Below are positions 1-64,000 of a stretch of 64,000 nt of DNA, in pieces; the first letter of the stretch is position 1, and each line of letters starts with the position of its first letter. A program made the position numbers and the translations under genes. The DNA comes from Beroe forskalii. Its lineage: Eukaryota; Ctenophora; Nuda; Beroida; Beroidae. The stretch spans positions 62,001 through 126,000 of the forward strand of contig WFMF01000354.1 of NCBI GenBank assembly GCA_011033025.1, written 5' to 3'. The notes beneath the pieces are model-generated. The model had not been told where the DNA came from. It ran no database searches and worked only from the letters and a program-made list of their open reading frames with translations.

Positions 1-574
1 GAAATTTTGCCAAGGAAGTATACCTAATTATGTGGATGGATATTAAGGGTAGAAATATGAGTAAAGGCGCAAAAGGGGTCACCAAGTAAGACGTTGATAC
101 TTAAACTTCTGTGTCTATTGATCAACATTTGGAGCACGCATCGCACATGAACAAGCTTGAGAGTAGAATTGAACAAATTGAACAAAGAGAAACACAGTTA
201 TGGCTGTAATTTTCGAATATCAGGTTGATGTTTACAACAAACTACAATTAGTAGGTAATAATAAAATGTCTCTGAGCGGCATGAGATACTTAAGTATCTA
301 GAAAGTTTAGCTTAAGAATGAACGATATTATTGACTAATTTGGAAGATTATGCAATGCTGTTATAAGCACATAAGTCGGCATAAGTTCAAGAAAATTCTA
401 AATCATTCCCTTGTCACAGTTGCTATTTAATATAATGTTAACAAAAAATAGCAATATCAAACTTTAAACTTTGAAAGAAATATTGAACTTAGAAATAAAT
501 TTTCTTTCAAAATTAAGCTGCAACGATAGGATAGTATGAAATGTCAATATATATAAGCACACCAAAGCTAAATC
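1..574. other. AT-rich intergenic sequence, no gene seen
   Basis: There is no reading frame of useful length and no recognisable repeat boundary. The stretch is simple AT-rich sequence leading up to the TTAA-flanked element. Confidence 0.5.
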
Positions 575-578
575 TTAA

Positions 579-1187
579 AGGACGAGTAAAGCAAAGAAAT
601 TTTGTTCAAATATCGTTCTGAGACGTTGTACACAGAATCTAGGGCAATTCTCTAATCTAATCGTTAAAAAACGAAGATTCTACCACACCTACAAGACGAG
701 ATATTCCCTTCCATATATTTATCATACATAACATGCAGTTGATGTCGGAATTTGGTCCCCTTCTATCCACGCGACCTTGCATGTTATGTATTTTTGTATG
801 TTATTAATCTTGCGTTTTGGTACAATTATCCATCCCATATGAGTGGTTAAACACTGTTTTGCTTCGTCTAGTGGAATTCTCAATTCTATGAGTCAATAAT
901 AAAAAACCAACAAATCCATCTAATTAGTAATCGAGGCGAGAAAAATCAATCAAAACCGTCAAAAACAGTGGAATATATACTGTGTTTACATAGTGAACTC
1001 AGGGTGTAATTTGATACTGGGGACCATACTGCATCATATTTTGCGCCTAGAATTGCTCTTTGATTTAGCTATAGCGTGCGGTAGGAAGTGAATAGAAACA
1101 TCGGACTTTGACTAAAGTGCTTTTAATTATGATACCTATCATAACAGGAAATATTTTGTATACCTTAAATTTCGCTTTACTCGTCCT
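579..1187. mobile_element. MITE with TTAA target duplication, 609 bp
   Basis: The ends are perfect inverted repeats: AGGACGAGTAAAGC on the left and its reverse complement on the right. TTAA lies directly outside each end (575-578 and 1188-1191). A TTAA duplication is the hallmark of piggyBac and Kolobok transposons. The interior has no reading frame, so this is a non-autonomous copy. The superfamily is inferred only from the target site. Confidence 0.75.
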
Positions 1188-1514
1188 TTAAGCTTAAGAA
1201 ACGCAATTTTCGCTACTTAACTGCTTATACAGTAGCCTCACGACAATAATTTCAAGTGAGTAATTTCTTGTTACGTTCGGCTACCATGGTTCTGACTCTC
1301 TTTGCACTCTAATCAAAATGCGCTGTTGGCTTTAAGTAATGTATTCTCTGCGCGTTAGGTACATAAAAAGCGGAGAGATACACTAAGCAGTTAGCCAGGC
1401 CATGCATTATAACGTAATATTCTTAATAAAAAATTCTTAATAAAAAATTTCTCATATTTGACTTGAAGACAAACGATAAATTCCTGGACTATACTGTAAA
1501 AGTATAAAACTTTA

Positions 1515-1940
1515 CCTTATTGGCCTTTATTTAGCCGGCCTTTTTTTAACCGGTCTTTTTTCAACCGGCCCTATGGACAAAAATTGAATCATTTTTGAAC
1601 CGTTTTAACCTCATTGGACGAAAATTTTCTGGAGGTTGCCACTTGCCAGATCAAGGATTTTTTGCTTTGAAATCATGAAATGACCACTAAAATCCTTTCT
1701 TACTTGATAAATTGCATCAAAAGACCCAAATCCCGGTCTGATATTATGATTGAGCGTCGTTATCGTGCTATGTAATGACGTTCCAGTAAATTTTACACTA
1801 TATAAGCCAAGTCATAAAAGTTTTATTTGACCTAAATTAACTGGCTTTTAATTTTACCGGCCCCACTTTAACCGGCCCTTTGGACAAAAATTAAAAAGTC
1901 GTTTTTTTCTTAAGGGCCGGTTAAATAAAGGCCAATAAGG
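1515..1940. mobile_element. MITE with TA target duplication, 426 bp
   Basis: Inverted ends CCTTATTGGCCTTTATTTA and its near-complement are flanked by TA (1513-1514 and 1941-1942). The inner ends repeat the word AACCGGCC in both orientations. A TA duplication fits Tc1/mariner-type non-autonomous elements. A related decayed piece with AACCGGCCCTCTAG sits near 14420-14560. Confidence 0.75.
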
Positions 1941-1942
1941 TA

Positions 1943-2513
1943 TGTTGAACCATTTACTTTTGAAGGAATTATAATCTTTCATTAAGTCTGACTACTCAAT
2001 GTCCACTTTACATAATTTGTCATGCAGTTAAATTCGCGCTATGACTTATCTATTGCCAAGCAAATAGGTAGATTAAATAGCAATGTATCCACTGTTCATA
2101 CTCCTATCAGAATATCCAGTGAAGCAGTGAGTTGTTCATTCATCTGAAGGACAAAGCTACACTCCAAAATCATTTGCGTAGAACTAGAAAGCGTAGAATA
2201 GTCATGTCTCATGAGTCACCGATTGCACCATCACGGAAATCTGAGGAAGGGAAATTAGAAATGTTATAATACCAATCATTTGAACGGGCATATTTCATTA
2301 AATCTTAGCACAATCTGAGCACATGATAAGCATATTGATTTAATGTATTACATAACAGTAGGTATATAGGTAACTTTATTGGCTTTCTGGTTCGAAGGTA
2401 TAAAAATGCGAATCAATATACTATAGAGCTCTTGATCTTCATTGAACATTACAAATTTGTGCGATTTTAAAAATCAATTTACTTTCAATGTTTTGAATTT
2501 GAACCTAAATAGT
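1943..2513. other. AT-rich spacer, nothing recognised
   Basis: No reading frame, repeat or terminal inverted repeat was found between the 426-bp MITE and the large foldback element. Confidence 0.4.
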
Positions 2514-2713
2514 ATGGACACGTATGTTCAAAATACAATATCTCAGCTTCTGAATGAGATACAGACCTCCATCAGCACCTTAAAATGACCGCAATGGTCG
2601 AATTATGTTGGGCGGATGAGGTTTCAGAGGACCCAAAACCTTTACTTTTTGAGATATCGTCAAAAAACCTATACGCGAGTAGCTTATTTGAACATACGCA
2701 GGTAATATGTGTA

Positions 2714-4775
2714 GTACAATGAACCACCAGAAAAAATTTTTCGGCCCAACTCCATCGGGAAACAGTGGCACCTGCCACGCCCATTTTTGACGTTTCCTTA
2801 TACAGGTGAAATACTGAAAATTGCGTTTTAAAGCAAGAAATAGTGGATAAATCGTATTGGAACCTTGTTCCTCTAATATAAACCGTAGGAAGGCATTTTG
2901 TTTATTTCGGGTCCCAAGTCTCTACGACGTAAGCTTACCCTGCCACGCCCTGGCCACACCCAATTTTTCATAACTCTGGAAATAAAGGTCATAGAAGGTC
3001 AGGATCAACGGCAAACTTATGTTAAATCGACAGTTTTTTTATGTTTTGACATGGTTTCAAGTCTCTACAAGTATCCCATAACCAGTTTGCCACGCCCCGA
3101 CCACGCCCAGATCTGGAAAATCTTGTGAAAAAGGGAAAAATCATTCATAGTTCATCCAGATCTTCGTGATTTCATTTCAGGCGACTATGTGCTCATCAGA
3201 TCCTGCTGATGATTGGATCCAAAGGACACGTTATCATGTAGCCAACATTAGGGCAGTGCACCATTGACACCACTGCAACAAGTGGTGTCACGCTGACTGC
3301 CTCTTGATCAGGGCCCAACGAAGTCAGGGAGTTCAGCATCAGGAGTGATGGTAGGGAGGTCCGGCTTCTTGATCTGCACAGGAGTGGGAGGAAGTCCGCC
3401 AATCTGCTGAGCCAGGAGGTTCCCAGTCCCCCCATCCAGGTCAGGGTCGAAGAGGGCGAAGTGGATGGATTCCTCAGATAGGTACCAGGTGTGGCGTTGA
3501 AGGACAAGGAGGCAGGATTCTGACACGGCTTTGTTGACTCTCTTGAAGGATGACAGAGACTGGAACATCTTAAGGTCGTTTGATGCTGCTTGGGTGCGGG
3601 ATGGAGAGATGAACCAGAAGGAGAGGTAGGAGTAGAGTATGAAGGAGGACATGGTGAGGATCTTCTTCTGGGGTGCTGCCAGGGAAGGGATCTGATGCTG
3701 GAGGAGAGGTGAAGCCATGCTTCCTTGTCACAGTCCCACCGAGGCAGACCTTAGCCAGCTCCAGAAGCTCATTGTAATCCCCTCTGCTGATATGGTCTGC
3801 ATTGTCTGGATGGAGGCGCTCATCCAGGAAGAGCGAGGAGAGGGACAGCTTATTGGACCGGTAGCATGCATGGGTAGGAGGGAAGCGAAAGTCCGTTAGG
3901 TCGAGGGAGGACCAGGAGGACTTGAGGGTGTAGAAGAGAGTAGTGACGGGTGCTGTAGTCTTGCCGAAGAGGGACTGGAAGGCAGCCTTGAGGATCAGCT
4001 CCGCAATATGATGCCGACAGGACAGCCAGAGGAGTTGTCTGTTGAGCAGCTGCTGGAGAAGGACGGTGCCCCCAATGTTGACCCCGGTGTTAGAGGAGAT
4101 GATGTCAAGAGGCAGTCAGCATGACGTCTCATATAACCACCTTGTTGCAGTGGTGTCAATGGTGAACTGCCGTAATGTCGGCTCCATGATAACGAGTCCT
4201 TTGGATCCAATCATCAGCAGGATCTGATGAGCACATAGTCGCCTGAAATGAAATCACGAAGATCTGGATGAACTATGAATGATTTTTCCCTTTTTCACAA
4301 GATTTTCCAGATCTGGGCGTGGTCGGGGCGTGGCAAACTAGTTATGGGATACTTGTAGAGACTTGAAACCATGTCAAAACATAAAAAACTGTCGATTTAA
4401 CATAAGTTTGCCGTTGATCCTGACCTTCTATGACCTTTATTTCCAGAGTTATGAAAAATTGGGTGTGGCCAGGGCGTGGCAGGGTAAGCTTACGTCGTAG
4501 AGACTTGGGACCCGAAATAAACAAAATGCCTTCCTACGGTTTATATTAGAGGAACAAGGTTCCAATACGATTTATCCACTATTTTTTGCTTTAAAACGCA
4601 ATTTTCAGTATTTCACCTGTATAAGGAAACGTCAAAAATGGGCGTGGCAGGTGCCACTGTTTCCCGATGGAGTTGGGCCAAAAAAATTTTTCTGGTGGTT
4701 CATTGACCCCATAGGCAAAATATAATCAATGATTGGCAGTGATTAGACGAAAAAAGTGTTTTTTGAACATCCCTA
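2714..4775 (-). mobile_element. Inner DNA transposon with inverted repeats of about 590 bp
   Basis: Inverted repeats span 2717-3310 and 4098-4704, beginning CAATGAACCACCAG. The unit interrupts the left arm of the outer foldback element. ATGTGTA occurs at 2707-2713 and 4776-4782, so it may be a 7-bp target duplication, although about 70 bases past the right inverted repeat are unpaired. The interior carries a minus-strand coding relic (3308-4098), so this was probably an autonomous DNA transposon or one that captured a gene. Confidence 0.75.
3308..4098 (-). pseudogene. Transposon-borne protein relic with CRHH and WYLSEE motifs
   Basis: Read on the minus strand, the first part contains WLSCRHHIAELILKAAFQS and a following LF..LKSSW segment, then DYNELLELAKVCLGG. 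After a +1 frame change near 3720 the second part contains AASNDLKMFQSLSSFKRVNK and HTWYLSEESIHFALFD. These motifs in this order match a protein family I know from uncharacterised, repeat-associated proteins of cnidarians and arthropods; a DDE transposase role is likely but not proven here. The gene is cut by its frame change and ends at a stop at 3308, at the edge of the inverted repeat. No complete start was found. Confidence 0.6.
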
Positions 4776-7216
4776 ATGTGTACAAATCAAAAAAATCTCG
4801 ACATTAACCATCACAAAGTGAAAATATTGAGCTATTTATGCATTTATCAGATGTTATTGGATTAGATGACGTTACAAGATAGTTCTGAGTGGATTTAATA
4901 ATGGTATTTTGGCTATGCAGTATGCAATTCCCTCATCTCAGGCACATCTAGAATTCTAGACCCGAAAATTATGATTAGGTTTATAAGTTCATCGACTCCA
5001 CTTTGGAGCTATTTTATGAATGACTAACAAGATAGTAGGCAGGAAAATAAGTTATTGGTTTACTTAATAAAAAAACAATTTCCTTGGATAGTGGGTACTT
5101 CATTGCTAATTATTGGCATTTCATCAGAAACTATCAGTATCAAACATATTGGTTCTGAAGCATCCAAAACTACAAGACTATCAGAAAAATTAATGACACC
5201 GGATACATTTCTATGATATAGTCTAGATTAATATAATGAACCTTTGGTTTCATAGCATATGGAACAACAATGTTAGCCTATACCTATCATGGTGCTGTAC
5301 AGGACCTCAAACTTAAATTCCATCCACTCAACTTGTCACATGGTTGAAAAGCATATAAAGTTAACATCAATTATCTAGATTGATAGATAGTATGAAGGCT
5401 CACAAAAATCACGAAGCTTAGGTCTGGCATGGGCAATGGGCATACACACATTCGTTTGCTGGCCTCATGCAATGTGGACTATCATATTATCCATTATCTT
5501 CAAACCAACTCTTACTTTTGAAGAAAATGCCAATTGATCGTCTTGAATGGGATGTATTCTGTTTGAAGGATAGGGGAACTCCCAGGAGATTTCGGAGTCT
5601 TGATTAGGTCATAGTGTCAGTTCTATCTGCTCTCTGGGATTCTGAGTTTTCATTGCTACAAAAGTATAGAAGTCACCTGGTATACTGGTATTAGACCCAC
5701 ATGCCCAGTTGCAATCATTATAGTTAACTATTACTCCTATGATAGTAACCATAATAATTGAGATGAATGAGTATCAATATGCTGTTCTGGATCAATGTTC
5801 ATTGAAACACTCTCAATCCTCATTAAATATTCCTTCGCTATCATGGTATGGACATTTAATGTTCAGTTGAGATAAGTTAGGGAAGTTATAATATTATTTC
5901 AAGTCTACCTTTATGCATTATAGATTGAATCTGAAGGAAATGACTAGCATATATAAGTTATAGGTAGATCATACATTTTCCTTAAGCACATCTAACTGTC
6001 TTTTTGAGTACAAAATTGAATAAATCATTCACACTCAATCATCATTCCCTTATTGTGTACAAATCACTACCACTCTGTAACCAAATCATCCTTAAGCACA
6101 CATCATTGCTTAAACCCAACTCAAGAATTTCACTCTGTGAATCTTTCCATGGCCATCGTCCAGATTCCAAAAGGATATATAATGACATAATGGTTTTGGA
6201 AGCACTCCAAGATATAAGTAGGCTGGTTTTGGGATGTATTCAATATTCATATATCCAAACATTACTGCTGAACTTAGAGAATCCTTTGGCTGGGCAGTTC
6301 TATGCCCCAAAATAATATGTTGGGCAAAAGCCTCGAAAAGTAGGGCAATTGAGAATTGGTGCCTCTTCCTGGCATACAATTAGGCGACCTTTCTTTAGGT
6401 GTATTTAGAGAAGCCCAGGCATAGGGTAACAATCCACAAGGCAAGGCAAAAGGAGGGATTTACAGGGCAACCTCCAAAAAGCAGGGCATGGCAGGGCACC
6501 CTGCTGAAAATAGGGTATTTCGGCTTCCAAAGCTAACTGTCAAGAAGGAATTCAATCCAAAAAACACGTTACATTTGAACTGCTTGCTGTTGCTTTGATA
6601 GGCATTTCTATAACATGTGCCTCTTACTCTCTTGAATTGTAAAAGTATGTCGCATTGTCGCCACTGGTCAAATGTTGGTTTTGCTTTTCTTGTAGAGTTG
6701 TAGAAGCTGCTCACTATCTAGCCATACCTGCTTACTACCATGAAAATAGCTATATTTGGATTATTTAAACTCATTGAAGCCCAAAGTGGAGTCGACTCAA
6801 CTTCATGAACCTACAAACCAAATCATCATTTCGGACAACTTAGTTTTTGGATCTAGATGTGCCTGAGGGAATTGCATACTGCATAGCCAAAATACCATTA
6901 TTAAATCCACTCAGAACTATTTTGTAACGTCATCTAATCCAATAACATCTGATACATGCATAAATAGCTCAATATTTTCACTTTGTGATGGTTAATGTCG
7001 AGATTTGTGTGATTTGTACACATATTACCTGCATATGTTCAAATAAGCTACTCGCGTATAGGTTTTTTGACGATATCTCAAAAAGTAAAGGTTTTGGGTC
7101 CTCGGAAACCTCATCCGCCCAACATAATTCGACCATTGCGGTCATTGTAAGGTGCTGATGCAGGTCTGTATCTCATTCAGAAGCTGAGATATTGTATTTT
7201 GAACATACGCGTCCAT

Positions 7217-7816
7217 GCGCCTAATGACATCTATTCTGAATTCTGAACGCGATAAAAAGGTGCACCAGTTCAACAGAATTTCCTTTATATATCGCCCTTT
7301 TCAGGCTTCAGAACTTATTCTCGAGTACAAGATTTCAAGATAATAATTTATTGAATTAATGTATGCTGTCTTTACACTGAACAGTGCAAAGTAATCGTTG
7401 TGGATAATGTAAGCGTACCATTTGAATTTAAAGAAGCCTAGATAAACCCGATCGTTACAGGATCGGCCGAGTGCGTTGTGTAGTCTGGGAACCGTTTGGC
7501 CGGACACTTCGGGTGTACACAGTACAAAATATAATCTGTTCAAAATATAATTTGTCCTCGTAAATAAATTTTGTTTTAGAATTTGCCAATCAGACCATTA
7601 TGTAAGTTAAGATAAAATAAGTGGAGTCCAATGTCTTATCTATAGAGGTGTATGGGTATACTACAAACATAACAAAATACTTTGAAATGCAGTAAGGGTG
7701 AAGTGCAGTAACAAGCTTAGGCAAATGTAATAAGCTCTGAATTTCATACTTCATATACCGATTATTGGTCACAAAGATCATGAATGATTCCTTTGTGAAT
7801 GGCAACATGTGTGAGC
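7217..7816. other. Intergenic spacer, nothing recognised
   Basis: Only short minus-strand frames without recognisable motifs are present. I treat them as chance frames. Confidence 0.4.
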
Positions 7817-8642
7817 ACCTTAGTGGTAAAAATTATGATGCGTACTAATAATGATAATTTTAACAAAATGATCATAATTAGTAGGTACGCATCATAAATT
7901 CTACACATCATAATATCTACAGGTCATAATTTATTCACTCACAAAAATCAGCTATTATTAGATACAGGTACGTTAAGGCAAGGATGATCGATGGTTTATG
8001 GTCATTGGTCCATAGTGATAATGTGGACATTTGAGAGTAGGGACAGAGGTGGGTATTGGGTTAACACTCGACAAAGGTCATAGCAGCTGGGGCGTACGCC
8101 ATATTCTCGAATAATAACGAAAGTTTAAAATTGCCGAACTTCGTGATGAGCAATCTGAATATAACTATCATTATAGTACTAAAATAGTGAAAATCAGTAA
8201 ACGACCGAGTTCAGGTTCTTAGCCGAGGCCGAGTTCAGCCGAGTTCATATAACATTCCTGTAGCTACAATTATATTTTGCTGTAATTTTCTGTAAGACTA
8301 TTTTGAAAGAATCTTTTGTCAATTGAACGAGTGAAATTTGATAAATTTATTAAGTCAAATATTAATCCAGTGAAAATTTCAGTTTGTAACACCCGAAAAT
8401 TCAACATAAGTTGTGAAATAACACATGAAATTCTGGCAATTACCTAGGTATCGAACACGGCAAAATGAAGCAAAATTTTGCCGAGGCCGAGTTTGAAAAA
8501 GGGCCGATTTCGACCGAAGCCGAGGCCGAGTACTTGGTCGTGTCCGGGTGAAAATCACTGAAAATTTCTCGATCATAATTAGTACTGATCATAATTTCAT
8601 TTGTCATAACTAAAAACGGCTCATAATTTCTACCACTAAGGT
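7817..8642. mobile_element. MITE-like inverted-repeat unit, about 826 bp
   Basis: The ends ACCTTAGTGGTA and TACCACTAAGGT are inverted and extend inward through AATTATGA. The word ATCATAAT recurs in both orientations inside each end. The middle holds short GCCGAGGCCGAGT repeats (about 8220-8240 and 8480-8530). No reading frame supports a protein and no target duplication was clear. Confidence 0.6.
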
Positions 8643-8796
8643 ATATAACTAAGAATTAGTGCTTAGATTTTCTGAATAGGCGGGGGAAATCAGAGACCTT
8701 ATGCCCACTTATTTACGTGATGGGTGGGCTCCAAAATTTCAAAATGCAGTTACTCGCATTATAGACGCCTCTGTGGATATGCTGGATTTTCATGCG

Positions 8797-8955
8797 GGTC
8801 TATAATACATAGACACTTGCCTGATCGGGCCCATATTTGTTTAGAATCTCGCCCCACGTGCTGCGGGTCAAAACCGGATAGATCCCTCGGGCTGCGCCCT
8901 CGGGAGCTATCCCAAAATGGGCCCGACCCGCGCGTGTCTATGTATTTTGTAGTTA
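8797..8955. repeat. Short GC-rich inverted repeat, about 160 bp
   Basis: ACATAGACAC followed by TCGGGCCCAT occurs near 8807 and again inverted near 8940. The small central part is GC-rich in an otherwise AT-rich area. It is probably a tiny MITE. Confidence 0.5.
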
Positions 8956-9341
8956 CTCATAGGAAATTCTTAGAAATTAAATCTAAAATTTGAAGCGAAA
9001 TCTTAGAATTAAATCTAAAATTTGAAGTAATAATAAAATAAGGTGGCTTATACACAGTAACGAGGTAACAAAATATTGAAATACACTATGTTCCTATGCA
9101 CAACTGTGTGGGATACTTTAAAAACAGGTTGTCACCTAAGATAACTGAATCAAGAAAACATCATTGAACATCTGAGGTCAAGAAATTATCCAATAAAAGT
9201 TTCAATGTGACATAGAGATAAAAAATCAAGTATCCAATAGACTAATAGATAAGCCAAGAAGCAATCCCTGATTACATCTAGTAAACAAATATGTTTTTAG
9301 TTTAGTTTTAAATTCGTTCATGGAACAGCATGATTTCAACT

Positions 9342-12103
9342 TTAGTGGCAGTTGTTCCATAGCTTTGGGGCACAACAAACAAATGCTCTGGATCCCATTC
9401 TAGTTTTTGGAATATATGGTTTTAATGATGGGGTCCTACTTCCACTGATATTATTATAGTTTATGAGAAGAATTAGATATTTTGGTGCCTTTCCATTTAT
9501 GATTTTGTAAACAGTTAATAGGATCTTGAACTCAATTCTCTCAGGTACTTTGAGCCAGTGAAGGATTTGAGATTTCAGTTTTAGGGTCCCTCTTTTCAGG
9601 CCAAGGATTACAGCACAAGCTCTGTTTTGTATGTTTTGAAGTTTCTTCAAGTTTTTGAGTGAGTCCCATAATACAATGAGTTGCAGTAATCGTTGAAGAG
9701 ATTACAACTGCTTGGACTAGTTGTTGCATTTGTTTGGAAAGGAAAGATCTCATCTTGGCTAATTTTCTGAGGCTGTGAAGACATTTGACTTTGAGTTTGT
9801 CTATTTGAGGAGTAAATGTGAGATGAGTCAGGAAGGAATCCCAAGTTTTTTGCAGTTGAAACAAATCTCACACATATTTCAGGGTAAGAAAAAGTCCATT
9901 AATTTCTAGTTTTGATAGTACTACTTCCAAATACTATTATCTCTGTTTTGCCAGGATTTAGTTGAAGGTAGTGGGAACTCATCCACTCATTTATGGTTTT
10001 GAAACATAATGAGGTATGTCAGTTGCAACAATTTGATATTCTCCATTTGGTTTAAATGACTTGAAGACTTGGTGATCATCAGCAAATCCATGAACATTGA
10101 ACAGGACAGAAGTTATTGTCTTGTAAATAGATCTAATATAGATGTTGAATAAAATTGGACCAAGAACAGATCCTTGTGGGACTCCAAATTCAATGACAAT
10201 TTCAATGGATTCAGTTTCACCAATTTTGACCCTTTGGCAACGTCCAGATAGGTAGCATTTGAACCACTTCAAGGCTGTCCCAGTTATTCCAATCTCCTTT
10301 TCTAGAATAATAAGTAGCTTTCGATGATCCACAGTGTCAAAAGCAGCTGACAAGTCCAAGAGCATTACAACAGTTGCTTTGTTTTCATCAGAGGCTATGA
10401 GAAGGTCATTGACCATTCTGAATTAGCAAGGTTTCAGTGCTGAAGTTTTTTTTATAAGCAGATTGGTTTTCAATGTTCAGATTATTTCTACTCAAATGGC
10501 TATTAGTCTCTCTGAACAACTTTCAATGATTTTTCCAATGAATGCAAGGTTGAAACTGGTCTATAGTTTTTAATGCATTTGGATCCAATGAATTGCCTTT
10601 GATGAGTGGTACAAGATGAGCTGTCTTGAGGTTTTCCATTGAACCATCTGCAAGTGAAGCATTAACAATATGACAAAGGACTGGTATGAATAAGTCAAGG
10701 TTTTCTGACAAAGTTGCTGGGATAGGATCTAGGTCACATGATTTGAGATTGGTTTCTTTGAGAATTTCCCTCATTTCTTCAATAGTGGCTGGCTTAAAGC
10801 TATCAAGGGTTTTACCAGAAAAGATTGACTGATGGCATCATTTTTGGTGGAAAAGATCTACGGATCTTATCAACTTTTTCAGTGAAATAACCATTAAAAT
10901 CATTCACTGTTTCTTGCAAATCGTTGCTAGTTGGGAGAATGAGACTTTCCTCATTATCTAAAAATGTTTTGACAAATTGGAACATGCTCTTTTGAGAATA
11001 GTTGTATTTTCAAAATGGTTGTTGAAATACTCTTTTCTTCTTTATGAGCCAACTTGTTGCAGAAATTTCTGAGGTATTCAAACAGAAATCTGTCTTTTTC
11101 TGTCAAGGTCTTTTCTTCCACACCTTTTCAGCTCTTCTTCTCCTTGCTCTTGCTGCTTTATATGCTGAGTCAAACCATTTAGAATCTGGTATGTCACGAA
11201 TCCATTTGTGCATAAGAGGTGCATGGTTTTCAAGTGTTTGCTTAACTATGTTATTGTAGTCATTTACAATTTCGGAAAATGACTTTTCAGACTTGGTGAT
11301 GTTTGCTAGACTGTCAAACATTTCAGATCCAATTTGTCCATGTTAATGTTTTAGTATTTTCTGAAAGAAATCTTCTTTCCTGTCATTTGATGGAATTGCT
11401 TTTATATTGAGACTGAATGATAAGCAAAATGGTCACAGGTAGGAAAATCTTCTGACATATGAGATGAAATTACCTTGTTCTGACTATGTTATGAGATGCA
11501 ATTACAAGGTCAACATATGCTGAGAGACATGTGTTGGACCATTACAAAGCTGATATAGACCAAAATCTGCAATTATTCTACTAAACTCTTTCTGATCTTT
11601 ATGAGTTTCATCCATATGAATATTGAAGTCACCACAGACTAAGATATGATCAGATTTAGTGATTAAATCACCTAAAAATAACTCAAAATCATGAATGAAA
11701 GATGATAAGGGACCAGTTCTATAGACCGATGCACACAAAAGGAACTTTTTGTTGGGAAGTTTTATCTTTAATAATGATTCAAATGTGGAGAATTACTGAT
11801 GAACAATTTAACCACCTTCATGCAGCCAGATTTGAACAATATTGCCACTCCCCCTCCTCTGGTAGTTGATCGATGAACATGGTGGACATCATAACCATGT
11901 GCTTTGATTATAGCTGTTGTGTGGTTTTTTGGATCTGTGAGCCATGTCTCCTGAATGAATACCACTTGTGGATCCTCATTGACAATAAAGTCCATGACTG
12001 AGTCAACCTTATTATTAATGGACCTGACATTCCATGACAAGCACTTAAGGTCTACTGCTCTCAAAGTATCAGATGTGTGGCTCTTCACAACATGTTTTTT
12101 GAG
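9342..12103 (-). pseudogene. LINE ORF2: endonuclease and reverse transcriptase, broken
   Basis: The frame opens just before the ORF1 stop and has no ATG at its head, so it was probably read by reinitiation or frameshift from ORF1. Endonuclease pieces: CLSWNVRSINNKVD and VFIQETWL (about 11768-12060), then LVCGDFNIHMDE (about 11502-11738). A linker with HKWIRDIPDSKWFDSAYK lies at 11103-11321. Reverse transcriptase pieces: 10523-10774, and 9991-10416 with LDLSAAFDTVDH, GVPQGSVLGPILFNIYI and GFADDHQ. The C-terminal part (9342-9864) has LHWLKVPERIEFKILLTVYK. Frame changes separate these pieces, at least five in all, so the enzyme is dead. Confidence 0.88.
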
Positions 12104-13458
12104 TTATAAAACTTGATTGACTTCTTTAAATTATCTTGTGCAGCTTGATAGGAAGGACAGTCAAGTGATGAGGCTTCGTGAGTGTGGCTGAAGGAGGTCT
12201 TTTCATTTTTGCAATTGATGCATGTTGGAACAAAGTTTGTTTCATCACAGGAAGTGCAGTCACTGGTCTTGTGCTCACCGGCACATTTAGCACAGACTGG
12301 TTTTGTTGCTCTGCATTTGTCTTGGTAGTGATGAAATTTCTGACAATTATTGCACCTCTTGATGTAGAAGTGGTCATATACATTGCAACTGTACATTCCA
12401 ATGTACACTCTGTTGCCAAGATGTTCAATGAATTTGCGAATTTCATTGCTGACTCTGATGCAAGCTTGGTACCTTTGACCATTTCGCTGTTCCCTGATGT
12501 ATAAGATGTCCAGAGTTGATCCTTTAACAAGAGATGCTATTTCATCATGCATTGATAAAATTTTCTCCTTGAGTTCATCAGGAGAGATATTTTCAATAAT
12601 ATTTGCAACTGAGATAGTGGGTAGCCTTTCAGGTGGTTGAAAAACTTTATGATCAGGGTGTAGTTCTTTCAATTTGTTGGTAAGCTTTTCACGGTCATCT
12701 GACTTTTCTATGACAAGCACATTTTCTCCAGATTTGTTTTTGTAACTTTTGTTAACCTGTATTTTGTTTTCTGTTACAATTTTCTCTAAGTCAGAATCAG
12801 TAACACTTGTGCCTGAGCCATTCATCTTAACAATAACAGGGGTTTTTGATTTGACTCTTTGCAGTCCTTCTTTGTCCTTCCATGGATTAGATTCTACCTG
12901 TGTGGGAGACTTGTTTATGGGTGGGTTAGGTACTGAAACTTGGCTGCCTTGTTTGACAATAATATCCTTAATCTGTGTCAAGCTAGATTCCATAGATTCC
13001 ATTTTTCTTTCCAAGGTGTGAACATGACTTTGTAGAGTTGCAGCTTGCTTGTGCTCATGATCAGTTAGGCATGGGTCACAGATAAAACAGAAGGTGCCCT
13101 GAAAGGAATCTTTCTTTTCCATACGCTTAGAAAAATGTTCCAGGTATGTTTTGTTACACAGCACATTTTCAGTTCCCCCATTATCCAAACGGCATATTGC
13201 ATGAAAGTTTTTATTACAGAATAAACAAGTAACACATTTATCCAATGCATCCTCATCTCCACAAGCTGAACATATGCCAAATTCATTTATGACAGTGGGA
13301 GAAGTACATGTAGTGTTACCTTTTCTTGACTTGGGAGTGGTGGGGTGAGGTTGCTTGGATGATAGTGGAGGTGTAGCAGGAGTTGGAGTTAGGTAGTGAT
13401 GAGGGGTGAGGTTGTGACTGATATCAGTCTCATTGTCACTATCTTCGGCTAGGACCAT
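12085..13458 (-). CDS. LINE ORF1 protein with PHD-type finger and zinc knuckles
   Basis: A 457-residue nucleic-acid-binding protein of a LINE, expected to coat the element RNA. I start it at the ATG at 13458, which has an ideal context (CCACCATGG); the frame is open four codons further upstream only from a GTG. Residues around 65-115 form a PHD-like finger (CSACGDEDALDKCVTCLFC, then HAIC and a later C..C). A heptad-like stretch follows (LERKMESMESSLTQI). The C-terminal third has cysteine-histidine knuckles (CNNCQKFHHYQDKC, CAKCAGEHKTSDC). PHD-bearing ORF1 proteins are known in CR1-group LINEs. The stop TGA overlaps the start of the ORF2 frame. No breaks were found. Confidence 0.85.
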   Translation of the reverse strand: MVLAEDSDNETDISHNLTPHHYLTPTPATPPLSSKQPHPTTPKSRKGNTTCTSPTVINEFGICSACGDEDALDKCVTCLFCNKNFHAICRLDNGGTENVLCNKTYLEHFSKRMEKKDSFQGTFCFICDPCLTDHEHKQAATLQSHVHTLERKMESMESSLTQIKDIIVKQGSQVSVPNPPINKSPTQVESNPWKDKEGLQRVKSKTPVIVKMNGSGTSVTDSDLEKIVTENKIQVNKSYKNKSGENVLVIEKSDDREKLTNKLKELHPDHKVFQPPERLPTISVANIIENISPDELKEKILSMHDEIASLVKGSTLDILYIREQRNGQRYQACIRVSNEIRKFIEHLGNRVYIGMYSCNVYDHFYIKRCNNCQKFHHYQDKCRATKPVCAKCAGEHKTSDCTSCDETNFVPTCINCKNEKTSFSHTHEASSLDCPSYQAAQDNLKKSIKFYNSKNML

Positions 13459-13600
13459 GGTGGAATGCACTCTCTAAACAGTGCCTGAAACAATAACTTG
13501 AGGACGAGAGGGCAGGGTTGAAACCACTGCACTTACACCAGCGCCTGATGCACTCCCACCAAGACTTGATATTAAAGTATTCCCTCTGCAACTAGCTCTA

Positions 13601-15519
13601 GTTGGTATTTATTCATGTTATCCAATTTTTAGGTGTGTAGGTTTGTATGGGGGGGGGGGGGAAGCTCCCTCAAATTAAATCCCTTATTGGAAATTTTTTA
13701 AATCCACTTGGGGGTTTAAATCAAACCTGCCAAAATTAAACTCCTATCGACACCAGAAATTAGTCTACCTTATGAGACATATTTAAAAGGTACGAAATTT
13801 GGGGATTTTACGAAAAAATCCCCATATTTTCGTTCCCCCAAAATTTCGATCCCCAAAATTATTTCCTTCAAATTAGTTAATTGCGGGTTTGTGATTTGAC
13901 TAACAATGCATAAAATATGGAATTCCCAGACAAATTTCAATAAGTATATCAGTGCAGAAGAGTTAAAAATATCTTAAATGCAGTAATTCCTAATAAAACC
14001 TCCTACACTCGACTCGATAAAAGGGATCTTGTACTGGAAATTCTACTACTTCGATCACCTCAGTAATATTGGCCTTTCTGAAGTTCTGATTTATTCCAAG
14101 GGCACTATGGACAGTGAACCCCCCCATAATCGAAACTAGAATTGCCTATAAACTTTAAAAATTCTAAAATAACTCACATTCATGTTTTCTGCTTCTTCAC
14201 TTTTACTGCAACCACTGTTACTCAGGCATATGTCTGATAAGCGTTGTGAATTCACCTACGGGAAATTTCATTGTGTCAATTTTAATTTCTATCATGTCAT
14301 ATTGTTTGCCCATGAAGTTGACAACAGTATGAAATTACCATTGGTATGAAATAAAGTGCGAAGTAAAGTTGACACCAGTGCTGAAGTATGTCTGAGACAT
14401 CAAGAGTGTTACTGGCTCTACTTAACCGGCCCTCTAGAGGCCTAGATTCAGAGGGCTGGTTAAGTTTAACTGCCCTCTAGAAGCCAAGAACTAGAAGTAG
14501 TTCAGCAAGATTGAAATTGCGTTTGGTCCTGAAGTTTGAACTTGAAATGAGGGCAACTAAGGTATGTAAGACACAGGTCTTACATGGCCAGTAAGGTAAG
14601 GCTTTCTTTTCAGGTAGCCACAGGCCCATCTTAGGAAAGTAGGATGCTCTGTTTTTTCGTCGTTCAGGTCCATTTTTTCGCTACAGAGCTACATGTGTCC
14701 ACTTGATCATGTTAACACAGGTCCATTTAAGACATCACAGGCCCATTTGATTTAATACAAGCCCATTTGAGACAGCACTGGCCAATTAGTTGATACATCA
14801 CATGCTCACCTGAGACATGAGAGGTAAGAATGAAATATAACAGCTGGGTCATTTGAGACATCACAGCTCAGGCCATTCATTGACATTGCAAGCCCAAAAT
14901 TTCACCGCCTCCGACTTCCTACTACCTATTTACCAAAAAACTTATCGGACATGGATTTCGAAATTAAGACAAAATTTAAACTTTACAAAATTAAACTTTA
15001 CAAAATTTAAACTTTACAACGCTACTTTATACAATCAAATTTGAGACCTGAAGATGTCGTAGAACGACGAAATTGATTGTCATTAAAGAACCACTTCGTT
15101 TACATTTGTATTTGTACCATTGAGTCAAAAGAGAATTAACAAACTACTCATCAATTTTAACAAAATTTCAAATGATGAAAAAGGTCGTTCTAGCTTTCTG
15201 GAGTTCTAGGATGCCAGCAACCATGAGTGGATCCAGGAAAGAAAAACATTAGATAAGCAATGATTATATACGAAAATTTAAAATCAGATCAGATCAGATT
15301 TAGATATGATCATCGTCGCGGTCAGCTGAGCGTTAAGGTCAGAAATGCTTTAATTAGTGGTGTCATGGTATTGGTATAAGTGTGTAGGGGAGGTGCTAGG
15401 TGTGAGGTGGGAGGCAGGCTGGCAGCTTGTTATATAAGTATGTAAGAGTGTATCAAGAACGAGATTGAGATCAGAAATATATACGGTATACCTAACCTTA
15501 ATTCTTTAGACTTTAATTG
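13601..15519. other. Intergenic, decayed repeats only
   Basis: The stretch includes a run of G (about 13650-13663), a decayed AACCGGCCCTCTAG inverted piece (14420-14470), loose repeats of GGCCCATTTGAGACA (14650-14870), and a short tandem of AAACTTTACAAAATT (14950-15020). No gene is seen. Confidence 0.5.
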
Positions 15520-16850
15520 GTATATACATCAACAGCAACTGCAAGGATGAATCCATTTTCTCACTTGCATATTCGAGGGAATAGCAATCATATCTGAGCA
15601 TCAGCAAGCAAGCATTCAAGGACTCAAGGAGCACAGATTAGCCATGAATGCATTTAATATAGTTAGAGGACACAATCTAGAAACTGAAAGTGGAACCTTA
15701 TAAGCAATGAATCAACAGCAACTGCAAGAATGAATCTGCAAGAATGAATCAACAGCAACTGCAAGAATGAATCCACTTTCTCACTTGCATATTCGATAGA
15801 ATAGCAATCATATCTGAGCATCAGCGAGCAAGCATTCAAGGAGCACAGATTAGCCATGAATGCATTCAATATAGTTAGAAGATACAATCTAGAAGTGGAA
15901 CCCTTATAAGCAATGAATCAACAGCAACTGCAAGAATGAATCAACAGCAAACTGCAAGAATGAATCCACTTTCTCACTTGCATATATCCGATAGAATAGA
16001 AATCATATCTGAATCAGCAAGCAAGCATTCAAGGACAAGAATGAATGCATTTATAGTTAGAAGATAATCTAGAAAATGAATGAAAAACTGGAACCTTTTC
16101 CAATATGAATCAACAGCATGAATCTTTTAATGAATCAATTATAACTGCAAGAATGAATCCACTTTCTCACTTGCATATTCGATAGAATAGCAATCATATC
16201 TGAGCATCAGCGAGCAAGCATTCAAGGAGCACAGATTAGCCATGAATGCATTTAATATTTATATAGTTAGTGATTACAATCTAGAAACTGAAAGTGGAAC
16301 CTTATATATAAGCAATGAATCAACAGCAACTGCAAGAATGAATCCACTTTCTCACTTGCATATTCGATAGAATAGCAATCATATCTGAGCATCAGCGAGC
16401 AAGCATTCAATTGGAGCACAAATTAGCCATGAATGCATTTAATATAGTTAGAAGATACAATCTAGAAACTAAAAATGGAACCTTTAAGCAATGAATCAAC
16501 AGCAACTGCAAGAATGAATCCACTTTCTCACTTGCATATTCGATAGAATAGCAATCATATCTGAGCATCAGCAAGCAAGCATTCAAGGAATACAGATAAG
16601 CCATGAATGCATTTAATACTTTAATATAGTTAGAAGATACAATCTAGAAACTGAAAGTGGGACCTTATAAGCAATGAATCAGCAGCAACTGCAAGAATGA
16701 ATCCACTTTCTCACTTGCACATTCGATAGAATAGCTATCATATCTGAGCATCAGCTAGCAAGCATTCAAGGAATACAGATAAGCCATGAATGCATTTAAT
16801 TTAGCAGATAGAAACTGAAAGTGGATCCTTATTATATAAGCAATAAATCA
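15520..16850. repeat. Tandem repeat, about 180-220 bp unit, 7 copies
   Basis: The phrase TCTCACTTGCATATTCG recurs near 15548, 15767, 15962, 16153, 16337, 16517 and 16698. Spacing falls from about 219 to about 180 bases because units differ by small internal indels and by duplication of GCAACTGCAAGAATGAATC. Minus-strand frames inside the units are not consistent between copies, so there is no sign of coding. Confidence 0.85.
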
Positions 16851-18734
16851 GACATTGGCTCCCACACCTTGAGACAAGTTCGTATTGAACTGGTAGCAAA
16901 TATGAACAATATTCTTTTGACTGCTAGATAAAATTTGATAGATGATTACAATAATAGCAAATCAACTAATGTAATTTAAGGGTACATTATGATTACTCAC
17001 AGCAGAATATGTCGAACTGGAAGTGGAACTTGGGTTGAACTTTGGGCATCCTAGCAAAAAATCATAGCAAAGATGAGTTTAAAGGTAACAAAAGAATTAA
17101 AATCAATTAATTATTACGATATCACAATTGATTGTTCGAAGCTAAGCTTACAAGTCAATGTATTAATACGAAAAATTCATATTCAAGATGCAGATTGAAG
17201 ATATGGAATTTTGTAGGTATACAACAATCAATAAATTACAGATACTAAGCCACTCATGTCAATTGCCAGGTTTCAAAACACGTAATAAAAAACACATATA
17301 TTCATTGTTTTACAGACATTACTGCAAAAATAACAGACACAATCAAATATGGCCGTCAGACAACACTAAATGTTGTGTTTCCATTAGCGAGGTCGGGCTT
17401 CTGCGCTTCGCGCGCGAGGGGCCAAACGCCTGGCAACATGCCACGTGGTAGCCACCTAAAGGTCGTGTGCGAGCGTCTGACATTTAAAGAATATGAATTT
17501 ACGTTGTCGGTAACGCGTGATTTTTATCCAATGCCGAATTTTCAAAAAAATATAGCTCAAAGTCAAACGTACGCGCGCGCCACCTTTTGTTCATCAAGGG
17601 TGCAACTGCAATGATGAATGACGCGCGCGGTGTGCGTTTGCAGTTTGGACCTGATCATGATTTGTCTGCCGTTGACAGACCCTCCCGAGAATCAGCACCG
17701 CGTCAGCGGCTGGCTTCCCCTAACCAGGGGTGTCGATACGACACCCCTATTTCTGGCTCCGGTTTTGTGCGTACGTGCGCGCGGCGCAAAACAATGCGCG
17801 GTGAGATTCAAACTATCGACAAACGAGATTTAGAGAAAATCCGCGTATTCATTGATTTGACATCAAAAGCCACGTCGATTTTGATTGTAATTCGGTAGAT
17901 CAAATTGACAATTAACAGATTGAAAACTTCATTCTCAAAGGAATTAAATATTTCATAACCTCATTACTACAGCATTTGCTCAAAAGTTTTTCATATCACA
18001 CCGATAAAAGCTTCATGGTTTTGAAATGCCGAGGGCAATTATATCTCTAGGTTGTTTTAATGCCTCTTATGCCACACAAGAAGCACAGGCACGCTGTGTT
18101 CATTCACAGTACCTTAATAAAATAACGAAGCAAAAGCCCTCATGGCAATATTTCAAACTATCCAGAAACCGAGAGATATAATGTTTTCAAATACAAGAAA
18201 ATAGCAGATGCAAGATGAGAACTTTCAAACAGTCAAAAGAACACAGAATTGCGTGTAATTCTATTGATGATCTCGGCCATAGCCCATCGAGCCAAATTAA
18301 TTAATATCAATAATCAACAAAGATGTGCGTTGATGTTCAACAATAAATAGTGCACACGGCACCCTACTAGCTCCCAGTGTTTTCACATCATGTCTGATAG
18401 TCTGATGGCACACATGGTACCATAAATGGCAAGGAACAAATGTCATGAATTCATGACATACACACCACAGCCTAATCTGCGTTGAGTTACTTTTCGGCGT
18501 TGACGTGTTTTTAGCGCCGCCCGCCCAGGGTTTTACAAGATTTGATGCACAAGCTTGTGGCATTGGTAAGACATAAGCTGTCCGGCGCCTTCCATACAAG
18601 TCAATATTTTCTCATTTTCTGTGACCAGTGGGGCAAATTCCCGGGAGTCGAACGATGCTCTGCTGCTTGTTACACACGGATCAGTGTTCTATGAATTATG
18701 TCAATTGACAGTCAAATCTTAAAATCTTGATTGC
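16851..18734. other. Intergenic with a GC-rich island, no gene recognised
   Basis: About 17380-17800 is clearly richer in GC and in CGCGCG runs than its surroundings. It includes the palindrome AGGGGTGTCGATACGACACC (17724 onward). Frames there are short and lack motifs. A similar GACACC/GTGTC palindromic stretch occurs at 37480-37560, outside the far end of the composite element. Confidence 0.4.
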
Positions 18735-19120
18735 TAAACTATTCTGTGCTTTACTAATTTTCGAGATATAAAGTCAAACGCAATAGGGAATACTGACGGA
18801 AATTGTTCAAAAATGACTAAAGTCGATTTTGGACATGTTGCCACCATTGAAATTTTCTGAAATTTTTCAGGGACGTTCATTTTATCATTTTCTTTCAGAA
18901 ACCACCAAGAAAATTGGGGGCTATGAGCTAATTTTCGAGATATAAGGTCAAACGCATGGAAATACCGACGAAAGTGGTTCAAAATGACAAAAAATCGATT
19001 CTTGGACATGTTCGCACCGTTAAATTGTCTGAAAATTTGTAGGGATGTTCATCTTATCATTATCTTTCAAAGACCATCAAGAAAATTGAGGATCCATGTG
19101 TTTTTATCGAGAAATAAGGG
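18735..19120. repeat. Tandem duplication with a period of about 174 bp
   Basis: ATTTTCGAGATATAA starts near 18757 and again near 18931, each followed by GTCAAACGCA and later by GGACATGTT. A third partial unit begins near 19096. The words resemble the module found in the foldback elements at 2.5, 33 and 62 kb, but this is a looser match. Confidence 0.65.
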
Positions 19121-19144
19121 CAATGTTGTACCACAGGAACATGA

Positions 19145-19514
19145 TGAAAATTAGTATCCATTAGTTACCATTAGTATCCGTGGTAACTGGGTGGATACTG
19201 GGTGGATACTGGGTGGATACTAAATTTCAGATTTAGTATCCACGGATACTAATGGATACTGGTGGCTAATTTTTCTAAAAATAGTATCCACCGTGGATAC
19301 TAAATTAGTATCCATTAGTTACCATTAGTTACCATCAGTTACCATTTAGTATCCACCCAGTTACCACGGATACTAAAAATTGCCGTTAGTTACCATTTAG
19401 TATCCATTAGTATCCACGGACGAATTAGTATCCATCAGTTACCACCACTTTGTAAAAATCAATTTTCGTGGATACTGGAGCCCAAATTTGGTAACTAATG
19501 GTAACTAATGGTAA
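19145..19514. repeat. Array of two short words, GTTACC and GTATCC
   Basis: About 370 bases consist almost only of AGTTACCATT and AGTATCCA(CC) and their complements, in shifting order and both orientations. It directly adjoins the left 83-bp inverted repeat, whose own outer part contains AAGTTACCATT. It does not occur outside the right end. Confidence 0.8.
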
Positions 19515-19597
19515 GCGCACAACAAGTTACCATTTCGGACGATATACGAAAATGATTTTGATCGACAAACCAGATTGATCGAAGTTGATCAAAGTGG
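19515..19597. repeat. Left 83-bp terminal inverted repeat (intact)
   Basis: It contains three TTGATC words in its inner half and AAGTTACCATTTCGG in its outer half. It serves as the empty-site record for the element at 32975-37359: the sequence reads straight through where the right copy is split. Confidence 0.85.
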
Positions 19598-22500
19598 TGT
19601 GTACTTCCAGTAATTTTATAGAATACATGAATCTCACGACTCACTGAGCTTATTGTATGAACTTGTAAAATTTACTTGGTGATATGAAGTGAGAAATATC
19701 CAGCAGAAGATCAGGAAGCAAGACTGAAGTATTGAAGTGTTGATCAGTTTCTGGGAGAACTGGATAACAACAGACAGGTTACGTGGGTTACTGTAACTTG
19801 CTGGTACAGGGAGGCAGAAGTCAATACACAGATATGTGTGTTGACTGTCTCGAGTGTAGGTGGTACATTGTGCTACTCCACTACTAAACAGCATCCCACA
19901 ATCTGAAAATACAGCATGGTTACACGGTAATTAGGTGGTTATTATGTGGTGAGATCAAGTCATATCCACCCAAGAGAGAACAGCTTCTTTAATTGAATTA
20001 AACAAGAAATCCATAGCAAATGTAATGTTTGTGATAGATCTAAATCTAAACTCTGAAATTAGTGTACTTCCAGTAATTTTATAGAATACATGAATCTCAC
20101 GACTCACTGAGCTTATTGTATGAACTTGTAAAATTTACTTGGTGATATGAAGTGAGAAATATCCAGCAGAAGATCAGGAAGCAAGACTGAAGTATTGAAG
20201 TGTTGATCAGTTTCTGGGAGAACTGGATAACAACAGACAGGTTACGTGGGTTACTGTAACTTGCTGGTACAGGGAGGCAGAAGTCAATACACAGATATGT
20301 GTGTTGACTGTCTCGAGTGTAGGTGGTACATTGTGCTACTCCACTACTAAACAGCATCCCACAATCTGAAAATACAGCATGGTTACACGGTAATTAGGTG
20401 GTTATTATGTGGTGAGATCGAGTCATATCCACCCAAGAGAGAACAGCTTCTTTAATTGAATTAAACAAGAAATCCATAGCAAATGTAATGTTTGTGATAG
20501 ATCTAAATCTAAACTCTGAAATTAGTGTACTTCCAGTAATTTTATAGAATACATGAATCTCACGACTCACTGAGCTTATTGTATGAACTTGTAAAATTTA
20601 CTTGGTGATATGAAGTGAGAAATATCCAGCAGAAGATCAGGAAGCAAGACTGAAGTATTGAAGTGTTGATCAGTTTCTGGGAGAACTGGATAACAACAGA
20701 CAGGTTACGTGGGTTACTGTAACTTGCTGGTACAGGGAGGCAGAAGTCAATACACAGATATGTGTGTTGACTGTCTCGAGTGTAGGTGGTACATTGTGCT
20801 ACTCCACTACTAAACAGCATCCCACAATCTGAAAATACAGCATGGTTACACGGTAATTAGGTGGTTATTATGTGGTGAGATCGAGTCATATCCACCCAAG
20901 AGAGAACAGCTTCTTTAATTGAATTAAACAAGAAATCCATAGCAAATGTAATGTTTGTGATAGATCTAAATCTAAACTCTGAAATTAGTGTACTTCCAGT
21001 AATTTTATAGAATACATGAATCTCACGACTCACTGAGCTTATTGTATGAACTTGTAAAATTTACTTGGTGATATGAAGTGAGAAATATCCAGCAGAAGAT
21101 CAGGAAGCAAGACTGAAGTATTGAAGTGTTGATCAGTTTCTGGGAGAACTGGATAACAACAGACAGGTTACGTGGGTTACTGTAACTTGCTGGTACAGGG
21201 AGGCAGAAGTCAATACACAGATAAGTGTGTTGACTGTCTCGAGTGTAGGTGGTACATTGTGCTACTCCACTACTAAACAGCATCCCACAATCTGAAAATA
21301 CAGCATGGTTACACGGTAATTAGGTGGTTATTATGTGGTGAGATCGAGTCATATCCACCCAAGAGAGAACAGCTTCTTTAATTGAATTAAACAAGAAATC
21401 CATAGCAAATGTAATGTTTGTGATAGATCTAAATCTAAACTCTGAAATTAGTGTACTTCCAGTAATTTTATAGAATACATGAATCTCACGACTCACTGAG
21501 CTTATTGTATGAACTTGTAAAATTTACTTGGTGATATGAAGTGAGAAATATCCAGCAGAAGATCAGGAAGCAAGACTGAAGTATTGAAGTGTTGATCAGT
21601 TTCTGGGAGAACTGGATAACAACAGACAGGTTACGTGGGTTACTGTAACTTGCTGGTACAGGGAGGCAGAAGTCAATACACAGATATGTGTGTTGACTGT
21701 CTCGAGTGTAGGTGGTACATTGTGCTACTCCACTACTAAACAGCATCCCACAATCTGAAAATACAGCATGGTTACACGGTAATTAGGTGGTTATTATGTG
21801 GTGAGATCGAGTCATACATCCACCCAAGAGAGAACAGCTTCTTTAATTGAATTAAACAAGAAATCCATAGCAAATGTAATGTTTGTGATAGATCTAAATC
21901 TAAACTCTGAAATTAGTGTACTTCCAGTAATTTTATAGAATACATGAATCACGACTCACTGAGCTTATTGTATGAACTTGTAAAATTTACTTGGTAATTG
22001 AAGTGAGAAATATCCAGCAGAAGATCAGGAAGCAAGACTGAAGTATTGAAGTGTTGATCAGTTTCTGAGAACTGGATAACAACAGACAGGTTACGTGGGT
22101 TACTGTAACTTGCTGGTACAGGGAGGCAGAAGTCAATCTGATAATGTTTGTTGACTGTCTCGAGTGTAGGTGGTACATTGTGCTACTCCACTACTAAACA
22201 GCATCCCACAATCTGAAAATACAGCATGGTACACGGTAAAATTTAGGTGGTGATTATGAAGTGAAATATCCAGTCATATCCACCCAAGAGAGAACAGCTT
22301 CTTTAATTGAATTAAACAAGAAATCCATAGCAAATGTAATGTTTGTGATAGATCTAAATCTAAACTCTGAAATTAGTGTACTCAGTAATTTGGATAGAAT
22401 AACAACAGATCAATCTGAGCTTATTGTATTACAAATCTATTTGTAAAATTTACTTGGTGATATGAAGTGAGAAATATCCAGCAGAAGATCAGGAAGCAAG

Positions 22501-25500
22501 ACTGAAGTATTGAAGTGTTGATCAGTTTCTGGGAGAACTGGATAACAACAGACAGGTTACGTGGGTTACTGTAACTTGCTGGTACAGGGAGGCAGAAGTC
22601 AATACACAGATATGTGTGTTGACTGTCTCGAGTGTAGGTGGTACATTGTGCTACTCCACTACTAAACAGCATCCCACAATCTGAAAATACAGCATGGTTA
22701 CACGGTAATTAGGTGGTTATTATGTGGTGAGATCGAGTCATATCCACCCAAGAGAACAGCTTCTTTAATTGAATTAAACAAGAAATCCATAGCAAATGTA
22801 ATGTTTGTGATAGATCTAAATCTAAACTCTGAAATTAGTGTACTTCCAGTAATTTTATAGAATACATGAATCTCACGACTCACTGAGCTTATTGTATGAA
22901 CTTGTAAAATTTACTTGGTGATATGAAGTGAGAAATATCCAGCAGAAGATCAGGAAGCAAGACTGAAGTATTGAAGTGTTGATCAGTTTCTGGGAGAACT
23001 GGATAACAACAGACAGGTTACGTGGGTTACTGTAACTTGCTGGTACAGGGAGGCAGAAGTCAATACACAGATATGTGTGTTGACTGTCTCGAGTGTAGGT
23101 GGTACATTGTGCTACTCCACTACTAAACAGCATCCCACAATCTGAAAATACAGCATGGTTACACGGTAATTAGGTGGTTATTATGTGGTGAGATCGAGTC
23201 ATATCCACCCAAGAGAACAGCTTCTTTAATTGAATTAAACAAGAAATCCATAGCAAATGTAATGTTTGTGATAGATCTAAATCTAAACTCTGAAATTAGT
23301 GTACTTCCAGTAATTTTATAGAATACATGAATCTCACGACTCACTGAGCTTATTGTATGAACTTGTAAAATTTACTTGGTGATATGAAGTGAGAAATATC
23401 CAGCAGAAGATCAGGAAGCAAGACTGAAGTATTGAAGTGTTGATCAGTTTCTGGGAGAACTGGATAACAACAGACAGGTTACGTGGGTTACTGTAACTTG
23501 CTGGTACAGGGAGGCAGAAGTCAATACACAGATAAGTGTGTTGACTGTCTCGAGTGTAGGTGGTACATTGTGCTACTCCACTACTAAACAGCATCCCACA
23601 ATCTGAAAATACAGCATGTTACACGGTAATTAGGTGGTTATTATGTGGTGAGATCGAGTCATATCCACCCAAGAGAGAACAGCTTCTTTAATTGAATTAA
23701 ACAAGAAATCCATAGCAAATGTAATGTTTGTGATAGATCTAAATCTAAACTCTGAAATTAGTGTACTTCCAGTAATTTTATAGAATACATGAATCTCACG
23801 ACTCACTGAGCTTATTGTATGAACTTGTAAAATTTACTTGGTGATATGAAGTGAGAAATATCCAGCAGAAGATCAGGAAGCAAGACTGAAGTATTGAAGT
23901 GTTGATCAGTTTCTGGGAGAACTGGATAACAACAGACAGGTTACGTGGGTTACTGTAACTTGCTGGTACAGGGAGGCAGAAGTCAATACACAGATATGTG
24001 TGTTGACTGTCTCGAGTGTAGGTGGTACATTGTGCTACTCCACTACTAAACAGCATCCCACAATCTGAAAATACAGCATGGTTACACGGTAATTAGGTGG
24101 TTATTATGTGGTGAGATCGAGTCATATCCACCCAAGAGAGAACAGCTTCTTTAATTGAATTAAACAAGAAATCCATAGCAAATGTAATGTTTGTGATAGA
24201 TCTAAATCTAAACTCTGAAATTAGTGTACTTCCAGTAATTTTATAGAATACATGAATCTCACGACTCACTGAGCTTATTGTATGAACTTGTAAAATTTAC
24301 TTGGTGATATGAAGTGAGAAATATCCAGCAGAAGATCAGGAAGCAAGACTGAAGTATTGAAGTGTTGATCAGTTTCTGGGAGAACTGGATAACAACAGAC
24401 AGGTTACGTGGGTTACTGTAACTTGCTGGTACAGGGAGGCAGAAGTCAATACACAGATAAGTGTGTTGACTGTCTCGAGTGTAGGTGGTACATTGTGCTA
24501 CTCCACTACTAAACAGCATCCCACAATCTGAAAATACAGCATGATTTTCAAACAAAATCTAAGTTTTAATGTTTTGGATTATTATCTGAAATTAGTGTAC
24601 CGCGCTCAAAATTATAGATATCCACGACATCTACTGTCCTTATTGTTCTTTAAATGAAAAATCAGATAAAGCATGGAAATCAAAGCAATCCTTTCTCTAC
24701 CGTGTCTTGAAATTTTCAGGGAAATGTTGTAAAGTAGAATTATCTCTCAAATGTCAACTGAAATTAGTGTATAACTGGCACTCAGGATAACGTAAAACAA
24801 ATCTGAAAACACTGTTTGATGCTCTCAGCGCCCCGTGCATTCCCACGGTGAATTCAAATCTGAAAATACAGCACGTATTAATTTCGTTGTTTGGGTATAT
24901 TTTGTCAGTTTCGTGAGTCCCGGTGAAAAAATGGTTTTATCAAATTTCAGCAGAAGATCCCAAGACTGAAATCATCATGAAACAGAAACTTAAAAACAGA
25001 CATATAATAATTAAACAATATAATAATTAACAGCCATTCGGACTAATTTTTTCTGAAAATCGAATCATGAGACGCAGCATTTGTGTACACAAATTTTGAA
25101 TAAAATGTGTCATTTTATTGCCATCTTGTAAAATTTACCGTTAGAAGCAAAATTTCCAGTAGTCCGAAAGACTGAAGTATTATGTGTCTGATCAGTTTCT
25201 GGCAATTTCAGACAGGTTACAAAACATCTTGGTCCACTTTTTATACAAAAAATGTGTGTACTGAAAAATACTTTGTGCAAAACAGCATTACACCCCTATG
25301 AAAATACAGCATGTTACACGGTAATTAGGTGGTTATTATGTGGTGAGATCAAGTCATATCCACCCAAGAGAGAACAGCTTCTTTAATTGAATTAAACAAG
25401 AAATCCATAGCAAATGTAATGTTTGTGATAGATCTAAATCTAAACTCTGAAATTAGTGTACTTCAAATAATTTTATAGAATACATGAATCTCACGACTCA

Positions 25501-27204
25501 CTGAGCTTATTGTATGAACTTGTAAAATTTACTTGGTGATATGAAGTGAGAAATATCCAGCAGAAGATCAGGAAGCAAGACTGAAGTATTGAAGTGTTGA
25601 TCAGTTTCTGGGAGAACTGGATAACAACAGACAGGTTACGTGGGTTACTGTAACTTGCTGGTACAGGGAGGCAGAAGTCAATACACAGATAAGTGTGTTG
25701 ACTGTCTCGAGTGTAGGTGGTACATTGTGCTACTCCACTACTAAATAGCATCCCACAATCTGAAAATACAGCATGTTACACGGTAATTAGGTGGTTATTA
25801 TGTGGTGAGATCGAGTCATATCCACCCAAGAGAGAACAGCTTCTTTAATTGAATTAAACAAGAAATCCATAGCAAATGTAATGTTTGTGATAGATCTAAA
25901 TCTAAACTCTGAAATTAGTGTACTTCCAGTAATTTTATAGAATACATGAATCTCACGACTCACTGAGCTTATTGTATGAACTTGTAAAATTTACTTGGTG
26001 ATATGAAGTGAGAAATATCCAGCAGAAGATCAGGAAGCAAGACTGAAGTATTGAAGTGTTGATCAGTTTCTGGGAGAACTGGATAACAACAGACAGGTTA
26101 CGTGGGTTACTGTAACTTGCTGGTACAGGGAGGCAGAAGTCAATACACAGATAAGTGTGTTGACTGTCTCGAGTGTAGGTGGTACATTGTGCTACTCCAC
26201 TACTAAACAGCATCCCACAATCTGAAAATACAGCATGTTACACGGTAATTAGGTGGTTATTATGTGGTGAGATCGAGTCATATCCACCAAAGAGAGAACA
26301 GCTTCTTTAATTGAATTAAACAAGAAATCCATAGCAAATGTAATGTTTGTGATAGATCTAAATCTAAACTCTGAAATTAGTGTACTTCCAGTAATTTTAT
26401 AGAAAACATGAATCTCACGACTCACTGAGCTTATTGTATGAACTTGTAAAATTTACTTGGTGATATGAAGTGAGAAATATCCAGCAGAAGATCAGGAAGC
26501 AAGACTGAAGTATTGAAGTGTTGATCAGTTTCTGGGAGAACTGGATAACAACAGACAGGTTACGTGGGTTACTGTAACTTGCTGGTACAGGGAGGCAGAA
26601 GTCAATACACAGATATGTGTGTACGCTGTCTCGAGTGTAGGTGGTACATTGTGCTACTCCACTACTAAACAGCATCCCACAATCTGAAAATACAGCATGG
26701 TTACACGGTAATTAGGTGGTTATTATGTGGTGAGATCGAGTCATATCCACCCAAGAGAGAACAGCTTCTTTAATTGAATTAAACAAGAAATCCATAGCAA
26801 ATGTAATGTTTGTGATAGATCTAAATCTAAACTCTGAAATTAGTGTACTTCCAGTAATTTTATAGAATACATGAATCTCACGACTCAATGAGCTTATTGT
26901 ATGAACTTGTAAAATTTACTTGGTGATATGAAGTGAGAAATATCCAGCAGAAGATCAGGAAGCAAGACTGAAGTATTGAAGTGTTGATCAGTTTCTGGCA
27001 GAACTGGATAACAACAGACAGGTTACGTGGGTTACTGTAACTTGCTGGTACAGGGAGGCAGAAGTCAATAGTACACAGATATGTGTGTAGGCTGTCTCGA
27101 GTGTAGGTGGTACATTGTGCTACTCCACTACTAAACAGCATCCCACAATCTGAAAATACAGCATGTTACACGGTAATTAGGTGGTTATTATGTGGTGAGA
27201 TCAG
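19598..27204 (-). repeat. 463-bp satellite array, left side, about 16 units
   Basis: Near-identical units begin every 461-463 bases (for example 19634, 20097, 20560, 21023, 21486, then 22873, 23334, 23796, 24259, then 25491, 25953, 26415, 26878). Two units near 21950-22450 are more diverged, and 24541-25310 is badly degraded. Each good unit has an 86-codon minus-strand frame starting MLFSSGVAQCTTYTRD, but the few differences between units almost all change the amino acid, so selection for a protein is not supported. The same unit lies in opposite orientation at 31570-32950. Confidence 0.95.
24541..25310 (-). repeat. Degenerate mosaic units inside the satellite array
   Basis: Short exact pieces of the satellite (CTGAAATTAGTGTA, CAGCAGAAGATC, CTGATCAGTTTCTGG, GAAAATACAGCA) survive in the right order, separated by unrelated sequence of similar length. 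The neighbouring units on both sides are almost identical to each other. The block is therefore much older, or altered by another process, than the array around it. Confidence 0.7.
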
Positions 27205-28287
27205 GAGGTATAAAAAGCTTGGTGGTTTTGCAATGAGAGATTGCAAAACTTTACATAATGCTTCTTTGTACTAATATGTGTAACAGCATGTAACATGAAA
27301 AATGGTTCACTGAGAAATGACAAAGACTTCATCAGATTTTACCACTATGGTGGACTGCAAAAGTATAACAACAGAACAACGTTGTGTAATCACAATGAAA
27401 AAGTGGACAGATGAAACAAAATATCTTTAAAGGATTCCTTAGTTAATGTGCATAGGTATTTGGACATTTGGTACTACCTATTCTTCATGAATTACCTTCA
27501 CAATTATTTAAAAAGAAAGTGATAATAAAGGTTTTATCTTTGGGATACAAATACAGTCATCTTTGTACAGTCAAGCCACAAAACTTTCCAACAGCTCTTT
27601 CCTTAGTCTTTGACAGGATCCAAGTGAGATACCTTCATCAGAGATCTAGGTAGATCCAAACAAATCTTAATGAGACACCAAAAATGATATGGTGTAATGA
27701 AAGCTAACACTGTGGCACATGGACTTGCGACCGTGTTGTGGGGTTGAATGCATTTGACGGGCTCCCCTAATTCTTCAAAGATAATTCTTCATTCCTAATT
27801 AATAAATAATATATTCTAAACAAATAATCCCACACAGACTTGAGTTATAGATATCATTAAATGAGGTAAATCCGAATAGAGGCCAGAGTTTTTAATGTGA
27901 GAAGATTTATTTTCTTAGGTTCAGTTCTAACCTTTGTGGAGGCCTACTACCTTGTGTCCAATGTAGGCTCTGGATTGATGGCGAAATGCAGGGTCACAAG
28001 GCTTTGGGCTTACTGCTTCCCCTAATGAACCATCAATCAGAGCTGAGATATAACCCTAGTCAGATATATTTTCAGAGTAAGAAGTTAAAGTATAAGGAAC
28101 TGAACCTAGTAATTGACCACCTTTCAAGTATAAAAGATTGTCAATAGTGTGTATACAACTTGGTGGATCAGAAGCAATTAGACACAATAACTGGTAAGGT
28201 ATAAGACCCCACTAGCCATACAAGTACAATGACATATCTCTAGCAACATATATCTGAAAGAGCAATATTAGAAATATAGTAACTTAT
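27205..28287. other. Core of the composite, no gene recognised
   Basis: One plus-strand frame of 61 codons (27468-27653) has no recognisable motif. No repeat boundary was seen before the inverted LTR-like unit. Confidence 0.4.
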
Positions 28288-29588
28288 TGTTGGTATCTCA
28301 CCACGTTCTACCCTAGCTAGCATGGAAAGATAGCTGTGACATCGGGACATCAGGAGGAAGAAGGATTATCCGGACAGTAGTGCGGTAGGCGGAGGATAAC
28401 AGAACTGAAGGAGAAACTCTACTTCTGTTAGAGGAGTTTGTACCCCAGTGGGGTAAGTTAAGTTGTTATTGTGTAAAGTAGTTTGTTCGTCTGTTGGTTG
28501 TTTCCTTGAATCAATGATATTCCTATACGATATACTTTATCATATATTTATATTCTCTTGGTGAGACCGAGTTCGTTTTGAGAGAGTTATTTATTTACGA
28601 TCTCAGGTTTTGTTTGGGCGACCGGAGTCAGCCAAGTCGGGACTTTTATTTGGGCGACAGGTGTCAGCCCAGTTGGGACTCGGGAGTTCAACCAGGCAGA
28701 CAGTGCCAGCCCAAGTTGAGGGCAACTTGCGGTGTGTAGTTGGGATAATGGTTGGGAGACTCTCAGTACGAGGACATTGGTTGGGACGCATCTGATACGG
28801 GAGTACAGTCTTTACCTCAGAAGCTGATTACCATCATCAACATCTGATTACGTCATCATCAACGGGCAATGGCAGTTATACGTCACATATCAATAGTGTG
28901 TGGTTACACAGTTATTAGGAACTGAAGTGTTATATTGATATATTCTGATTGTTAGGAAAGAGTTGTTATCTGAGTCAAGATGTGAGTTATAGGGAGAGAG
29001 CGAGTACACTTTGGATTAGTATACTTATATAGATACTATACATTTCTACTTTTGTGTGTTAACCAAAGTCTCTTCCTTTGGTACAGGGAACGGGGGTATT
29101 AACAGTGTACTGAGAGTCTCCCAACCATTATCCCAACTACACACCGCAAGTTGCCCTCAACTTGGGCTGGCACTGTCTGCCTGGTTGAACTCCCGAGTCC
29201 CAACTGGGCTGACACCTGTCGCCCAAATAAAAGTCCCGACTTGGCTGACTCCGGTCGCCCAAACAAAACCTGAGATCGTAAATAAATAACTCTCTCAAAA
29301 CGAACTCGGTCTCACCAAGAGAATATAAATATATGATAAAGTATATCGTATAGGAATATCATTGATTCAAGGAAACAACCAACAGACGAACAAACTACTT
29401 TACACGATAAAGACTTAACTTACCCCACTGGGGTACAAACTCCTCTAACGGAAGTAGAGTTTCTCCTTCAGTTCTTCCTTCCTCCGCCTACCGCACTACT
29501 GTCCCGATAATCCTTCTTCCTCCTGATGTCCCGATGTCACAGCTATCTTTCCATGCTAGCTAGGGTAGAATGTGGTGAGATACCAACA
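28288..29588. mobile_element. Inverted pair of LTR-like sequences with a 5-bp target duplication
   Basis: Arms of about 480 bp (28288 to about 28770, and about 29105-29588) are inverted copies of each other beginning TGTTGGTATCTCACC. CTTAT flanks both outer ends (28283-28287 and 29589-29593). The TG start, the length and the 5-bp duplication suit an LTR of a retrotransposon, but the two copies face each other and the middle of about 330 bases has no coding sequence. It is a fossil. Alternatively it is a foldback DNA element with long inverted repeats. The arms are similar enough to suggest moderate age. Confidence 0.6.
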
Positions 29589-29593
29589 CTTAT

Positions 29594-29939
29594 GAAATAT
29601 CTATTTAGATATCTAATTATAGATAAAGAGAATCATACTATAGAGATAAAGATTCACAATCACCCATTCTTTCTTTCTTTTATAAAAAGCTTAATAAAAA
29701 GTTGAAAAATTGAAAAGCTAAAAATAATATCTATGTACCAAAATAATAAAAATGTATATTGTGCTTTTAACGAATTCACCAATTTAATTTATGAATTAAT
29801 TCAATATGGAATTAAAAATTAAATTCCCTGACAAGCATTGAAATATAATAGTTTGGAAATATGACACATCTCATTATATCATAATCAAATATAATTAATT
29901 TAAACATTCAAAACTTCTGGATAAAAAGGAAATTCATAT
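29594..29939. other. AT-rich spacer, nothing recognised
   Basis: Very AT-rich sequence with no usable frame or repeat boundary. Confidence 0.4.
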
Positions 29940-30195
29940 TAACATATTAACCTAGTTTATTAAGAATTAGGAATGAAGAATGAGATGCAAAATAAACATT
30001 TGTTTTATTCTGACATTTGTTTTATTCTGAATATAGTAACTGAATCAAACAAGCAGATATCTATTATGTTCAATAATATTGATGGTGTGACATCAACCTT
30101 TGATACATTTGCCACTGAACTAACATTAAAGAATGGAAATTTTTCAATCCTTGCATAAGCTGAAACTAATCTAGATGAAAGTCAGGAATATTAAC
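29940..30195 (+). pseudogene. LINE endonuclease fragment, N-terminal end only
   Basis: The plus-strand frame reads ISIMFNNIDGVTSTFDTF, then NGNFSILA, a stop, and AETNLDESQEY. This is the familiar opening of a LINE apurinic endonuclease, up to the catalytic glutamate region (AETNL). Nothing of the reverse transcriptase follows. An in-frame stop lies in the middle. The preceding duplicated words (TTTGTTTTATTCTGA twice) also occur at about 38740. Confidence 0.6.
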
Positions 30196-30217
30196 ATTTA
30201 GTGTAACACGCTCGCTT

Positions 30218-30925
30218 GTGAGTTTCTAAAACTTCCTAAACCCGCATAGGTTAGGTGTGCGTACGCAGTGCTTCCCGCAACGCACACAGGGATATACAAT
30301 ATACGTGCTCAGCAATTCCAAACCTACATGGGTAAGTGTACGTGCGCCACGCGACGGCTAGTGTCCTATATAATTCATGATAATGACATCAGCATCACAC
30401 AGAACTATAATTAGGCGGATCTAGCGGTTGTTTAAAGATAATGGATAAGGGTTAGGGTTTTGTTAGGACCAGGATTTTTTGTCATGCCAAGTGTTGCTGC
30501 CCACTCCAGCTCTGCGCGCTCGCACACACAGACTCGCACATGAGACTTGAAAAATATGGGGCGGACAACGTCTGGCAACAAATATTTTTAGGTTTAGGGT
30601 CGGGTCTGCAAGATTAAGATTTGCCCTAACCAGGACCCTGGTTACGCGCACGGAGTGCGCCGCGGCAAGCCCCGGTTAGGGGAAATTATGATAAGGGTTT
30701 TGGTTGGGGTTATATTTAGGCTGATGATTCAAAAATATTGCCCTTTAGATCTGTGACGTCACTCAGCCGGAGTTATATGGGACACCTACCTAAGCTACGT
30801 GACCCACATAGGGATATACTATACGTTTGCTAAACATAAACACGTATATCCCTGTTATCGTCACGTAGGGAAGCGCCGCGCGCGTACACACACCTATGCG
30901 GGCTTAGGAAACTATACGTGTTTGA
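30218..30925. mobile_element. Foldback unit with a nested MITE
   Basis: The arms share AAACCCGCATAGG, TGCTTCCC and CAGGGATATAC in inverted order (30218-30355 against 30791-30925). The inner part 30356-30790 is a separate unit (see next entry). CG-rich words such as GCGCGCGTAC stand out from the AT-rich surroundings. Confidence 0.6.
30356..30790. mobile_element. Nested MITE with telomere-like TTAGGG runs (copy 1)
   Basis: The ends GTGTCCTATATAA and TTATATGGGACAC are inverted. Inside are ATAAGGGTTAGGGTTTTG runs and the phrase TTTAGATCTGTGACGTCACT, both also found in the unit at 39399-39653. The two are copies of one family; this copy has a longer middle. Confidence 0.65.
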
Positions 30926-31569
30926 TTTAAATTGCCCAAACCAGGACCCTCGTTTTGTGCACAGGAGAGAAAAGTAATTGAACAGAAATTGTCATGGTGA
31001 GGGGGCAGGGGGGACATCCGGGAGTGGGGGAGGGAAAAAATTGGGCTGGGTCTTTTCATGCTTGGGGTCATAGCAGTTAGTTGGGTACTAATGATTTAAA
31101 CTTTTTATTGGAAATTTAGACATACCAGTGGCTGCTTTGCAGAAGGAGTCAAGAGTGATATGATATTAAAGCTGAGATTTTTTCTGGTACATAATAAGAT
31201 TATCATATTGGATATTATGGCTGTATGGATATATTTTCTTTGCCCATTCAGTATCATATTCGAAGTTTGCATTTCTAACAGGAATGTTGCAAGCAATTTG
31301 AATGTTCCTGCAGGTATATTTGGTCCGATTTTGCTGTATTAGAACCTGGGCAATTATCTATTAGATGATTACTTCTAACATTTTTTGTGAATCAGGCTTC
31401 GAAAGTTTATATGCCTATGTTCCATAACATAGTGCAGATCAATTACAGAAAATATTCTAGTCTTTCATTACATTTTTTTCAATATCCCTTAAGAATAATT
31501 TGATTTCATCCGGTTTGGCAAAAACATGTACAAAAAATCCGGATCCAGTCCGGTCCAGTCCGGTTTACC
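30926..31569. other. Core of the composite, nothing recognised
   Basis: Short frames on both strands (31105-31342) lack motifs. A short TCCGGTTTGG/TCCGGTCCAGTCCGG patch lies at 31508-31565 just before the right satellite array. Confidence 0.4.
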
Positions 31570-32950
31570 AGATTTTTTAACATGCTGTATTTTCAGATTG
31601 TGGGATGCTGTTTAGTAGTGGAGTAGCACAATGTACCACATACACCAGAGACAGTCAACACACATATCTGTGTATTGACTTCTGCCTCCCTGTACCAGCA
31701 AGTTACAGTAACCCACGTAACCTGTCTGTTGTTATCCAGTTCTCCCAGAAACTGATCAACACTTCAATACTTCAGTCTTGCTTCCTGATCTTCTGCTGGA
31801 TATTTCTCACTTCATATCACCAAGTAAATTTTACAAGTTCATACAATAAGCTCATTGAGTCGTGAGATTCATGTATTCTATAAAATTACTGGAAGTACAC
31901 TAATTTCAGAGTTTAAATTTAGATGATCTATCACAAACATAACATTTGCTATGGATTTCTTGTTTAATTCAATTAAAGAAGCTGTTCTCTCTTGGGTGGA
32001 TATGACTTGATCTCACCACATAATAACCACCTAATTACCGTGTAACATGCTGTATTTTCAGATTGTGGGATGCTATTTAGTAGTGGAGTAGCACAATGTA
32101 CCACCTACACTCGAGACAGCCTACACACATATCTGTGTATTGACTTCTGCCTCCCTGTACCAGCAAGTTACAGTAACCCACGTAACCTGTCTGTTGTTAT
32201 CCAGTTCTCCCAGAAACTGATCAACACTTCAATACTTCAGTCTTGCTTCCTGATCTTTTGCTGGATATTTCTCACTTCATATCACCAAGTAAATTTTACA
32301 AGTTCATACAATAAGCTCAGTGAGTCATGAGATTCATGTATTCTATAAAATTACTGGAAGTACACTAATTACAGAGTTTAGATTTAGATCTATCACAAAC
32401 ATTACATTTGCTATGGATTTCTTGTTTAATTCAATTAAAGAAGCTGTTCTCTCTTGGGTGGATATGACTTGATCTCACCACATAATAACCACCTAATTAC
32501 CGTGTAACATGCTGTATTTTCAGATTGTGGGATGCTGTTTAGTAGTGGAGTAGCACAATGTACCACCTACACTCGAGACAGCCTACACACATATCTGTGT
32601 ATTGACTTCTGCCTCCCTGTACCAGCAAGTTACAGTAACCCACGTAACCTGTCTGTTGTTATCCAGTTCTGCCAGAAACTGATCAACACTTCAATACTTC
32701 AGTCTTGCTTCCTGATCTTCTGCTGGATATTTCTCACTTCATATCACCAAGTAAATTTTACAAGTTCATACAATAAGCTCATTGAGTCGTGAGATTCATG
32801 TATTCTATAAAATTACTGGAAGTACACTAATTACAGAGTTTAGATTTAGATCTATCACAAACATTACATTTGCTATGGATTTCCTTTTTAATTCTATTAA
32901 AGAAGCTGTTCTCTCCTGGGTGGATATGACTGGATCTCACCACATAATAA
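31570..32950 (+). repeat. 463-bp satellite array, right side, 3 units in reverse orientation
   Basis: Units start near 31605, 32070 and 32532 (spacing 465 and 462). They are the reverse complement of the left array and differ from it at only a few positions per unit. The last unit passes directly into the right 83-bp inverted repeat. Confidence 0.95.
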
Positions 32951-32974
32951 CCACTTTGATCAACTTCGATCAAT
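32951..32974. repeat. Right terminal inverted repeat, inner 24 bp
   Basis: These 24 bases, ending GATCAAT, are the inner part of the right 83-bp repeat. The remaining 59 bases lie at 37363-37421. The bases AAT (32972-32974) are repeated at 37360-37362 as target duplication of the intervening element. Confidence 0.85.
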
Positions 32975-35900
32975 TACTCCAGTAGCCCAGGCAAAGTCAG
33001 TATGCAACATTCGAGTGGACAAAGTTGCTCAACGGTTTTGGGTACTTCCAACTGTGCTTTATCGAAAAAATTCACTGCCCTTCCGTGAATCGACGTCATG
33101 GGTGGTGCTACGGCCACACCCATTTTTCGCATGTTTAAACGGCTGTAACTCCGGTTCCTTTTGGAGTTGGGAGCAAACGTGCCACCTTAAAATGACCGCA
33201 ATGGACACATTATGCCAGGCGGATGATGGTTTTGAAGCCCTAAGACCTTTCGTTTTCGAGTTACAGCCAAAAAACTGATTTTTCGTCACCCGCGAGCCAA
33301 CGCAAGGTAAAAATCGAACCTTTCGTTCCTTTTGGAGTTCAGCATGAAACAACCAGGTTAAAAATGACCGTTATCACCCAATGTTGGGGGGAAGATGATG
33401 GTTTTGAAGCCTTACGACCTTCTATTTTGTAGAAAGTGCACAAAAATAGGGATTTAAAAGCAGTTACAAAGCCATCGGACCTTATCGAAACTATATCATT
33501 TTTTCTCCGCATACTCCAGGATGTAAGGTCCATCCGTTAGCAACGGTTACTAGCCCTTCGGCCTTCAGGTCATGTAAAATCGATGTAGCTTTATCATGAC
33601 ATCTGATCTTGATGGCGATCTTGAAGTCCATATTAACCACGCCCTTTTTAAGGTCACGCGCAGGCTTGATATTTCATAACTAAGCTCAGGAAGGTTATTG
33701 GACGTAGAGACTTTTTTGGACACCAACGAAGCGCAAAGGTCATGTTTGTATACAACTTGTTCCTTAGCATATGCTTTAAAATGCTCAGGAAGAGACTTAT
33801 GGGCGAAGAACTGATTTTCGGGGCACCAGCAGGACATAGCAGAGTAGATTTTTGTAAATTGGCCCAGGAAAGTCATTGACACTTCGTTTTGGGTGCAAAT
33901 GAATTGTTATATCCATGTTTATGTACAACTTGTTAAATGATTATAAACATTATATTGTCCCCTAACATGTTCAGCAAAAGGGTTATAGGCGAAAAACTGA
34001 TATTTCGATGGGTGTCCACAGGGCAAAGTGGAGGTGATTATTGTACCTTAGCCCAGGGAGATCATAGAGACTTTGCTTTGGGCGCACTGCACAAACAGAG
34101 TGCAATGGCCCACCCCTTCATATTTGGCCCAATCTCATTCCCATAGGGAAGATAAGGCTCAGACCGAAGATAAGTTTTCAAATTTCCCATACAAAAAATG
34201 AACCCAATCATCTTCGCTTTTGAGCTTGATCCATTTCTTTTCCAGGTGCAGCTAAGTTCTTAAGTTTAAATCAGAAATATTTCTCTTATTTTGAGAAAAT
34301 AAGTAACAGAAAATATCCGAAGATTATCATCACTTAGGGTCATACATTGATTGATACTCGGCTTAAAAAGAAGCATGTACTGAAAAGTGTGTTTTGATAA
34401 ACAAATTACAGGAGTCTTCTTTTTAGAACAAATACAGTAGAACAAATTACAGGAGTCCGAAGATTATCATCTCTTCTAGTCTTAGCGAAGATAAATTGAA
34501 ATATTGTGGACATGGTAGTGGAGCCAAAAATCTGTCTCCATGTGTTTGAAAGCAAACTCCAAAATTTGAATACAGTACATTGAAATTTTCTTTCCAACAA
34601 CAATGAGTCACAAAAACATATCAGGACCTTAATTTCAGTTACTCAGGACGTCTGCTTCTGGGGCCAGGGCTGCTGCCCCAGATCCATGCTTGTCATTCTA
34701 TTCTAAAAATGAGTCTCAAGTCATATTTGGGCAACGATTTTATGTGCTCAAGCAGAAATAAATTTTATCCAATCCTATTGGTTGGAATTTGTGATCAAAG
34801 GGAGCAGGCCTCGAAAAGTCGAAAAATATTACTGTATGGTTCGGATTTTAAATTTTTTAGATATGGGACCTTAAATGGCCCAAAAATGTCAGCTGATAAC
34901 CCGAAGATGAACTTTTAATTTCGGGAAGATAAGGATGGCGATTTTCAATTAATATGAACCTATGCAATGGCTATGTTTATTCTTTTATTACAACTTCCTA
35001 CTTTGCTAATAATCATATCCCCTAAAATGGTCAGGAAATCAGGAAGGAAGTTATGGGCAAAAACTGATATTTGTGCAACTGTGATGCATAGAACCTTCCT
35101 ATTGCTCTATTGTACCCCTTGTCCGCTTGCACCTGCTGTATGCAGCCCGTGGCCAAATCTAGTATTTAGTTTGAGTTTGGTGAAGTTTAGCCTAGAACTT
35201 GAGGTCGATCAAGAGGCTTCCAAGAGGGCGATCAAGTTGAAAGGTTGGATGTCAGTCTTGATTTGAATGCCTCGAAAGATTGGAGGACATAATTGTCTTT
35301 TAGAACAGCATTCCACAAACTCTGACAAAGGACGGCAAATGAGTGATTGAACAGTGATTTTGAAAGGGTTGCTGCCTACATAGAGACTTTGTATTGGTCT
35401 TTAATAAGAGTATAAGAAGCCCGGTAGCCATGTTTGTACTTATACATATGATTTTTTAAAAACAATTTCTAGATAAACATGGCCATTTCTCTTCTTTTTA
35501 CTTTTTAAGACCAAATAAAAGTTTTACACGCTGCACATCATAAATGGATGCACTACTGGGAAGTGCCTATCTTAGCCATGAAGAAACTGGATGAGCTTCT
35601 ACATGCAACAACATTGGATATCCTTCTGGGAAAGGTTGAACAGGCTTGGTCTGATGTCCCTCCAGAGGCGTAGAGAACAGTATGTGATTATGCACAACCT
35701 AGGATCCTTCTTCTATGATCACCCTTGACTCGGAAGCTGCTATTTTAAAATACCCCCAATGAATAAAAAGGCAACAACCCTCACGAAATCGATGTTAAGT
35801 CACTCGTTTGCCGATCAATTCTTGCCTTGAATCTTGATCATCCTCAACTTGGAAGCCTCTTGAGAAACATTCCAGATCTACATAGAGATCTATATGATCT

Positions 35901-37359
35901 CTAGAGACATATGATCTATAGAGACATGGTTGATCATATTGCAGCACATTTGTACTGTAGTAGGTATGTAGGTAAAGATACCTCCACTACACCAAACTCA
36001 AACTCAATAGTAGATTAGATCACAGGCTGCCTACAGCAGCTGGTGGTCTAATTGGGTCCCTGTTGCAAGTGGAAAAGGGGTACAATAGGAAGGTGATATG
36101 CATCACAGGTGCCCAAATATCAGTTTTTGCCCATCACTCCCTTCCTGACCATTTTACTATTTTAGGGCTTATGTTTATTAGAGTATTAGCAAAGGAGCAA
36201 GTTGTAATAAAAGAATAAACATGACCATTGCACTCCATTTGTGCAGTGCGCCCAAAGCGAAGTCTCTATGATCTAACTGGGCTAAGGTACAATAATCGCC
36301 TCCACTTTGCCCTGTGGACACCCATCGAAATATCAGTTTTTTCGCCTATAACCCTTTTGCTGAACATGTTAGGGGACAATATAATGTTTATAATCATTTA
36401 ACAAGTTGTACATAAACATGGATATAACAATTCATTTGCACCCAAAACGAAGTGTCAATGACTTTCCTGGGCCAATTTACAAAAATCTACTCTGCTATGT
36501 CCTGCTGGTGCCCCGAAAATCAGTTCTTCGCCCATAAGTCTCTTCCTGAGCATTTTAAAGCATATGCTAAGGAACAAGTTGTATACAAACATGGCCTTTG
36601 CGCTTCGTTGGTGTCCAAAAAAAGTCTCTATGTCCCATAACCTTCCTGAGCTAAGTTATGAAATATCAAGCCTGCGCGTGACCTTAAAAATGGCGTGGTT
36701 AATATGGATTTCAAGATCACCATCAAGAACAGATGTCATGATAAAGCTACATCGATTCTACATGATCTGAAGTCCACTAGTAACCGTTGCTAACGGATGG
36801 ACCTTACATCCTGGAGTATGCGGAGAAAAAATGATATAGTTTTGATAAGGTCCGATCCGATGGCTTTGTAACTGCTTTTAAATCCCTATTTTTGTGCACT
36901 TTCTACAAAATAGAAGGTCGTAAGGCTTCAAAACCATCATCTTCCCCCCAACATTGGGTGATAACGGTCATTTTAACCTGGTTGTTTCATGCTGAACTCC
37001 AAAAGGAACGAAAGGTTCGATTTTTACCTTGCGTTGGCTCGCGGGTGACGAAAAATCAGTTTTTTGGCTGTAACTCGAAAACGAAAGGTCTTAGGGCTTC
37101 AAAACCATCATCCGCCTGGGATAATGTGTCCATTGCGGTCATTTTAAGGTGGAACGTTTGCTCCCAACTCCAAAAGGAACCGGAGTTACAGCCGTTTAAA
37201 CATGCGAAAAATGGGCGTGGCCGTAGCACCACCCATGACGTCGATTCACGGAAGGGCAGTGAATTTTTTCGATAAAGCACAGTTGGAAGTAACCAAAACC
37301 GTTGAGCAACTTTGTCCACTCGAATGTTGCATACTGACTTTGCCTGGGCTACTGGAGTA
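32975..37359. mobile_element. Foldback element, 4385 bp, inserted in the right end of the composite
   Basis: The ends TACTCCAGTAGCCCAGGC and its exact complement are flanked by AAT on both sides. Arms extend about 1.2 kb almost without interruption (32975-34100 with 36240-37359), continue after a nested insertion (34963 to about 35160 with about 36030-36240), and more weakly to the centre. Each arm contains two units of a module of about 170 bp (33183 and 33358) with CGAAAACGAAAGG on the complementary strand, then units with a CGAAGTCTCTATGA-like word. Frames across the arms (for example 36892-37275) follow the repeat units and have no protein motif. A 3-bp duplication suggests a Harbinger-like or CACTA-like enzyme, but this is only a guess. 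Confidence 0.85.
34110..34962. mobile_element. Insertion of 853 bp with a 9-bp target duplication
   Basis: The left arm of the foldback element is interrupted exactly here, as the right arm shows. TGCAATGGC lies on both sides (34101-34109 and 34963-34971). The ends share only a short inverted TTCATATT. The words GGGAAGATAAGG recur near both ends. Nine-base duplications are typical of MULEs, and eight to nine are seen in other cut-and-paste elements. No protein frame was found. Confidence 0.75.
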
Positions 37360-37362
37360 AAT

Positions 37363-37421
37363 CTGGTTTGTCGATCAAAATCATTTTCGTATATCGTCCG
37401 AAATGGTAACTTGTTGTGCGC
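37363..37421. repeat. Right terminal inverted repeat, outer 59 bp
   Basis: It starts CTGGTTTGTCGATC and ends GTTGTGCGC. Together with 32951-32974 it is identical to the complement of the left repeat. Confidence 0.85.
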
Positions 37422-37574
37422 GCGCGCATGACATATCAATAATTTGTGATAGTCAATGCGCGAGCAAATACGACAGAGTGTCGGATTTGACCCTAGGCAA
37501 ATATGACACCTTGTCGTTCCAATACGACACCCTGTCATATCCAATACGACAAGGTGTCATTGTTTTTTTTATGA
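37422..37574. repeat. Short palindromic repeats outside the composite
   Basis: AATACGACACC, ACACCTTGTCG and their complements recur several times in 100 bases, preceded by CGCGCGCGCATG. They resemble a single palindrome at about 17730. Confidence 0.5.
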
Positions 37575-37918
37575 GGGTAATGAATGTCCGAAACCTTCAC
37601 ATCTACCACTGCGGTAACGAAATTTTCAAAATACTCAAATTTAGAACCCCCATATGTATGTTCGAAAACTTTTTACTATCCAAAAGGAATGGAAAAGAAA
37701 CCAGACTGTTAACTCCTACCCCATCTAATAGCTTTTTCTATATAGGTAGCCTCGTATGGAATGTTGTCCGAGAACTCATCAAAATTTATGATTTTTCATT
37801 CAAAATAGGTCCTACTAAATCACAAATCAAAGAAAAAATTCTCAAAATCCAAAACGAAGGTGATCCATGTGATTGGCAGCATGGGACCTGGAACACTCTG
37901 CAGTATCATCAGTACTAA
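37575..37918 (+). pseudogene. 3' end of a LINE ORF2, 5'-truncated
   Basis: The plus-strand frame ends with RLLTPTPSNSFFYIGSLVWN, then FKIGPTKSQIKEKILK and a terminal DPCDWQHGTWN before the stop at 37916. The pattern of a TP.SN.F..GSLVWN block followed by K..IK..IL and an acidic-aromatic end is typical of the last 100 residues of LINE reverse transcriptase proteins. The frame continues upstream into the palindromic repeats, so the true 5' break is near 37575. It belongs to a different LINE from the one at 9-13.6 kb. Confidence 0.65.
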
Positions 37919-38978
37919 ACTTTATCTCGAAGCCTCCATGAATTAAAGACTATACCCTGTGCATTCAAAGTAGGCAGGAAAGATGATGTCATTATCATAA
38001 TATCATGATGTAGTGAGTTGATGACGTCAAACCGCCTATTTCTCGTGCACTGCGTTTAATTTGAGAATTTGCAGCAGTTACACATAATTAATTTATCTGT
38101 AATCACAATAAAATGAAAACCCCATGCCCAGTCTCTTGTTACATTGAAACATTCAGCCAAATTCATAAAATGTTTTGTTTGTTGACATAATATTGCCTAT
38201 TTAATAAGTTGATATTATGTAACTTAATGAGTTTAACATTAAGTATGTTGAAAAGTTTGAAACTCATCCATTTCAAGAAAATTGACTTCGCCTACATTAT
38301 ACAAACACAATAAAATATTCTTATAATGATATATACTAGAAACAAAGACTATCCTAGCTTCAAGTGCTGGTACACTTAAAGGAAGCAATAAGCCTCCAGC
38401 CTTGCGACCTTGCGTTTCGCCAGCACTTGTAAGCCTACCTCACTGGGTAGGAGGTCATCTAAAGGCGTGGGCTAAGTCAAAATCAAAGAAATTTTACTCC
38501 TGATCACTTTGTTAGAATTTTCTAATGTCCTAATGTTATACAATTCCCTACACCCTGATATCAGAACCCTATCATCTGTATGCTCTAATGTTAGAGTTTC
38601 CCTATCACCCTGAAACCAGAATCCCTCTATTAGAATATTCTAATCCATATTGATTTCAATATTACCCTGAAACCAGAATTTTTATCATATTTTGTATATA
38701 TTCAGTATTTAGGCGTGTATAAAGAAATGCGAAATAAACTTTTGTTTTATTCTGAAAACTTTTGTTTTATTCTGAATAGACGGGCAACGTGACGCGAACG
38801 TCCGTCGAACTCGATTACATGTTACAGCGGTATACAATTACACTGTGCACACCCCTAAATCTAAAAGTAAATTTACAGAACTGTTTCGTCGACTGTTATA
38901 GCAGTCGACGGACTTTCCCGTCGAGTCCAACTCTATTTCTTCTCACTGGATGGATTACAAATACAAGTGTGACGCATT
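37919..38978. other. Intergenic with short repeats
   Basis: The start is probably the LINE 3' untranslated part. A CAAGTGCTGG/CCAGCACTTG inverted pair lies at about 38360-38430, and imperfect repeats of CACCCTGAAACCAGAAT at 38560-38690. The 19-base phrase ending TTGTTTTATTCTGAA is doubled at 38740-38780. No gene is seen. Confidence 0.5.
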
Positions 38979-39151
38979 ATATGTGTGCAGATCCCTCGAT
39001 TGACAGAGGCCTCGGCCTCGATAAAGACGCGCGGATTTCCTCTGCGCGCTTCAACTTTCTAATTCTATAGAATTAGAAATTCCGTCAAAAGCACGCAATT
39101 TTGCGCTTCTTTATCGAGACCTTTTTTCAATCGAGCGGTCTGCACACATAT
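38979..39151. repeat. Hairpin element, about 173 bp
   Basis: ATATGTGTGCAG and its complement bound two arms that include TCGATTGA and CTCGATAAAGA in inverted order. The centre is the palindrome TCTAATTCTATAGAATTAGA. It lies just outside the foldback nest that follows. Confidence 0.7.
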
Positions 39152-39398
39152 GGGTGACTTGTCAGACGTTGTTTCGACGGGCGATGTCCGTCCCTTTCTT
39201 CTGACTTGTTGTTGGACGCAAAGTGACGTCCAAATGTGGAACGCCGCGCGCGCGAGGGTAGGGTAACATCCTACGAACGTTGTTTGACCCCTTCGCCTTC
39301 GGCGGGCGCGTCAGACAACGTCTGACAACTACTACTAGGGTTACCGAATCGGACAAATATTCGATATTCGATCTTCGAATATCGAATATCAAAAATAG

Positions 39399-39653
39399 GG
39401 TGAGTCTCCCATATAAACGGGAGCCTTCGTTATCTATGACAATGACATCACTCAGAAAAATATAATTAAGCGCACCTAGCGCTTCAAGGACTAGGGTTAG
39501 GGTCAGGATTAGGGTCAGGATTTGTTAGGGTTAGAGTTAGGATTAAGGTTAGGGTTTTGGTTAGGGCGATGGTTAGGTTTAGGATACAGAAAAATTGACG
39601 TTTAGATCTGTGACGTCACTAAGAGCCGTTTATAAATATATGGGAGACATACC
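39399..39653. mobile_element. Nested MITE with telomere-like TTAGGG runs (copy 2)
   Basis: The ends GGTGAGTCTCCCATATAA and TATATGGGAGACATACC are inverted. AAAAAT lies outside both ends. The interior carries repeated TTAGGG and AGGATT words over about 110 bases and then TTTAGATCTGTGACGTCACT, as in copy 1 at 30356-30790. Confidence 0.7.
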
Positions 39654-39906
39654 AAAAATTCGATATTATATTTATTATTCGAAGCTGTTCGAATATCATG
39701 ATATTCGAAACTATTCGATATTCGCTCAGTATTCGATATTCGATATTCGAAAATCATGATATTCGATACGATTCGATATTCGCTCAGTAATCGATATTCG
39801 AAAGTTTCGAATATCATGATATTCGAAGAAGTATTCGATATTCGATTGTGCGAATATCGAATACCGAATACTAGCGAATATTTTCGAATATATTCGAAAA
39901 TATTGG

Positions 39907-40037
39907 AAGTTGATTGGGGTATGTTGAGTTGATTGGGGTGTGTTATGACTTGATTGGGGTATGTTGATCAACTCATAGCATACCCCTATCAACTCATAAC
40001 ATACCCAAATCAACTCATAACATACCCCAATCAACTT
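39907..40037. repeat. Perfect-ended palindrome of 131 bp
   Basis: AAGTTGATTGGGGTATGTT and its complement bound short repeats of the same words. It interrupts the ATTCGAATA array and would form a long hairpin. Confidence 0.75.
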
Positions 40038-40687
40038 CTAATGTTTTCGAATATTTTCGAATATGTTCGAAAATATTCGCTACTATTCGGTATTCGGTGA
40101 TTCGATATTCGCACAATCGAATATCGAATACTAAAATTCCAAGTATTCGATATTCGATATTCGCTCAATCGAATATCGAATAGTAAAATTCCAAGTATTC
40201 GGTATTCGAAGATTCGATATTCGTTCAATCGAATATCGAATATATTTTCGAATACCCTGATATTCGAAACTTTTTGAATATATTTTGCGAATATCGAATC
40301 AGGGCGAATATCAAAATATTCGATCAGACCGAATAACGAATATTCGAATATCGAACCCAAGTTTCGAATACTTTCGAATATATTCGGTAACCCTACTGAC
40401 AACCGAAGACAACGTTCTCAGGCGTTGCCTGAAATGCCTGACCCCTCGCGCGCGTTAGACAAAGACAACGTCTGACAAATACAATGGGTGACCGTCCAAA
40501 TGTGGAAACTGGAACTCAGGAACGGGAACGTTGCGTACGTAGGGGTAGGGTAACATAACATCCAACGATTATTAATTATAGAAGGATTTAATAGAAGGAT
40601 GTTACCCCGCGCGCGCAACGCTCCACATTTGGACGGTCACATTTGCGCTCTCCAGTCAGAAGAAATAGACGGGCAACGCCCGTCGAA

Positions 40688-42164
40688 TTGACATTTTATT
40701 GATTGGATGATGTTCCCAGGAAATTTATGATTATATAACATTACATTTAAATCCGTTTTGCGGAAAACAAAAATCAAATCACGATTATATGAATATCGAC
40801 AATTTAAATGCAATTGCAACAAAATTCTAAAATACCAATCAAGTTTGTACTCCATTAAAACAAATAAAAATAACTGTATAACATCAAGACTGTATATCAA
40901 CTGAATAATCTAAGAAGCTTTTGATCGTGACAAATAGTATTACTTTACTTTTTAGTAATTCATTCTCAAAACTCGGCTATCTTTTACAGGCTACGTTTCG
41001 ACTTTGAAACAAAGCATATGTTGAGTCAGTTGTAGCGACTGGCGTGAGGTCAAATTCATAATGCCCCCATGGCAACAGTGTACAGATTACCATATTCCAA
41101 AAAGAAATAATTCCACGATAAAATTAAAATATCGGCCAGGCGTTGAAATGGACCAAAGATACGTAAAAGACCCCTTACTCCAAATTATCAAAACTCAATC
41201 TCGTAATCGAATACCGCAGTATATACCGGTAACTATAAAGGTAACTATAAATGTATTGTATCGTGTCTTGCTTTTGAGTATCTTAAAGTAAAATAAAATA
41301 TCATAAATAACTGTCATTTCTATCTGAAGTCAGCCGGATTCTAATTGGTGACGTATACCCATAGCATCCCGTAATCACTGCTGAGCGTCTTGACATTACC
41401 TGTGACTGTGAGTGTGACGGGCAACTCACGCACTGATTGTCAATCATTACATACTGTCAAAGATACGCCACCGATGTATCCAAATTTATTTGCTTCGTGC
41501 TGTTATAGTACATTAAGTACTGCTTGTATATACAACTATTGTATAGTGTACAATAATACATTGCAATGTTGTGCAATGTACAATGTACAACTACATTGTA
41601 CATCATACATTTATACATTGCACCCCATTGTACAATGTAGAACTTTATCATCAATACCGACAAATAAACTAAAGAAAAACCATATTGCAATCAACTCAAA
41701 GCTCTGGGACTTAAAGTTAAATTTCTGAACTAAATAAACAGTTATAATATTGTCTATTCACTTCAGGGAAACCTACTAATTTTTGCATCTGTTTCGGATA
41801 TAGATTTACAAGATGTTTATACAAAAGCTGTACAAATTGCGACTGCGAGTGTACTATTCGTTTGATCATCATTATATGTTATCAAATTATGTAATCAAAA
41901 GCAACGTGTTGATGCCATTGATCATGTTGGCGAAACATGGCACCAGTTTTAGATCACTAAAGAGTATCTGAAAATCCATTTCCATCTTTACACGAGCTAT
42001 ATGCAGCATTAAATCACCCAATCTGATACCAGTGTTAATCACTCAATCTGAAACCAGTATTCATGATGGCCCGATCTGACACGGACAGTGACACCAATGA
42101 TTCACTTGAAACCATTAATATGACTCAACCTGACACCAGTGTTAGGTGGCTTAATCTGAATCCC
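40688..42164. other. Downstream flank of the FHOD gene
   Basis: This holds no other gene. The part from about 41950 to 42164 is likely FHOD 3' untranslated sequence, with loose repeats of CTGACACCAGTGTT. A possible minus-strand polyadenylation signal (AATAAA) lies at 41485-41490. A patch of TGTACAATG palindromes covers about 41540-41640. Confidence 0.4.
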
Positions 42165-42352
42165 TCACTTGATACCTGCAGCCAACATGTCCTCTTCGGT
42201 GATGCCGCTTTTCAAAGTTCTACGAAGCGATTTACGCTGAGCCACCTTCGATTTAAGCCGTTGCCGTGTTCGCTTGCGCGGCTTCTCTGATTGCAGGGCA
42301 TCTTCCAGAGAGATCGTCACCTCTTCCGGGGTGTCACAGCTCTCTGGTCCGA
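42165..42352 (-). CDS. FHOD: FHOD exon o: DAD-like tail and stop
   Basis: The acceptor CTCTCCTCAG joins in phase. It encodes EEVTISLEDALQSEKPRKRT and RKSLRRTLKSGITEEDMLAA, then GIK and TGA at 42165-42167. The RKSLRRTLKSG core is identical to FHOD1, where ROCK kinase phosphorylation of this tail relieves autoinhibition. Confidence 0.95.
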
Positions 42353-45300
42353 CTGAGGAGAGAGTGAAAGAGTGAATAAGGAGGAGTATTAAGAGACAGT
42401 GGATTAGGAGGGGGGTTGATTAGTCGATAAGGGAGGTGGATTGGTAGCTTCTGATGATGATATGGATGTTCTTAATGAAGAATCGGTGTACCTCAGCACT
42501 CAGCAGAGATAACAATTTGCCAATTTTTCGAGCCAAGATCGTCAACAAGGTGATAGCCTAGAGCTGATACTTACAATTGCCGGTTTTTGACTTGGATAAG
42601 AACTTCTTTGCCTTGAAGTCCGTATTCTTGATGGCAGTAATGCCGTTGTTGTTGTTGCTGTTGAGGTTACTGCTACTGGTGTTGGTGTTGTTCTTAGCTT
42701 TCTCTATTTCCGCCTGTTTCAGGTCTGTAATCTTGATGCCACGAGTTTTACGACGTTCCTTCAATGATGGTAATTGGTATTGGAAATAAAGAAAACGGGT
42801 GGTGTAAGGGGTTGCGGTGAGGCTAACTTTGGCAAACACCTTTTTGCCAAACCCAAAAAGGGGGATTCATTTCAGAGTATTGTCAAAACTTTTCAGTACG
42901 ATCCCGCCCCACAAGACAACGAGCATATTTAACTCAAAATAATTATATCAACTTCAAAAAAAACTGCACTGCAATTACTGATGCTGATAAAATGTCTCAC
43001 CTTCATTTTCTTCAATTTTGCCTGCTCCTGAATCACTGCTTCGATAGCTGTCCTGTATTCCAAGGCAAATTCGCTAATTGTGCGACAAAACTCGTCAGGG
43101 GGAATGAACCTGGGGGATTATTCATTAATTACCACAGCTGGTTTCGCAACTTTGAGAAATAAGAATCATTACGAAATTTCCGAGTAGTGCGCCACTATGA
43201 ATGTGCGTAAGTGCGTAGCATATTGTTAAATCAGTGTCACGTACGTACAAATGGAGATCGTGTGGAAATTACAGAAGGAATTCTCATAACTTATGATATC
43301 TACGTAAGAGGCTTTGAAAGACTCTGGGTGCCAAAAGATCGCCATTAAAAGGAGAGGGTTGAAACTTGAAGCAATGGGAATAACATGAAATCCAATGGAA
43401 TATATAATGGAAAAAAAACAGAAAAAAAAACAGGGACACTTACTTCTTGGCGGGGTCTATTCCGAAGTAGAGGAGGAGGGCGGAGTAGCGGTTCTTCACC
43501 CTCCTCATTACCACCCGGAGAATGTTGATCCGCTCTGCGACATGCTTCAGGAACGTCAACTGATTCATCATCACATCGTTAGTACTCGTTGTGTGCTTAC
43601 TGATGGAGGAGAGCTTCACATTAGTAATAGTATGACAAAAGATACATAGGGCCCATATTCATTGGATTGAGACCTACTTTTGCGCACATATCTGAAGGAT
43701 GAAAGTGTACTTTTTATGGAACTCGGAAAAACGGTTTAAATGATCAACACAATAAGTCTAAAGATTGGTTTTTCTTGTCAAAAGTTCCTAATCGGTCTCC
43801 CTTTAATAAACTTGATTGAGCCTGTGAGTCTGGTTACTGATGAGTTGACACTTTACCCGATGTAATATCCGATATGGACGAGTCTTACAATATATAAACC
43901 GGATCTATACCTGATGGTCCGGAGATCCTCCCAGGACCTATCACACTGCTCGTCCATCTTCTGCATGGTTAGTTCCACCTCGTCAAAGGAAACTCTACCG
44001 ATCCGATGCGTGTGCTTTATCTCCTGAAATTATCATTATTTCGGCATGGAAAAATGAGAAAATACAACCATAGTATTAATGAATCATAATTGCCAACTCA
44101 TAAACGTTACAAAAACTCGGCTTCGGCCAAACTCGGCCTCATTATTTCAAACCAAGGATCTCAAGTAAAATAACCTTGTGGAGGTCGCCCTGAGAGGGGT
44201 GGCTCTCGTGCATCATGTTCGCGATGTGGAATATCAGGGTCTGTTTCTTCACCGTGTCCTTGATGTCAGCTACCTTGCTCAGGAAGCTGATGTCGAAACC
44301 GTCACTGCTCTCCTGAAGAAACGGAAGAGGTGTTACAACTTGCGATATTATTTGGAGCACAATGATCATGATCGGTGGTGAAGTGATCTACCGTTACTCA
44401 TGGCTTCGAATTTGAATCATTTAAGCATTTATGACATTCGTTGTTAAAATTCAATAAAAACCTGTCTGAGGAAGTTTCCAATTTCCAGCAAGTAACTGAT
44501 AATGAGATGGAGGGTTGTACAGGACTGTAGCTCGGTGCAGCATTCCTTCAGATCCATCAGATAATCTGCAACCTTAAGTTCGAAATGGTTTTGTTAATTT
44601 GGGGAGAATGAATTTGAAGAGTTTGATAGAAGTGATCGAAACTGCTTGCACTAAAGCAGTCATACTTCATAGCGATGGTAGCAAGGAAACAACTGATCTA
44701 AAAAGTAAGAAGCATGAGAGCAGAGATATCTAAGATTTGGAGATTGATCTCTGAATAGAAGGTACGCACCTCATCTTCCAGGGCATCGAAGTCTATGGTG
44801 AAGGCCCAGATGTTGAGCCTGCACCTGATGTTGGGTATTACGGACAGAGTATGGATGTACTCTTCCTCCTTTCCCAGCGGAATGTCGGGGTTAGCCAACT
44901 TAGCTTCCAGGATCTGATTCTTCTCCTCCTCAGTTGGTAACAGCTTCGCCAACGACTGTCAGAGGAGAAGGGGGTTAGGTTCTAGGGTGTAACACCTGAA
45001 TGATAGCGTAGATGTCATGAGGTTGAGTATTGAGTGCATCATTCTAAAATTTCCGACTTACGCGGCACCATGGACGTACGGAGATTTACAGTAGCAGAAG
45101 GCATCCTCAGATCTAACGACATCTACTCATATTCTACGTTACTAATCGTTTATAATCCGATTCAAGGAACTTAAATCTTCATAGTACCATTAAGTTTGTA
45201 CAAATTCTGACTCACAAATCATCGATCGTCTGTTTAAATATTAATATCTCACCGCTATGCTTTCTCTGGAGATGAGGGAACGGTCCATGCTCATGATGGC

Positions 45301-48300
45301 TTTTTTGATGTGTTTGGCGGGTGGGAGCTTAGCCATGGCTATGCCAACTTCCCTCGACCTGTTGCCCTCCAGGACACGGATAACCTTGAGCGGGGCGGCC
45401 TTCTCTACATCCAGCGACCTCTTACTTTCCACCTTTTTCTTAGTGAACAGCTGCGTCAACTGATCGTAGTCTATCTTGACAGGTGGTCGCTCCACCCAGA
45501 TTGATTTTGCGCCCTCTAGCTTCTCAGCTGCGTGTACAGGAATGGAGGGCGGTAGTCCGGTAGTTTTATTCAGTGCTACCTTATTCCAGAATACTCTGAC
45601 AAGATCGTTTTTAAGGGGTGTCCTTCGCAAAGTTCCCATCCCATCTGATTCAATGTTTATGGCTGGAGTGCCGGGGGCGCAGGGAGGGGCAGGAGCGGGA
45701 GGCGCCCCAGGGGGAGGGGGTGCCCCAGGGGGCGGTGGTGCTCGAGGAGGCGTGGGGGCGCTTGGCGGTGTTCTCAGGAAGAGTGGGGGCGGAGGAGGGA
45801 CGGCAGGCGGTGGGGGCGGAGCTCCAGGCGGTCTGGGTGGGATGGGCGATGAGGAGGGCGTGCCGGGGGAGGGTGGGATGGGCGGGGCAGGAGGCGGCAG
45901 TGGTGGTGTTCGAGGGGATGGGGGCGCAGGAGGAGCTGGCGGAGCGCCAGGAACAGGAGGAGCAGGTGGGGCGCCTGGCACTGGCGGAGCACTCGGTGGG
46001 CGTGGGGAACTGGGAGGGCGCAGGGAGTCACTGTCACTATCTGGCGCAGGAGCAACAGGCTGAGCAGGCTTACTGACGATAACTGTCTTGATGTCGATGT
46101 CGTCTTTGTCACCAAGGTCGGCGAAGTTGTGATTCTTGATGGCAAGCGAGCTGTTGTTGACATCAAATGTGGTCGGACGACTCAGACAGGCAGGATCGAA
46201 TACATTCTTCTCTTCCTCCTCCTCCAGCTCTTCCAACAACACACTCGCCTCATTCAAAACCTCAGCTTTCTGTGGGTAGACAGTGGTTCACATGAAATTA
46301 GAGAAAACCTGCCAGGAAAATATGCAAATTAAACTCAGAATAAAACTGCCATAAGGAAGCTTATCATTTCAAATGCAGATTGCAGAGTGACTCAGACGCA
46401 AAAGCCAAATTAAAATTATGTGAGCTCACGCCCCGAAACCAACTTACCTCTTCTTTAACTCTGCCCGTGTCAATGGGCTCTGACTTCCTCATGTTTTTGA
46501 TGACATCGATCTTGTTTTTGAGCTTAGACCAGCTGGTGTTGTTTGAGTTCTTCAGAAGCTCACTATCTTTATCTGGCAATTCTCCTTTGTGATCCTTCTG
46601 GTTCGCTTGAACTGTTTCTTCGAACTTCTTACCCACTGAAAGAAACTTCCTAAATACTCATCAGCAACAAGTGATTGAACAACACACATACGGGAAATAA
46701 TGTGCAGTGATATCCTGGCCATGGCTCTAGGCATTGGCATCGAACAGCAATTAATACAATTTCCCTAAATAGCTACTTGTCATTTGTGCGACGCGAAATA
46801 TCTAAATTCACTGCTATGAATGCCCATTTGAACACTACCTGAATAGGGGATACCTACTCAAATAGCAGCAAGTTGCATCATTCCAATACTTAATATTAAG
46901 TAATTCACAATACCCCCATTAGTGGGTTGACGGATGTCAAGCTTGGGTGAATTGCGCATAAAAGCGTAGCAACGTATCAAGATAGTGCTAAGATAATACG
47001 GAGACGGTCACATAATCGGAATTGGTGAAAAAGGCCATATCTGTCAATGCTGAAAGTGAATAGCGTGAATATGCAACTTCCAACCTCCAAGAGCAGTTCT
47101 TTGATTTAAAGGTGCTTTCAGGAGGTCCATCAGACGGTATTACATAATTGGTGGAATGTGTCAAAATTTAAATAAAGGGGACGAGCGTCCATACTTAACT
47201 TATGAATTTTATGGTTTGATCAAAATTGGCGGAAAAGCCCATGTTTGTAATTTTCAGCTCTGAAACTGAATGCTGTGAAGACACAGCTGTCATTGGAGTT
47301 AGCTGTCAGGAACGGTTTCTGGCTGCTCTCAGGGAGTCACAAAAATATAATTTAGCAAAAATCCTGTGTCTGGTTGTGAAAATACAACTGTCATAAAAAT
47401 CAGGGACAGTTCTTTGCAACGGTATCAGAATGAATGGAATGTGTCAACTTCAAGGTACGGAGCGCCTAAAAAATTCGCAAATACGCCATATGGTAACAAA
47501 AAGTTCTATTAGGATAAAAAGAGTCAAAAGGCATGTAAGAGCTTCATAGATTGTCATCAAGTGTCAAAAAACTTCAAAAGTGTACGAAATTAGGAAATAT
47601 GACTGAATGAAAATACTGCGGGCCACCCACAAAATAATTATATTGATCTGAACTCTGAACTCTGAAGCAAATGGTATTACCAGTTATCATGATGATAGAA
47701 ATCCTGCTACCATGACCACACAATCAATTCTACAATGTTCATGCTATCACTTTGGCAACCTGGTAACACTTGCTCTAGTATGCTATCACCAAGGAAGTAA
47801 CACTCACATCTGTCATCTCTAGTTTTCTTGTCGTCCTCTGACTTAATGTTCAGCAGAGTCCGCCGTCTCCTAAGTCTCTTCTCTGCCTTCTCTCTCCGCT
47901 CCTGTATCATGGCTATCCGGGCAGCGTCCGTCTTCTGTGGGGGCGGGGGTGGACCTGAAATCAGTGCCTTGGGTTAGGGTCCGTCTTCTGTGGGGGCGGG
48001 GGTGGACCTGAAATCAGTGCCGTGGGTTAGGGTCCGTCTTCTGTGGGGCGGGGGTGGACCTGAAATCAGTGCCCTGGGTTAGGGTCCGTCTTCTGTGGGG
48101 GCGGGGGTGGACCTGAAATCAGTGCCTTGGGTTAGGGTCCGTCTTCTGTGGGGGCGGGGTAGACCTGAAATCAGTGCCTTGGGTTAGGGTCCGTCTTCTG
48201 TGGGGCGGGGGTGGACCTGAAATCAGTGCCTTGGGTTAGGGTTCGTCTTCTGTGGGGGCGGGGTGGACCTGAAATCAGTGCCTTGGGTTAGGGTCCGTCT

Positions 48301-51300
48301 TCTGTGGGGGCGGGGGTGGACCTGAAATCAGTGCCTTGGGTTAGGATCCGTCTTCTGTGGGGGCGGGGGTGGACCTGAAATCAGTGCCTTGGGTTAGGGT
48401 TCGTCTTCTGTGGGGGCGGGGTGGACCTGAAATCAGTGCCTTGGGTTAGGGTCCGTCTTCTGTGGGGGCGGGGGTGGACCTGAAATCAGTGCCTAGGGTT
48501 AGGGTTGAGGCTGTTTCATCATTTGATGTCACCCTTTCCTCACGCGCGCGCAATGTTTCACTTTCACATCTGGACCCGTTTGGACGGTCACCTTTGCACC
48601 CTCAGGAAATTAGACAGACAACACTTGTCGACCTGTCTCACTGTCAGCTGATCATCGAGTACACGCAATACTATACCGATTATACCGAATGACATGGGGT
48701 TAGAATGACATCAACAAGCTGAAAAGTTACAAATAGACAATAGTCAATACATCGACTACTCAAATGAGCATGTCAACATACTGCGATTGGAATGCAGCCA
48801 AAATACAGACAAAAGTTACAAGTTACATAATACATTCAGTCATCGGGAGACTGGCAGTGGGCAGCAGATGGTATACGAAGATCATGAATGCATATTTTTA
48901 TGCATTTGTCAACCCATGTTGGAATCCATGATATCTGCCCTACCTGACCTCCCCAAGTTAGAATCCACGATCTCTGCCCTCTTTGCCTTACCCAAGTTAT
49001 AATTCATGATCTCTGCCCTATTTGCCTTACCCAAGTTATAATTCATGATCTCTGCCCTCTTTGACCTACCCAAGTTAGAGTCCATGATTTCTGCCCTCTT
49101 TGACCAGTCATTCGCCCCATTCTCCACTATTGTAGGTGTTACCATGATCAACTCGTCGTCTGCTGCGAGATCCGGGTCTGGAGCTCGTATCTTAACGGCT
49201 GCGTGAGCGTTGATGTTCTGCAGTGCGGTCTGAAGAAACCAGGGGTTAACTTGAAGGGTAGTCGGACATTTGTCCGACACGGACATTTGTCCGACACGGA
49301 CAGTTGTCCGAAACCCAGTACGAAATTTTGCGGACATTTGTCCGACACGGACATTTGTCCGAAAATCCCACAACAGTTTTTTCAAACTTATTGGAAGGAG
49401 CCTATCACTTGTCCGACACGGACATTTGTCCGAATAAGACACAGTGTTAATGAGGTAATCAATAGTCCTCAACAATCTTCTGCGGGCTCTGATCATATCT
49501 GACCCACTTGGCGGCTCTGGGTTCAGATGGTTGACGCAGCTGCCTCCTGGAAGCTATGAATGCCTGCTCTGCTTCAGGGCATCCAGGAACTTCCAGAGAG
49601 TGGGTTTGGAACATGACAGCATGGGGTGGAAGCCGTAGTGCCAGCCTTCTGCAATGTTGGAGCTTGGAGGAGCGTGGAAGGAGACGCAAGGAAGTGCCGT
49701 GCTGGTTCCACATATCGTGGCTGAAGGTATGCGAGGTCATGTGGTCGAGGTCCCAATCCTGGTGGATCCAAAGTAGGAGGTGAAGGTGGCCATGTCTGTT
49801 GGGAGCAGGGGCTTGTGGGTCGACATCATCCACAGGAAAGAAGGCGATGGCTCCAATCTTGGCGAAGCTGTCTCTGTAGGATTTTACAATCCCGCCTGGT
49901 AGTAGAGGGCCACAAATCAGCAACAGCATTGTGGATTGCAAGCTCGTAGGTAGTCCATGAGGATGGAGGAGGGTTGGTAGGAGCCCCAGGTTTCGACTTC
50001 TTCGAAGGGGTTTCTGTAGAGGGTGGTGGTCTTTCCAGAAAGAAGTCCGTAGAAGAGAGGGAGATAAATGGTGTTGGGGAAGAGCCCGTCTCGCATCACA
50101 TCACATGAGAACGTCCCATCTCGTCCGATCTCGTCAGTATCGGGTCCCATCACCCCGCATCAGTGATGGGGTGATGTCAAACCTAGGACTGGGGTCGCAT
50201 CACATGATTTTGTACCTACATCAGTCGGGGAACCTTGCCGTATAATCACCAAATGTAAACACAGTAGTTTCCCTTTCCTTTCGAATAAAATTGTGTCTGA
50301 CTTTCGGACAAATGTCCGAATTCGGACTGTTGTCCGACACGGATATTTGTCCGAATAGCTAATTTCAGGTGTCGGACAAATGTCCGTGTCGGACAAATGT
50401 CCTAGAATCAACTTGAAGTCATGTGGAAACCAACAGTGACACGCAGGAATCGCATCAATTTGTCACAAGAGCATGTTCTGATCATGAAAAGAGAATTGTA
50501 ATGTATCAGAATTAATTTCATGATTTGAAATCCTGTCCCTGATTCCCTGGAGATAAGAAACGTACCCCATTATCCCGGGCTATGCTCGATCTCCTGCTCT
50601 TCTTGTTCCTGTCTGGTGTTGTTTGGTCTGCTGGGTCACTGTTCTCATCGTCTTCAGCCTTCAGCTGCACCTGTAATGGGTAACCAATGTGACCACAATG
50701 TCTGAGATACGAGGGAAGGGATGAAGTAAATAAACGGATGAGATAAGGGAAGAGAGTGAGATAGGGCAGGATCCATCCCTTCTTTTCCGGAGAAGAGAAG
50801 GACTTGAACAAGATATTAAAGAAAATTAGATAAAACCTGCAATTTTTAAAAGCATCAACAGTGGGTAACCATAACCAGTGACTGCAGTATCAATCATAAT
50901 GAACGTTAAAGAATCATATTTTCTAGTTGCAATTTATCTTCACCTGTTTCTTTACACTTGTAACAAATCGTACTGCTTCTATCAATGAAAACCAACGCAT
51001 AACAACTGCACATAGAGTTGAAATTAACGGTGAAATTGATATCATTATAAATATTTCGTCACCGATGATTCATGGTGTGGTTCCACGTCAAGTTAAATAT
51101 GAAGGTCGATGTTCAAAAATCCGGGGACAATAAGGAACCTAACGACTGAAATTAAAATTCGAACTTATCCTTTTTCCGCTTCTGAACCGGACATAGCAAG
51201 AAAACCAGAACGTGTGACTACGAATTCTGAAGATTTTCTATAGATTATTGACGCAGGTCCGCTGCAGAGTAGAGAAGTAGATATGCATGACCCCAACTGT

Positions 51301-54300
51301 AGAAACCACTCATGAAGTATGAGTACATTGGTATTAGAGAAAAAGCAATGATGAATTGAGAACTAAAATTGTATTATACAAGAGAAGAAACTAAGACAAT
51401 CAGAGACTAAAAGTAAAGATTGCTGGGATTTTAAGTTTAATACGATAGCAATCGGCAGAATATGCATCAAATTTAACATTACGATTAGCTCGAACGGAAA
51501 TATAACAAAAAATAACTAAAGTCACGCATTTTAAACCTCGAACGAAAGCTATGAGCGTGAAACAGAACGCACTTCTGATGCTACATCGAATGATGATCAC
51601 TGAAGATGGTTTCCCTGAATGGCACACGACTACATATCACGGACTATGCCAACTATTTCCTACTGTAATGAGGATGCTGGTTGACGTTCTAAGGTTTCAG
51701 CGGACGTGTCTGGCAGACACAAACACACAAAACACGAACACGGCAATTTACAAACAAACATACACCACTAACTCCTGGAAAGAAGGAGGCACACATCAAC
51801 ATCCACGGAGTGTTCACAGTTCACACCTCTAATTAACAAGCAAGTCCGTGTGGTTAATGTGTGCTAAAAGAGTGAAGTAAGGAGGTAACAAGTAGGTGGT
51901 AAACAGTGAACAGGCGTACTGCTATAATGTGGGATAGGGTGGATTGGTACAATAGAGAACGTTACTGATTTGGTGCCAGGGCACAGAGGGAGGGTGTAAT
52001 CAGATGACAGTTGCAAAACAAGTTGGTAATACAATCGGTAGCGTCTCAAGCTTAACAACGTGATAGCAAGCAAAACTATCAGGCGCAGATTCCAATATAT
52101 TTGATGATGAAACAGTCTTTTACGCTATGCAAGAATCAAAGAACAAATAGGCGACGTTTCGATATTTGATTGTGTATATTCTTGACGAATGCATGTATGC
52201 ATAGTGATAGAAAGAATATTTGCAGGCAATAGAGACAACAAAACATGATCCATGATCAAAAGTTCAGAAGGTACGTGATTTAAAGGAATATTGGGGTGAC
52301 AAGACTTACAACGCAAAATTCCGATCTTACCTTTGGTTCATATTTCAATGTACACATGGCAGCATATAGAGAAAGTTCGTCGGTTGATTTGATGATAAAA
52401 GACTGTTGTTGATTAAAATGCCGTATCCGATATACCAAAGCACGATATGAGATGAAATAGCTAGACATAATCTCCTGTTGCAACCATAGGTTGCTGACGG
52501 GTAGGAAATGAGTCTATCTAGACTTAGCTTATACTTATCTTCTGACTTCGACCTTATCTTATCTTCTAGCTAGACTTATCTTCTAGCTAGAGTTATCTTC
52601 TAACCACTCATAGACTTATTTTGTAACGATAATTATCTTCAACAGTCTACCTAGACGCATCTCTTATCTATACTTATCTTCTACCCAAACTTATATTTTT
52701 CTTCAGCTGAGTTCGTGTGACATGAGCATTGAGCAAGAGCAGAATTCACGTGGCAAACATATCACGATAGACATAGCAAAACAAGCAACCCCCACAAAAC
52801 ACGATGCTAACAGCACTTTCTCACTTTAATTAATGTTACAGCGGTTAAAGTTAGAATCAGTCTTAACATCACACAGAAGAGCTTGTCAAAGAGAATCATG
52901 AAACAACTTCTATTGTTTCTGACATGCACCGTTACGGCAGTAACTTACTAACTTCCTACATTTCCACCCATTTGTCAGTCACGTGATCAAACGCATTGTA
53001 TCATACTCGAGGGAAAATGCAGGACTCAATCCAAAAATTAAAAAGTCGGTAGTTCAATTCCCTTGTAGGGGAGTAAAAGCAAGAAAAGGTTCACGAGTTA
53101 GAATCAGGAAGGAGCTTGCAATGCTATTTGATCACAATCCACAGGCTTTAAGTTTAGTTTAATTTCATTAGCATTCGAAATCGAATACTCAAGTGATAAA
53201 TACAAATTGCTGCATTAAATTCTCTGTTTCAAATTAACAGTGTTAAACTTATAGATGATTATTCTATTAACTCTCGATCTTTAGCCCATTTGCGATTTGG
53301 AAAATACAGAAGATGATTTGAATTTCAACCAAATGAAAACTAAATCAATGGAACAGCAAAATTATAACTTTTGAAAATGGCGGCTGCTAACCATCAAGAA
53401 ATAAGAAGATAACTCTACAGATAAGAGGAACAAAGTGTACAGTATCAGCTGTGATATGAAAGTAATGATAAGTGACAGATAATCTACAATTCACATGATG
53501 GGGAGTGAGGAGCATGCCAATGAGGGTTGCCATGGCAACATGACGATGTACATTATTGAAATTACTATCGGCACATGACTTCTTGTATCATGTGTATTAT
53601 AATGCTTTAATGGTTACTGCAGTAGTAGTAGTAGTAGTAGCTCAACATTGAAAGCCAATACCGGGTGCCAGAGGAAAAGGATCTGTCACTCTGTCAGGCA
53701 ATGACATGTTTGGACTTTGGGAGATTAGGAAAGCCTCCACCAGCCACGGTCCGTGCAGCCATGATAATCCTGCTTTTAAATTTAATAAAACACCTGCAGT
53801 GTTGACCACTTAGTATACTTTGGAGACTACTATGATCTATAATTTAGTAAGAGATAAGGTGCGGTACTGCGGTGACCATTCAAAATGGACTAGAATAGCG
53901 AAAAAAGGCGTAAAATTCGTCAAGATACATCTAGAATTTATTTCATAAAACTATAAAATAGGCAAAGACAACAAATTATAAGAAATCGTAAGTCAGACTT
54001 TCCCAGAATTTACTAAATTATCAATTAGCTCCCATAATTCATTACTACGTACACACAACTCACTACTTGAACTGAAATACTGACGTACAACTACAAAATC
54101 GAGCAATGAGCAGTGAGGTAGTCTGTTGCACAAGGAATATTACAGGCAACATTTCAGGCAACATTACAGTTTACACTTACAGGCAACATTTCAGGCAACA
54201 TTACAGTTTACACTTACAGGCAACATTGCAGGCAACATTACAGGCAACACTACAGGCAACATTACTCAACAACACCACAGGCAACATTACAGGCAACATT

Positions 54301-57300
54301 ATAGGCACATTACTCAACAACATCACACAAACCCCTGCAACAAACACACGAAAGACCATTATCAATACACAGCCCATACGTATTAAAACTATGTCCATCC
54401 AACACTGTGGGCTATGGCAGTAGGAATCGTGCTGGGTATCGATTAAAGGTCAATCAAGATTTCCGTCACAATGTGTGTAGGCACTAGGTACCTACTGTGC
54501 ATTCAGTTGGATATCCATTATCCAAAGACGTTAGACGCACATAGTCCGGCTTATAACACTATTCAGTATAACACAGTCACGAGTTCGAGGAATGAGAACC
54601 ATTCCGAAATTTCCGAGTTGCGCGGCACCATACTGTACGTTATTTACACTGTTAAATCACGTACGTACAAATGGTGGTCGTGTGGAAATTTCAGAAGTCG
54701 CTCTCAGAAATCGCGACATCTCCGTAAGTAGCTAGGCTTGGCTCAGTGCCAGGTGAAAATTACTGGAAACAGGTGAACAATCAATGAAATTAATGCTGGA
54801 TTAAAGAAAAAACGAAACATCCTGAGCAATTCAAGAGGTGTAAATTACGCGCTATTTATGCATAGGAAATATAATGCAGATCAAAACCGTGAAAAGTGAA
54901 ATCATCCAAATAAAGTGACAGCGAATGTTTTCTTTAATTATGCCATGCACTGTAGCTTTTGATGATGTGAGAAACGAAAAAATAATAACAATTAAAAAAG
55001 AAAAGAATTGCACCATCCTAAGAATTTAAGTATTTAAATTCTAAAGGGCCTAATATACCAGTGAAGCAGTGGCCGCACTAATCTGAATCCTCTGCCCCTG
55101 TTCAAGATTGCTTGGCAAGGGGTCAATTTTCAGTTATTCAAGGTTCACAAGCTTGTTTGTATATTTTACTAAAATCATTTTTTGACAATTTGGCATAAAA
55201 ATATGGAAGTATGGAGTACAAAAAGAATACGCAGATCACAAAGAGAGATCCCAGGAATCCACGAACGCATAAAATAGAAGTGTTAACACACAAGTATGAA
55301 GTTAGCATTATGACGGATAGTTCGCATAGTTGACGCTGCCAGGTGCAGGAGATGAAGCAGGTATCAAATGTATCCATACGGAAAGAGGCAACATGGGCAA
55401 ATTATCAAAAAAAATGGGCCTTTTTCATTGAATAATGCGTATTTGTATACCTGGTGCCATAATAATATGGATTAAATTGTGTTTCAGCTGCTTTAATAGC
55501 AAAGAATATTCCTAGCTAATAAAGCAGCTGAAACACAATTTCACTTGCACGAAAGCAAGAAACCGACAGGGGGAGTGCAGTTGAAACGTTCGAATTTACA
55601 CAATATCATGACTGATGACCGACAGAACGAAAAGTATGACTTTCTCTAGAAAATACTTTCTCATGATTTGTTGAAAAGATCAATGACATTTGACATGAAA
55701 CAAAACAATATAAAGCTTAGCATCTTGAAGAACTTAAGATGGCAGTACTTCAAAAGTTTTGAGTGGTCACTCAAACATTCAAATAAGTTTAATTGCTTAT
55801 CGACCACTCAGATTTATGCAATCGGAGTCGATGCCATCAAAGTTTTACAAGCAATAAGAGACAATTGGTTTAAGTTCAGTTTCTTGACAACATAAAGTGG
55901 AACGCTCGAGAAACAGAGACAATGCACGAGACTTTCATTAGTGCACCGCACCCTTCAATAAACTCGAACTCAGCTCCGATTCCTTACTGCCCACAGGTAT
56001 TACAAGTTTTAATGTCACTAATAAACGGAGAAATTGCACCACAACTAATGTGACACTTCACACTTATTGGCAATCACTCTACCATAGTCCATAGTGCAGA
56101 GTGACTTTATATTCGACGTCCACAGCAATAAAACTGAAGCTTTTACTGGAATTTAAATCAATGATCATGAGACATATATCATTTTGTAGGCTCTTGTTGG
56201 CAAAGGGCAAACCAATACAAACTTTAATCTTAATAGAACTATTTCCTCATTCCTCAACTATAGCACTTAAGCAGGCATACTTCACAACTGTCTACCGCGA
56301 GTAATGTATTAAAACTCAATAAAGCTCGTAGAGTAAACCAGCAGCTCACAATCTTAACACATCTTAACATAGATGAAACGTCATCGAGTATACATTCATA
56401 CACACGAAAACACACCTACATATTAGATAAGCAGCTTAGCAGTCTCATTCCTTGATTGGAGAATAAGAAATCATGAGCGATTGCACCCAATGGCCTATGA
56501 TGATCGATGAGCCTTTAAAAACTCTACAAACTCTGGAATATTTCTTCGATTATGAGAAACACTGAACAATGGCGGCAGAGTGAAGGAGAGTAGTAAAGTA
56601 GTGGTCGACAATGTGTTTTTTCATCCCCGCGGAGGACTGATTAATTGATATCTAGCAGTAACGCTGCTTGATACACGCTCGAATAGAGGGTGAAGTATAT
56701 CACAGCGCCTCATCAAGAGATCAAGTAACCAATACCATTTAAATGAGAACAGTGGTCTTCTCGTTGGATAAGTGGTTATATCGATTATCGTCGCAGATCA
56801 CACTCACAACCTCCAATGGATGTCCCTCAACATCACTGGGGTATAAGAACATCAGGGGGAGGGTCTGTTCAGAAATTTAACTTAACCCAGAAAAAGGTGA
56901 TTGTAGATTTGCACTAAGATTGTGACTTGTCCGTTCTGGAATGAACCTCCGGTCCATTATTAAATGAAACTTGATGGAATCCACTCGACCATACCATTGG
57001 TCATACCACAGCAGCTTCACAAACCCCACTTCGTATGAACATAAAATGGTTGCCACTGTCAAGTCCATTTAGGTCGACCTTACAAGGGAAAACACGTCCG
57101 GCATTATTAAAAGGCAAGTCTGGTAAGAAAAATCACGTGTGGCAAGAGAAGAGAGGTACTGAAACCCAACCACGAACAAAGGAACCGTGAACACTCTCCT
57201 ACACTGTATGTAATGCCCGGGAACATTAACAGCTTTTAATGCATTAACGTCATCCCTTTTCACGGACACAGGCAATTCTCCGCAGGAATCCGTTATGAAA

Positions 57301-60300
57301 TACAGTGGCGAGCCTTTTGTCACACATTTAATGTTTGCAGGGTCCAGGAAAAGTATAAAATGTTGGGCGGTATTGCACTTGTAATGGGGATATTATAACG
57401 TAGCTCACTTTTAAATTTTCGATATACCATCGAAAATTTACAGATATAGCTCAATGAAAATAAGAAAATATTATGAATAATCACAGGCAATTTTCATCAG
57501 GAAATCTGAGAAACATTTTGTTCAGTACGTCTAAATGGACAAGGTTTGAAATTATCGCAATGGATTTTTAAGTTTTTAAGCTAATAAGGTACAAAACTTA
57601 ATTAGTAAAAGTTGCAAATAAAAGTGAAAAAGTAAAGTTATGACTCACGTTGTACGCGTTTATCTGGAGCTTGATCTTCTCAATCACGTCTGAGTCGGAG
57701 GAGTTGGCAGCCAGTACGTCCTGAACAACAAAGAACTTCGTTAAAATCTCATTAAGAGGGCGTGAGTACTTCTTGAAAGGGGCGAAAATTGTTATTTTGT
57801 GATGAGTTGTTGCGTTAAGTGACAAGCACATGGGACGCGTTGTCGAATATGTTCAAGCATTGCTCAATAGGTCAAATCATTCAGCTAATTTGCCTTTGTC
57901 AGTTGTCAAGGCTGATTACTTTTATAGCGAAGAAAATTAAATTTTGCAAATTAGCACGCCTTAAATTTCTCAGTTGTATTGAAGCAGCTTTTGTGTCTGT
58001 CATTTCAATGGAAAAGTTACATCATAATATCATAGTGCGTTGCGAAAGTTAGTTGTGTTTCACACGGTTTAGACAAAATTACTTCAGATTACTCAAATTC
58101 AACCAATCATGCCTTCCGGCAATGAACTTTTATCGAAATATACACGGGCACTTGTCCAATGTCCATCAATCCATATAGCATGATACCTTGGACTGTGATC
58201 ATAGTGGAAGGATTGGGCACGAAGAAAATTATCATCAGAACACTGCATGATCATAGGATCAGGTGGTCTAACCTCTCTCATGATGGGATCTGTGGGCTTG
58301 CTAATCTCACAAAAGGCCCAATATAACACACTGAGTACCATGATATATTGAGAGAAACTAATAATGAGAAACTACAGAGCTGGAGTGGTAGAACTAGAAA
58401 ATGATCAGATATGAAAGGATCAGATCTGAATGGGAAGTGGTCTGTTGTCGTGGCGTGGCAGATGCGGTGTTGTAATAAACAGACACAGAATAGCACGATG
58501 CTATTAGATGATAATCTTAAACTATTACTATTGAGATATTATCAGCAGTGTTGAATTTGAACGATTCGGACACATGACGAGAGTGCAGCTCACGAGTTGA
58601 CAAGCTGGGCTGCATGTGTGTTTGGCCGAATTCTCGCAGCTAATCGGGTGGTATCCCCTGTGCGCGCTAGCACGTTCCAACACCCAAATACTTCACAAGT
58701 AGATATCATCTGAAGTTATTTGAGGTGTGCCTCATGTCGGAAAAGTCAAGATTCATTCAGTATCATCTGTCCGGTGAAATGACGAGGCAAACCAACCTTT
58801 CTTCTGTGGAAAGCAAGCAAGACGTGTTGCTGGACCACCATGATACGCAGCAAGATAAGGCAGGAAACCGAGGATGAGGGTGTGAGGAGACCAGGTCCTA
58901 TGTGAGCATCCTGGTCCAAGATGAAATGTAGACACGGGATATAGCAAATAGTGATGACGCGGTAGCTACGGAATCTGACATGAGTTGGTCGCGTGGTAAT
59001 CACATGACAGCACGTGTCAATCTAAGAAGCGATGTTTCTCAATTAAAGAGAACACAGCTTTAGGTATAAGACTAACCAGATTTAAATGAGACCTGTCCTA
59101 CACACAGACCACAGTTAATTAAGGGGGGGCACACTTAAATTCAAGTTTACCGGCCCGCTCAGATGAGTCCATATGCTAATTCTGCAGCATATAAGGGGTA
59201 CTTTACCGGAAAATTTTGATTTTTCTCGGACACATTTTTTGGGAATGAGCGGGCAAAGTTGGTATACTATTTCACTGCCAAAGTTTGTTCGTCCATAGCT
59301 TAATAACCAAACCAGTTTCATGTATGAAAATTTGCATGCATGTAGATCAACATGTCCACTATATAAACCCAAAGGTTCGTTTGTCAAATCGCAAAATTGA
59401 CTGAGTTATGGCCATTCTTGTAAGGGTACCAAATTCTAAGAAAAAGTTTGCTAGCTCCGTCATTTTTGAGCTACAGTGGGATTTCACCTATGGAAATGTG
59501 TGCCTTTAGAAGCTCTACATGCGTGCCAAAGGGCTAAGCCGGGCATTAGTTATATTTCACATAGTTATCAAATAAGTGGCAAAATTTAACATTTTGCTGT
59601 AATTGTACACAATATTTCATCATCCCACAATGAATAATTTCCACCGAGAACTAAATATACTTCATTTGATGTAAAATTTCATGCTGTTCAACTTCCCGGA
59701 GCCAATTTTGGATTTTTGCTTTTTATTTCTTGATATAACCATTTTAAGGCCCAAAATGCGTGTTTTGGCTATTTTTCAGCCTACGAAAATCGTAGAGACT
59801 TCGTTTTGGGCGCAAACGAATCGCAATCATCGAGTTTATATGTGACTTGTGAACAAACATATAGCTCAAAACGCTCAGGAAACGAGTTATGGGCCAAAAC
59901 CTTCAAACCATAATTTTATGAGATGGCAAAAATGATCTTAGAACAGTTTTTGGCTCATAGCTCGCTTCCTGAGCGTTTTGAGCTATATGTTTGTTCACAA
60001 GTCATATATAAATATGACCCCTCGAAATATTTCGAGCCCAAAATCGAGTCTCTATGATACTCCTGGGCAGAGATAGGGCCATATTTTGGGTCAATAAAAT
60101 GGTTTTTGGCCCATAACTTTTTTCTGAGCATTTTAGAGCACATGTTGATTCACAAGTTACAAATAAACTTGATGTTTCCGATTCGTTTGCGCCCAAAACG
60201 AAGTCTCTACGACCTTCCTGGGCTGAGATACGATTTTTTCACCTTTTATAAGCCAGAAACGACAAAAAACAGTTTTTGGACCGTAACTTTTTTCCTGAGC

Positions 60301-61084
60301 GATTTAGAGTATATGTTTGTTCACAAGTCACATATAAACTCGATGATTGCGATTCGTTTGCGCCCAAAACGAAGTCTCTACGATTTTCGTAGGCTGAAAA
60401 ATAGCCAAAACACGCATTTTTGGGCCTTAAAAATGGTTATATCAAGAAATAAAAAGCAAAAAATCCAAAATTGGCTCCGGGAAGTTGAACAGCATGAAAT
60501 TTTACATCAAATGAAGTATATTGAGTTCTCGGTGGGAAATTATTCATTGTGGGATGATGAAATATTGTGTACAATTACAGCAAAATGTTAAATTTTGCCA
60601 CTTATTTGATAACTATATATCACAGAAACTATTTGCGGCCAGTCAACCATAGGCGCAACTGCTCATGGCATCCAGTAACTTGTTAATTACCGGTAACATG
60701 TCACATGTACACATCTTTTATTCGAGAAATGGATGACATATAGATTGTACAACATGTCAGATAATGTGAGGGAGGTAATGACTTGAGGAGTTTATCAATC
60801 ATCATAATGAAACTACATACAAATCAATCCATAACTCACGTGATTACAATTGTCACGTGATTTCAAATGGGCATCACGGTTTATTAATTTGGGGTGCATT
60901 TAGTGCACTTGAAGAATTGAGTAACAATGCTGATAATGGTAGCTGATGATTAACATATTATAAAAACAAATCAATGAAAACTAACTAAACAAACTAACCC
61001 TGTTGACTGTCTCGATTCCTTGGTGTTCCAAAGCGTCTGTGATATCGTAGAACATGTCTTGCGAGATGACATTGCACACAACAC
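42165..61084 (-). CDS. FHOD: FHOD-family formin (15 exons, 5' end outside the window)
   Basis: Formins of this family nucleate, cap and bundle actin filaments and act in stress fibres and muscle. I assembled 15 exons from splice sites and homology to mammalian FHOD1; all phases agree and give 2960 coding bases (985 residues plus stop). Order: end of the DID/FH3 domain (DMFYDITDALEHQGIE; compare FHOD1 DSFYDVTDALEQQGME), charged linker, FH1 polyproline (about residues 336-456), FH2 (about 470-860, with VRVFWNKV, PTEEEKNQI, LANPDIPLG, IGNFL and KVADIKDTVKKQTL), and a DAD-like tail ending RKSLRRTLKSGITEEDM. The N-terminal GBD and most of the DID lie beyond 61084. FHOD1 has GNFLNG where this protein has GNFLRQ. 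The conserved FH2 lysine in DIKDT is present, so the domain looks active. Confidence 0.95.
42575..42758 (-). CDS. FHOD: FHOD exon n: post-FH2 basic segment
   Basis: It starts ERRKTRGIKITD (FHOD1: ERNKTRGRMITE), then a run rich in Asn and Ser (NNTNTSSSNLNSNNNN), and ends KSKTGN with donor GTAAGT. Confidence 0.9.
43001..43109 (-). CDS. FHOD: FHOD exon m: end of FH2
   Basis: It encodes FIPPDEFCRTISEFALEYRT and AVIQEQAKLKKMK. FHOD1 has FCHTLREFALEYRT. Donor GTGAGA. Confidence 0.93.
43160..43325. repeat. Short interspersed repeat in FHOD introns
   Basis: The sequence TTACGAAATTTCCGAGT, then CACGTACGTACAAATGG and CGTGTGGAAATT, recurs at 54590-54740 and partly at 45045-45135. GAAATTTCC near the start and GGAAATT near the end are inverted, so it is probably a MITE of about 165 bp. 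Confidence 0.65.
43444..43599 (-). CDS. FHOD: FHOD exon l: FH2
   Basis: The acceptor CTCTCCTCCATCAG fits the phase; the open frame continues upstream but is intronic. It encodes SKHTTSTNDVMMNQLTFLKH and INILRVVMRRVKNRYSALLL. Confidence 0.92.
43911..44023 (-). CDS. FHOD: FHOD exon k: FH2
   Basis: It encodes EIKHTHRIGRVSFDEVELTM and DRSWEDLRTI. Donor CAG/GTATAG leaves two bases of a split codon. Confidence 0.92.
44175..44312 (-). CDS. FHOD: FHOD exon j: FH2
   Basis: It encodes ESSDGFDISFLSKVADIKDT and VKKQTLIFHIANMMHE, 46 codons, phase 0. It contains the lysine-aspartate pair of the actin-binding surface. Confidence 0.95.
44462..44572 (-). CDS. FHOD: FHOD exon i: FH2
   Basis: It encodes VADYLMDLKECCTELQSCTT and LHLIISYLLEIGNFLRQ (37 codons, phase 0). 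The acceptor AAG at 44573-44575 is chosen over a CAG seven bases downstream because only it keeps phase. Confidence 0.93.
44770..44955 (-). CDS. FHOD: FHOD exon h: FH2
   Basis: It encodes SLAKLLPTEEEKNQILEAKL, ANPDIPLG and LNIWAFTIDFDALEDE. FHOD1 has PTEEERQKIEEAQLANPDIP and LQLWAFKLDYDSME at the same place. Confidence 0.95.
45253..46269 (-). CDS. FHOD: FHOD exon g: FH1 polyproline region and start of FH2
   Basis: A single 339-codon exon. An acidic start (LLEELEEEEEKNVFDP) is followed by about 120 residues of profilin-binding polyproline with PPSAPPVPGAPPAPP, PPPPP and PPPPGAPP blocks. FH2 then begins with LVRVFWNKVALN, IWVERPPVKIDYDQLTQLF and KHIKKAIMSMD. The opposite strand shows long Gly/Ala frames that are only the shadow of this composition. 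Confidence 0.95.
46448..46635 (-). CDS. FHOD: FHOD exon f: linker
   Basis: Acceptor TTTCTTTCAG, donor GTAAGT. It encodes GKKFEETVQANQKDH and SKLKNKIDVIKNMRKSEP, a charged, probably helical linker. Phases match both neighbours. Confidence 0.85.
47808..47954 (-). CDS. FHOD: FHOD exon e: proline start and basic helix
   Basis: It starts with two bases of a split codon, then PPPPPQKTDAARIAMIQERR and a strongly basic helix EKAEKRLRRRR. Donor GTGAGT. Its first bases and acceptor form part of the 53-bp minisatellite that lies upstream on the same strand. Confidence 0.85.
47925..48500 (-). repeat. 53-bp minisatellite carrying the 3' splice site of FHOD exon e, 11 copies
   Basis: Each unit on the minus strand has AAGGCACTGATTTCAG, then GTCCACCCCCGCC, then CCACAGAAGACGGAC. 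The copy at 47954 is the true exon start; ten more lie upstream in the intron with one to three differences. Units contain an in-frame TGA after the exon-like part, so use of an upstream acceptor would end the protein early. Confidence 0.92.
48501..48660. repeat. Single arm of the foldback family at 39173-40687
   Basis: It shares GCGCGCGCAATG, TTTGGACGGTCAC and AGACAGACAACAC with the right arm of that element. The other arm is absent. Confidence 0.5.
48912..49080 (-). repeat. 39-bp repeat carrying the 5' splice site of FHOD exon d, 5 copies
   Basis: Units read GGCAGAGATCATGAATT, then ATAACTTGGGTAAGG. The first three have a good donor (GTAGGT, GTAAGG, GTAAGG). The fourth lost it by change to GGAGGT, but a CAGGTAGGG shortly after restores one. 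The fifth has only GTTGAC. The unit length is a multiple of three. Confidence 0.9.
49070..49229 (-). CDS. FHOD: FHOD exon d: linker with repeated 5' splice site
   Basis: It starts TALQNINAHAAVKIRAP after acceptor TTTCTTCAG and runs to a donor GTAGGT at the end of the first copy of a 13-residue repeat (SKRAEIMDSNLGR type). Alternative donors at 49031, 48992 and 48944 have the same phase, so longer in-frame forms with one to three more repeats are possible. If none is used the frame stops at 48909-48911. Confidence 0.8.
49257..50409 (-). mobile_element. MULE DNA transposon in an FHOD intron, 1153 bp
   Basis: AACTTGAAG flanks both sides (49248-49256 and 50410-50418), the 9-bp duplication expected of MULEs. 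Both ends are built from GGACATTTGTCC and GACACGG words, themselves palindromic, over about 180 bases left and 110 bases right. The interior carries a broken transposase on the minus strand. Without it the host intron would be only about 174 bases. The exon starts 27 bases from the element, so the polypyrimidine tract comes from the host sequence plus the duplicated target. Confidence 0.85.
49490..50160 (-). pseudogene. MULE transposase, broken
   Basis: The N-terminal piece (50153-49917) has RDGTFSCDV, LPLFYGLLSGKTTTLYRN and SSILMDYLRA, the usual first catalytic Asp (DGTF), the PL.Y.LL..K strand and the second-Asp region of metazoan MULEs. A middle piece has SYFGSTRIGTST. The C-terminal piece (about 49570-49665) has SNIAEGWHYGFHP and KPTLWKFLDALKQ, matching the VEGWHN and P.IWKFI signature of the FLYWCH-linked MULE group. 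At least two frame changes and several stops separate these, and the N-terminal DNA-binding part is missing. Confidence 0.75.
50566..50670 (-). CDS. FHOD: FHOD exon c: acidic-to-basic linker
   Basis: The exon is 105 bases, phase 0. It starts VQLKAEDDENSDP, which continues the FHOD1 pattern ENALKLEDGD, and ends KKSRRSSIARDNG. A basic serine-rich site RRSS could be a kinase target. The upstream intron is nearly 7 kb. Confidence 0.85.
53619..53640. repeat. GTA/TAG microsatellite
   Basis: Seven uninterrupted AGT units. Confidence 0.9.
54143..54318. repeat. 12-bp minisatellite GGCAACATTACA
   Basis: About ten units of GGCAACATTACA or GGCAACATTTCA, with a doubled larger unit that includes GTTTACACTTACA. 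Frames through it are only repeat translation. Confidence 0.9.
54590..54740. repeat. Second copy of the intronic MITE-like repeat
   Basis: Same words in the same order as at 43160-43325 (CCGAAATTTCCGAG, CACGTACGTACAAATGG, GTGTGGAAATTTC). It lies in the 7-kb FHOD intron. Confidence 0.65.
55474..55541. ncRNA. Near-perfect 68-nt hairpin, possible microRNA precursor or tiny palindrome
   Basis: AAATTGTGTTTCAGCTGCTT with its continuation pairs over 27 bases with one mismatch to the segment ending at 55541, leaving a loop of 14 bases. Size and arm length fit a microRNA precursor; the almost perfect pairing also fits a small MITE. It lies inside an FHOD intron and either strand could fold. Expression is unknown. 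Confidence 0.35.
55894..56694. repeat. Dispersed 0.8-kb repeat, copy 1
   Basis: It starts AAAGTGGAACGCTCGAG and is almost identical over its whole length to 63185-64000, with a few small indels. It has no long frame and no inverted ends inside the visible part. The second copy runs off the window. Confidence 0.9.
56877..57400 (-). pseudogene. Coding relic of unknown origin, perhaps an AbfB-like domain
   Basis: One minus-strand frame stays open for about 175 codons apart from a single in-frame stop at 57069-57071. It contains DPANIKCVTKGSPLYFITD, LKAVNVPGHYIQCR and VKLLWYDQWYGRVDS. The words AVNVPGHYIQCR recall the VNYPGYYLRH repeat of AbfB-type beta-trefoil domains, but this is a weak match. 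It lies in the same orientation as FHOD but is not part of it. It may be the remains of a retrocopy or simply a chance frame. Confidence 0.3.
57649..57720 (-). CDS. FHOD: FHOD exon b: DID end
   Basis: The exon is 72 bases, phase 0 at both ends, with acceptor TTGTTGTTCAG and donor GTGAGT. It encodes DVLAANSSDSDVIEKIKLQI NAYN, the counterpart of VDLRTQLVLYENAL in FHOD1. Confidence 0.85.
57721..60998 (-). other. FHOD: FHOD intron between exons a and b
   Basis: It holds the foldback element at 59561-60616. Frames at 58099-58341 and 58746-59003 have no recognisable motif. The part 59100-59560 carries loose words (CTGAGTTATGGCCATT) like those of the foldback family. Confidence 0.6.
59561..60616. 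mobile_element. Foldback element, about 1056 bp, in an FHOD intron
   Basis: Arms of about 330 bases (59561 to about 59895, and about 60280-60616) begin ATAGTTATCAAATAAG and are inverted copies. The centre has units of about 155-172 bases with CCCAAAACGAAGTCTCTACG, TTCCTGGGC and CTGAGCATTTTAGAG. These words also appear in the arms of the 32975-37359 element. The 161-codon frame on the plus strand follows the repeats and has no protein motif. Confidence 0.8.
60999..61084 (-). CDS. FHOD: FHOD exon a: end of the DID domain
   Basis: Acceptor CGCAG at 61085-61089 and donor GTTAGT after AGG. It encodes VVCNVISQDMFYDITDALEH and QGIETVNR, matching the last helices of the FHOD DID. It starts with two bases of a split codon; the exon before it is not in the window or was not recognised. 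Confidence 0.9.
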
Positions 61085-62329
61085 CTGCGATGATAGAACA
61101 GAGATATATTTAGAGGTGTGACTTAACTTAGAATATAACTAAAAAACTCAACGAGATTTATCTTGCCGACTGCTTCTTCACGTGATATGTGATTTAACAT
61201 CTTCAAACCCCCCAAAATTTACAACAGATTTCATTCGAAATTCCCATCGGGGAAACTCCAGTTTAGAGGGGGATAATATTCAATAGTATTTTTTGTTTTT
61301 TTTTCGGGTTTTTTAGAAAAGTTCTATTGATCCTTTGCCCCGCCCCTCCTTAAATGTTGATTTTCCCATAAAAATTTTTTTTGGTTGTTGGAGGTTTTTT
61401 GGGGGTTTGAAAATTTTTTCAATTTCGCAACAGAAAATTTTAATATTCTTTCAAACTCAAAAATTCTGTTTAAATAAGGCTTAAAAAAGAGGTACCTTCA
61501 GTAGTAGACGGTGGAAGACATTTGAATTTTTGGGGCGAAAAATTTTGTTTTGAGGTACCAATTATGTCGGCATTTCCAAAAAAAATAACCGGTTATCAAT
61601 ATATTCATTGTTAGTTGCCCGGTGCAAACTTTCAAAGGGAAAAGGCCAAAAGTAAATTAAAAACCCCGGGTCTTTTTTTTCGCAAAATTTAAAAAATTTA
61701 AAATGCCCTGCTCTGCAAGGCAAGCCTGCTTTTGCAGGGCAAATCGGAAAAAAGTATCAGTAATAATACCGTCAATCATGAAAAAATTGTCGACAGATGT
61801 AAAATAAATCCCAGTGTGTGGACGAGGGAGTACTCCTTGAAGCCAGTGGTAGGGTTTTTCGTCACAGCCTCGTACTGTGTCTTGTAACCGAGATATACCA
61901 TATGAGCAACGTGATAGGATAGTGGCGCCGACCTCGCATCCACCTGTGGGTTTGTCGTCCTTACGTCCACCCTGGTTTTACGCTGCCGACCTTGCGTCCC
62001 CCTACCTCGTATCCGGTTCCCTCAAGTAGCAAGCAGCAGCTAAGGTATACCGGCATAAACCCCATTGGAACAAGCCGTGCTTTATACTATGAAAGGTGAC
62101 TCAAATATGATGGATTGAAACTCGGTGCTTCAGAAAGGTACATGAGTGAAGTTTGGTTCAGAAAGGTACCTATATTGATGGATGAAGTGAAATGATGGTT
62201 CACAAAATATCTATAGTGAAGTGGGTTGAAGTGGTGATTCAGAAAGGCACGGTCTATAGTGAGACTGCGATGAATATTATTCACGAAATTAACGAACGTG
62301 TCATCTGAAAGATAAATCGTTTATGAAAA
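61085..62329. other. Upstream FHOD intron or flank, nothing certain
   Basis: AT-rich, with T-rich low-complexity sequence at 61280-61700. The minus-strand frame 61776-61970 (GYKTQYEAVTKNPTTGFKEY) does not match the expected preceding DID exon. No further FHOD exon was recognised up to the window end. Confidence 0.4.
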
Positions 62330-63110
62330 ACGGGTAATCATGATCTGATGCATGTGGCTAAAAAGGGTTTTTCCATAAATCGAAAACGAAAGGGGAACGA
62401 CTTTCAAACCATGCTCTACCCCCATAATGTGCTCATTCTGCATACCTAGTGTACTTGTTGAGTTCTGTACGACGTTTAGTTTTCATTTATTACAAAAGGG
62501 CATTTTTGGTCATACGCGAAGGAATAAAAAGGGTTTTTGTCCATAACTCGAAAACGAAAGGAGGTACGGCTTTTGAAACTATGCTCTACCCCCATAATGT
62601 GCTCATTCTGCATACCCTAGTGTACTCGTTTAGTTCTGTACGACCTTCAGTTTTCATTTATTACAAAGGGGCATTTTTGGTCATATGCGAAGGAATAAAA
62701 AGGGGTTTTTCGTCCATAACTCGAAAAACGAGGTACGGCTTTGAAACTATGCTCTACCCCCATAATGTGCTCATTCTGCATACCCTAGTGTACTTGTTGA
62801 GTTCTGTACGACCTTCAGTTTTCATTTATTTCAAAGGGCATTTTTGGTCATACGGCGTAGGGATAAAAGGGTTTTTCGTCCATAACTCGAAAACGAAAGG
62901 GGGTACGACTTTAAAACTATGCCCGCCCCCATAATGTGCTCATTCTGCATAGTTTGGTGCAAGATTGGCTTCGTATCTCAATCAGAGGCTGAGATATTTC
63001 CAATCAAAGTTTTTGCCCCATTTAGGAAGAAAAGGGGTCCAAAAAAGGGGTTTCCCCAACTCAGAAGTTGGAGTGTTTTTTCTGGTGAATCTACGACCCA
63101 TAAGCGACCG
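62330..63110. repeat. Tandem module of about 170 bp, 4 copies, foldback-family related
   Basis: CGAAAACGAAAG (or its close variant) recurs at 62381, 62549, 62722 and 62888, each followed by CTATGCTCTACCCCCATAAT and GTGCTCATTCTGCAT. After the last unit the sequence GTATCTCAATCAGAGGCTGA matches the end region of the 2514-7216 element (GTATCTCATTCAGAAGCTGA). It looks like one arm of an element of the same superfamily; no opposite arm is visible. Confidence 0.7.
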
Positions 63111-63184
63111 AAAAACGTTCTCAAACCTACTATACTATTTACTTCACACTGGGTTACAGTTCGGGGCACATACAGCCCTTACTA

Positions 63185-64000
63185 AAAGTGGAACGCTCGA
63201 GAAACAGAGACAATGCACGAGACTTTCATTAGTGCACCGCACCCTTCAATAAACTCGAACTCAGCTCCGATTCCTTACTGCCCACAGGTATTACAAGTTT
63301 TAATGTCACTAATAAACGTAGAAATTGCACCACAACTAATGTACGAGAGAAGAATGAGTGACACTTCACACTTATTGGCAATCACTCTACCATAGACCAT
63401 AGTGCAGAGTGACTTTATATTCGACGTCCACAGCAATAAAACTGAAGCTTTTACTGGAATTTAAATCAATGATCATGAGCCATATATCATTTTGTAGGCT
63501 CTTGTTGGCAAAGGGCAAACCAATACAAACTTTAATCTTAATAGAACTATTTCCTCATTCCTCAACTATAGCACTTAAGCAGGCATACTTCACAACTGTC
63601 TACCGCGAGTAATGTATTAAAACTCAATAAAGCTCGTAGAGTAAACCAGCAGCTCACAATCTTAACACATCTTAACATAGATGAAACGTCATCGAGTATA
63701 CATTCATACACACGAAAACACACCTACATATTAGATAAGCAGCTAAGCAGTCTCATTCCTTGATTGGAGAATAAGAAATCATGAGCGATTGCACCCAATG
63801 GCCTATGATGATCGATGAGCCTCTAAAAACTCTACAAACTCTGGAACATTTCTTCAATTATGAGAAGCACGGAACAATGGCGGCACAGTGAAGGGGAGTA
63901 GTAAAGCAGTGGTCGACAATGTGTTTTTTCTAACTCCATCCCCACGGAGGGCTGATTAATTAATATCTAGCAGTAACGCTGCTTGATACACGCTCGAATG
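63185..64000. repeat. Dispersed 0.8-kb repeat, copy 2, reaching the window end
   Basis: Almost identical to 55894-56694, with small indels (for example an extra ACGAGAGAAGAATGAGTG near 63343). The high identity means recent duplication or recent transposition of a family without visible ends. Confidence 0.9.

Follow-up and report, generated by a model that had tools for sequence, protein, structure and literature searches.

The question raised by this locus of Beroe forskalii is whether two opposed arrays of a 463-bp satellite, lying between inverted ends, are the arms of a mobile element or an immobile local duplication. We analysed a stretch of 64,000 nucleotides (the window, C419:62001-126000, where C419 is the window's contig) and searched the whole assembly, which comprises 216 Mb in 1,134 contigs. 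The window probably holds a foldback-type DNA transposon, non-autonomous and low in copy number, in a damaged copy whose layout is given in Table 1.

A damaged copy split by later insertions

Exact inverted ends of 83 bp had been predicted here, 18 kb apart. The inverted match holds over 62/62 bp (37360-37421), far beyond chance, but the right copy is not contiguous: its other ~21 bp lie 4.4 kb inward (32950-32974), because a 4,385-bp element (insert 2) was inserted in the inverted end (TIR). When the right TIR is read around insert 2, its outer 219 and inner 25 bases, with a 3-base overlap, reproduce the intact TIR at C419:10439-10679. Insert 2 is flanked by the target duplication (TSD) AAT, at 32972-32974 and 37360-37362, and insert 1 by CTTAT, at 28283-28287 and 29589-29593; both nested insertions are later than the window copy.

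Nor are the 83 bp the ends of the element, as the original prediction held. They are positions 158-240, the inner third, of a full TIR of 241 bp that starts ACCCTCATAAAA, and whose right outer end lies at 37578, not 37421. On the left the outer 157 bp (positions 1-157) are missing, so no TSD is readable there, and the repeat in the left flank reaches base 19514 in 35 other places among the matches listed, at 92-99% identity. With both inserts and their duplications taken out and the missing 157 bp put in, arithmetic gives the window copy an original length of ~12.5 kb. The opposed arrays, predicted at about 16 and 3 units, were confirmed at the coordinates in Table 1; the inner 25 bp of the right TIR overlap the final bases called satellite.

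Table 1. Features of the window copy and places of the outer TIR end (window positions unless a contig is named)
Feature	Position	Strand	Remarks
Left flank, abundant dispersed repeat piece, ~396 bp	19119-19514 (start approximate)		abuts the truncated left TIR
Left TIR, inner part (TIR positions 158-241)	19515-19598	+	84/84 bp identical to C419:10596-10679
Left 463-bp satellite array	19599-27202	+	~15 good units and a degenerate stretch at ~24547-25279
Core without recognisable coding sequence	27203-31577		holds the nested insert at 28288-29588
Nested palindromic insert 1	28288-29588		482-bp arms, 10 differences
Right 463-bp satellite array, inverted	31578-32954	-	3 units
Right TIR, inner 25 bp	32950-32974	-	25/25 bp identical to the C419:10439 TIR
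Nested insert 2, 4,385 bp	32975-37359		arms ~1.13 kb, 23 substitutions/1,128; splits the right TIR
Right TIR, outer 219 bp	37360-37578	-	219/219 bp identical to C419:10439-10657; terminus ...GAGGGT at 37578
Hairpin core within the right TIR	37505-37556	-	TGTCG motifs also in the outer right TIR
Right flank, abundant repeat copy	37579-38480		15 other places match all 902 bases, 94-99%
Outer-end places	C419:10439; C419:99578; C346:6109; C403:400186; C403:410744; C647:566230		C419:99578 is the window's right end (37578)

A hairpin end found at six places

The outer 165 bp of the TIR were found by genome search at six places on four contigs. Five of these six ends share a common first base, reading ACCCTC, with differing flanks, and the sixth differs from them in its first 4 bases. 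Between TIR positions 5 and 85 there are zero substitutions among the six ends, C403 lacking one A and four bases (80-83), and a 52-bp hairpin core is identical in all of them; a genome search for this core with 1-3 mismatches found no place. As single-stranded DNA the 165-bp end (C419:10439) folds at -39.4 kcal/mol against a shuffle mean of -17.7 kcal/mol (z -7.2; 0/200 shuffles as good), with a strong hairpin within the outer ~85 bp. When the C419 and C403 TIRs are compared, one of 18 substitutions lies in the outermost 86 of the 241 bp (P 0.004, for a cut picked after the alignment was viewed, gaps between the ends also being present). The invariant outer hairpin is a pointer to the part that a transposase should recognise.

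Six TGTCG motifs, 3 direct and 3 inverted, are kept in both TIR types (C419 and C403), three of them inside the first 70 bp. The word TTGATC, whose three copies had been proposed as transposase sites, goes from three on one TIR strand in the C419 type to one in the C403 type, and was dropped as a binding word, not being conserved.

The place on C346 is a 169-bp end fragment that stops at TIR position 169, and the fragment on C647 stops at 147. With the left break of the window copy, at 158, these three breaks cluster around a GCGCGCGCGC run, and this region may be a candidate fragile spot. We also considered, and rejected, a third element on C346 with a 347-bp satellite of its own and a mate on C203: the sequence in question is a distinct and abundant repeat (43 matches, counting itself). 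A search for further or autonomous copies with the 25-bp terminus, allowing at most 3 mismatches, returned 4 places, all already known; the C403 ends escape this search because of a one-base gap.

The TIR of the window copy equals that of the other C419 copy over 241 bp, despite the 23/1,128 substitutions between the arms of insert 2. If those arms were identical at insertion, and if arms and TIR evolve equally, the two TIRs should by now differ at ~5 positions. Their identity hints at conservation or conversion, although the arms of a foldback element may differ from the start.

The same end around an unrelated interior

The genome search for the end, which the original prediction had suggested, recovered a complete inverted pair at C403:400186-410744, 10,559 bp (10.56 kb) long, with TIRs that differ at 4/563 bp. 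Its interior beyond the ends has short or repeat-type matches to C419 and nothing else, and is unrelated to that of the window copy. The end is thus neither confined to this locus nor internal to longer satellite arrays, the pattern by which a local duplication was to be recognised, and the transposon reading stands.

A further contig, C336, carries both flanks of the C403 element (72% and 80%). Its match to the left flank runs to the TIR edge, with the final 15/15 bases the same, and beyond that edge it is similar to the right flank, with a single AT where C403 has two: GAGTAATAATGAT/AATAC on C336, and GAGTAATAATGAT/element/ATAATGC on C403. For the right flank an unanchored local alignment was not significant (861/5,000 shuffles and 720/5,000 genomic stretches as good). 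With alignment anchored at the junction and a light penalty on transitions, 0/3,000 controls were as good at 30 and 60 bp and 2/3,000 at 100 bp; when all mismatches were penalised alike the result was modest, 3-4/1,500 random and 36-63/1,500 AAT-anchored controls being as good, and the support from C336 thus depends on how transitions are scored. On C336 the farther portion of the right flank is found at a distance of ~9 kb, and the locus therefore has an insert of its own.

As judged from this alignment, C336 is likely a diverged empty site of the C403 element. A 2-bp AT target duplication is tentatively suggested by this one diverged site (C403/C336). At the other outer ends, AA adjoins both on C419 and TC adjoins that on C346, AT being found at neither.

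A second satellite-bearing copy near MAU2

The other copy on C419, at C419:10439, has an intact TIR followed, as far as ~11699, by 463-bp units, one of them full and several partial, and its TIR-satellite junction is identical to that at the window's right end. We identified no right end for it. The copy adjoins a MAU2 exon (C419:9834-10004; PF10345). Contig C490 matches C419:9106-10448 at 94%; the match ends no more than ten bases from the TIR start, and C490 lacks the copy from that start on; the C419:10439 copy therefore stands at a structural difference between contigs (haplotypes, paralogues or assembly). On the far side of this site C490 is 95% identical to C203:751497-752327, with 137 bp found in neither C419 nor C203, and C203 carries a different, abundant repeat at the 751497 site. 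One end of the element sits at the point where MAU2, compared with a third contig, is divided between two contigs.

The satellite arrays

The satellite alignment held 15 full-length units, 12 from the left array, 2 from the right and 1 from the C419:10439 copy. Mean identity among the 12 left units was 99.06% (range 96.0-100), and the left array is homogenised; the two right units are 98.3% identical to each other, left and right units 98.14% on average (range 95.4-98.9), and the unit of the C419:10439 copy is 98.3% identical to the left units. Strong divergence outside the ends, part of the original prediction, is not borne out: between the two copies the satellite units diverge by an average of ~1-2%. 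In two alignment columns the full unit at the inner edge of the left array, and in one column that at its outer edge, has the state seen in the right array and in the C419:10439 copy, and not that of the other left units. These shared states suggest recent amplification in the middle of the left array. Short matches to the unit persist in the degenerate stretch of that array.

The satellite gave at least 24 matches, all on C419, and none on C403, among the matches listed. Its similarity to the TIR is not above chance (184/300 shuffles as good) and TGTCG is absent from its unit; a derivation of the satellite from the TIR, as proposed for Tetris, has no support at this chance-level similarity.

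Coding capacity

No transposase is visible, as had been noticed from the letters: 13/13 non-satellite open reading frames (ORFs) of at least 80 aa in the window region lacked a Pfam match over cut-off, a result that leaves room for shorter exons, and two chance-level matches fell below it. Pfam found no transposase on C403 in the 3 of 14 ORFs of at least 100 aa that were submitted, and the genome search for the ends found no autonomous copy bearing them. The element is probably non-autonomous. Rfam at gathering thresholds returned 0 matches in the window. On C403, ORFs holding 78-bp repeats gave weak Pfam matches below the cut-offs.

Relation to known foldback elements

The likeness to foldback or Galileo-type elements drawn in the original prediction is apt. 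The plan of a foldback element such as Tetris is seen here in the inverted ends on both sides (the damaged window copy and the C403 pair), in the opposed tandem repeats of variable number in the two arms, ~16 and 3, and in a core for which Pfam indicates no protein-coding capacity. The closest known elements are Tetris and Galileo-F. Tetris, a foldback element of Drosophila virilis, has long TIRs with an external flanking domain, variable tandem units and an ORF-less core; complete copies are few, and longer arrays are more homogeneous (PMC4079207). The element described here shares this succession of flanking domain, tandem units and ORF-less core, the scarcity of complete copies and the homogeneous longer array. 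In contrast, the Tetris unit is ~220 bp, against 463 bp here, and its TSD is 8-10 bp long, where 2 bp is the tentative length here; the 8-bp flanks on C403 share 6/8 bases, and the 2-bp AT fits better. Tetris units also form free arrays, with repeats alone on 39 contigs (PMC4079207), whereas the 463-bp units were found beside TIRs only, among the matches listed.

In the Galileo F subfamily (P superfamily), the two TIRs contain unequal numbers of ~210-bp tandem repeats, reported as two or three per TIR; the TSD is 7 bp, the transposase is of the THAP/P type, and the authors connect the TIR repeats with secondary transposase sites (PMC3573991). The unequal repeat numbers are shared with our element, whose satellite unit, unlike TIR repeats tied to transposase sites, lacks the conserved TGTCG, and the flanks on C403 show no 7-bp TSD of the Galileo or P superfamily type.

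An AT duplication, tentative here and from one site (C403), would be a point of likeness to the ISL2EU group of PHIS transposons. These have a 2-bp AT duplication at the target A/AT/T, TIRs of 6-259 bp that usually start GG, and a DDE transposase with a YqaJ protein (PMC4482050). Here, by contrast, the TIR starts ACCCTC and extends over ~563 bp on C403, the target reads G/AT/A, and no DDE or YqaJ gene was seen in the ORFs given to Pfam. None of the publication titles listed concerned this element, which is no proof of absence.

This is a further example of a transposon with satellite-array arms, with units about twice the length of those in Tetris or Galileo-F; the design is already known from fruit flies and is not a wholly new kind. 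Each end has the 241-bp TIR outermost, with a hairpin module in its outer ~85 bp and an inner stretch behind this, followed inward by the satellite array, so that the two arms are long inverted repeats flanking a non-coding core. Movement would depend on a transposase supplied in trans, which would bind the conserved TGTCG motifs in the TIR; insertion may duplicate 2 bp of the target (AT at the single site examined). Unequal exchange or slippage would lengthen and shorten the arrays within the arms, and this could account for ~16 units against 3.

Alternative explanations

A common terminal base occurs at several loci, one inverted pair is complete, and two copies have the same junction. Against a transposon, no satellite-bearing copy is intact, the window copy lacking its outer left end, and six ends are few for an active family. 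All the satellite found lies on one contig, and a local duplication could explain that of the second copy. Such an event, an immobile inverted duplication of satellite and flank with the C419:10439 copy as its segmental duplicate, would agree with the confinement of the 463-bp satellite to C419 (among the matches listed) and with two satellite-bearing copies neither of which has two intact ends with a TSD. We nevertheless regard it as unlikely, since on C403 the same TIR, as an inverted pair of 99% identity, encloses an unrelated interior and has a likely empty site, and since the C419:10439 copy is missing from C490 from the TIR start on. A separate event at each end, in which the TIR element entered a satellite array that was already there or captured one, is very unlikely: two copies have the same TIR-satellite junction and the opposed orientation, and no 463-bp array was found outside these copies among the matches listed. 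In its favour, the C403 ends are related and yet lack the satellite, and the satellite has neither TIR similarity above chance nor TGTCG. Highly improbable is a single giant element of ~89 kb from C419:10439 to 99578, with the window's left end as an internal remnant. Its two outer ends are identical over 241 bp, and the AA beside both would fit a 2-bp duplication, a match with a chance of at least 1 in 16; we put it aside because a host gene, HSP70, lies inside the interval and the far side of the C490 site does not match the sequence beyond 99578.

For the preferred reading, a foldback-type transposon, two copies with one junction and a contig lacking one of them make the order of events testable, namely whether the satellite was inside the element before movement and the array of one arm then expanded. 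The original prediction had also proposed a route by which satellites spread; this holds for the two copies on C419, but no 463-bp satellite was found elsewhere among the matches listed. The element indicates how such repeats can travel, as seen for two copies on one contig only.

It is doubtful that these ends define an undescribed lineage of TIR transposons, in which a hairpin end (six TGTCG motifs, an ACCC terminus and a 2-bp AT duplication) would carry different long cargo and seed chromosome breaks. The cargo between related ends is satellite in the window copy and unrelated sequence on C403.

Inserts and tandem repeats in the window

Two inserts are nested in the window copy of the probable foldback-type element, each flanked by a short duplication. 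Duplications of the form ANT are described for Pangu elements (PMC4482050), a form that the AAT beside the 4.4-kb insert would fit. Elsewhere in the window, the 53-bp minisatellite lies about 1.6 kb away from the formin FH2 frame.

Coordinates of the features
Feature	Location	Details
Nested 4.4-kb element	window 32975-37359	arms ~1.13 kb; 3-bp AAT duplication
Palindromic 1.3-kb insert	window 28288-29588	begins TGTTGG; 5-bp CTTAT duplication
53-bp minisatellite	window 47926-48505	11 copies, 95% matches
Formin FH2 frame	window 45247-46287	minus strand
Degenerate TAGGGT array, then ATTCGA-rich repeats	window 39492-40223	
601-aa open frame with DDE_1 domain	C419:3-1805	truncated at contig start
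347-bp satellite arrays	within C346:6290-11308	head to head; ~3 and ~8 units

Transposase and integrase frames and repeats on contigs of the assembly

The DDE_1 frame on C419, the window's own contig, is a transposase gene from a different family. On contig C346, open frames between 50145 and 59625 carry domains of two types, DNA polymerase B and integrase core. The integrase core is accompanied by a chromo match below its cut-off, and the set resembles that of Polinton/Maverick elements. The same contig holds, at 6290-11308, a separate abundant repeat (43 matches with a 771-bp query, itself included), followed by the 347-bp satellite arrays.

The MAU2 (PF10345) region, unbroken in contig C490, is divided between C419 (at 10439) and contig C203 (at 751497), with the transposon end at the C419 side and a different abundant repeat at the C203 side. 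At the C490 locus (98219-98356), 137 bp were found in neither C419 nor C203.
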